Below, piece by piece: positions 1 through 34,821 of a stretch of DNA of 34,821 nt. The stretch is taken from positions 1 through 34,821 of the IMG/VR virus record IMGVR_UViG_3300024520_002197; one strand, written 5' to 3'. The stretch's first letter is position 1. Every line of letters begins with the position of its first letter. The notes beneath the pieces were generated by a model, which was given only the letters and a program-made list of their open reading frames with translations, made no database searches and was not told where the DNA came from. Position numbers and translations under genes: made by a program. This DNA is from a virus.

Positions 1-1
1 A

Positions 2-1879
2 TGGAACGCAGGGACAAACACGCCTGCTTTACCTTCGCCTGCTCCAGCTAATCAAGGTTATTACTATGTGGTAAGCGATCCCGGTACTTATTTGGGTATT
101 ACTTATGGTGTAGGTGATTGGGTTATATCTAATGGTACCGCATGGGAGAAAGTTGACAACTCACAAAGCGTAACATCTGTTAATGGTCAACAAGGTGTAG
201 TTGTTCTAACTACATCAGATATTGCTGAAGGTTCTAATCTTTACTATACAGATGCTAGAGTAGCATTAGCACCATCGGTAGTAACCAATACAGCTAAAGT
301 ATCTTTCCCAGGTTTTGGAACCACAGCAGGTACAGCGCTCGAAGGTGACACAGTAATACCACCTGCATATACAGATGCAGATGTCGATGCTCATTTAAAT
401 TTAAGTGAAGCTGGTATAAATCAAGTTTTAGCTTGGAGCGGCGCGGATTATGAGTGGGTTGATCCTTCTACAGGATCTGCAACTGGTACTGTAACAGAAA
501 TAACTACAAGTGGTGGTTTAACTGGAGGTCCAATAACAACTACTGGAAATATATCGATAGATCCAACTGGTACTATTGGAGCAGGTACTTATGGTAGTAC
601 GTTTGGTAACGTAAAAATAGATCAAATAACTATTGATACTTATGGGCGTGTTACAGCTATAACAACTGGATCAACTGGATCTGGTGGAGGTACAATGGAT
701 TCTTTTAATGTTGGAGACGCTAATAACTCTATACCTATATCTAATAATGAAACTATTAAGTTTTTATCAAGTTCTGGTTTAAGTGTTAGCGCTGTAAATA
801 ATGGTGGTGTAACGAACATAACATATACTAATACCGACAGAGGATCGTCTCAGAATATATATAAAAATTTCCAAGCAGACAGTGGTGGTACTGCCTCGGC
901 TAACGTAAATGATGATACATTAGTTATAGCAGGCGGCACAAACATACAAACAGTAAGAAATGGAGATACTATAACGATTAACGCTACAGGCGGTAACACT
1001 AACACAACCTATAGTTATACATCGGCTCAAAGCACTAATGATGTAGATCTTACGCTCACAGGTTCTGATGCTACGACAAATACAGTTAAACTTGTAGCTG
1101 GTTCAAACGTTACGCTTACTGATAATGGAGCGAACCAAGTTACTATTGCTGCCGCTACAGGTACAGGCGTAGGAGGTAGTGGTGTACAAAACTATATACC
1201 TATATGGGCAACATCGTCTACAATAGGTGATAGTGCTATATATCAAGATGGAACTAATATTGGTATAAATACAACTGCTATATCAGCTGCGCTGGATGTT
1301 AATGGTGATATTAAAGCAGAGAATAGTTCATTCCCTGTTATATACTCCAAAAGAGAATCTGCTACTACAACAGGTCCAGCGCCAGGTCTTCATATTAGAA
1401 CCTTTACAAATGCTGGAGCCATACAGGATAGTTTTGGCGGTGGTATAGTTTTCTCTTTAACAGATGCAGGTAGCGGTACAAACGCAGCTGCTAAAATATA
1501 TGCAATAAGAAATGGTGGCGACACTACAGCTGATCTACAGTTTTGGACTGGTTTAGACGGAGGTGTTAACGCTGCTAATATGGTTAGCACTGGTCAATTA
1601 GAATTACCAGGCTACGGTGGTGGCTCGTTTACCGGCACTGCTACAAAAAGCTTAGCTGTAAATGCCGGCGGTGATGTTATTGAAATTGACGTTGCTACAT
1701 CTAACGTACAATCAGATTGGAACGCTACAAGTGGTGACTCTGAAATATTAAATAAACCAACAGACCTTGTTTCTGGTACAACAGCTACTCAAACAGCTAT
1801 AACAGAAATAAGGACGTTGACGCAAACTGAATACAATGCAATAACTCCCGCTGCGGATGTAATGTATGTAATAGTATAA
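2..1879 (+). CDS. Tail fibre protein, 5' partial
   Basis: The reading frame is open from base 2, so the true start lies left of the window; the Met at 68 is internal. The visible 625 residues are rich in Gly, Thr, Ser and Asn and low in charge, as expected of a beta-structured phage fibre. Near the left edge is a module ending GDWVISNGTAWEKVDN, followed by VNGQQGVVVLTTSDI and NLYYTDARV, motifs that recur in phage fibres. The C-terminus has the common VQSDWNATSGDSEILNKPTD segment and then LTQTEYNAITPAADVMYVIV, a typical fibre-subunit ending. It is the first of five consecutive fibre genes, and its stop lies one base before the next start. It probably acts outside the virion in host attachment. 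The fibre class is confident; the receptor and the place on the tail are unknown. Confidence 0.8.
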   Translation, partial: WNAGTNTPALPSPAPANQGYYYVVSDPGTYLGITYGVGDWVISNGTAWEKVDNSQSVTSVNGQQGVVVLTTSDIAEGSNLYYTDARVALAPSVVTNTAKVSFPGFGTTAGTALEGDTVIPPAYTDADVDAHLNLSEAGINQVLAWSGADYEWVDPSTGSATGTVTEITTSGGLTGGPITTTGNISIDPTGTIGAGTYGSTFGNVKIDQITIDTYGRVTAITTGSTGSGGGTMDSFNVGDANNSIPISNNETIKFLSSSGLSVSAVNNGGVTNITYTNTDRGSSQNIYKNFQADSGGTASANVNDDTLVIAGGTNIQTVRNGDTITINATGGNTNTTYSYTSAQSTNDVDLTLTGSDATTNTVKLVAGSNVTLTDNGANQVTIAAATGTGVGGSGVQNYIPIWATSSTIGDSAIYQDGTNIGINTTAISAALDVNGDIKAENSSFPVIYSKRESATTTGPAPGLHIRTFTNAGAIQDSFGGGIVFSLTDAGSGTNAAAKIYAIRNGGDTTADLQFWTGLDGGVNAANMVSTGQLELPGYGGGSFTGTATKSLAVNAGGDVIEIDVATSNVQSDWNATSGDSEILNKPTDLVSGTTATQTAITEIRTLTQTEYNAITPAADVMYVIV

Positions 1880-1880
1880 T

Positions 1881-3125
1881 ATGGCTGACTTAAAGTTTGG
1901 AGGCGTAACACCTGGAACAGGAGATATTAAAGTAGGCAGTAGTAATGCCTCTAAAATATACCAAGGCAGTACATTGCTTTGGCCATTAGGTGTAGCACCG
2001 CAACCAGGTGAAGTTACTATATGTGATTTGATATGGACAAAAACAAATTCAACAATCACAGCTACAACAACCGGTGGCACTATACCAATTACAACAGATG
2101 CTACAGGTTGGGGTCAAGCAATTGAAAACCAACAGCCTGCTGCTTGCTGGTACCAAAACGATCAAGCAACATATGGGTATTTAGGTCTTTTTTACAATAA
2201 ATTTTGTTTAGATGTAATACAACCACCAGCTGGATTTAGACTACCAACTTCAACCGACTGGACTGATACCAGATCTTGTGTTGCTTCAGGGCAACCTCAA
2301 GTTAATTACGCTAATCAAATTGTAAATAATTATTATGATCTTTGGCCATCTGCTGTTAATTCATTGTCAGATATAAACACTATAGATTTTAATTCTATAG
2401 GTGGTGGATCTATAAGCGCTTCTAAGTCTAGTGGTTCAAATTACTATCAATCTTTTTGGAGTAGCGATAGAGCTTATTATTGGCATTCAAGTCAAACATC
2501 AACCAACCCAAGAAATGCTTTAGGTGTAATTCATGCTTATAGCTCTAGTAGTAACTACGTTTATTTAAACAACCTTAGTTCTTCAACAAGCTCTAGTCTT
2601 GTTTACAATTCAAATGGATTTAATATAAGATTTGTTAAAGATCTTACAGCTTTAGATCTTTACGACAATGATACTCAAACAGGGCCAACTGTTAGTTCTA
2701 TAACAGAATCAATATTAAGCCCTGGACCAGGTACAAGTGGTCAATCAACTTTTACTAGAGACGCTGGGTCTGTAGTTGTTCCATCTGTTGGTGGTGATGT
2801 TACTTTATTTCAATATCTAGATAATTCTACACTACCAAATATAACAGATGCTCATTTTGGTGTATTACCTCCAAACTCTACAGCTATTGTTGGTGGAGCA
2901 ATTAATGTTTATCCTAACGCAAATAGATATGCGTTTCAACTATCTTATAGCTTACAATGGAGTAATGATAATCAAGGTGGAGTATGGAGCCCTGATGGTT
3001 TTGCTAATAGAAAAACAGGTACACTTACTCTTCCACAAGGAACTTGGTATTTAGAATTAGAGTTCCTTGGTGAAAAAGATACTTCAGTTGGTCAAATTGA
3101 ATATTTTACTGGAATTAGCGTTTAA
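1881..3125 (+). CDS. Tail fibre/adhesin with FISUMP (C-type-lectin-like) domain
   Basis: A 414-residue protein. Residues 1-36 (FGGVTPGTGDIKVGSSNASK, then IYQGSTLLWP) match the short anchoring module seen at the start of many marine phage fibre proteins. Residues about 45-254 resemble the FISUMP family (Fibrobacter succinogenes major paralogous domain): GLFYN at 102-106, PPAGFRLPTSTDW at 115-127, SFWSSDRAYYW at 191-201 and the closing GFNIRFVKD at 246-254. That family is thought to share the C-type-lectin or sulfatase-modifying-factor fold, which suits ligand binding. Residues 180-245 are strikingly rich in Ser, Asn and Tyr, as in an exposed binding face. The remainder (about 260-414) is an unrecognised beta-rich tail domain. 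Receptor binding is inferred from family and neighbours. No reverse transcriptase or template repeat is seen nearby. Confidence 0.72.
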   Translation: MADLKFGGVTPGTGDIKVGSSNASKIYQGSTLLWPLGVAPQPGEVTICDLIWTKTNSTITATTTGGTIPITTDATGWGQAIENQQPAACWYQNDQATYGYLGLFYNKFCLDVIQPPAGFRLPTSTDWTDTRSCVASGQPQVNYANQIVNNYYDLWPSAVNSLSDINTIDFNSIGGGSISASKSSGSNYYQSFWSSDRAYYWHSSQTSTNPRNALGVIHAYSSSSNYVYLNNLSSSTSSSLVYNSNGFNIRFVKDLTALDLYDNDTQTGPTVSSITESILSPGPGTSGQSTFTRDAGSVVVPSVGGDVTLFQYLDNSTLPNITDAHFGVLPPNSTAIVGGAINVYPNANRYAFQLSYSLQWSNDNQGGVWSPDGFANRKTGTLTLPQGTWYLELEFLGEKDTSVGQIEYFTGISV

Positions 3126-3138
3126 TAAAAAATAATAT

Positions 3139-3834
3139 ATGCCCATAATATCCTCGTATAAATTAAATAATACGCCTGAGCCATCTGATATACTTATAGG
3201 AACAGATGTATCTAATGGGCAGACTAAAAACTTTAATGTTCAGTCTTTATCTAACGAAGCTATAAATAACTATTTAAAACAAATTAGTTGGCAGTTTATA
3301 GTTCAAGATCCAGACCCAGATCCAAGACCAGAAGGCACTATATCATTTGAAAATTATGGTGGAGCTGGTACTGCTTGGAATACAATAAACAGTTTGTATA
3401 TAAATACAAATATGGTTACAGCATTAAATTCATTACCTTATTTACAGAGATTAGTGAATTTAAATGTAATAATAAATGATAGACGCGATATATCAAGATA
3501 TGGCGTATACACATTAAACTCTCTTACTCAAGTTGATTCAAGTTCTATTTATGAAATGGATTTAACTTTTATTTTAGGTAATGGAGTTTTAACGGCATTA
3601 CAATACTATTCAATACAAATCGACAGCGTTGAAAATGCAGATAAGCATTTTGAGTTTACGCAAGGAACACCATCAACTCAATGGGATATAGTACATAATT
3701 TAAGTAAATTCCCTTCTATATCTGTAGTTGATACTGCAGGTACTACTGTAATAGGTAGTTATGATTATATAAATGCAGATAGAGTTACTTTAAATTTTTC
3801 AACTCCATTTGCTGGAAAAGCATTTTTAAACTAA
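3139..3834 (+). CDS. Short tail fibre / fibre-associated protein
   Basis: A 231-residue protein between two fibre genes. The N-terminus (SDILIGTDVSNGQTKNFNV, about residues 16-34) resembles the adaptor module with which many small phage fibres dock to the tail. The C-terminal 60 residues match a recurrent fibre end domain: the segment TQWDIVHNLSKFPSISVVD, then an IGSYDY strand, and a last strand ending FAGKAFLN. The middle (about 50-165) is not recognised; it has an Asp-Pro repeat at DPDPDPRP. Spacing is 13 bases from the previous stop and 4 bases to the next start, so it is probably co-transcribed with both. A structural role in the adsorption apparatus is likely; the exact partner is not visible. 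Confidence 0.68.
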   Translation: MPIISSYKLNNTPEPSDILIGTDVSNGQTKNFNVQSLSNEAINNYLKQISWQFIVQDPDPDPRPEGTISFENYGGAGTAWNTINSLYINTNMVTALNSLPYLQRLVNLNVIINDRRDISRYGVYTLNSLTQVDSSSIYEMDLTFILGNGVLTALQYYSIQIDSVENADKHFEFTQGTPSTQWDIVHNLSKFPSISVVDTAGTTVIGSYDYINADRVTLNFSTPFAGKAFLN

Positions 3835-3838
3835 AACA

Positions 3839-5176
3839 ATGGCGATACAATTTGTAAATATAGTAGATTTTAATAATAACCAAGCTGAAAGCTTTGTTTT
3901 AGAAAATCTAGCATCAGATCCAACAGCTGGTAACGTAGGTAGACTTATATATAACACGTCTACTTCTAAAGTAAAAGTAGATGATGGAACTGCATTTGTT
4001 GATATATCAGGTGATATAACAGAAGTTGCAGCTGGTACATACTTAAACGGAGGTGGCACAAGCGGTGTCGTGACTTTAAACCACGATACAACTACTAGGA
4101 CAGATACTACTTCTACAGCAACTCCTACCTATGGAGCTACATTTACTGCTATAGATTCTCTTTCAACAAATGTAACAGGGCACGTAACTGGTATTAATAC
4201 TAAAACAGTTACTTTGCCTGCAGCTGAAGATTACACTTGGACGTTGTCGGCTGACAGTGGTACACCTCAAACTATAAATAAAAATGATACTGTAGATATA
4301 GCAGGCGGAACAAATATAACAACAAGTGTTGCAGCTACAGATACAGTAACAATAGATCTAGATGATAGCATTACACTAGCTGGAACATTAACTGTTAATG
4401 GCACTGGTCAATCAAGTTTCGCGGGTCAAGTAACAGTACCCGCTACACCAAGCGCTAATACAGACGCTGCTTCAAAACAGTATGTATTAGCTCAAGTAGG
4501 TGGAGTTGGTGGTTTCCAAGGAGGATATAACGCAAATACAAATACACCAGCTTTAACCGGATCGAGCAACGTCGCTTTAAATCAAGGTGATTTTTATGTA
4601 GTAACTGTAGCAGGTACATTTTTTACTGAAAACGTAGAGGTTGGTGATTTTATATTTGCCAACTATGGTATTCCTGCTAATTCAACTCCATTCGAGTTTG
4701 ACTACACTGTTGTTATAGCAGATCAAAACGTAGCAGGTGAAGGAGCTACAGATGGTGCAACTCAAAAAGGTGTTGCTGGTTTTAACTCTGCGCACTTTAA
4801 TGTTACAGCAAACGGTTTTGTTTCTTCTGATATATACGCAGGAGGTTCTACACTGGGTATTGTACCAGCTGGAGGTGCCGGCACTACGTTCTTGCGAGGT
4901 GATGGTACTTGGGCAGTTCCAGTAGATACAGGCGCTTTAGGTGATAGAGTCTCACTAACAGGTGGTAGTCAAGCTGGTGGTTTAACAACATTTACTTATA
5001 ATGTTACTAACTCTTTTGCAGGTGCTAGCGCTCTAGATGTTAAGTGCGAAGTCATAAGCTCTGCAGGTGAAACAGTATACGCAGGCGTAACAAGATCAGG
5101 TGCGAATTTAAGTGTTGAATTTGTAGGTTCAATATCTGATGGTGCTTACGAAGTATTACTTACATACGTAGGATAA
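3839..5176 (+). CDS. Tail fibre protein
   Basis: A 445-residue Gly/Thr/Ala-rich fibre. The N-terminal 60 residues hold the module GNVGRLIYNTSTSKVKVDD, a frequent start of phage fibre and collar proteins. Further on are DTVDIAGGTNI, SANTDAASKQYV (a widespread fibre hinge) and a segment containing GDFYVVTVAGTFF...VEVGDFIFAN that is clearly the same module as at the left edge of the first fibre gene here. TTFLRGDGTWAVP at about residues 344-356 is another standard fibre linker. The last 70 residues form an unrecognised beta-rich tip. The shared modules show that the fibre genes in this block are mosaic paralogues. The ATG at 3839 was chosen because it follows the preceding stop by 4 bases and opens directly into the conserved N-terminal module. 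Confidence 0.75.
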   Translation: MAIQFVNIVDFNNNQAESFVLENLASDPTAGNVGRLIYNTSTSKVKVDDGTAFVDISGDITEVAAGTYLNGGGTSGVVTLNHDTTTRTDTTSTATPTYGATFTAIDSLSTNVTGHVTGINTKTVTLPAAEDYTWTLSADSGTPQTINKNDTVDIAGGTNITTSVAATDTVTIDLDDSITLAGTLTVNGTGQSSFAGQVTVPATPSANTDAASKQYVLAQVGGVGGFQGGYNANTNTPALTGSSNVALNQGDFYVVTVAGTFFTENVEVGDFIFANYGIPANSTPFEFDYTVVIADQNVAGEGATDGATQKGVAGFNSAHFNVTANGFVSSDIYAGGSTLGIVPAGGAGTTFLRGDGTWAVPVDTGALGDRVSLTGGSQAGGLTTFTYNVTNSFAGASALDVKCEVISSAGETVYAGVTRSGANLSVEFVGSISDGAYEVLLTYVG

Positions 5177-5196
5177 TAATAAAATAATTAAATAAT

Positions 5197-8100
5197 ATGC
5201 CAATTAAATTTCTTAATGATGTCGCTGTAGACACTAGTGTCTTATATGTAGATACAACAAACGATAGAGTTGGTATCGGGACGACTAGTCCTGACGTTAA
5301 ATTAGAAGTTATAGCCACTTTACCCACTGATGGAATTATTGCTGACTTTGTAAACTCATCAAACTCAGGGGGCACAACAGCTGCTATAAAGTTATCAAAC
5401 GCAGATTCCGAAGCTTGTGATGTTGTTTTAGGGGCTAACAGAGTGGGCGCTAATTTTGGTTCAGACTTTTTTATATCACTATCAGATAGTGTAGATGGAA
5501 GTAATCAAGAAAGGTTTAGAATTACCGAAGCGGGCAACGTCGGGATCGGAACGACGAATCCTTCTCATAACTTAACTATAAATTCAGCAACAGGCGGTCA
5601 ATTACAATTTCAGTATAATACATCAAGTCGTTTAAGAATTGAAGCTGATTCAGGAGGTGGTTCTTATTACGCTGCTGCAGGATTTTACCATAGGTTTTTT
5701 ACTTCAGGAGTAGAACGTTTGCGTATAGATTCGTCAGGCAACGTCGGCATAGGCGTGTCGAGTCCGACAGCTAAATTAGAAGTAAAAGGTTCAGGAACTT
5801 CGCCAATAGTTTACTTTGGTAATGGAGTAGATAATGCGCCAAACAGACAACTTGCTTTTAGTGGTGGTTCTTCGGGACTTGTTTATGATTTAGATGCAAC
5901 AGGTGCTTCAGGTGTTGGCGGTCAACTTACACTTTCAACTAATGGAAGCGAACGTATGCGCATCGATTCGTCGGGGAATTTGATTCTAAGAAACAGCAGT
6001 TTGTCTTCGCCAACAAGTGGGTTTTTAAAAGAAATGTTTATTGTCAGCGATGATGGTACAGGGACATTTGCTATTAATGGTGCGAGCAATGGTTCTTACG
6101 GAGATTTTAAATTTATTACAAGAAAAGGAGATAGCAGCGACCCAATTACAGCTTTAACTATCGATTCGAGTGGTGTTGTACAAGTAAAAAATGTTGATTC
6201 ACCGACTTTACAATTGTTTAATACAGATGCATCTTTAACTGCAAATCAAGTTGTTGGCGACATCGACTTTTATCAATCCGACCCAAGTGGCGGTGGTGTT
6301 GGTGTTGTCAGTAAAATAAGAAGTATAAACTTAAGTTCATTCCAAGGTGAAGCGGGATTAGCTTTTCATACAGGCACAACAAGTAGTTTAACAGAACGTT
6401 TGCGCATTGATTCAAGCGGCAACGTCGGTATCGGGACGGATAGTCCTGATTCAATCCTTACTTTAAATGGTTCAAGTAGTAGCAGAATAAATTTAAGAAC
6501 ATCCGAAACAAGATATGGTACTATTTTTTCCGACAGTGGTCTTTTAGCTATTGCATCCATAACTTCTATTCCAATAGTTTTTGCAATTAATGATGTTGAA
6601 AAAATGAGACTCGATTCTTCAGGCAACGTCGGTATCGGAACGACTAGTCCTGGGTACAAGCTTGATGTTTCTGGCACCGGGAGAGCGTCTAGTAGTTTAA
6701 GAGCCCCTATATTCTACGATAGCGATAACACTGGTTATTACGTAGATCCAGCTAGTACTGGCATAGCGGCTTATCTTAGAGGTGATATAGAAATAATAAA
6801 TGAACAACCGGTATTAGAATTAAACGACTATACGGCAACAAGTACTACTAATTTAAACGCGTGGGTTTCTTTCCAGTACAACGGAACAGAAGGCGGTTAT
6901 GTTGGTTACGGAAGTGATGGTAATTCTAATTTATATTTAAAAAACTATAATGGTTCTGTTCTTATAGAAGGAACTTTAGCTGAAACAGATAATTCTTTCC
7001 GAGCCCCTATATTCTACGATAGCGATAACACTAGTTATTATGCGGATCCAGCTGGCACGAGTGTTTTAAACGTGTTAACAGTGGGTGGCAGTAGTGTTTT
7101 AACAGAGGGAGACACTGCAATAGTTAGAAGAAGAGGCACTATAACTTCAGAAGATTGGAATACATACATTGATGGAACTGAGGCTGGTTGGTATCAAGTT
7201 AATAACGCTAGTGGTTCAAATAAACCACCAGCTTATACTTACGGTACACAATTAAACTTTTCAACAGCGAACGCTAATAAACTTCAAATATACGCACCTC
7301 ACGATGCAACAGACGGAAATGGTGTCTGGATAAGAACGGGTTGGAGTACAGATTATGATGCTTGGAGAGAAATACCTCTATATGGTATGAACCCATACTC
7401 TGGAAGTAACCTCAGAGCTTCAGTATTCTACGATTCTAATAATACAGCTTATTACGTAGATCCGGCTAGTACAAGTAATTTAAATGATTTAACAATAAAT
7501 AGATATTTTACAGGTAAAGGTGGTACTAAAGTATTTGATTTATATGACAATTATTTAAGATTTAATCAGGGAGGAGAATTTAGTAGTGGTATTTGGATAG
7601 GAAGTTCCGATCTTAAACAGGGTAGTGGTAAATATATTGTAGCCGGTAGTAGTGGAGGAACAACAAATTCAAGGGTATACATATACGGTGGAACTTACAC
7701 AGGCGCTAATATAATAAAAATAGATGGTAGCACTGGTATTATTCAAACTAGTGCAGATTCTATGAGAGCCCCGGTATTCTACGATTATAACAATACTAAT
7801 TATTACGCAGATCCAGGCTCTACAAGTCAATTTAACGGTTTAACTGTTACTAACACTATAAACGGGAGTATTAGCGGGGCTAACGCTGTTAATATTACAG
7901 GATATGGTACCGGTAGTTTTACCTTTTATCAAACATCAAGTTCGTTTTCTGTATTTAGCGGTTGGCATAATTATTTTATAGGTAACCATGGTAATGGTAG
8001 TAATTATTATAACACTATTATTGCTATGCCATTTTGGGGATCTCCAAGATACTCAAGATTAGAGGGTGGCACACAACAAGGCCCTTTTGAATTTTGGACA

Positions 8101-8805
8101 AGTGAAATAGCTATAAATTCATCTCAAAATATTACAGCTCCAATATACTACGATTATAACGATACTAATTATTATGTAGATCCAGCTAGTACGAGTAATT
8201 TAAGTTTATTAACTGTAAATAGTTCTATTACTATAGGAAGTCCTACTGGCGCGCCTACTACAACTAGAATTAAAACGACTGGGGGAGGTTCTGGTGGTTG
8301 TGCGATTTTTATTGATGGATCAAGTCAATCAACTCAAATACAAGTGATTTTACCAACTTACGCAACTGGGGCGAGTTTCAACAACACAGGTGCGTTTGGC
8401 GCAAATGCTATGCAATTTTTACGTAACGGTCAAAACGCAGGTAGTATCACTATTAATACTAATTATTCAACTAGCTACAATACATCGTCAGATTATAGAT
8501 TAAAAGAAAATGTTGTTAAATTAACTGACGGAATTGAAAAAGTAAAGCAATTAAAGCCAAAAAGATTTAATTTTATTTTAGATGAAAATAAACAAATTAT
8601 TGATGGATTTATCGCGCATGAAGCAAAAGAAGTTGTACCAGAATCTGTTACTGGTGAAAAAGATGCGATAGATTACAATGGTAATCCTGAGTATCAAGGA
8701 ATGGATAACGCTAAACTTGTCCCAGTGCTAACAGCGGCTTTGCAAGAAGCAATTGCAAAAATAGAAGATTTAGAAACAAGAATACAAATTTTAGAAAATC
8801 AATAA
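5197..8805 (+). CDS. Long tail fibre with C-terminal S74 intramolecular chaperone
   Basis: A 1202-residue fibre, the longest adhesin here. Residues 1-490 carry five copies of a DSSGNVGIGTTSP-type repeat (near residues 24, 113, 181, 408 and 476). Residues 500-1000 carry five copies of an APIFYDSDNTxYYxDPAST-type repeat (near 502, 602, 740, 857 and 980). The C-terminus from residue 1097 is a peptidase S74 chaperone domain: SSDYRLKENV, then LKPKRFNF, GFIAHEAKEVVPE and a final coiled coil. In this family a Ser-Lys pair, here Ser1098 and Lys1103, drives self-cleavage just before the Ser once the trimer has folded, so the mature fibre should end near residue 1097. Family and cleavage logic are established; the receptor is unknown. 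The repeats use unusually GC-rich codons (GTC, ATC, ACG) for this genome. Confidence 0.88.
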   Translation: MPIKFLNDVAVDTSVLYVDTTNDRVGIGTTSPDVKLEVIATLPTDGIIADFVNSSNSGGTTAAIKLSNADSEACDVVLGANRVGANFGSDFFISLSDSVDGSNQERFRITEAGNVGIGTTNPSHNLTINSATGGQLQFQYNTSSRLRIEADSGGGSYYAAAGFYHRFFTSGVERLRIDSSGNVGIGVSSPTAKLEVKGSGTSPIVYFGNGVDNAPNRQLAFSGGSSGLVYDLDATGASGVGGQLTLSTNGSERMRIDSSGNLILRNSSLSSPTSGFLKEMFIVSDDGTGTFAINGASNGSYGDFKFITRKGDSSDPITALTIDSSGVVQVKNVDSPTLQLFNTDASLTANQVVGDIDFYQSDPSGGGVGVVSKIRSINLSSFQGEAGLAFHTGTTSSLTERLRIDSSGNVGIGTDSPDSILTLNGSSSSRINLRTSETRYGTIFSDSGLLAIASITSIPIVFAINDVEKMRLDSSGNVGIGTTSPGYKLDVSGTGRASSSLRAPIFYDSDNTGYYVDPASTGIAAYLRGDIEIINEQPVLELNDYTATSTTNLNAWVSFQYNGTEGGYVGYGSDGNSNLYLKNYNGSVLIEGTLAETDNSFRAPIFYDSDNTSYYADPAGTSVLNVLTVGGSSVLTEGDTAIVRRRGTITSEDWNTYIDGTEAGWYQVNNASGSNKPPAYTYGTQLNFSTANANKLQIYAPHDATDGNGVWIRTGWSTDYDAWREIPLYGMNPYSGSNLRASVFYDSNNTAYYVDPASTSNLNDLTINRYFTGKGGTKVFDLYDNYLRFNQGGEFSSGIWIGSSDLKQGSGKYIVAGSSGGTTNSRVYIYGGTYTGANIIKIDGSTGIIQTSADSMRAPVFYDYNNTNYYADPGSTSQFNGLTVTNTINGSISGANAVNITGYGTGSFTFYQTSSSFSVFSGWHNYFIGNHGNGSNYYNTIIAMPFWGSPRYSRLEGGTQQGPFEFWTSEIAINSSQNITAPIYYDYNDTNYYVDPASTSNLSLLTVNSSITIGSPTGAPTTTRIKTTGGGSGGCAIFIDGSSQSTQIQVILPTYATGASFNNTGAFGANAMQFLRNGQNAGSITINTNYSTSYNTSSDYRLKENVVKLTDGIEKVKQLKPKRFNFILDENKQIIDGFIAHEAKEVVPESVTGEKDAIDYNGNPEYQGMDNAKLVPVLTAALQEAIAKIEDLETRIQILENQ
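5533..6651 (+). repeat. DNA-level repeat encoding GNVGIGTTSP in the long fibre
   Basis: Four copies of a roughly 30-base unit start at 5533, 5737, 6418 and 6622, with a weaker fifth near 5263. They share the core GGCAACGTCGG followed by ATCGG or ATAGG, so the match holds in third codon positions as well as in protein. Each copy is preceded by sequence encoding (I/L)DSSG; at 5533 this is replaced by ITEAG. Conservation at the base level among otherwise diverged spacers suggests gene conversion or recent module duplication. Confidence 0.75.
6701..7032 (+). repeat. Exact 32-base direct repeat in the long fibre
   Basis: Bases 6701-6732 and 7001-7032 are identical over 32 bases and lie exactly 300 bases (100 codons) apart. 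They encode the APIFYDSDNT part of the second repeat family of the fibre. Further, diverged copies lie near 7416, 7765 and 8134. An exact in-frame repeat of this length is a plausible site for deletion or module exchange by homologous recombination. Confidence 0.8.
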
Positions 8806-8808
8806 GTT

Positions 8809-9195
8809 ATGAATATTAGTTATGAGTGGAAGATTACGGCTTTAAAACAAGCACCCACGTTAGACGGATTGTCAAATGTAATCACGCATATAAATTTTGA
8901 ATACACAGGAACAGATGCTGACTCTGGCGAATCTGCTGTATTTAATGGGGCTTGCCCAGTTGGAGCGCCTGAATCTGGTAGCTTTATACCAGCATCAGAT
9001 CTTACACAAGATGAAGTAATTGCTTGGGCACAAGCTAATCACCCTACAGATCATATGAATGAAGTTATTGAAAAGGCAATATCAGAAAAAATAACTCCAA
9101 CAAATGATCCAGTTAGTAAAGATGAAATTCCATGGTTACCTGGTGACGATCCAGAACCAGCTGAAGAACTAGCTGAAAAACCAGCTGAAGAGTAA
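8809..9195 (+). CDS. Small conserved phage protein, function unknown
   Basis: A 128-residue acidic protein whose start is 3 bases after the long-fibre stop. It opens with a Trp-containing strand (YEWKITALKQAP), then SNVITHINFEYTGTDADSG, and later LTQDEVIAWAQANH. This pattern of a beta-rich domain around a W...VI.HI.(F/W).Y.G segment is one I associate with small proteins encoded beside tail genes in many marine and cyanobacterial phages, but I cannot assign a role. The last 25 residues are a low-complexity Pro/Glu/Ala tail (DPEPAEELAEKPAEE). It is probably a virion or tail-assembly accessory protein, judging by position only. Confidence 0.6.
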   Translation: MNISYEWKITALKQAPTLDGLSNVITHINFEYTGTDADSGESAVFNGACPVGAPESGSFIPASDLTQDEVIAWAQANHPTDHMNEVIEKAISEKITPTNDPVSKDEIPWLPGDDPEPAEELAEKPAEE

Positions 9196-9197
9196 AA

Positions 9198-9247
9198 ATC
9201 ACTAAAAATAAGTGATATATAGATTATACCCTGCTCGGGAAAGAGCA
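9198..9247 (+). terminator. Possible weak terminator or processing hairpins after the fibre block
   Basis: The 82-base gap between 9195 and 9278 holds two small inverted repeats: ATCACT (9198-9203) pairing with AGTGAT (9211-9216), and TGCTC (9232-9236) pairing with GAGCA (9243-9247). Neither is followed by a clear T-run, so a factor-independent terminator is doubtful. The gap does separate the fibre block from the chaperonin block, so a transcription boundary or mRNA processing site is plausible. Confidence 0.3.
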
Positions 9248-9277
9248 ACCAAATAAACTAACATAAAACCAAAACCA

Positions 9278-9562
9278 ATGACACTATATTACAGGACTCA
9301 TACGTGGAGTAGTCAACCACAAATATCCGAAGACCAAATCGAATTTTGGAAGCACGTTGCTGAAAAGAAAAATTGGCGAATAGTGCAACTACCAAATGGA
9401 TATTTTCAAACCGAATATAAAGATCAAGAAGATAAGTGGCAAGATGTAACTCGTAGGGAAACACTTGATGGAGCAGAGGCTGCTATCGAGGGTAGCATCG
9501 ATCACTACATTAAAAAGCTTGACTTTGTAAAAGGTCCTAAGGTAGTTAAAACCTTTGAATAA
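9278..9562 (+). CDS. Small conserved hypothetical protein
   Basis: A 94-residue soluble protein with no signal peptide or membrane segment. It has a Trp-rich N-terminal half (THTWSSQPQISEDQIEFWKH, and later NWRIVQLPNGYFQTEYKD), then RRETLDGAEAAIEGSIDHY and a basic C-terminus. The TLDGAEAAIEGSIDHYIKKL part looks like an amphipathic helix. I do not recognise a functional family. It lies 32 bases upstream of groEL and after an 82-base non-coding gap, so it may be the first gene of the chaperonin transcript. A companion role to the chaperonin is only a positional guess. Confidence 0.6.
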   Translation: MTLYYRTHTWSSQPQISEDQIEFWKHVAEKKNWRIVQLPNGYFQTEYKDQEDKWQDVTRRETLDGAEAAIEGSIDHYIKKLDFVKGPKVVKTFE

Positions 9563-9577
9563 TATTATACAATAAAA

Positions 9578-9593
9578 TTAAATTCAATTAAAT
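9578..9593 (+). promoter_or_regulatory. AT-rich leader repeat in front of groEL
   Basis: Sixteen bases (TTAAATTCAATTAAAT) ending just before the groEL ATG are repeated exactly at 13936-13951, at the start of another gene. No Shine-Dalgarno motif is present. The repeat may be a translation-initiation leader of the A-rich Bacteroidota type, or part of a late promoter. Confidence 0.45.
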
Positions 9594-9594
9594 T

Positions 9595-11151
9595 ATGTCA
9601 GACAAGATTGTCAAAAACCTTAACTTTGGGGAAGACGCAAAGAACAAGGTATTTAAAGGTATAGAAAAACTCACAAAAGCTGTTAGCTCCACACTTGGAG
9701 CTAGCGGCCAATGTGTTATATTAGAAGATGATCAGGGTAAACCTGTCATTACAAAAGATGGTGTAACTGTTGCGAACAGCATTATACTATTAGACCCAGT
9801 AGAAAATATGGGTGCTACGCTTCTAAAAGAAGCTGCTAGAAAAACTGTTCAAGAAGCTGGCGATGGAACAACAACGGCTACAGTACTAGCGCACTCAATT
9901 TTAACAGAGGCTTATAAAAATTTAGATAAAGATAATATACGTAACATTAAAGAAGGTATAAACAAAGCTGTTGATAATGTTATTAAATACCTGGAAAACA
10001 AAGCAATAACAGTTGAAGGTACTATGCTTGATGACGTTGCTACAATTAGTTGTAACAATGATAAAGAACTAGGTAAAATAATTGGGGAAGCGTTTAAAGC
10101 TGCTGGTGAAAATGGTGTTGTTGTTATGGAGCCAACAACCGAAGATACTACAGAGCTTGAGTTAGTTGACGGTGTTCAATACGACAAAGGTTTAACTAAC
10201 TCTCACTTTATAACAAGCAAAGACAAAAGAGTAGCTGAGCTTGATAATCCATTAATATTACTACTAGAGTCACCTATAGAATCTGTGCGTAAAATACAGT
10301 CAGTACTAGAGTATGTAATTAAAAATAAAAAACCTTTACTTATTATTGGTGATTTAGAAACTGAAGTTCTAGCAACGCTAGCAATGAATAAAGTAAAAGG
10401 TAATATAAAAGTAAACGTAATAAATGCTCCTACGTACGGTATAAACAAGAAAGATATGCTTTCTGATTTAGCTTTATTAACTGGAGCTACTGTAGTAAAT
10501 GAAGATCTTGGAGATGATTTAGATGTTATTAATCCAGACTTTTTAGGTACTTGTTATAAAAGTATTACAGATGACATAGAAACAATATTACAAGTTGATA
10601 CGTCTACTGATGATGTTAAAAAATTAATTAGCTCAGTAAAAGATTTAATATCCAAAGCTAAAGCACCTGGTGAAATTATACGCCTTGAAAAACGTTTAGC
10701 TAGGCTTTCAGGTAAAGTGTCGGTTGTTAAAGTTGGTGCTAATTCAGAGATTGAATTAAAAGAAAAATCGGATAGAGTTGAAGACGCTATCTGTGCTACT
10801 AAAGCCGCGGTAAAAGAAGGTATAGTATCAGGGGGTGGTATAGCCTTGCTCGACGCATCTAATAAAACTAAAGCTAAAAGCGTTGGTGAAAAGATATTGC
10901 TACAAGCTATTAAAGCACCGTTTAAAACTATACTAAATAATGCTGGACTGGAAGAGGTTGGTACGCCCGAAGAAGGTATGGGTGTTAATGTAATTACAGG
11001 TGATATTGTAAACATGATCGATAAAGGTATTATCGATCCATTACTTGTAACTAAAAGCGCACTCAAACACGCGGCTTCAGTGGCTACCACTATATTGTCT
11101 ACAAATTGTGTAATCAATAATTTAAGAGTTGGTGATGAAAGCAATAGGTAG
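9595..11151 (+). CDS. groEL: Phage-encoded chaperonin GroEL (HSP60)
   Basis: A 518-residue group I chaperonin, about 30 residues shorter than E. coli GroEL. The ATP-site elements are present: ITKDGVTVA (Asp55), AGDGTTTATVLA (88-99, Asp90), GIVSGGGIAL (409-418) and DRVEDA with Asp397, the equivalent of the hydrolysis Asp398. The apical domain is recognisable (KKPLLII, NKVKGNIKV, LTGATVVNEDLG). Two oddities stand out. The near-invariant LGPKGRNV nucleotide-contact segment is LGASGQCV here (34-41), and the flexible GGM tail is missing, the protein ending RVGDESNR. It should form a folding chamber in the host cytoplasm with the GroES encoded next to it, probably for capsid or fibre folding. The order groEL then groES is the reverse of the bacterial operon, which argues against recent capture of a host operon. 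Confidence 0.95.
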   Translation: MSDKIVKNLNFGEDAKNKVFKGIEKLTKAVSSTLGASGQCVILEDDQGKPVITKDGVTVANSIILLDPVENMGATLLKEAARKTVQEAGDGTTTATVLAHSILTEAYKNLDKDNIRNIKEGINKAVDNVIKYLENKAITVEGTMLDDVATISCNNDKELGKIIGEAFKAAGENGVVVMEPTTEDTTELELVDGVQYDKGLTNSHFITSKDKRVAELDNPLILLLESPIESVRKIQSVLEYVIKNKKPLLIIGDLETEVLATLAMNKVKGNIKVNVINAPTYGINKKDMLSDLALLTGATVVNEDLGDDLDVINPDFLGTCYKSITDDIETILQVDTSTDDVKKLISSVKDLISKAKAPGEIIRLEKRLARLSGKVSVVKVGANSEIELKEKSDRVEDAICATKAAVKEGIVSGGGIALLDASNKTKAKSVGEKILLQAIKAPFKTILNNAGLEEVGTPEEGMGVNVITGDIVNMIDKGIIDPLLVTKSALKHAASVATTILSTNCVINNLRVGDESNR

Positions 11152-11398
11152 AAATATAATTATAAAAAAGAAAAAAGAAGATACCGTTAAAAAAACAGAC
11201 GGTGGTCTTATGTTAACTCACAAGCAGCGAGTTGATATTCGTTATAAAGAAGCTACTGTGCTTCATTGTGGTGATGATGTTAAAGGAATAAAAGAAGGTC
11301 AAACTATTTTTTATGACAAAAACGCAAGTAATCGCCTTGAAGTTAATAAAGAAGTTTTTTATGTTATACGTGATATTGATGTAGTTGTTGTATTATGA
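11135..11398 (+). CDS. groES: Co-chaperonin GroES-like protein
   Basis: An 87-residue protein overlapping the end of groEL by 17 bases. The frame extends to a TTG at 11129, but the ATG at 11135 gives MKAIGRNIIIKKKKED, which matches the usual GroES opening strand, so I chose it. The mobile-loop region (KKTDGGLMLTHKQRVDIRYK) carries the GG-hydrophobic-hydrophobic element that docks to GroEL. The next strands, EATVLHCGDDVKGIKEGQTI and VFYVIRDIDVVVVL, match the GroES barrel. A dedicated phage co-chaperonin has precedent in T4 gp31, which lets the chamber accept the capsid protein. The stop overlaps the next start (ATGA), so translation of the three genes is probably coupled. Confidence 0.88.
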   Translation: MKAIGRNIIIKKKKEDTVKKTDGGLMLTHKQRVDIRYKEATVLHCGDDVKGIKEGQTIFYDKNASNRLEVNKEVFYVIRDIDVVVVL

Positions 11399-11835
11399 AG
11401 CTAGATGCTAGTGATATTAAAGATTTAAATCTATTAAAGCATTATCGCATAATACGTAAGTGGGCTTGTAAAAACAATAATCTCAACGATGCTGATTTAG
11501 AATTATTAATATATCTAGATTGCATCGGCTTATTTAGTAAAAAAGATTTTGAAATGGGTACTTATTCTTATAGTTGGGACAATAGACGCTGGAATAGATT
11601 GCTCAAACAAGGTTGGATAGTTGTTTTTAAAACTAGAGAACAAGAAGGTAGATATAATGTTTATCAAGTTTCTTTTAAATGCAAACAATTAATACAACGT
11701 GTTTATAGAATAATGCTAGGTGAAGAAGATGTACCAACTAGTACTAGAAGAAACAAAATAATGAAAGGTAGTAGTTATATAGATAAAGTTCTAATAACTT
11801 CTATTAAAAATGTAAATAACGATAAAGAAAGATAA
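11395..11835 (+). CDS. Putative winged-helix DNA-binding protein
   Basis: A 146-residue basic protein starting within the groES stop codon (ATGA). The first 90 residues suggest a winged-helix layout: helices at LNLLKHYRIIRKWAC and LNDADLELLIYLDC, then WDNRRWNRLLKQGWIVVFKT, where a recognition-type helix leads into a beta wing ending YNVYQVSFKC. The C-terminus is Lys/Arg-rich (RRNKIMKGSSYIDK). MarR-like regulators have a similar arrangement (LLxYL, then a helix, then GWI..), but I see no definitive family motif. It could be a late-gene regulator or a DNA-binding head-assembly protein. The call rests on fold-like pattern and charge only. Confidence 0.5.
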   Translation: MKLDASDIKDLNLLKHYRIIRKWACKNNNLNDADLELLIYLDCIGLFSKKDFEMGTYSYSWDNRRWNRLLKQGWIVVFKTREQEGRYNVYQVSFKCKQLIQRVYRIMLGEEDVPTSTRRNKIMKGSSYIDKVLITSIKNVNNDKER

Positions 11836-11837
11836 TC

Positions 11838-12164
11838 ATGGCTAAATGTAAAAAATGCGGATCACCAGCTTGTGTGTGTGGATCGCCTAATCATTTCGTA
11901 GATCCAACAATGGCTGCTGCAGGTATACAACCAGATATGACATATCAAGTTCCTATGCAAGCGAATCAAATGGGCGCAGCTAAACCTGTATTCAGCCCTC
12001 AAACTCAAGGTATGGCTCAAACAATATACGGAACTCCAGATCAACGTCAACAATCTGTAGCCACTCCTTTTCAAGCCAATGCTTTTTACGCTTCATTAGA
12101 TGCAGCTAGAAAAGAAGGTAGAGACACGTTTAAAGTTGGTGACAAAACATTCGAAGTAAAATAA
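11838..12164 (+). CDS. Small Cys-cluster protein, function unknown
   Basis: A 108-residue protein that opens with a tight cysteine cluster, KCKKCGSPACVCGSPNHF: four Cys (in CxxC and CxC pairs) and a His within the first 19 residues, enough for one zinc-binding knuckle. The middle is Gln/Met/Pro/Ala-rich and probably disordered. The C-terminus is a small ordered segment, FYASLDAARKEGRDTFKVG, ending DKTFEVK. The Cys cluster is seen; zinc binding is inferred. It lies between the putative regulator and other very small proteins, and its role is unknown. Confidence 0.55.
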   Translation: MAKCKKCGSPACVCGSPNHFVDPTMAAAGIQPDMTYQVPMQANQMGAAKPVFSPQTQGMAQTIYGTPDQRQQSVATPFQANAFYASLDAARKEGRDTFKVGDKTFEVK

Positions 12165-12170
12165 ATAACT

Positions 12171-12371
12171 ATGGACAAAAGTAAACTAATCATAAGTAAG
12201 CCAGCTCTTGAAGGACAAGTAGGTGAGTCACACGTTTGGGATGGGCCACTAGATGTTAATAGCTTTCCAAAAGGAAAAGGTAGTAGCTCTGGTAAAGATG
12301 GTATGGAAATACTAAAAGATATACCTGAATACAAAGCAGGACCTATAACTCAAAAAGTAAAACGTGGCTAA
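12171..12371 (+). CDS. Small hypothetical protein
   Basis: A 66-residue protein with no recognisable domain, starting 6 bases after the previous stop and overlapping the next gene by 8 bases. It has a hydrophobic start (KLIISKPALEG), a Trp-Asp-Gly-Pro turn (HVWDGPLDV) and a Gly/Ser/Lys-rich linker. It is probably largely disordered. It is kept as a gene because it fills the only gap in a tightly packed co-directional cassette. A virion accessory role is possible but unsupported. Confidence 0.45.
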   Translation: MDKSKLIISKPALEGQVGESHVWDGPLDVNSFPKGKGSSSGKDGMEILKDIPEYKAGPITQKVKRG

Positions 12372-12639
12372 GCAAATAGACAAAAAAAGTCTCAAGTGTA
12401 ATAAGCCTAGAAGAACACCAGGTCACCCTAAAAAATCTCACGTAGTTAAAGCTTGTGAAAGTGGTAGGGAAAAGATTATACGCTTTGGTGAGCAAGGTGC
12501 TAAAACTGCTGGCAAACCAAAATCTAGTGAATCTGATCGCATGAAAAAGAAACGTGCTAGCTTTAAAGCGCGTCATGCTAAAAATATCAAGAAAGGTAAG
12601 ATGTCCGCTGCGTGGTGGGCTGATAAAGTTAAATGGTAA
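12364..12639 (+). CDS. Small basic conserved phage protein
   Basis: A 91-residue, strongly basic protein that starts with GTG at 12364 inside the end of the preceding gene. The central pattern SHVVKACESGREKIIRFGEQ followed by SFKARHAKNIKKGKMSAAWW and ADKVKW is one I recognise from many marine phages and some bacterial proteins of unknown function. It has a Cys at residue 12 and another near 31 but no zinc motif. The positive charge and the conserved SFKARH helix suggest nucleic-acid binding, which is inference. The GTG start is supported by overlap coupling with the upstream stop and by the absence of an in-frame ATG before the conserved region. Confidence 0.65.
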   Translation: MAKQIDKKSLKCNKPRRTPGHPKKSHVVKACESGREKIIRFGEQGAKTAGKPKSSESDRMKKKRASFKARHAKNIKKGKMSAAWWADKVKW

Positions 12640-12950
12640 TGGGTTTTAAATTAATACCTCCGTTTGTATTAGAAAACACTCCAATATATCAAGTTGATAT
12701 GGAAGATGGTGTATTAGGTAAAGCTAATAATAATGGTACTATTATCATAAACAACAAAGTATCACCAGCTAAAATGAGTGAAGTTATTGCTCATGAAATG
12801 GTGCATATAGATCAAATGAAACGTGGTGATTTAGATTACGATAATAAAAACGTATACTGGAAAGGTAAGGTAATACCTCGCTCAAGTATTAAAGAAGGAG
12901 CAAAAAATTTACCTTGGGAAAAAGAAGCTTATAATAAAACTAAAAAATAA
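12639..12950 (+). CDS. Small HExxH zinc metallopeptidase-like protein
   Basis: A 103-residue protein counting from the ATG at 12639, which overlaps the upstream stop as TAATG; an in-frame ATG at 12633 would add two residues. Residues 46-59 read MSEVIAHEMVHIDQ, a classic zincin helix with His52, Glu53 and His56. A downstream LPWEKEAYNK (91-100) is the usual place for the third ligand, a Glu, in small HExxH proteins of this type. There is no signal peptide, so it should act in the cytoplasm or the virion. It could be a maturation protease or could process a lysis or structural protein. Proteolytic activity is inferred from the motif only; the protein is near the minimum size for a zincin. Confidence 0.68.
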   Translation: MGFKLIPPFVLENTPIYQVDMEDGVLGKANNNGTIIINNKVSPAKMSEVIAHEMVHIDQMKRGDLDYDNKNVYWKGKVIPRSSIKEGAKNLPWEKEAYNKTKK

Positions 12951-12954
12951 AAAA

Positions 12955-13527
12955 ATGCCGTATAAAAAGAAAGGTTCTTCATGTGTACAACTGAAAGACC
13001 ACAAAGGAAAACCATCAGGATTAATGATGGAAGGATCTGTAGCATATATGGAGTCTGCAGGTAAAGAAAAGAAAAACTTAATGAAAGATATGCCTATTGA
13101 TGATAAAGCATCGGCAATGGAAATGTCTCCGTATAAACTAACTGAAAAGGATAAGCCCGAACCAAAGCCGTTTGTGGATCCAGGTGCTCCTGAAGGTTTT
13201 GCAGCAGACGCCGCAGACGTAGGTGAAGCTGCGTCTAAAAAATTCTTTAAAAGTCAAGATATAGTTAATAGAGCTGTGCAGACTTTAGAGGGCATAGATG
13301 CTGGTAAAGGAACGTATACTGGGTACGCTAACTCAGACCAGACTGTTAGAAACGCTTTGTTAGGTGGAATGAGAAAGGATAAACTAACTACGCAACAATT
13401 AAAATCACTTTCTAAAAGTGATCCTGTTAAAGGCAGGGAATATATTTCTCAAAATATATCAAACGCATCACTTGGTGACGCAAAACGCGCGTTTGATAGA
13501 TCATACAATCCTTTCAAGCAAAGCTAA
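12955..13527 (+). CDS. Hypothetical protein, mostly disordered
   Basis: A 190-residue protein with a basic start (PYKKKGSSCVQLKDHKGKPS) and a Lys/Met/Pro-rich, probably disordered first half that includes MSPYKL, a short motif that recurs in small proteins of marine phages. The second half (about 85-180) looks helical: VNRAVQTLEGIDAGKGTYTG, then RNALLGGMRKDKLTTQQLKS and ISNASLGDAKRAFDRSYNP. I do not recognise a family. It sits between the metallopeptidase and the holin, with a 4-base gap before it and none after it, so it is co-expressed with both. It may be a minor virion component. Confidence 0.5.
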   Translation: MPYKKKGSSCVQLKDHKGKPSGLMMEGSVAYMESAGKEKKNLMKDMPIDDKASAMEMSPYKLTEKDKPEPKPFVDPGAPEGFAADAADVGEAASKKFFKSQDIVNRAVQTLEGIDAGKGTYTGYANSDQTVRNALLGGMRKDKLTTQQLKSLSKSDPVKGREYISQNISNASLGDAKRAFDRSYNPFKQS

Positions 13528-13926
13528 ATGAAAAAACTTTTAAGTCTTTTATCGGGCGGTATAATTAAAGACGTAGGTAATGTAATCGATAAACTTACAA
13601 CTACAGACGAAGAAAGATTAGCTGCTAAGCAAAAGATTCAAGAGTTATTAGAAAAAGCAGATCAAGACGCACAGACTCAAATTACTGAACGCTGGAAACT
13701 TGATATGCAATCTGATTCATTTTTGTCTAAAAACATACGGCCACTAGTGTTAATATATCTTACTGTTATATTTACGGCATTGGCATTTTTTGATGGTAAC
13801 ATTGGTGGTTTCCAGGTTAACGAAGCCTATATACCTATATTTCAATCATTATTGATTACAGTATATGGTGCATATTTTGTAGGTCGTACTTGGGAAAAAG
13901 CAAAGAAATCGAGTAATAATAAATAA
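13528..13926 (+). CDS. Holin, three-TM superfamily type
   Basis: A 132-residue membrane protein. The N-terminal 60 residues contain an amphipathic start (KKLLSLLSGGIIKDVGNVID), then TTTDEERLAAKQKIQELLEK and a charged coiled stretch. MQSDSFLSKNIRPLVLIYLT (60-79) is the hallmark junction before the first membrane segment (about 70-90). A second segment covers about 102-120 (PIFQSLLITVYGAYFVG), and a basic tail ends RTWEKAKKSSNNK. This matches the holin family also found in gene transfer agents. It should open the inner membrane at lysis. The start follows the previous stop directly (TAAATG). No endolysin is recognised in the window, so its partner must lie elsewhere or be unrecognised here. Confidence 0.78.
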   Translation: MKKLLSLLSGGIIKDVGNVIDKLTTTDEERLAAKQKIQELLEKADQDAQTQITERWKLDMQSDSFLSKNIRPLVLIYLTVIFTALAFFDGNIGGFQVNEAYIPIFQSLLITVYGAYFVGRTWEKAKKSSNNK

Positions 13927-13935
13927 GTAAATAAT

Positions 13936-13951
13936 TTAAATTCAATTAAAT
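13936..13951 (+). promoter_or_regulatory. AT-rich leader repeat, second copy
   Basis: The 16 bases TTAAATTCAATTAAAT at 13936-13951 exactly repeat 9578-9593 in front of groEL. Here the last two bases are already part of the start codon at 13950. It is a candidate initiation leader or promoter element in a 23-base gap. Confidence 0.42.
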
Positions 13952-14219
13952 GGCAAATTCAATTACAGCTGAAGAGCTTAAAACTATTCAAGAACAACAA
14001 GGAGAGTTAACTCAACTATTAAATCAAATCGGGCAATTAGAAGCAAACAAGCATGCTTTACTTCATAGAATAGCTGACGTCAACGGAAGCGTTGAAGAAA
14101 CTAAAAAAGAGCTAGAAGAAAAGTACGGCTCTATTAATATTGATTTAAAAGATGGTACTTATACTCCAGTACAAAAAGAAGAAGAAATTGACGGTATGAC
14201 CGTTGTAACTGAAGAGTAA
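13950..14219 (+). CDS. Small coiled-coil protein
   Basis: An 89-residue acidic protein. Residues 5-60 form a clear coiled-coil or helical hairpin: ITAEELKTIQEQQGELTQLL, NQIGQLEANKHALLHRIADV, then VEETKKELEEKYGSINIDL. The C-terminus is short and acidic (DGMTVVTEE). I have seen this pattern as a conserved small protein between lysis and packaging genes of uncultured marine phages, with no known function. There is no membrane segment, so it is not a spanin. It ends in a TAATG junction with the next gene, implying translational coupling. Confidence 0.6.
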   Translation: MANSITAEELKTIQEQQGELTQLLNQIGQLEANKHALLHRIADVNGSVEETKKELEEKYGSINIDLKDGTYTPVQKEEEIDGMTVVTEE

Positions 14220-14446
14220 TGAGTACTGTTATAAGAAAAATCAGTATCGGTTCTGATTATAAAAATGATGCTATGCACTACGCGTTAGGCCAACAGGTTT
14301 ACGGTGGTCATGAAATATCACATATTATGTTTGACGACTCTGACACTTCTTATAACATATTTATAAAGAAAAACGACGAGGTGCTGCCATGGAAGAAGTT
14401 TAATTCTAACATGGCTATATCTGTTGAATATGATTTAGAATATTAA
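14219..14446 (+). CDS. Small conserved hypothetical protein
   Basis: A 75-residue protein starting in a TAATG overlap with the previous gene and ending in another with the next. It has a conserved-looking core: RKISIGSDYKNDAMHYALGQ, QVYGGHEISHIMFD, then VLPWKKFNSNMAISVEYDLE. The alternation suggests a small beta-rich domain with one helix. No catalytic motif or membrane segment is visible. Similar short proteins lie next to packaging genes in marine phages; the function is unknown. Confidence 0.58.
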   Translation: MSTVIRKISIGSDYKNDAMHYALGQQVYGGHEISHIMFDDSDTSYNIFIKKNDEVLPWKKFNSNMAISVEYDLEY

Positions 14447-15051
14447 TGAGAAGTGTTTTTGATTTCATTATAATACCATATGGTAAAAGATATGATAATG
14501 AAATTGATTTAAACGGAGATAAACTTATAGTTAATTCTAGTATAGAAAACTTTAAGTTAATAAATAGAAAAGCTGTTGTACTCACTACACCAACAGCTTT
14601 TGCTACACCTATACAAGAGGGTGATGAAGTTATAGTTCACCACAATATATTTAGAAGATATTATAACCAAAAAGGTAAAGAGGTAGACAGTAGCAAAACA
14701 TTTGACGATAATAAATATTTATGTCAATACGATCAAATATATCTTTACAAACGTATGGTTAAATGGACAGCTGTAGGTGAACGTTGTTTTATTATGCCAA
14801 TTAAAAATAAAGATGACTGGTCGCTAGAACCAGAGCGGAAAAACAAAGGTATAGTAAAAATAGGAAATAAAACACTAAAGTCGCTGGGTATTAATGAAGG
14901 TGATTTAGTTGGTTTTAAATCCAATAGAGAGTTTGAGTTTATAGTAGATAAACAAAGACTATATTGTATGGAATCAAATGATATTTTAGTTAAACATGAG
15001 TTCAAAGGAAACGAGGAAGAGTATAATCCAAGCTGGGCAAAAAGCAGTTGA
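14446..15051 (+). CDS. Tandem GroES-like fold protein, function unknown
   Basis: A 201-residue protein that reads as two GroES-like barrels. Module one (about 5-105) starts FDFIIIPYG, continues GDKLIVN, has IQEGDEVIVHHNIFRRYYN (57-75) and closes with YDQIYLYKR. Module two (about 112-185) starts ERCFIMPIK, has KGIVKIGNKTL, INEGDLVGFKSNREFEFIVD and closes with RLYCMESNDILVK. In GroES the same order occurs: an opening strand, a gate turn, a VxxGDxVxF turn and a final DILA-type strand. The mobile-loop GG motif for GroEL binding is not obvious in either half. It may be a second co-chaperonin, a capsid-chaperone adaptor or simply a head-assembly protein with this fold. It overlaps the next gene by 56 bases just upstream of the terminase. 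The fold call is inferred from pattern. Confidence 0.55.
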   Translation: MRSVFDFIIIPYGKRYDNEIDLNGDKLIVNSSIENFKLINRKAVVLTTPTAFATPIQEGDEVIVHHNIFRRYYNQKGKEVDSSKTFDDNKYLCQYDQIYLYKRMVKWTAVGERCFIMPIKNKDDWSLEPERKNKGIVKIGNKTLKSLGINEGDLVGFKSNREFEFIVDKQRLYCMESNDILVKHEFKGNEEEYNPSWAKSS

Positions 15052-15271
15052 GGAACTTATTAAAGTTGCTGAAGAAAAAATCATTACTAATACTGAAGAT
15101 GATGTTTCTGCAGATAGACTTAAAAACGCGGCTGCAACTAAAAAGCTTGCTATATTTGATGCGTTTGAAATATTAGCTAGAATAGAAGAAGAAAAAAATA
15201 TGCTTGAAGAAAAACCTCAAAATACTAAAGAAAAAAGTTTTAGAGGTTTTGCTGAGGGTAGATCAAGATAA
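14996..15271 (+). CDS. Putative terminase small subunit
   Basis: A 91-residue mainly helical protein beginning 56 bases inside the end of the preceding gene and joined to the large terminase by a TAATG overlap. Its core is SIIQAGQKAVEELIKVAEEK followed by SADRLKNAAATKKLAIFDAF and EILARIEEEKNMLEE, with a basic Phe/Arg tail (KSFRGFAEGRSR). Small terminase subunits are typically encoded immediately upstream of the large one, are helical, oligomerise through coiled coils and bind DNA to start packaging. Position and secondary structure fit, but no helix-turn-helix signature is certain and the protein is short. It could instead be an unrelated packaging accessory. Confidence 0.55.
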   Translation: MSSKETRKSIIQAGQKAVEELIKVAEEKIITNTEDDVSADRLKNAAATKKLAIFDAFEILARIEEEKNMLEEKPQNTKEKSFRGFAEGRSR

Positions 15272-17496
15272 TGTACGAACAGTCTTTAGTAAAAACATTA
15301 AAAGACCACATTAAACCTAAAATTTTAAAAAGAAATAATAGGTATAAAAAATGGGAGTATGGCTATGACGTTGAACACGACGTTATTGTTATTAGTAAAA
15401 ACGGCACAATAGGTGATGTAATTGAAATACAAAACCTTAAAATAGCTTTACCAGCTACACATGATAATGTTTATGCTGCGTCTGATAAAATAGAAGATCA
15501 ACGTTGGGCTAAGTCGGAATACCCTAAACCATTAGCTAAAATTAAAAGTGTATTTGACTGGGAAAGATACCCAGTTAATTTTAAAGAAGAATGGTACGAT
15601 TATATTGACGAAGAGTTTAAAAGACGTGAAGAAGGATATTGGTTCTATAATAGAGGCGTGGCTACTTACATCACTGGTTCTCACTATATGTTCTTGCAGT
15701 GGAGCAAAATTGATGTTGGTGCCGCAGATTACAGGGAGTCAAATAGGCTTTTCTTTATATTCTGGGAAGCATGTAAAGCCGACCAGCGATGTTATGGTAT
15801 GTGCTACCTCAAAAACAGACGCTCTGGTTTTTCATTCATGGCGTCATCAGAGCTCGTGCATCAAGCAACAATATCTTCCGACTCACGCTTTGGGATATTA
15901 TCAAAATCAGGGTCTGACGCTAAAAAAATGTTTACCGACAAAGTTGTACCCATATCAGTCAACTATCCTTTCTTTTTCAAACCCATACAAGACGGTATGG
16001 ACAGGCCAAAGACGGAGCTTGCCTATAGAGTACCAGCGTCAAAACTCACAAGGCGTAAACTCGACCAAGGCGAAGCGCCAGAGGAACTCGACGGTCTCGA
16101 CACGACGATCGACTGGAAGAACACGGGTGACAACTCGTATGACGGTGAAAAACTCAAAATTCTCGCCCACGACGAATCAGGTAAGTGGGAGCGTCCGGAT
16201 AATATTTTAAATAACTGGCGAGTTACAAAAACAACATTAAGATTAGGTAGCAAAATTGTTGGTAAGTGCATGATGGGATCAACGAGCAACGCTCTTGACA
16301 AAGGTGGTGATAACTTTAAAAAATTATATTATGCATCAGACGTCACGCGAAGAAACCGCAATGGACAGACTAGCTCAGGATTATATAGTTTGTTCATACC
16401 TATGGAATGGAACTACGAAGGATTCATTGATTCTTTTGGATTACCTGTACTCGAAACACCAAAGGACGCGATTAAAGACGCCCAGGGTGATTTAATTACT
16501 ACAGGTGTTATAGAACATTGGGATAATGAAGTTGATGGTCTTAAAGATGATCAGGATAGTTTAAACGAATATTATAGACAGTTTCCTCGTACAGAGAAAC
16601 ACGCGTTTAGAGATGAAGCTAAGTTATCTTTATTTAATCTAACTAAAATCTACGAGCAAATAGATCATAATGAAGATATTAAAAACAAAGCCATGGTTAC
16701 TCAAGGTAACTTTCAATGGGCTGGTGGTATAAAAGATACTACTGTAAATTTTGTACCAGATAACAATGGTAGATTTTTAGTTTCTTGGATTCCACCTGCA
16801 AATCTTCAGAATCGTGTGATAATAAAAAATGGAGTGAAGTTTCCGGGTAATGATCACGTTGGGGCTTTTGGTTGTGACAGTTACGATATATCAGGAACTG
16901 TAGATAACAGAGGATCTAAAGGATCTTTACATGGTTTAACAAAATTCAGCATGGAGCAGGCTCCTTTTAATATGTTCTTTTTAGAATATATATCAAGACC
17001 CCCAACAGCTGAAATATTCTTTGAAGATGTTTTAATGGCATTGCATTTTTATGGCATGCCTATACTTGCGGAGAATAACAAACCTCGACTATTGTATTAT
17101 TTAAAACGTAGAGGTTATAGAAAATTTTCAATGAACAGACCAGACAAAATATATAATAAACTGTCTGTTGCAGAAAGAGAAATAGGTGGTATACCTAACT
17201 CAAGCGAAGATATTAAGCAAGCTCACGCTGCTGCTATAGAATCATACATAGAAAATTACGTGGGCTTAAAAGAAAATGGATATAGTGATATGTATTTTCA
17301 AAGAACATTAGAAGACTGGGCAAAGTTTAATATAAACAATAGAACAAAATTTGATGCAACAATTAGTTCTGGCTTAGCCATAATGGCATGTAATAAAAAC
17401 AAATACACACCAGTAAATATTCAACAAAGAGATACAGTTAACATATCGTTTAAAAAATATGATAACACAGGTTACATTTCAAAAATAATACAATAA
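15271..17496 (+). CDS. terL: Terminase large subunit (DNA-packaging ATPase/nuclease)
   Basis: A 741-residue protein. The ATPase half has a deviant Walker A, KNRRSGFS (181-188), with Lys at the first position as in lambda gpA rather than a GK(T/S) loop. Walker B is ILAHDE (297-302), with Asp301 and the catalytic Glu302, and the coupling motif is GSTSN (336-340). A C-terminal RNase H-like nuclease is indicated by HVGAFGCDSYDISGT, whose Asp536 is a likely metal ligand, and later acidic residues near FEDVLMALHFYGMP. It cuts concatemeric DNA and pumps it through the portal encoded next. The start is in a TAATG overlap with the putative small subunit. Residues about 171-310 are encoded by DNA of markedly higher GC content with C-ending codons, unlike the rest of the gene. 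Confidence 0.92.
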   Translation: MYEQSLVKTLKDHIKPKILKRNNRYKKWEYGYDVEHDVIVISKNGTIGDVIEIQNLKIALPATHDNVYAASDKIEDQRWAKSEYPKPLAKIKSVFDWERYPVNFKEEWYDYIDEEFKRREEGYWFYNRGVATYITGSHYMFLQWSKIDVGAADYRESNRLFFIFWEACKADQRCYGMCYLKNRRSGFSFMASSELVHQATISSDSRFGILSKSGSDAKKMFTDKVVPISVNYPFFFKPIQDGMDRPKTELAYRVPASKLTRRKLDQGEAPEELDGLDTTIDWKNTGDNSYDGEKLKILAHDESGKWERPDNILNNWRVTKTTLRLGSKIVGKCMMGSTSNALDKGGDNFKKLYYASDVTRRNRNGQTSSGLYSLFIPMEWNYEGFIDSFGLPVLETPKDAIKDAQGDLITTGVIEHWDNEVDGLKDDQDSLNEYYRQFPRTEKHAFRDEAKLSLFNLTKIYEQIDHNEDIKNKAMVTQGNFQWAGGIKDTTVNFVPDNNGRFLVSWIPPANLQNRVIIKNGVKFPGNDHVGAFGCDSYDISGTVDNRGSKGSLHGLTKFSMEQAPFNMFFLEYISRPPTAEIFFEDVLMALHFYGMPILAENNKPRLLYYLKRRGYRKFSMNRPDKIYNKLSVAEREIGGIPNSSEDIKQAHAAAIESYIENYVGLKENGYSDMYFQRTLEDWAKFNINNRTKFDATISSGLAIMACNKNKYTPVNIQQRDTVNISFKKYDNTGYISKIIQ

Positions 17497-19917
17497 ATGG
17501 TTTATACTAATGTAAATAGTTCTTTTCCTAGTCAGGTAGTACCAGACGCAGAAAAAGATACTTTGGACTACGGTTATCAAGTAGGTAGGGCTATTGAAAA
17601 TGAATGGTTTAGAGGTGATCGTGGCTTAGGCGCTGGTGGTCGCTTTGGTAACAACTGGCAAGATTTTCATAGATTAAAATTATACGCTAGAGGCGAACAG
17701 TCTGTAGCTAAATATAAAGACGAATTCTCAGTTAATGGTGATTTGTCTTATCTTAATTTAGACTGGAAACCTGTAGCTGTATTATCTAAGTTTGTAGATA
17801 TAGTTGTAAATGGAATGACCGATAAAGGTTATGAAATTAAATCTTTTGCTACTGATCCATATGCTGTTTCACAGAGAACAGAGCACGCCAAAGGTATAGC
17901 TGAAGATGCATTTTCTAGAGACTTAATAACTCAAGCCCAACAAAATTTAGGTATAGATGTTTCTAGAACTAATATACCATCAGAGCAATTACCCCAAAGC
18001 AAAGAAGAGTTAGAACTACATATGCAGCTTAGTTATAAGCAGGCTATAGAAATAGCAGAAGAAGAATTAATAAGCAATGTATTTGATTATAACAAATACG
18101 AAGAGACTAAAAAAAGATTAGCATACGATTTAGTAGTGCTAGGTATATCTTGTGTTAAAACAAATTTTAATTTAGCAAACGGTGTTACTATAGATTATGT
18201 AGACCCTGCTAATCTTGTTTATTCTTATACAGAAGATCCTAATTTTGAAGACATATATTACGTTGGTGAAGTTAAAAGCGTAAGTCTTGAAGAGCTTAAA
18301 AAGCAATTTCCTTATTTAACAGATTCTGATTTAGAAGAAATACAAAAATATCCAGGTGATTCTAATTATACAAGAAATTATTGGGGTCAAGATGATAGTT
18401 ATAACAACATACAAGTGTTGTATTTTGAATACAAAACATATCAAAATCAAGTATTTAAAATAAAACAAACAGATCAGGGTCTTTTAAAAGCTATTGAAAA
18501 GCCAGAAGATTTTAATCCACCTGCTAATGATAATTTTGAAAGAGTACACAGAGCTATAGAAGTTTTATATAGCGGCGCTAAAATATTAGGTCACGAAAAA
18601 ATGTTAAAATGGGAACTGGCTGAGAACATGACTAGACCATATAGTGATCAAACTAAAGTTCAAATGAACTACAGTATATCTGCTCCTAGAATGTACAAAG
18701 GCAGAATAGAAAGTTTAGTTAGTAAATGTATTGGGTTTGCTGATATGATTCAATTGACTCACTTAAAAATACAACAGGTGTTAGCTCGCATGGTGCCAGA
18801 TGGAGTATTTGTAGATGTTGATGGTTTGTCAGAGGTAGATCTCGGTAATGGTACGAACTATAATCCACAAGAAGCTTTAAACATGTACTTCCAAACAGGT
18901 AGTATTGTTGGTAGATCTAAGACTATTGATGGTGATATTAATCCTGGTAAAGTACCTATTCAAGAACTACAAACATCTAATGGTCAAGCTAAAATAGGTG
19001 CGCTGGTACAAACATATCAATATTATTTACAAATGATAAGAGATGTGACGGGATTAAACGAAGCTAGAGATGGTAGCCAACCAACTAAAGACGCTTTGGT
19101 AGGTTTGCAAAAGCTAGCAGCTGCCGCATCAAACACAGCTACTAAACATATACTGCAATCGCTAATGTACTTAACAGTAAGAACAGCTGAAAATATAAGT
19201 TTAAGAGCTGCGGATATGCTAAACTTTCCGTTAACTAAAAATGCTTTAATGAATAGCATTAGTACATTTAACACGAGTACATTGGAGCAAATGCGTAATT
19301 TAAATATGCATGAGTTTGGTATATTCTTAGAATTAGAACCTGAAGAAGAAGATAAGCAAATGCTACAAAAAAATATACAGATAGCTTTGCAGTCAGGCGG
19401 TGTTGATTTAGAAGATATTATAGATATAGAGCAAATATCTAATATTAAGTTAGCCAATCAAATGCTTAAAATAAAACGTAAGCAAAAACAAGAAAGAGAT
19501 CAAGCTGCAGCTCAAGCCAATATACAAGCTCAAGCTCAAGCTAACGCGCAAGCTAACGAGCAAGCTGCTCTTGCTGAAATGCAGAAACAACAAGCTCTTA
19601 CAGAAACCAAACTTCAGCTTGAGCAAGGTAAGTCTCAATTTGAAATACAACGTATGCAAACAGAGGCTGAAATTAAAAAGCAACTAATGGCTGAAGAGTT
19701 TAACTACAATATTCAGTTAGCTGAGGCTAGAGCTAAAGTTGAAAGAGAAAAAGAAAAAGAAATTGAAAATCGTAAAGACGAGCGGGCTAGAATCATTGGT
19801 ACACAGCAGTCTGAAATGATATCTCAAAGACAAAATGACGAATTACCAAAAAACTTTGAGTCTGCCGGTAATGACTCGCTTGGAGGATTTGGACTAGAAC
19901 AGTTTGAACCTCGTTAA
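17497..19917 (+). CDS. Portal protein
   Basis: An 806-residue protein directly after terL (TAAATG junction). It has the all-round features of a podovirus-type portal: a conserved early segment (NNWQDFHRLKLYARGEQSV, then LSYLNLDWKPVAVLSKFVDI), a central DPANLVYSYTEDPNFEDIYY, and a stem or crown region with VTGLNEARDGSQPTKDALVG, followed by long helices. Residues about 655-780 form a Gln/Ala/Glu-rich coiled coil that includes an Ala-Gln repeat (QAQAQANAQANEQ), probably the barrel or crown facing into the capsid. It should form the dodecameric DNA gate at one vertex. It ends with an acidic, Gly-rich tail (GGFGLEQFEPR). The identity rests on position between terminase and scaffold and on these segments. 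Confidence 0.88.
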   Translation: MVYTNVNSSFPSQVVPDAEKDTLDYGYQVGRAIENEWFRGDRGLGAGGRFGNNWQDFHRLKLYARGEQSVAKYKDEFSVNGDLSYLNLDWKPVAVLSKFVDIVVNGMTDKGYEIKSFATDPYAVSQRTEHAKGIAEDAFSRDLITQAQQNLGIDVSRTNIPSEQLPQSKEELELHMQLSYKQAIEIAEEELISNVFDYNKYEETKKRLAYDLVVLGISCVKTNFNLANGVTIDYVDPANLVYSYTEDPNFEDIYYVGEVKSVSLEELKKQFPYLTDSDLEEIQKYPGDSNYTRNYWGQDDSYNNIQVLYFEYKTYQNQVFKIKQTDQGLLKAIEKPEDFNPPANDNFERVHRAIEVLYSGAKILGHEKMLKWELAENMTRPYSDQTKVQMNYSISAPRMYKGRIESLVSKCIGFADMIQLTHLKIQQVLARMVPDGVFVDVDGLSEVDLGNGTNYNPQEALNMYFQTGSIVGRSKTIDGDINPGKVPIQELQTSNGQAKIGALVQTYQYYLQMIRDVTGLNEARDGSQPTKDALVGLQKLAAAASNTATKHILQSLMYLTVRTAENISLRAADMLNFPLTKNALMNSISTFNTSTLEQMRNLNMHEFGIFLELEPEEEDKQMLQKNIQIALQSGGVDLEDIIDIEQISNIKLANQMLKIKRKQKQERDQAAAQANIQAQAQANAQANEQAALAEMQKQQALTETKLQLEQGKSQFEIQRMQTEAEIKKQLMAEEFNYNIQLAEARAKVEREKEKEIENRKDERARIIGTQQSEMISQRQNDELPKNFESAGNDSLGGFGLEQFEPR

Positions 19918-19925
19918 AAAAAATT

Positions 19926-19948
19926 TTAATTATTTAATTATATTATAT
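19926..19948 (+). promoter_or_regulatory. 23-base AT-only leader repeat before the scaffold gene
   Basis: Bases 19926-19948 are identical to 22712-22734, and both end one base before an ATG. The element is pure A/T with repeated TTAATTA-like units, and no Shine-Dalgarno is present. It is a likely shared leader that keeps the start unstructured and raises translation of two head genes, or part of a late promoter. Confidence 0.5.
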
Positions 19949-19949
19949 T

Positions 19950-21161
19950 ATGTTAGAAGAAGTAAAACAAGAAGGTGAGTTTAAACTACAAGCCAAACCT
20001 AAAAGACCTAAAAACTTAGGTAAAACAGAAGAGGTAACTAAAGTTGAAATACCTAACACAGCTATTGAAGCTCAAGGTAAAGTTGTACCTGAAGTTACTA
20101 AAGTTGAAATTAAAAACGAAGATAATGCCGTTCAAGAGCAAAGCGCAGATGCAAGCGATGATACTGTCGGGCAACCCGAAAACGGTAGCAACAGCGAAGA
20201 AGTGGTTGAAGAAGTACGGACCACCGACTCAAATGAAGAGTCCCCTCTCTCTGTTATTGAAGAAGTATCAGAAGAAGAAGTAAAACCTACTGAAGAAAAA
20301 GTAATTGAAGAGGTTGAAAGAGCTGTTGTAGAACAAAAAGTTCTACCTGAAAATATTGAAAAGCTAGTTTCATTTATGGAAGAAACTGGTGGTACAGTCG
20401 AAGATTACGTTCGACTTAATGCAGATTATTCTAATGTAGATAACAATACGTTGGTAAGAGAATATTATAAACAAACACGACCGCATCTTGATCATGATGA
20501 CGTAAGTCTTTTATTAGAAGACTTTGATTATGATGAAGAATTGGACGACGAAAAAGATATACGCAAAAAGAAAATTGCGTTTAAAGAAGAAGTTGGAAAA
20601 GCCAAAAACTTTTTAGAGGGATTGAAAGATAAATATTACGACGAGATCAAGTTGAGACCGGGCGTAACTCAAGAACAACAAAAAGCTGTGGATTTTTTCA
20701 ATCGATACAGTGAAGAACAGCAAGCTATTACAAAAACTAGGGATAATTTTATTGACCGAACTAAGAGTTTATTTAACGAAGATTTCAAAGGTTTTGATTT
20801 TAAAGTTGGTGAAAAGAAATTTAGATACGGTATTAAAAACCCTCGGCACGTTGGTGAGACGCAATCAAATATTGATAACTTTGTTAAGACGTTCTTAAAT
20901 AAAGACGGTGAAATAGGTGATATGCAAGGGTACCATAAAGCTTTGTATGCTGCTAGAAATGCTGATACTTTAGCTCAACATTTCTATGAACAAGGAAAAG
21001 CTGACGCTGTTAAAGAAGTCATGGCTAAGTCAAGAAACATTTCGACTGAACCAAGACAAACAGCTCAAGGTGAAGTATTTGTTAATGGTTTAAAAGTTAA
21101 AGCTATTAGTGGTGTTGATTCTTCAAAACTTAAAGTTAAAAAAATAACAATAAAAAAATAA
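19950..21161 (+). CDS. Capsid scaffolding protein
   Basis: A 403-residue, very acidic protein between portal and major capsid genes, the standard scaffold position. Residues 1-130 are low-complexity and Glu/Val/Lys-rich (TKVEI twice, and EEVVEEV and VSEEEV runs), so probably disordered. The ordered core starts at about 130: LPENIEKLVSFMEETGGTVE, then DYVRLNADYSNVDNNTLVRE and LLLEDFDYDEELDDEKDIRK, with helices through LRPGVTQEQQKAVDFFNRYS. The C-terminal 60 residues are basic and end SSKLKVKKITIKK, as expected for a scaffold helix-turn-helix that contacts the capsid protein. It should guide procapsid assembly and then leave or be degraded. Codons for residues 59-111 also encode a second small protein in the +1 frame. 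Confidence 0.78.
   Translation: MLEEVKQEGEFKLQAKPKRPKNLGKTEEVTKVEIPNTAIEAQGKVVPEVTKVEIKNEDNAVQEQSADASDDTVGQPENGSNSEEVVEEVRTTDSNEESPLSVIEEVSEEEVKPTEEKVIEEVERAVVEQKVLPENIEKLVSFMEETGGTVEDYVRLNADYSNVDNNTLVREYYKQTRPHLDHDDVSLLLEDFDYDEELDDEKDIRKKKIAFKEEVGKAKNFLEGLKDKYYDEIKLRPGVTQEQQKAVDFFNRYSEEQQAITKTRDNFIDRTKSLFNEDFKGFDFKVGEKKFRYGIKNPRHVGETQSNIDNFVKTFLNKDGEIGDMQGYHKALYAARNADTLAQHFYEQGKADAVKEVMAKSRNISTEPRQTAQGEVFVNGLKVKAISGVDSSKLKVKKITIKK
20125..20283 (+). CDS. Overprinted small phage protein inside the scaffold gene
   Basis: A 52-residue reading frame, shifted +1 relative to the scaffold gene, from ATG at 20125 to TAA at 20283. It starts MPFKSKAQMQAMILSGNPKT and goes on AKKWLKKYGPPTQMKSPL. The MPFKSKAQ(M/R)...A(K)KW....(G)P layout is a familiar one among tiny phage proteins of unknown function, and it is improbable that an unused frame would spell it by chance. 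Base composition supports double coding: about 49% GC by hand count over 20121-20260 against about 35% just upstream. The same bases give the scaffold a disordered, acidic stretch that can tolerate the constraint. The product would be small and basic. Translation is not proven; internal initiation inside the scaffold message would be needed. Confidence 0.6.
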   Translation: MPFKSKAQMQAMILSGNPKTVATAKKWLKKYGPPTQMKSPLSLLLKKYQKKK

Positions 21162-21172
21162 AATAAATAATC

Positions 21173-22657
21173 ATGGCTGTAAGTCCTATATTTGGTGACA
21201 TTATTCCGTCACAAAAACAACAGTTGCTAGATACTAATTATCTATCATTTAATGGTGGAACTGGTACTGGTGACTCTGATACATTCGCTCAACAATATCT
21301 TCCTGAGATTTATGAGCAAGAAATAGAGCGATATGGAAATCGTACGCTCTCTGGATTTTTACGTATGGTTGGTGCTGAAATGCCTATGACGTCTGATCAA
21401 GTTATTTGGTCTGAGCAAAACCGTCTACACATTTCTTACACAGACTGTACTAACGATCAAGTTAACACTATCACTATTCCTGTAGCGTTAACTCCTGCTG
21501 ATCCTAAAGATTACGTTGCAAACGTAGTTTCTGTTGGTCAAACTATTGTAGCCGTTGATGCTGCTGGTAATGAACTTAAAGCTGTAGTAACTGCATCTAA
21601 CCTAACTTCTGGTGCACTTACTGTTGCTCCTTACACTGCTACTACAACTGCTTCACTAGGAACTACTGTTAAGATCTTCGTATATGGATCTGAATATGGA
21701 AAAGGTTCTTCTACTCCTAGCTCAACTGTAAGCGCTGGCGCTTCTGATGGGTACATTAGTATTGATCCTAACTTTACTCAATTCAGTAATTCACCAATTA
21801 TCATTAGAAGCAAGTATGTTGTTTCTGGTTCTGACACTGCTCAAGTTGGTTGGGTCGAAGTTGCTACTGAAGATGGTACTGGAGGATATCTATGGTATCT
21901 AAAAGCTGAGTCTGAAACAAGACTACGTTTTGAAGATTACTTAGAAATGTCAGTTGTTGAAGGTGAAAAAGCTTCTGCTACAGGAGCTGGCTCTGCTGCT
22001 AACGCTGGTTACAAAGGTACAGAAGGTTTGTTTGCTGCTATCCAATCACGTGGTAACGTAGAAGTTGGATTCGCTGGACAAGCTGCTGCTGCTGCTTTGG
22101 CTGATTTTGATTTGATTCTTAAGAACTTAGACACTCAAGGTGCTATTGAAGAAAATATGCTTTTCTTAAACCGTGAGACTACTCTTACTATCGATGATAT
22201 GTTAGCTGGACAGAACTCATATGGAACTGGTGGTACATCTTACGGTGTATTTGAAAACTCAGAAGACATGGCACTAAACCTTGGCTTCTCTGGTTTCCGC
22301 AGAGGTTCTTATGACTTCTATAAGACTGACTGGAAGTATTTGAATGATGCATCTACAAGAGGTGGTTCTGTAGCAGCTGGTGCTGCTAACTCGAAGTACT
22401 CTATTGAAGGTGTGTTGGTTCCAGCTGGTACTTCAACTGTATATGATCAAATTCTAGGTACTAACATCCGTCGTCCATTCTTGCACGTACGATATAGAGC
22501 GTCACAAACTGACGATCGTCGTATGAAGTCTTGGTTGACTGGATCTGTTGGTGGTGCATTTACTAGCGATCTTGACGCTATGGAAGTTAACTTCCTATCT
22601 GAAAGATGTCTATGTGTACAAGGTGCTAATAACTTCGTGTTATTCACTGGAGTATAA
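21173..22657 (+). CDS. Major capsid protein
   Basis: A 494-residue protein following the scaffold gene and closed by a strong hairpin. It opens AVSPIFGDIIPSQKQQLLDT and has FAQQYLPEIYEQEIERYGNR (about 43-62). The middle (about 100-230) holds an apparent inserted beta-domain, VSVGQTIVAVDAAGNELKAV to KIFVYGSEYGKG, before the capsid fold resumes at YLWYLKAESETRLRFEDYLE. The end, DAMEVNFLSERCLCVQGANN, resembles that of other phage capsids in this group. It is Ala/Gly/Ser/Thr-rich and low in Lys, and its codon use (GCT, GGT, GTT, ACT, AAC, TTC) is more uniform than in its neighbours, as in a very highly expressed gene. An HK97-type fold is inferred from context. It should form the icosahedral shell. 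Confidence 0.85.
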   Translation: MAVSPIFGDIIPSQKQQLLDTNYLSFNGGTGTGDSDTFAQQYLPEIYEQEIERYGNRTLSGFLRMVGAEMPMTSDQVIWSEQNRLHISYTDCTNDQVNTITIPVALTPADPKDYVANVVSVGQTIVAVDAAGNELKAVVTASNLTSGALTVAPYTATTTASLGTTVKIFVYGSEYGKGSSTPSSTVSAGASDGYISIDPNFTQFSNSPIIIRSKYVVSGSDTAQVGWVEVATEDGTGGYLWYLKAESETRLRFEDYLEMSVVEGEKASATGAGSAANAGYKGTEGLFAAIQSRGNVEVGFAGQAAAAALADFDLILKNLDTQGAIEENMLFLNRETTLTIDDMLAGQNSYGTGGTSYGVFENSEDMALNLGFSGFRRGSYDFYKTDWKYLNDASTRGGSVAAGAANSKYSIEGVLVPAGTSTVYDQILGTNIRRPFLHVRYRASQTDDRRMKSWLTGSVGGAFTSDLDAMEVNFLSERCLCVQGANNFVLFTGV

Positions 22658-22665
22658 TCACTTAA

Positions 22666-22706
22666 GTAATACTTACCCCTGATGTAATTTCAGGGGTAAC
22701 TATTAC
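22666..22706 (+). terminator. Strong hairpin after the major capsid gene
   Basis: Nine bases after the capsid stop, GTAATA (22666-22671) pairs with TATTAC (22701-22706) and TTACCCCTGA (22673-22682) pairs perfectly with TCAGGGGTAA (22690-22699). This makes a 17-step stem with a single C-C mismatch and a 7-base loop. The following CTTTATTAATT is T-rich but not a clean run. A factor-independent terminator, or a 3' stabilising hairpin that lets capsid mRNA accumulate, is likely. Confidence 0.78.
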
Positions 22707-22711
22707 CTTTA

Positions 22712-22734
22712 TTAATTATTTAATTATATTATAT
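22712..22734 (+). promoter_or_regulatory. 23-base AT-only leader repeat, second copy
   Basis: An exact copy of 19926-19948, again ending one base before the ATG, and lying directly behind the capsid hairpin. The combination of terminator and repeated leader suggests a fresh transcription or ribosome-loading unit for the connector genes. Confidence 0.5.
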
Positions 22735-22735
22735 C

Positions 22736-23506
22736 ATGGCAAAAACAAAAGATGTTCCTAGTGTAGAAAAAGACTGGGAAATTAAAGATAGAACTTATCT
22801 AACAACAGGATCGTATAAACCATTAACACTTAGAATACCATCTAGGCATAGCAGAAAATTTCCAATGCTTTGGTTTGACCCTGAAACAAACGAACAAAGA
22901 GAACTTAGATATGCTACAAACATGTCTACCCCTCTTAAAGACTTACAACAAGGCGAAGCTACTCTTGGTACTATATTATTTGAAGATGGCTCGCTAGTTG
23001 TATCAAAAGAAAATCAATCGCTTCAAAAACTATTATCTTTATATCACCCTTTAAAAGGTAAAAGATATATGGAGTTTGACGCTGTTGAAGAAGCTGAAGA
23101 TGAACTAGACATTATGGAGCTACAAATTGATGCTCTTAACGCTGCAAGATCTATTGACATAGATCAAGGCGAAGCTATATTAAGAGTTGAGCAAGGTAGT
23201 AAAGTATCTAATATGTCTTCAAAAGAAATTAAAAGAGATTTATTGATATTCGCTAGACGTAACCCAAAGTTATTTTTAGATCTAGCAAGCGATGAAAATG
23301 TACAGTTGCGTAACTTTGCTATCAAAGCAACTGAATCTAAAATTATTAAGCTGTCTGACGATCAAAGATCTTTTATGTGGGCATCTAACGGTAAAAAGCT
23401 TATGAGTGTACCATTTGATGAAAACCCATACTCGGCAATGGCTGCTTTCTTTAGAACTGACGAAGGCGTAGAAGTTTTCAAGTCTATCGAGAAAAAGCTA
23501 AAATAA
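22736..23506 (+). CDS. Conserved head-associated protein, function unknown
   Basis: A 256-residue protein between the capsid gene and the neck genes. The N-terminal half is a beta-rich domain: DWEIKDRTYLTTGSYKPLTL, RIPSRHSRKFPMLWFDPETN, ELRYATNMSTP, then FEDGSLVVSKENQSLQKLLS. The second half is helical and acidic: LDIMELQIDALNAARSIDID, SNMSSKEIKRDLLIFARRNP, then VQLRNFAIKATESKIIKLSD. I recognise this as a conserved protein in the same slot of many marine phage genomes, with no function I can name. Possible roles are capsid decoration or head completion. It sits between two hairpins, so it may be a separately controlled unit. Confidence 0.65.
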   Translation: MAKTKDVPSVEKDWEIKDRTYLTTGSYKPLTLRIPSRHSRKFPMLWFDPETNEQRELRYATNMSTPLKDLQQGEATLGTILFEDGSLVVSKENQSLQKLLSLYHPLKGKRYMEFDAVEEAEDELDIMELQIDALNAARSIDIDQGEAILRVEQGSKVSNMSSKEIKRDLLIFARRNPKLFLDLASDENVQLRNFAIKATESKIIKLSDDQRSFMWASNGKKLMSVPFDENPYSAMAAFFRTDEGVEVFKSIEKKLK

Positions 23507-23517
23507 CATGTAACAAT

Positions 23518-23548
23518 AGTATAGGGCTCGTTCACTCGGGCCCATACT
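23518..23548 (+). terminator. Hairpin after the head-associated gene
   Basis: AGTAT (23518-23522) pairs with ATACT (23544-23548) and GGGCTCG (23524-23530) pairs with CGGGCCC (23537-23543), including one G-U pair, with a single bulged A and a 6-base loop. GC-rich bases are rare in this genome, which makes the structure stand out. Only a short TTT follows, so termination efficiency is uncertain. Confidence 0.68.
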
Positions 23549-23562
23549 TTAAAAAAATATAA

Positions 23563-24348
23563 ATGGCAATAAACGTAGATACAGTATATAAAACCGTTTT
23601 GCTAATACTCAATAAAGAACAACGGGGTTATATAACTCCTGATGAGTTTAATAAAACAGCTACGCAAGTTCAATTAGATATATTTGAACAATACTTTGAT
23701 GATTTAAATCAACAGCTACGCGTGCCACAAGCCGATTTTGATTATGCAGATCGGCAAATGAATATTGACGAAAAAATATCTTATTTCAAAGCTATAGGTA
23801 ATTGTACTTATGATTCTTCGGGTGGGCATTGGTCTTTACCTTCGTCAGCTGTAGGAAGTCAAAACTTTGATACAATTATATATAACGCAAGTACTTTATC
23901 AAGCGGTCAAGCTTATTTTTATAAGCTAGGGGCTATAACTTATACTCCGCTAACTGGTTATCCAGTAGAGTTGCAAAGACTTCAACGCAACGATTTTTAC
24001 AATATAGATCAATCACCATTAACAAGACCTACAAAAGAGTTTCCATGTTATCTTTACGAAGGGAATAAACTATATGTTAAACCTGTAAGTATACAAACTG
24101 GAACCGGTACTATAGAAGCTTCTATGATTAGAAAACCATTTGATGTATTTTGGGCATACTCGTTGGGATCTCAAGGTCAATACATTCAAGACGCATCTAA
24201 CTCTTTTGATTTTGAGTTAGAACAATCAGAGCAAGTTAATGTTATACTTAGAATATTACAATATTCCGGTATTGTTATACGCGATCCACAAATTATACAA
24301 GCTGCATCAGCTGAAATACAGCAAAACGAAATAAACAAAAAAAGCTAA
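23563..24348 (+). CDS. Neck/head-tail adaptor protein (putative)
   Basis: A 261-residue protein. The helical N-terminus, VDTVYKTVLLILNKEQRGYI followed by TPDEFNKTATQVQLDIFEQY, is a segment that recurs in the connector region of crAss-like and other Bacteroidota-infecting podoviruses. The central part is beta-rich: YFYKLGAITYTPLTGYPVEL and the YLYEGNKLYVKP strand pair. The C-terminus is a helix with FELEQSEQVNVILRILQYSG. Position directly before another neck-like protein and the tail-hub genes supports an adaptor ring below the portal. The specific ring cannot be named from sequence. Its start lies 14 bases after the hairpin. Confidence 0.6.
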   Translation: MAINVDTVYKTVLLILNKEQRGYITPDEFNKTATQVQLDIFEQYFDDLNQQLRVPQADFDYADRQMNIDEKISYFKAIGNCTYDSSGGHWSLPSSAVGSQNFDTIIYNASTLSSGQAYFYKLGAITYTPLTGYPVELQRLQRNDFYNIDQSPLTRPTKEFPCYLYEGNKLYVKPVSIQTGTGTIEASMIRKPFDVFWAYSLGSQGQYIQDASNSFDFELEQSEQVNVILRILQYSGIVIRDPQIIQAASAEIQQNEINKKS

Positions 24349-24351
24349 TAG

Positions 24352-25554
24352 ATGTCATTACTAACAGAAAACAATCGGCAATATTACGAAGGCGCTCAAG
24401 GCTTTAGAGGTGATGGTACTACTACTAAGTTTATAACTACTTTTGATACTGATTTAAAATGGTACGCAGCTGAAAGAACTAACGAAAGTTATGGTAAGAA
24501 TAACTTTAAACTATACACAAGCACAAATGGCATACCAGGCAGTTGGTCAGAGGTTGTTGCGGGTTACACTGTATCTGGTAATACAATAGAATTTACTACA
24601 GCTCCAGTTGATGACTTGTATATAGTCGTTCAGCTTAAAAAGCTTGATGGTGGTGAGTACGGCATCAACACAACTGAAAAAGCTTTTGGCTCTATAGTAG
24701 AAGATAACTATGGATCTTATGCTTATACAGAACTCAACGATGTAATAAATAACTTTTTAGTAGCTTATGTTGGTGCTGGTAAACTTATACCAAGTGTTAA
24801 AAGAAGTGATATTATTTTTCATGCTAAACGAGCTATGCAAGAGTTTAGCTATGATACTCTTAAAAGTGTAAACTCGCAAGAGCTAACCGTACCACATAAT
24901 TTAAGTGTAGTGCTACCGCAAGATTATGTTAATTATGTAAACTTCTATTGGGTAGATGATCAAGGTGTTCAGCATATTATAATGCCTACAAATAATCTTA
25001 CTAGCAGTCCTTATAGTATACCACTTCAAGATAATCAAGGTGTTCCTACTCAAGATAACTTTGATAACAATATAACTGGTACCTCTATAATAGAAGATAG
25101 ATGGAATAGTAATTATATGAAAGACAATGTAATTGATGATACAATTGCAGGCTGGGAGTACTATTATGGCTGGCCTGAGTTTGGTTATGGTCAATTATTT
25201 GGTCTTGACACTCAATACGCTAATAGCAATGGTTACTTTACTATAAACGATAGAGAAGGTAAAATATCTTTTTCTGCTAATTTAGTTGATAAGATAATTA
25301 TATTTGAATATATATCAGACGGTCTTTCTACTAATTTAAAAACAAAAGTTCCCAAACTAGCAGAAGAAGCTATGTATGCTTATATAAGTCATGCGGTTAT
25401 AGCTAGCAGAATCAATCAACCAGAATACATTGTACAAAGATTAAAAAGAGAAGCAAGCGCTAAACTTAGAAACGCTAAGATACGTTTATCTAACTTGAAG
25501 ATAAATGAAATTGTTCAAGTTATGAGAGGTAAATCTAAATGGATTAAACACTAA
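24352..25554 (+). CDS. Neck/tail-tube adaptor protein (gp11-like, putative)
   Basis: A 400-residue protein. The N-terminal 110 residues form a beta domain (EGAQGFRGDGTTTKFITTFD, then YTVSGNTIEFTTAPVDDLYI), much like the fibre-docking beta-sandwich of short-tail adaptors. Next comes a conserved helical-beta core, KLIPSVKRSDIIFHAKRAMQ, EFSYDTLKSVNSQELTVPHN, then LSVVLPQDYVNYVNFYWVDD, familiar from ring or tubular proteins of Bacteroidota podoviruses. A basic helical tail (RLKREASAKLRNAKIRLSNL) ends SKWIKH. The role of joining the portal ring to the tail hub is inferred by analogy to T7 gp11 and from gene order. Confidence 0.6.
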   Translation: MSLLTENNRQYYEGAQGFRGDGTTTKFITTFDTDLKWYAAERTNESYGKNNFKLYTSTNGIPGSWSEVVAGYTVSGNTIEFTTAPVDDLYIVVQLKKLDGGEYGINTTEKAFGSIVEDNYGSYAYTELNDVINNFLVAYVGAGKLIPSVKRSDIIFHAKRAMQEFSYDTLKSVNSQELTVPHNLSVVLPQDYVNYVNFYWVDDQGVQHIIMPTNNLTSSPYSIPLQDNQGVPTQDNFDNNITGTSIIEDRWNSNYMKDNVIDDTIAGWEYYYGWPEFGYGQLFGLDTQYANSNGYFTINDREGKISFSANLVDKIIIFEYISDGLSTNLKTKVPKLAEEAMYAYISHAVIASRINQPEYIVQRLKREASAKLRNAKIRLSNLKINEIVQVMRGKSKWIKH

Positions 25555-25560
25555 AATTAA

Positions 25561-28500
25561 ATGGCTGAAGTTAAAAACGCGTTCATCAAATCAAAGATGA
25601 ACAAAGACCTTGATGCTAGACTTATACCACAAGGTGAGTATCGCGACGCTGTAAATATACAGGTTAGTAAGTCAGAGGGTGATGACGTTGGCGCTTTAGA
25701 AAATGTGCTTGGTAATGTTAGCAGAGCTAATTTCGAAGCACACTCTGGTGTTTCAAACTTAACTTGTATAGGTTATTTTGTAAGTGAGTTCAGCAGTAAA
25801 GTGTATTTATTTTTTACAGATTACACAGATCTTTACGACAAATCCACTAACCCAACTTATAACCTAAACGCAAATAACTTTATATACGAATGCGATTTAA
25901 GTTCTAATCCAAACCCAACAACTTCTGCATCAATAAAGAAATTAGTTGAAGGAGCTTTTCTTAATTTTTCTTCAAACAAACCTATTATAGGTGTTAATCT
26001 TTTAGAAGATTTTTTATTCTTTACAGACAATAGAAACCAACCTAGAAAAATAAACGTAGCTTTAGCTAATCAAGAAAATATTAATAACCCAACTTATTAT
26101 TCTACAGAAGACAATATATCAGTAGCTAAATATTATCCTTATGAACCAATATCGCTAGTAAAAGAATCTACAGTGGCGCCAGGCAGTGATGAGTGCGCTA
26201 TGTATGACGCTTTTAGTGAATTTATCCCATTAAATAATAGTGCACAGCCTAATGTAACTAATCCATATTACGACGCTAATTTTCCTGGAGATCCTAAGTT
26301 TTTAGAAGATAAGTTTGTTAGATTTAGTTATAGATTTAAGTTTGAAGATGGTGAGTACTCATTGATAGCCCCATTTACTCAACCGTGTTTTACACCAAAG
26401 CAAGACGGTTATTTTTTAGAAGGTGACGAGCAGCAAACTTTCGCTAGCACAGTTGTTGACTTTATGGAAAATAAAGTTAATAAAATAGATTTGCAAATAC
26501 CATTACCAGTTATCGCTGATGACTTAAAAAATTCTTTTCATGTATCAGAAGTAGATATAATATACAAAGAGTCAGATGGCTTAGCGCTACAGGTTGTAGA
26601 AACAATACAAGCTAAAGATATTACAGGTACAAATCCTGTTTTTGAATATGTTTACTTATCACAAAAACCATACAAAACTTTACCAGAAGATGAAATAACT
26701 AGAGTATATGATAAAATACCAGTTAAAGCTTTAGGTCAAGAAGTAATATCAAATAGAGTTGTATATAGTAATTTTCAAGACAAACACACGCCACCTAAAT
26801 TTATAAAATATCAAGTTGGTGCTAATGAAAAATATGAGCCATCTAACGCACTTCCGTTTGTAAATTCCAAAACAACTATAGAATACCCTAACCATACATT
26901 AAAGAGAAATAGGAATTATCAAATTGGAGTTGTTTTATCTGATAGATACGGAAGGCAGTCTACTGTAATATTGTCTAACGATCAAAATCCTTCTGCTGGG
27001 GGATTTGGAGCTGACACTATATATCTACCTTACAGAGATGTAAATGATTCTATTACTTACTTAGGTGATTCTTTAAAAATGTCATTTAACGAACCCATAC
27101 AAAGTAATAAGAATCAAGCTAATTTAACTCCCGGTTTATATAATAATGATGTTAATGACGTTAATTATAACCCACTAGGTTGGCATACGTTTAAAATTGT
27201 AGTCAAGCAAGTTGAGCAAGAGTACTACAACGTGTATACTGCTGGCGCAATGAAAGGTTTACCATATAATTACAATATTTCTTTTCCTGGTCAACCAGGT
27301 GGATCTAACAACACTTCTTTTGTAACTTTAATTAACGACAATATTAATAAAGTACCTAGAGATTTATCAGAAGTTGGACCTCAAGATAAAAGTTTTAGAA
27401 GTTCAGTCGTGTTGTTTGGTAGGGTTAATAACACTAGTAATGTGTTTAGCAATATTGGTAACGAGCAATATATACCAACAAATGAAAGGCTTTCTTTTAC
27501 AACAAATGTAATTGAAGATTTGTTTGATTTATTTGATGTACTTCAGTTTGATTATGGACCTGGAGTAAAGGTAGATCCTATAACAAGTACAGATAATGCG
27601 TATCATGGATTTTACAAGTCAGATTCAAATCCTTTTATAGCTGAATTTATAACAACACAAACAGCTGCAGATCAATTTGGAGTATTAAATAGTCAAACTA
27701 ACAATGAGTTTAAAGATATAGAAAACTTGGCTATATTTGAAACAGCACCTACTATATCTAGACTCGATTTGTATTACGAAACTAGTACGTCAGGATTAAT
27801 AGAAGATTTAAATAACGCTGTTGGATCTTCAAGTGGAGGTGTTTATGAAATAAGTAATTTTGAATATTCACAAAATGAAAGCTATGGTTTAGACGCAGTT
27901 GTAGCTACTGGATTTAAATTTTTAAACTTTGGAGGCGTAGCTCTTCCAGCTACAGTTGAACTTGTTTCTGTACTTGATGACTCAGGTTCTGGTATTAATA
28001 GAAAAAACCAATTTACACTTTCTCAATTAGGTTCTCTTGAATTTGAGTTGAGAACAAATAGTTATTTTTATTACGGTGAAAATGCTAATATCAACGAATC
28101 TTATGTGTTTACTTTTAAAGCTACACACGGAACTGACGTTACATCTTTGCCAGTAAATGGTAATTTAGAAAATACACCACCAACAATAAACAATGAAAAT
28201 ACAGATACGATACAATTGCAAATAGGTGATCAATCTGTTTTAACAAACTTAAGTGGTGTTAATGGTAGTGCTGACCCGACTAGAGATACGCTTGGATTAA
28301 CATTTTCTATAGACTCTTCTACAGGTGCTGGTGATTATATTGTTGTAAATAACAATGAAGTTCAAAATAAAAATACATCGGCAAGTGGCTCAGGATCTTT
28401 CACGCTAAGACTTACAGACGCTGGAAGTCCTCAAGCTGGAACTGTAACTAAAACTTTTGATGTTGTTTTTGATGAACCAAATACAAATCTACCTTCTTAT

Positions 28501-29625
28501 AGAACTTACCCTGGCAGCGGCATGCTTGCTGACAGTAGAGGCGCCGCTGTGTATCTTACAAATGATTTTACTAATTTAACAAGCAACATACCCAATAGCT
28601 TTGGAAATATAAGCTACAATAGTAATGGCTACAATACTAGTTTTCATTTAAAAGGATTAGTGCAAAATCTATCTTCTTCACAAAACCCAAATACAAGATC
28701 TGTTTGTGATCCTAACCAGCCGGGTTTTATGTATGGAACAAGTAGTAATATTGGTGGTTTTTATAATGAAAAAATACCACAAGGTGGTCTTACAACTGGT
28801 GTTTTTTATTTATATTTTAATCCTTACAACTCTCAACCTTACCAACAACAGCAGTTTCCAGAGATTAACTTTAGATATCAAATTGCGTACAGAGCAAACT
28901 CTAACAGCGCTTGGGCTACAGCTATCGATATGAATGGTAACCCCGCGAATTTTTCAGGTACATGGTTTTATAATAGTGCAGGTACTGGAGGTTTAGATTC
29001 TAACAGTATTAGTAGCAATTGGAGCTCATTGCAAAACCCTCAGATTGTAGTTACTCGTCTTGAAAATAATTATGAGAAGCGATATGCTGGTTTAGTTTAT
29101 GCGTTTAATATTCCAGGTGAATATAGAATTTTGCATTCTAATATGGCTTCCACTTTTGGAAAATTAACACCTCAAGGTGATAATCAAAATGGTTTTAGTT
29201 GTAGCCAAACACCTTATTACGACAGTAACATGGGTCATGTGTTTGAAACAGGTGATTTTTATTATCCACATAGTTCCGCTGGTGGAGTTGACAACACTAT
29301 AGCTCCAAACAGTTCAGACCCTAACAACGTGTTTAGATATAAAATAAGCCAAGGAAATTGTAATAATACACCTACAATTAATGTTTATGCTAGAGAACCT
29401 GTAGCAAAATACGTAACACAGTTGTACACCGATCAAGGTTTAAATAATAAATTTGGATCTTCAACATCTGGAACTTCTTATGTAATTAGAAGAATGGAAT
29501 CTTTGAGTTCATTTAGTAGTACGTTTTTAAATCCTGAATACACCAATCAAGGTAAGTATTTAATATTTTTTCAAAACACAACAGGGCTTGCTAATCCTGG
29601 TAGTCAAACACCTTGTTATACTTAA
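25561..29625 (+). CDS. Large tail-hub/stabilisation protein with Ig-like domain
   Basis: A 1354-residue virion protein. Its opening, VKNAFIKSKMNKDLDARLIP followed by QGEYRDAVNIQVSKSEGDDV and GALENVLGNV, is a highly recognisable start of tail stabilisation proteins in crAss-like and marine phages. The next 650 residues are beta-rich with internal similarities, such as FSYRFKFEDGEYSLIAPFTQ and YQIGVVLSDRYGRQSTVILS, the latter of fibronectin-like appearance. Residues about 870-973 form a cadherin or Ig-like domain (PPTINNENTDTIQLQIGDQS to GSFTLRLTDAGSPQAGTVTK). The last 350 residues are Asn/Ser/Tyr-rich. It should build the body of the short tail and hold the fibres. It is immediately followed by the nozzle gene. 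Confidence 0.72.
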   Translation: MAEVKNAFIKSKMNKDLDARLIPQGEYRDAVNIQVSKSEGDDVGALENVLGNVSRANFEAHSGVSNLTCIGYFVSEFSSKVYLFFTDYTDLYDKSTNPTYNLNANNFIYECDLSSNPNPTTSASIKKLVEGAFLNFSSNKPIIGVNLLEDFLFFTDNRNQPRKINVALANQENINNPTYYSTEDNISVAKYYPYEPISLVKESTVAPGSDECAMYDAFSEFIPLNNSAQPNVTNPYYDANFPGDPKFLEDKFVRFSYRFKFEDGEYSLIAPFTQPCFTPKQDGYFLEGDEQQTFASTVVDFMENKVNKIDLQIPLPVIADDLKNSFHVSEVDIIYKESDGLALQVVETIQAKDITGTNPVFEYVYLSQKPYKTLPEDEITRVYDKIPVKALGQEVISNRVVYSNFQDKHTPPKFIKYQVGANEKYEPSNALPFVNSKTTIEYPNHTLKRNRNYQIGVVLSDRYGRQSTVILSNDQNPSAGGFGADTIYLPYRDVNDSITYLGDSLKMSFNEPIQSNKNQANLTPGLYNNDVNDVNYNPLGWHTFKIVVKQVEQEYYNVYTAGAMKGLPYNYNISFPGQPGGSNNTSFVTLINDNINKVPRDLSEVGPQDKSFRSSVVLFGRVNNTSNVFSNIGNEQYIPTNERLSFTTNVIEDLFDLFDVLQFDYGPGVKVDPITSTDNAYHGFYKSDSNPFIAEFITTQTAADQFGVLNSQTNNEFKDIENLAIFETAPTISRLDLYYETSTSGLIEDLNNAVGSSSGGVYEISNFEYSQNESYGLDAVVATGFKFLNFGGVALPATVELVSVLDDSGSGINRKNQFTLSQLGSLEFELRTNSYFYYGENANINESYVFTFKATHGTDVTSLPVNGNLENTPPTINNENTDTIQLQIGDQSVLTNLSGVNGSADPTRDTLGLTFSIDSSTGAGDYIVVNNNEVQNKNTSASGSGSFTLRLTDAGSPQAGTVTKTFDVVFDEPNTNLPSYRTYPGSGMLADSRGAAVYLTNDFTNLTSNIPNSFGNISYNSNGYNTSFHLKGLVQNLSSSQNPNTRSVCDPNQPGFMYGTSSNIGGFYNEKIPQGGLTTGVFYLYFNPYNSQPYQQQQFPEINFRYQIAYRANSNSAWATAIDMNGNPANFSGTWFYNSAGTGGLDSNSISSNWSSLQNPQIVVTRLENNYEKRYAGLVYAFNIPGEYRILHSNMASTFGKLTPQGDNQNGFSCSQTPYYDSNMGHVFETGDFYYPHSSAGGVDNTIAPNSSDPNNVFRYKISQGNCNNTPTINVYAREPVAKYVTQLYTDQGLNNKFGSSTSGTSYVIRRMESLSSFSSTFLNPEYTNQGKYLIFFQNTTGLANPGSQTPCYT

Positions 29626-29627
29626 TT

Positions 29628-31070
29628 ATGGCAGCTATATTAGAAGTAAAATATTTTAATTCTTTTCTACTGAAAAAGACTCACACTGGAACTCCAACAT
29701 CTACAGATCCGCCGGTATGGGACGGTAGCACCGGTGTGCCTTCTGGTCAAAATGGATCATACCCAGTAACAGGACGCCCACCTAGTAATGACGCTCAAAA
29801 CGCAAGTTGGTCTATAGAAGAAGCTCGTATACGAGGTGGCTACAATAATACCAATATAGATTATGGAGTAAGAGCTTACATCGTAGACGAAGAGCCAAAT
29901 GGAAGTACAAGAGGTAATGCGCTTATATATTCTGGTATATTTAATTCTAGAACTGGTATTAATAATACAAATGTATTTAATGTAGCTAAAGATATTACAA
30001 AAGCCGCAGATCCAGCTAGTGGTAGTATACAAAAATTATACGCTGAAGATACGAACTTAATTATATTACAGGAAAACAAAATAAGTAGAGCATTAATAGA
30101 TAAAGATGCTATATATTCAGCAGAAGGTGGAGGTACTGTAACATCTACAAATGTTGTTATAGGTCAAATTATACCATATGCTGGTAACTTTGGTATTAGT
30201 AAAAATCCAGAAAGCTTTGCTGTATATGGTTATAGAAAGTATTTTGTAGACAGAAGTAGAAACGCTGTGTTACGTTTATCTCAAGACGGTATTACAGAAA
30301 TATCAAACTATAGTATGGTAGATTATTTTAGAGATGAACTTTCTAATTTAAAAACAAGCGACAAAGCAATAGGCGCTTGGGATATATATACAAAGCAATA
30401 CGTAGTTAGTCTACAAGGTAGTAATATAACACCAACAATATCAGGCGCGCAAGGTGAGTTTTCAGATACATACCAAACATTGTCATTTGATGAGTCTGTT
30501 CTTGGTTGGACTAGTAGATTTACTTATAAACCAGAGCAAGCGTTTAGTGTACAAGCTAAATACTACACAGTAAATCAAGGGATTTTATACCAACACAATT
30601 ATCAAGAGGTTGGAAAAGATGATAATAGATCTAAGTTTTACGATGTTTATTCTGATTCTAAAATTACATTTATATTCAACCCAAAAACTAGTGCATCTAA
30701 ATTATTTAAAACAATTAACTACGAAGGTTCAACTGGTTGGGAAGTTTCATCTTTTCTAGGACAAAGAGAGTTTGATTTAGTTGACACAAGTAATTTAATT
30801 TATAGTTACGACGAAGGAGCTTACACGCAAGATGGTATTCAATATTACTCTGGATTTCATAATAAAGAAGGCAAATACTTTGCTAACCTTATTAACAGTA
30901 GTCAACCAACTTCAAAAGAAATTATATTTGGCGCAAGTGTTTCAGGTGTAAAAGGTTATTATTCTACTGTAACTATAAGAACAGATGATAGCACGCAAGT
31001 GATAGGAAGCGGTGGTAAGAGCCGTGAGTTATTTGCTGTATCATCTGAATACGTAGAATCATCATACTAA
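29628..31070 (+). CDS. Tail nozzle / tail tubular protein, beta-propeller-like
   Basis: A 480-residue protein counting from the ATG at 29628, two bases after the upstream stop. The frame extends to an ATG at 29613 inside the previous gene, but the homologous-looking start MAAILEVKYFNSFLLKK favours 29628. Hallmarks are WSIEEARIRGGYNNTNIDYG, GIFNSRTGINNTNVFNVAKD, QKLYAEDTNLIILQENKISR and ALIDKDAIYSAEGG, then YFVDRSRNAVLRLSQDGITE (about 205-224), a blade-like repeat seen in nozzle and tubular B proteins of short-tailed phages. It should form the distal tube through which DNA exits. It pairs with the preceding hub gene and may work with it as a split counterpart of single longer proteins in other phages. 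Confidence 0.65.
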   Translation: MAAILEVKYFNSFLLKKTHTGTPTSTDPPVWDGSTGVPSGQNGSYPVTGRPPSNDAQNASWSIEEARIRGGYNNTNIDYGVRAYIVDEEPNGSTRGNALIYSGIFNSRTGINNTNVFNVAKDITKAADPASGSIQKLYAEDTNLIILQENKISRALIDKDAIYSAEGGGTVTSTNVVIGQIIPYAGNFGISKNPESFAVYGYRKYFVDRSRNAVLRLSQDGITEISNYSMVDYFRDELSNLKTSDKAIGAWDIYTKQYVVSLQGSNITPTISGAQGEFSDTYQTLSFDESVLGWTSRFTYKPEQAFSVQAKYYTVNQGILYQHNYQEVGKDDNRSKFYDVYSDSKITFIFNPKTSASKLFKTINYEGSTGWEVSSFLGQREFDLVDTSNLIYSYDEGAYTQDGIQYYSGFHNKEGKYFANLINSSQPTSKEIIFGASVSGVKGYYSTVTIRTDDSTQVIGSGGKSRELFAVSSEYVESSY

Positions 31071-31075
31071 ATTAA

Positions 31076-31483
31076 ATGGAATTAAATATACGTAGACTTA
31101 CAGAAAACGATTGGAACACGCTGTGTTCTTGGTGGGATGCGTGGCCTGAATGGGTTAACCCACCTAAAGATTTTTTACCTGACAACGGTACTGGTGGTCT
31201 TATTGTAGAAAAAGACGTACCTATCGCTGCAGGTTTTATATATTACACCAACTCTAAGGGAGCTTTATTTGAATGGGTTATATCTAATCCAGATTATAGA
31301 GAAGCTGATAGAAAAGATGCTATAGAGCTTTTAATAAAAGCAGCTGAAGAAGTATGTAAAGCTAATGGAGTTAAGTATATGTTTACTATAGGTAGATCTA
31401 AACCTTTAATCGAAATGCATAAAAAACTAGGGTGGACAGTAGACAAAAGCCCTTCTCACGAAATAACAAAAAGAATAAATTAA
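31076..31483 (+). CDS. GNAT-fold acetyltransferase-like virion-cluster protein
   Basis: A 135-residue protein. It opens NIRRLTENDWNTLCSWWDAW, the usual first helix of GNAT-fold phage proteins, then a beta-sheet core (GTGGLIVEKDVPIAAGFIYY, then GALFEWVISNPDYR), a helix (AIELLIKAAEEVCKANGVKY) and the terminal LIEMHKKLGWTVDKSPSHEI. The acetyl-CoA loop (Q/RxxGxG/A) is degenerate: the corresponding place reads ISNPDYREADRKDA. Activity is therefore uncertain and the protein may be structural. It occupies the place of T7 gp13, just before internal virion proteins. It starts 5 bases after the nozzle gene. Confidence 0.7.
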   Translation: MELNIRRLTENDWNTLCSWWDAWPEWVNPPKDFLPDNGTGGLIVEKDVPIAAGFIYYTNSKGALFEWVISNPDYREADRKDAIELLIKAAEEVCKANGVKYMFTIGRSKPLIEMHKKLGWTVDKSPSHEITKRIN

Positions 31484-31484
31484 C

Positions 31485-32168
31485 ATGTCAGTAGTATCTG
31501 GAATAATAGCTAGTAAAAAAGCAAATAAAGCCGCTAAAGCCGCAGGTAGAAAGCAGAAGAAGCACGAAGCTGAGTTGGAAAAAGTAAAACAGTCTAGACA
31601 GACTATTATAAATCCATACAGTACTACAACTGATTTAAGCACGTTAGCTCAAGATCTTAGTGGACAAATGTCAAATCCGTTTCAGCAATTAGGCGTAGCT
31701 ACTGCTGCGGCTGAAATACAAATGGAACAATCTGATATTGCTTTAGCTAATACTCTTGATACTATTAGATCAACAGGCGCTAGTGCTGGTGGTGCAACTG
31801 CTCTTGCGCAAGCTGCTTTGCAAAGTAAAAAAGGTATAGCTGCTAGTATAGAACAACAAGAAGCTCAGAATGAAAAACTAAGAGCTCAAGGCGAACAACA
31901 ATTACAACAACAAAAATTATCTGAAGCACAAAGACTACAATCTATTGCTATATCAGAAGGACAAAGAGTTCAAGCCGCAGATGCCGCTGGAAAACAATTT
32001 GAATATCAAGCTCAAGAAGCTAGAACTAATGCGGATCTTGATAGAGCTTCAAGTATGATCAGTCAATCAATGGCTAACAAAGCGTCAGCTAATCAAGCAC
32101 AAGCACAAGCTATATCTGGTATTGGAACTGGATTAGCGTCAGTTGGATCAGCTTTTGCTAGAGGTTAA
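31485..32168 (+). CDS. Internal virion protein, gp14-like (putative)
   Basis: A 227-residue Ala/Gln/Ser-rich protein with strong helix and coiled-coil potential throughout: KKANKAAKAAGRKQKKHEAE at the start, then AIEQQEAQNEKLRAQGEQQL, and a hydrophobic Gly/Ala C-terminus (AISGIGTGLASVGSAFARG). The first 25 residues include a short hydrophobic-basic start (SVVSGIIASKKAN). Composition and position between a gp13-like gene and two longer internal-protein-like genes match T7-type ejection protein gp14, which forms a pore in the outer membrane. There is no direct motif proof. It starts one base after the preceding stop. Confidence 0.6.
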   Translation: MSVVSGIIASKKANKAAKAAGRKQKKHEAELEKVKQSRQTIINPYSTTTDLSTLAQDLSGQMSNPFQQLGVATAAAEIQMEQSDIALANTLDTIRSTGASAGGATALAQAALQSKKGIAASIEQQEAQNEKLRAQGEQQLQQQKLSEAQRLQSIAISEGQRVQAADAAGKQFEYQAQEARTNADLDRASSMISQSMANKASANQAQAQAISGIGTGLASVGSAFARG

Positions 32169-32189
32169 TAGTTTTAAACAATTATCATT

Positions 32190-33872
32190 ATGAGTTATAG
32201 AAATCCACAAATAATCGTTGATCGTTCAGCAGAAATATATGCTCAAGCCGTAGGTCAAATGGGACAGATATGGGCTCAAGGCGTACAAAACTATTTTGAA
32301 AATAAAAAGAAACAACAAGCTGACATAGACAAAAAAAACAAAGCTTATCAGCTGGGTATTAATAAAACTGAATTAGAATACGACAATAGTTTTAGAGAAA
32401 AAACTAAAGATATTGAAGAAGAATCGTTATATAAAATAATTCAGGATCAAGCCAGGTTAAAATTAGATGGTAGCGAAAATCAAATGGGTGTCATAGAAAT
32501 GGACACTCAATTAAGCTTAAACTCTGAGCTAACTAAAGATCAAAGAAAAGAATATAGAACAAAAATAGACGACTACAAAAGATGGGAGGATAAAATTGTA
32601 AACATAACTGGTGATGTTATGGCTGATTTAGAACCACTAGATAATCTTTCCTCTAGTGAAATAGGTATGCCTGGTAAAGTAGAATTTTTAGGCGAAGGCA
32701 ACGAAAAGTTTAAAAACTATGTAGTTGCTTATGCTTTAAAAAATAAAGAAGTACCTGGTGTAGAAAGCAAAAGAACAGCTGATGGAGATTTATTAAACTT
32801 CGATATATCTATAAATGCCAATGATCCTATTATGAGACAGTTCATAAACGACGGGGCTTTAGAAGTTAAAGAAAGTGATATAGGTGAAGATGGTAAAATA
32901 AATTTAAAGTGGAGTAGAGATATTAAAACTTGGGACGGTCAGTTTATAGTTGATATACCAGGTAGTCCGGATATTATGAAGTCTTTAGAAACCGCTAATC
33001 TTGTAGATAATGGCAATATAACAAAAGCTTTTGTGTCTGGTACAGGTTATAGAGTTGAAGATATAAAAGATACAGATTATCAAACCATTACTCCTAAAAA
33101 TTATTTTGATCCAAGTGTTATAACTGAAAACGAAACTGTGCAATCAGAGTTTGAATCATATGCTTATGGCCAAATTGTTAGTCAATCAATAGACGAGGCT
33201 GTAGCTGGTTTACGAAGTAATTTTGGTGCTGAAATATCTAGACAAGATTGGACAGACATGACTGCTAACGAGCGTCAAGATTTTGTTGTTGATCTTTTAA
33301 ACGACAAAGCTATTGAAGAAGCCAAAGGTAGTAAGTTAGCTACTCAAACAGAGCTGTACGATAGAAGAAATAATAAAGCCGTAAGTCCTAGTCAATTAAA
33401 ATCACTAGCTGAAAATGCTAACATGTCTGAGCAAGATTATATAAAGCAAAACTTAGAAATAAAATACTATACTCTTGGTAAAACTTTTGAAAGGAAAAAA
33501 CCAACTGAAAAAGAAGTAAAAGATAAACAAAAAGAGCCTACTACTTCAGAATTAAAGCTAGAAGCTTTTAATGAATTTATGACGCAAAAAGGTGGCAAAG
33601 AAGAGTTTTATAAATCTTTTGTTACAGGACCTGGTGCTAACGTTGCTGATACATTAAACAGACAGTTAGATGATTTAGCTATACCAAATCAAGCTGTTCA
33701 AGTTCAAGACGAAGCAGGAAATCCTGTTCAAGATTTAATTGAAATAGACGTTTCTGGAAAAGAAGGTAAGATACAAATTGACACATCTAATCCAGAAATG
33801 GCGTTAGCAAAGTTACAATACGCGATTTCAGGTGATTATAGTCATGTAAGAGAACTTCAAAAACAAAATTAA
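32190..33872 (+). CDS. Internal virion protein, gp15-like (putative)
   Basis: A 560-residue charged protein. It begins RNPQIIVDRSAEIYAQAVGQ, with a helical N-terminus running through ENKKKQQADIDKKNKAYQLG. The next 300 residues alternate helices and strands without a known motif (for example KVEFLGEGNEKFKNYVVAYA). The C-terminal third has acidic helices (AEEANMS-like: LAENANMSEQDYIKQNL, and EKEVKDKQKEPTTSELKLEA) and ends RELQKQN. No enzyme motif is seen. Size, helix content and order suit the T7 gp15 ejection-protein slot. The identity as an internal virion protein is inferred from neighbours, and the function in DNA ejection is by analogy. Confidence 0.55.
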   Translation: MSYRNPQIIVDRSAEIYAQAVGQMGQIWAQGVQNYFENKKKQQADIDKKNKAYQLGINKTELEYDNSFREKTKDIEEESLYKIIQDQARLKLDGSENQMGVIEMDTQLSLNSELTKDQRKEYRTKIDDYKRWEDKIVNITGDVMADLEPLDNLSSSEIGMPGKVEFLGEGNEKFKNYVVAYALKNKEVPGVESKRTADGDLLNFDISINANDPIMRQFINDGALEVKESDIGEDGKINLKWSRDIKTWDGQFIVDIPGSPDIMKSLETANLVDNGNITKAFVSGTGYRVEDIKDTDYQTITPKNYFDPSVITENETVQSEFESYAYGQIVSQSIDEAVAGLRSNFGAEISRQDWTDMTANERQDFVVDLLNDKAIEEAKGSKLATQTELYDRRNNKAVSPSQLKSLAENANMSEQDYIKQNLEIKYYTLGKTFERKKPTEKEVKDKQKEPTTSELKLEAFNEFMTQKGGKEEFYKSFVTGPGANVADTLNRQLDDLAIPNQAVQVQDEAGNPVQDLIEIDVSGKEGKIQIDTSNPEMALAKLQYAISGDYSHVRELQKQN

Positions 33873-33877
33873 ATAGT

Positions 33878-34821
33878 ATGTTTAAATATAAATTAGGTGA
33901 CGATATTTACAGTGTTCCTGCAGAAGAGGTAGATATTTTTGAAGCTGAAACTCCCGATGCTATAAGAGTTACAGACGAAGAAGAGGGAAAGATAAACGGT
34001 GTTGCGGACAAGGGTGCAACTGTAACACCGACAACCGGGCAAGCACCCGAGATTACGGAATTAGAATCGGTAGATATTTCTTCGGAATCACAACCAAAGC
34101 GTAGTGGAAGAGGTGAGCAAAGAAAAAGAGAGCTAGAAAAAAGAGAAGCCAAGCAAGAGCAAGATCTTATATTTGAGGAGATAGAAGATCTTGAAATATA
34201 CGATGATACATTAGATGTAGTAGAAGACGATAAAAAAATAAGACTACAGGAATTAGCTAGAAAACAAATTGAAAGTGAGTATAAAGCTAATGATGTTTTA
34301 GAATACACAATATCACCAGAAGAGATAGATCAGAAAGCTCAAGATATTTTAGATGAAAAAAATAAACCTAGCTTATTAAAAAGCTATGGCGCTCAAACTG
34401 TTAGAGGTTTTGCTGGGTTTGCTAAAGGAGCTAGTCAATTTGAGGAAACACTAAAGTACTCTTTACTTGAAACTGCTTTAGATGTTTTTGATCCTGACTA
34501 TAAAGGTACAGTTGAAGAGAAACAATCTATAATGCAACTTATAAAGTCTGGAGGTATGACTTCGCCGCTAGGTGGTTCATTAGGCCCTTCGTCTAACTAT
34601 GAAGATTTTATATCTAAGTTAGAGCCGTCTATTAGGGAATACGAGGACATAACTATAACTGAAGAAATAGAAAAAGGTAACTACCTACTTGCTGGAGAGA
34701 GGGCTGTTGGCGCAGCTTTAGAATCTTTACCATCTATTGTTGCTGCTGCAACTGGTTACGGAGGTTTAGCTATGTTGGCTGGTAGCGTAGCTGGTGGTAA
34801 ATTTAAAGAAGAGTTTGAAGC
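33878..34821 (+). CDS. Large internal virion protein, 3' partial
   Basis: The frame opens with ATG at 33878, five bases after the previous stop, and is open to the right edge, giving at least 314 residues. The N-terminus reads FKYKLGDDIYSVPAEEVDIF; then a disordered acidic-to-basic linker (about 30-100) ends KRSGRGEQRKRELEKREAK. Conserved-looking segments follow: LLKSYGAQTVRGFAGFAKGA, the Gly/Ser stretch GGMTSPLGGSLGPSSNY, and a hydrophobic helix at ALESLPSIVAAATGYGGLAM (about 288-307), a probable membrane-active segment. Proteins of this kind in marine phages are often very long and carry later enzymatic domains such as lytic transglycosylase; none is visible here. It is probably the largest ejection protein, a gp16 analogue by position. 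Confidence 0.6.
   Translation, partial: MFKYKLGDDIYSVPAEEVDIFEAETPDAIRVTDEEEGKINGVADKGATVTPTTGQAPEITELESVDISSESQPKRSGRGEQRKRELEKREAKQEQDLIFEEIEDLEIYDDTLDVVEDDKKIRLQELARKQIESEYKANDVLEYTISPEEIDQKAQDILDEKNKPSLLKSYGAQTVRGFAGFAKGASQFEETLKYSLLETALDVFDPDYKGTVEEKQSIMQLIKSGGMTSPLGGSLGPSSNYEDFISKLEPSIREYEDITITEEIEKGNYLLAGERAVGAALESLPSIVAAATGYGGLAMLAGSVAGGKFKEEFE

Follow-up and report, generated by a model that had tools for sequence, protein, structure and literature searches.

A phage that carries genes for both a GroEL chamber and a GroES lid raises the question of what kind of chaperonin machine it makes, i.e., whether the chamber hydrolyzes ATP and joins its rings as bacterial GroEL does, which protein closes it, and which proteins it folds. 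We addressed this in a virus record of 34,821 bases (34.8 kb), referred to here as the window, which holds the structural part of a phage genome. A preliminary description of the sequence had reported groEL followed by groES, with a 17-base overlap, and had proposed a long-resident phage chamber with altered ATP handling and perhaps a single dedicated substrate.

The groEL-groES pair and the phages that carry it

The groEL product matches the Cpn60 profile PF00118 (E = 1.4e-56, 192.6 bits) over residues 26-508, i.e., as a full-length domain, and PHROG 5725 ("chaperonin groEL") with E = 1.4e-134 and 450.6 bits. The groES product scores 33.8 bits against the Cpn10 profile PF00166, above the cut-off of 21.1. 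These matches and the coordinates (Table 1) confirm the gene order and the overlap, and the pair as first described is real. The conserved start codon of groES is the ATG at 11135; an alternative TTG lies six bases upstream, at 11129.

Table 1. Positions in the window of the chaperonin genes and of neighboring genes
Feature	Coordinates	Strand	Description
groEL	9595..11151	+	518-aa group I chaperonin; Asp55, Asp90 and Asp397; LGASGQCV at residues 34-41; E434 loop and 465-470 segment deleted; GGM tail absent
groEL/groES overlap (17 nt)	11135..11151	+	One frame reads ESNR-stop; the other frame starts MKAIGR
groES	11135..11398	+	87-aa co-chaperonin; mobile loop GGLML; without roof hairpin
Second co-chaperonin-like gene	14446..15051	+	201-aa tandem Cpn10; PHROG 13932 "co-chaperonin GroES", E = 4e-23; Cpn20-like predicted fold
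91-aa ORF between tandem Cpn10 gene and terL	14996..15271	+	Possibly small terminase, from position; no family match
Terminase large subunit (terL)	15271..17496	+	Relates the phage to elemo, Pervagoviridae and Pachyviridae phages
494-aa virion structural protein	21173..22657	+	phrog_13704; probable major capsid protein

A scan of IMG/VR yielded at least 597 encoding stretches, the best 80 of which (68-96% identity) were examined. All 80 have groEL first, and groES followed groEL in every locus compared. When the window, the elemo phages and the Caudoviricetes record MW202828 were added to give 83 loci, the overlap was 17 nt in 74, 20 nt in four, 4 nt in two and 1 nt in two, while MW202828 has a 4-nt gap. 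Ratios of dN/dS against near relatives were 0.07-0.12 for groEL, 0.06-0.27 for groES and 0.09-0.12 for the tandem Cpn10 gene. The 80 relatives and the low dN/dS rule out chance, a pseudogene or an assembly artefact as the source of the pair, and groEL is a lineage-wide gene under purifying selection.

The preliminary description had stressed that this order is opposite to that of bacterial operons. The order is genuine, but it is not special to this phage, being annotated already in the elemo phages (Elemovirus, of Flavobacterium) and in MW202828, where groEL precedes groES with the genes touching or nearly so and a tandem Cpn10 gene lies upstream of the terminase, as in the window. TerL of the window is 45% identical to that of elemo and 62% to that of MW202828, but their GroELs are only 36-40% identical to ours and are without the LGASG motif; in elemo, moreover, the pair overlaps by 1 nt and lies on the strand opposite to the late genes. 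In phages immuto, SJC03 and Calle_1 the chaperonin genes either follow the bacterial order or are spaced apart; in Calle_1 the sequence of genes is Cpn10, another ORF, then a GroEL about 40% identical to that of the window. Two further candidates for a reversed pair, crAss-like cr108_1 and Dulem 41, were rejected when the ORFs after groEL did not align as GroES.

The reversed order has very probably been reported already, because the abstract of a 2017 study of virioplankton chaperonins by Marine et al. reportedly links subunit gene order to GroEL phylogeny. Nor is the pair as such new, since groEL followed by groES is annotated in elemo and MW202828, GroEL was found in 36 environmental genomes of "group 2," the Bacteroidetes phage group containing phi38:1 (PMC5332604), and the core proteins listed for the Pervagoviridae include a "chaperonin cpn10" (PMC8776804). 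Like the window, Pervagoviridae (Cellulophaga phages phi38:1 and Calle) and the group 2 phages encode GroEL, a single Cpn10 and a tandem Cpn10.

A megablast search with the first 25 kb of the window found no close annotated phage. In both the window and MW202828 the gene order runs from tandem Cpn10 through a small ORF, TerL, portal and a further ORF to the structural protein, and by PHROG and TerL matches the terminase, portal and structural set is homologous to those of flavobacterial phages of the Pervagoviridae, Pachyviridae and Elemovirus types, a likeness rather than a formal family assignment. Because phages with homologous terminases infect Flavobacterium, Cellulophaga, Maribacter and Tenacibaculum, the host is likely to be a flavobacterium or another member of the Bacteroidota, and the lineage probably consists of marine, podovirus-like phages infecting Flavobacteriia.

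Several other genes of the window deserve mention. Upstream of groEL, at 5197-8805, is a gene for a repetitive, tail-fibre-like protein of 1202 residues, whose C-terminus (SDYRLKENVVKL...) resembles by eye an intramolecular chaperone domain of the endosialidase type. A 105-aa protein (12633-12950) with an HEMVH zinc-peptidase motif matches the metallo-protease PHROG 87 (E = 6e-5) and is encoded close to a holin gene (13528-13926; PHROG 3427). The counterpart of a large virion protein of relatives (PHROG 14478, 1474 positions; a single 1470-aa gene in elemo) is divided in the window between the ORFs 25561-29625 and 29613-31070, which overlap and lie in different frames; the gene may be split or frameshifted, or the assembly may be wrong here. 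Within the structural cluster, at 31076-31483, lies a possible acetyltransferase gene, matching PHROG 17252 (function not known) and, weakly, the acetyltransferase PHROG 1249.

Active site and ring-ring surface of the phage GroEL

We compared 79 GroELs of the phage family with 79 from bacteria, aligned and numbered as in E. coli. The three aspartates singled out in the preliminary description (Asp55, Asp90 and Asp397) align with D52, D87 and D398, and are invariant in the family. T30, L31, G32, K51, D52, D87-T91, D398, G414 and D495 are kept in all 79 family members, and the group I nucleotide residues, including GDGTTT and the GG at 414-415, are invariant or nearly so. The segment LGASGQCV is present as described and is near-fixed in the family as LGASG[K/Q/R]CV; it is not an ordinary bacterial variant, Pro33 of the bacterial LGPKGRNV being found in 79/79 bacteria and replaced by Ala in 78/79 family members. 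The next position, K34 in E. coli, is Ser or Gly throughout the family (79/79). Residue 480, Ala in bacteria, is Val in 78 of the 79. P33 and A480 line the adenine pocket, and the combination of P33A with A480V suggests a pocket in which one change compensates for the other, not an ATPase that has been disabled. The suggestion of altered ATP handling is so far conjectural: the catalytic and phosphate-binding residues (T30, K51, D52, D87-T91, D398 and D495) do not vary, and P33A is paired with A480V.

Other parts of the subunit have also changed. In the apical domain, the binding positions carry Y199L, Y203H/N, L234Q, V263A and V264M, whereas F204 and L237 are kept; as judged from the alignment, this is compatible, but only compatible, with a single dedicated substrate. 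The D83-K327 pair of bacteria appears as K/R83-D/E327 in 15 of 27 non-redundant family members, a charge swap consistent with a maintained contact. The GGM tail is missing, as the preliminary description had noted; GroEL of the window ends in LRVGDESNR, and family tails of 4-10 residues are all without GGM, whereas 48/52 bacterial tails have GGM or GGF.

In GroEL, the published contacts between the two rings comprise a left site (K105, A108, A109, G110 and M111) and a right site (R452-E461, S463, V464 and N467) (PMC7960994), with a further inter-ring contact between K105 and E434 (PMC7289027). In the phage family the 417-440 loop is shorter by 5-7 residues, E434 being gone in 79/79, and the 457-479 segment is shorter by 2-6 residues, with position 467 missing in 74/79; in bacteria the lengths of both hardly vary. 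A109 is mostly Asp or Lys. The conserved contacts of an E. coli-type double ring are not kept, the E434 loop being deleted, 467 mostly missing and the other contact positions hypervariable. In related phages the losses differ: elemo lacks the E434 loop, Panino and Calle_1 the 457-479 segment.

The variability is concentrated at this surface. In the family, mean entropy was 2.21 for the contact set and 0.79 for all positions; in bacteria the two values were 1.06 and 1.04. None of 20,000 random position sets was as extreme; these counts do not correct for relatedness among the phages beyond filtering at 85% identity, and the alignment of residues near indels is uncertain. With controls matched for conservation in bacteria and gaps ignored, the family values were 2.61 versus 0.66 (again 0/20,000), and when the test was limited to positions 105, 452 and 461 the fraction was 0.0007. 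Position sets for within-ring contacts, ATP binding and the apical domain showed no entropy shift in the family. Relaxed selection on a double ring of the GroEL type would be expected to leave such a pattern. With the ring-joining residues lost or free to vary, and the contacts inside a ring preserved, the phage GroEL is probably a single ring or a weakly joined pair.

Other chaperonins provide precedents. Human mitochondrial Hsp60 does not have the two salt bridges and exists mainly as a single ring (PMC5575113), and single-ring Hsp60 variants are functional (PMC7174398). Like Hsp60, the chaperonins of phages EL, OBP and AR9 work without a stable double ring of the GroEL type, and the same is predicted for the family of the window. 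However, those phage chaperonins are far more divergent and are described as working without a co-chaperonin (PMC9598537), whereas the phage studied here has its own GroES.

Alternatively, this could be an ordinary double-ring GroEL/GroES system that has diverged fast, with the ring surface replaced by a lineage-specific interface and a reaction cycle like that of E. coli GroEL. A different ring-ring interface is possible and compatible with loss of the GroEL contacts: all catalytic residues and the K197-E/D386 pair are kept, Lys remains common at position 452 and Glu or Asp at 461 (K and E in the window), and the rebuilding of ring interfaces has a precedent in the chaperonins of Plasmodium (PMC7960994). 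However, a rebuilt interface should be conserved, and the contact positions are instead among the most variable in the family, in addition to the deletion of the E434 loop and of residues near 467. We regard this alternative as the less likely one.

A roofless GroES and a tandem Cpn10 protein

The predicted model of the phage GroES (pLDDT 90) has the Cpn10 fold, with a Z score of 11.4 to 1wnr_G, and its roof hairpin is about 10 residues shorter. In the mobile loop, a hydrophobic tripeptide follows GG; the motif reads GGLML in the window, and most family members have GGLLL or GGILL. The protein is the putative cognate partner of the phage GroEL. A co-chaperonin without roof loops is known in gp31 of phage T4, and the absence of these loops is believed to help gp31 in folding the 56-kDa gp23 (PMC6318259). 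The likeness to gp31 is one of fold only: T4 encodes no GroEL and uses that of its host, and the gp31 mobile loop is longer (22 residues). By analogy with gp31, a roofless GroES may suggest a large client. However, rooflessness alone does not imply one, because some bacterial GroES proteins, i.e., those of Campylobacterota, are similarly short at the roof hairpin.

The second co-chaperonin-like protein is of a different type. Its predicted model (pLDDT 81) has as best solved match the Chlamydomonas chloroplast protein Cpn20 (7ekq_R; Z 9.5 over 159 residues, 13% identity), and residues 1-104 and 105-187 of the model each match single GroES chains, indicating two Cpn10 domains in one chain, as in Cpn20. 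Pfam detected the second half only, below the cut-off, and a profile search against PDB sequences returned chance matches only; the likeness to Cpn20, at 13-15% identity, comes from fold comparison alone, and a co-chaperonin role of the phage protein is putative.

Among the best 80 IMG/VR relatives, the tandem gene was found in all 72 that were searched far enough (55 directly, and 17 with a locus cut short of it that were searched as whole records), and it is also present in the window, elemo and MW202828. In a reverse search starting from the tandem gene, groEL was found in 15 of 18 loci with more than 7.3 kb of upstream sequence. It was not found in the other three, which have 7.3-8 kb upstream before the contig ends, while the spacing between the genes varies up to 8.3 kb. 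Cellulophaga phage phi18:3 has two Cpn10-type genes, one single (3730-3984) and one tandem (14080-14682), with no Cpn60 match, and presumably uses these co-chaperonins with the host GroEL or in some other way. The tandem protein can thus exist without a phage chaperonin.

These observations bear on whether the tandem protein, rather than the small GroES, is the main lid of the phage GroEL, or a lid for the host GroEL, with the small GroES auxiliary or acting at another stage; it might also be a head-assembly protein with a Cpn10 fold. The presence of the tandem gene wherever sequence reaches far enough, its location near terL, the retention of both Cpn10-type genes in phi18:3 and the core status of "chaperonin cpn10" in Pervagoviridae all fit such roles. 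Against a main-lid role, almost all members of the family have a small GroES gene that overlaps groEL and whose product retains the mobile-loop motif; against a virion part, the phi18:3 annotation cites mass spectrometry for virion proteins but similarity only for the tandem protein. On this evidence we find both versions doubtful, and prefer the small GroES as the lid of the phage chamber.

Origin, proposed mechanism and significance

The closest bacterial GroELs, among the 80 best fetched, are about 42% identical to that of the window and come from many phyla. In free trees built with FastTree and IQ-TREE, the family (with elemo and Panino where included) fell outside all sampled bacteria and not within any bacterial clade of recent origin; its stem measured about 1-2 substitutions per site with IQ-TREE and 0.6 with FastTree. 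Trees with very divergent phages had long-branch problems. One GroEL, on contig OMJU01000080.1, titled Candidatus Rokubacteria, grouped firmly inside Flavobacteriaceae, which suggests a contaminated bin. The claim of a long-resident phage chamber is supported by the ceiling of about 42%, the long stem and lineage-wide purifying selection, but AU tests accept the family with Bacteroidota (p = 0.48) or with Flavobacteriaceae (p = 0.69) as one clade. Because these groupings are not rejected, the gene may have been captured from a Bacteroidota host long ago and have evolved fast since; from the trees, it is fair to say that groEL has been in phages for a long time or, at the least, evolves very fast. 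Another history, in which a host groESL operon was captured recently and its two genes then changed places, might cite acceptance of the Flavobacteriaceae clade, but is very improbable given the low bacterial identity, the long stem outside all sampled bacteria, and the GroELs of the homologous phages elemo, Panino and Pervagoviridae.

With better than even confidence, we favor a phage-encoded group I chaperonin system, made as a coupled pair, probably acting as a single ring or weakly joined pair, and folding phage proteins. In this scheme, groEL and groES would probably be translated as a coupled pair within the late (structural) gene cluster; GroEL would form a seven-membered ring with conventional ATP hydrolysis; and its cap would be the phage GroES, bound via the mobile loop (GGLML/GGLLL). 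The phage proteins folded in the capped chamber would most plausibly be head or tail components, needed in large amounts late in infection, and by analogy with T4 the 494-aa structural protein is a plausible candidate client. The roofless GroES may leave a more open dome, as gp31 does for the T4 capsid protein. The tandem Cpn10 encoded near terL would be a second lid-like factor that may act on the phage GroEL, on the host GroEL or in head assembly.

What is new is that four features occur together: the active site is intact, the ring-ring surface has decayed, the cognate GroES is roofless, and there is a Cpn20-like partner. The preliminary description had noted neither the ring-ring surface, nor the loss of the GroES roof, nor the second co-chaperonin-like gene. 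We raise, tentatively and at less than even confidence, the fuller reading that this is a phage chaperonin made single-ring by evolution, with its own co-chaperonin and two types of lid, i.e., the roofless GroES and the Cpn20-like tandem protein. If true, natural single-ring GroEL/GroES machines would not be limited to mitochondria, and this one would serve phage proteins only. Whether two chaperonin rings are needed, and how a single ring releases its lid, has long been debated; single-ring mutants of E. coli GroEL trap GroES. The phage group that carries these chamber and lid genes is widespread and marine, and a GroES-linked family from so abundant a group, with its ring-ring surface decayed and its active site intact, offers many sequences with which to probe the need for two rings. 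Its tandem Cpn10 gene adds a lid-like protein that may act on either the phage or the host GroEL.

Follow-up and report, generated by a model that had tools for sequence, protein, structure and literature searches.

A widespread phage micro-gene, very probably translated, in the +1 frame of a presumed head scaffold gene

In phage lambda, the scaffold gene Nu3 lies in frame within gene C, so that a second product is made by internal initiation inside a head gene. In phages, overlapping genes are mostly discovered singly and regarded as young orphans. For overprinted virus genes in general (reviewed in PMC8227390), one stretch of DNA encodes two proteins in different frames, and the gene inside is as a rule a young orphan within an old gene. 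The micro-gene described here, found in a 34.8-kb viral fragment (the window, meaning the whole stretch analysed), has the same arrangement of one stretch and two frames.

The head module of the window runs, all on the + strand, from the terminase large subunit (15271..17496; phrog_6681, E 3e-162) through a P22-like portal protein (17497..19917; phrog_6547, E 3e-142; Pfam P22_portal, E 7e-9) and a 403-aa gene (19950..21161) to the major capsid protein (21173..22657; phrog_13704, a virion structural protein, E 7e-89, with a homologue in Callevirus Calle_1 annotated as major capsid protein). The 403-aa gene, which hosts the micro-gene, is presumed to be the head scaffold from its position between the portal and major capsid protein genes; a PHROG search with it returned no scaffold match, and the label therefore rests on position only. 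The phi38:1 homologue carries the annotation structural protein, and further homologues are present in Flavobacterium, Cellulophaga, Tenacibaculum and Maribacter phages. An antisense ORF of 144 codons also lies inside the portal gene (19023-19457, - strand).

The micro-gene (20125-20283, + strand) occupies the +1 frame of the host gene and consists of 52 codons and a TAA stop, with the product MPFKSKAQMQAMILSGNPKTVATAKKWLKKYGPPTQMKSPLSLLLKKYQKKK, a member of an MPFKSKAQ... family related to PHROG 1375. Alignment and AlphaFold2 delimit a 34-codon core with two predicted helices (20125..20226, +). The initial annotation had given the coordinates, frame and 52-residue sequence exactly, and the rise in GC content to about 49% that it reported is also correct (GC is 49.3% at 20121-20260, 31.2% in the sequence immediately upstream and 32.7% in that downstream, with a window average of 35.2%). 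When codons were redrawn at the window's own usage with the small protein held fixed, the scaffold frame stayed open in only 0.4% of draws; with the scaffold protein fixed, the products of the redrawn +1 frames were on average 41% identical to the actual small protein. The 52-codon +1 frame stayed open in just 1.6% of these latter draws. Such occasional openness, and the ease with which E/K-rich host stretches yield K-rich +1 ORFs, would suit an untranslated by-product of a scaffold stretch that is conserved or of low complexity. The nested ORF is nevertheless more than chance, above all because 111 distinct host genes have conserved both the ORF and its protein.

Searched with the scaffold protein, viral contigs yielded hundreds of relatives, in most of which a family profile located the small protein. 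After removal of duplicates, the +1-frame ORF was present in the same relative frame in those 111 host genes, beginning 112-202 nt past the host start, and comparison of the sequences shows that the nested ATG is fixed across members.

Substitutions were counted between nearest relatives over the ungapped 34-codon core, in 49 disjoint pairs; in this arrangement the third position of the small frame is the first position of the host codon, and the host third position is the second of the small frame. Of the changes, 219 replaced a host residue but left the small protein unaltered, against 22 of the reverse kind. For the small protein 71% of changes were silent, where about 19% would be expected, and for the host 8%, where about 21% would be expected. 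Across the whole cluster of scaffold hosts, changes at positions 1/2/3 of the small-protein codons numbered 139/104/405, and the cluster of giant hosts (see below) bears the same signature (117/81/252). Control stretches at six other offsets in the same hosts have their maximum at position 2 (e.g. 73/491/141), as is expected of host coding alone. The pattern and its reversal in the controls therefore identify the nested frame as the constrained one, with the host frame merely kept open. An untranslated by-product is very hard to reconcile with substitutions that track the small frame, with a mean amino acid diversity in the overlap that is lower for the small protein than for the scaffold protein (0.187 vs 0.397), or with the occurrence of family members both as genes of their own and inside an unrelated host, and this explanation retains almost no credibility.

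Two criteria of an overlapping gene are thus met: purifying selection acts in the nested frame, and the host frame codes on both sides, as the shifted controls indicate, and is open through the overlap. The initial annotation had proposed testing for suppressed synonymous change, and scaffold-synonymous change is indeed suppressed exactly across the nested stretch; its expectation that the scaffold could tolerate a second frame here also holds, since the host part that shares bases with the micro-gene (20124..20283, +) is hydrophilic and acidic, with residues that the substitution pattern indicates to be almost unconstrained. Suppression of host-frame synonymous change might also be produced by a nucleotide signal, such as an RNA structure or a packaging or regulatory site, that encodes no protein. 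However, third positions of the small frame change plentifully and follow the genetic code of the small protein, and dissimilar subfamilies have a protein layout in common but not their nucleotides, so that a pure nucleotide signal is scarcely tenable.

It could also be argued that the small gene is real but does not overlap, the true scaffold start lying downstream and the upstream scaffold frame being untranslated, and free-standing members do occur between portal and scaffold genes. Against this, the upstream control (shift -45) has 226 of its 401 changes at host third positions, which indicates host coding there; the host start is therefore not downstream of the nest. The host frame is free of stops in all 111 distinct sequences, where redrawn codons would give about 3.6, and the nests in giant hosts lie hundreds of codons inside the gene. 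A downstream start is accordingly very unlikely. The codon for Phe3 is TTC in 155 of the 163 scaffold-nested members, where TTT would usually create a host stop; TTT outnumbers TTC 321:63 in the window and 23:13 among free-standing members. Both frames are maintained despite unfavourable odds. On comparative grounds alone, with no translation or protein evidence, the micro-gene at 20125-20283 is very probably a real nested gene, and its translation is inferred.

Neither of the outcomes that would have refuted the initial annotation, a lack of homologues or an interrupted frame in close relatives with normal synonymous variation, was encountered: the 52 residues, used as a query against viral contigs, matched at least 212 loci. 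Yet 11 of 80 scaffold homologues lack the nested gene, with stops in the small frame and the host frame intact, and one of these has no copy anywhere in its 38-kb contig. In the nest-less homologues L051, L060, L061, L065, L069, L072, L076, L077 and L079, the N- and C-terminal parts are shared and a different short acidic stretch replaces the overlap. The micro-gene is absent altogether from Callevirus, Baltivirus and Panino phages. From these absences it follows that the micro-gene is not universally essential. As the initial annotation had also foreseen for ordinary gene callers, GenBank records of isolates with a homologue leave the nested ORF unannotated, and in the records examined standard annotation thus omits a conserved head-module protein. 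No earlier description of the nested gene was found in the literature, as far as open-licence papers extend.

The small-protein family overlaps PHROG 1375 (70 aa, function unknown), with which it has in common the layout MPFKSxAQ...P(K/E)xAK. This PHROG was matched by 23 of 37 family members (best E 5.8e-6), and type c relatives (see below) from the same site match it at 6e-4 and 3e-3. The small protein of the window has no match to it on its own at E<=1, and does match the family profile built in this analysis. The conserved-residue criterion (M1-P2, F3, K4, Q8, P18 and an AKKW helix) was met: M1, P2 and Q8 are invariant in alignments A1 and A3, F3 and P18 reach at least 90% in both, as does K4 in A3. 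The protein is very basic, and AlphaFold2 predicts confident helices at residues 6-13 and 18-31 and a less certain third, with a mean pLDDT of 91-95 over residues 1-30. No family of known function was matched by the small protein in PHROG, Pfam, NCBIfam or PDB profile searches; matches of the protein and 36 relatives to Pfam and NCBIfam were at chance level only, and Foldseek against viral and PDB libraries found no match to the fold at E<=0.001. Profile matches in the PDB to the Cake and Bagel designed propellers were rejected as spurious, as they extend over some 20 residues within a repeat motif.

Four layouts share the one nested site. Type a, to which the window belongs, reads QMxAMxLSxNPKTxxxAKKWLKKYG; type b reads CYAQNNPKWDCKKW; type c reads YLFxxxPKxAKxFLKxTS...LPxK; and type d reads WLxxNKPEIYLKWKNKY. 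Some hosts with C-terminal parts that are 82-85% identical carry small proteins of different types that are only 39-55% identical, whereas type a small proteins have a mean identity of 85% at lower host identity. The types are also intermixed on the host tree, where 33 changes of type were counted (an upper-range count, the type labels being scripted and coarse). Because host and small-protein identities are discordant and the types are intermixed, these comparisons point to the nested small genes having been swapped at the site.

The 283 distinct members collected include 245 nested in a longer ORF; the +1 frame accounts for 244 of these. The sample is biased by the queries used, and the ratio of nested to free members is therefore no population estimate. 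The family had been described in the initial annotation as normally encoded in its own gene; free-standing members do exist, but most members in this sample are nested, and in sister phages the host is a different gene. Linkage of the hosts by blastp with the overlap masked gives two main unrelated clusters, one of 163 (scaffold-position) and one of 75 (giant) members, the remainder forming two clusters of two and two singletons.

The giant hosts include those of Elemovirus (Flavobacterium phage elemoA_1-9A and kin), where a tblastn match at E=2 that at first resembled noise proved to be a true homologue nested in the giant gene. One elemo nested copy spans MT497075.1 3582-3710, and Flavobacterium sp. 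BAL314 is a laboratory host of an elemo phage. Elemovirus and MW202828.1 belong to the phage group of the window (42-49% identity in the major capsid protein) and, like the window, have a single member in the +1 frame; unlike the window, the nest is in a virion gene of 3,667-3,859 aa and not in the scaffold-position gene. In the records tested, phages with giant hosts are sister lineages with capsid proteins 57-61% identical (49-56% for the two GenBank records), and they have kept a scaffold homologue. Each positive genome has one copy (9/9 and 20/20). More broadly, giant virion proteins of about 1,700-3,900 aa that evolve fast carry the micro-gene in the +1 frame of a variable linker (L155:9405-20984, L001, L303 and about 70 others). 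No convincing Pfam family was found for the giant host of MW202828 or the other giants tried.

No member would force a host stop in the +1 frame, whereas 46% of nested peptides would force some in +2; +1 is the sole sense frame that is always permissive, in that the small gene can always avoid forcing host stops, and overlap in this frame renders the host stretch hydrophilic. The lone +2-frame member in a longer ORF (L318:9048, 306 codons) is possibly a chance open frame.

The context of the nested start (20105..20124, +) is rich in adenine and lacks a Shine-Dalgarno sequence. Among 110 distinct contexts, adenine occurs upstream of the nested ATG at 89% at -3, 95% at -6 and 83-91% at -11 to -13, the pattern of Bacteroidota. 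In Flavobacterium johnsoniae, adenines at -3, -6, -12 and -13 are measured positive determinants (PMC6847099). When a score is built from the gene starts of the window itself, the nested ATG ranks like a gene start, a value reached by 1.8% of other ATGs in the window. Neither of the two main host clusters is enriched in Shine-Dalgarno sequences (1% vs 8% in the control, and 7% vs 13%), but such sequences precede all five cases in host clusters 2, 3 and 5, whose phages probably infect other bacterial hosts. The start context supports internal initiation, as far as such a pattern can, and falls short of proof because some of the adenine positions are also under host codon constraint. Members in large genes at L205:4001, L200:4001, L190:4001 and L179:4001 each have a Shine-Dalgarno-like sequence upstream; their phages have no capsid homologue to the window, and they are possibly further independent captures.

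Free-standing members in unrelated phages follow the portal gene (L226, L206, L173, L199, L202) or precede a gene for a scaffold or major head protein (L226, L171, L210, L199), and seven of the loci examined have one or the other position. Some free-standing members are found away from the portal, among them L383:6001 (gp48 of Streptomyces phage FlowerPower, an isolate), which lies directly before the holin gene. Because free-standing members occupy the same interval between portal and scaffold as the nested copy of the window, the gene order suggests an old portal-adjacent gene over which the host reading frame was laid later. That a host frame extended over an adjacent old gene is the simplest account, in preference to the birth of a new gene within an older one, and on at least two occasions the micro-gene has apparently become enclosed in another gene. 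The micro-gene would thus at first have been a separate gene between portal and scaffold, across which a host frame would then have run, that of the scaffold in the window and that of a giant virion protein in its sister phages. The full reading, that of an ancient single-copy micro-gene that became the guest of at least two unrelated virion genes independently in +1, with cassette exchange between subfamilies and a newer host frame, is held with moderate confidence.

What the small protein does can only be inferred. The proposed product is a basic helical hairpin of about 35-55 aa, encoded in the +1 frame within the N-terminal part of the scaffold-position gene, which may be made by independent internal initiation on late head-gene mRNA; its position inside a head gene would give it the right timing and dose. 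The likeliest role would be that of a small portal- or capsid-associated assembly factor required alongside the scaffold or portal. Its location in the head module, seen in many unrelated phages, together with nesting in virion genes, favours a head-assembly or packaging accessory, although for action in head assembly as such the case is no better than evenly poised. A real nested product could instead be an anti-host or regulatory factor. Its function is unknown, some relatives do without it, the apparent exchange of subfamilies at the site recalls arms-race genes, and a basic helical hairpin, as modelled by AlphaFold2, would be compatible with such a role. The same location and nesting weigh towards assembly, leaving an anti-host or regulatory role possible but doubtful.

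If the older age of the small gene is correct, overprinting here runs against the textbook direction, in that the frame of the host is the new one, laid over an old gene. One widespread family provides hundreds of naturally replicated cases, with the same protein and frame in unrelated hosts; free-standing, nested and missing states exist side by side, and the origin, direction and cost of an overlap are therefore directly testable. Nu3 shares the reading frame of C, whereas the micro-gene is read in a different frame and its product is unrelated to that of its host. Compared with the overprinted virus genes reviewed in PMC8227390, the micro-gene appears to be an old and widespread gene instead of a young orphan, and its members are found in at least two unrelated host genes.
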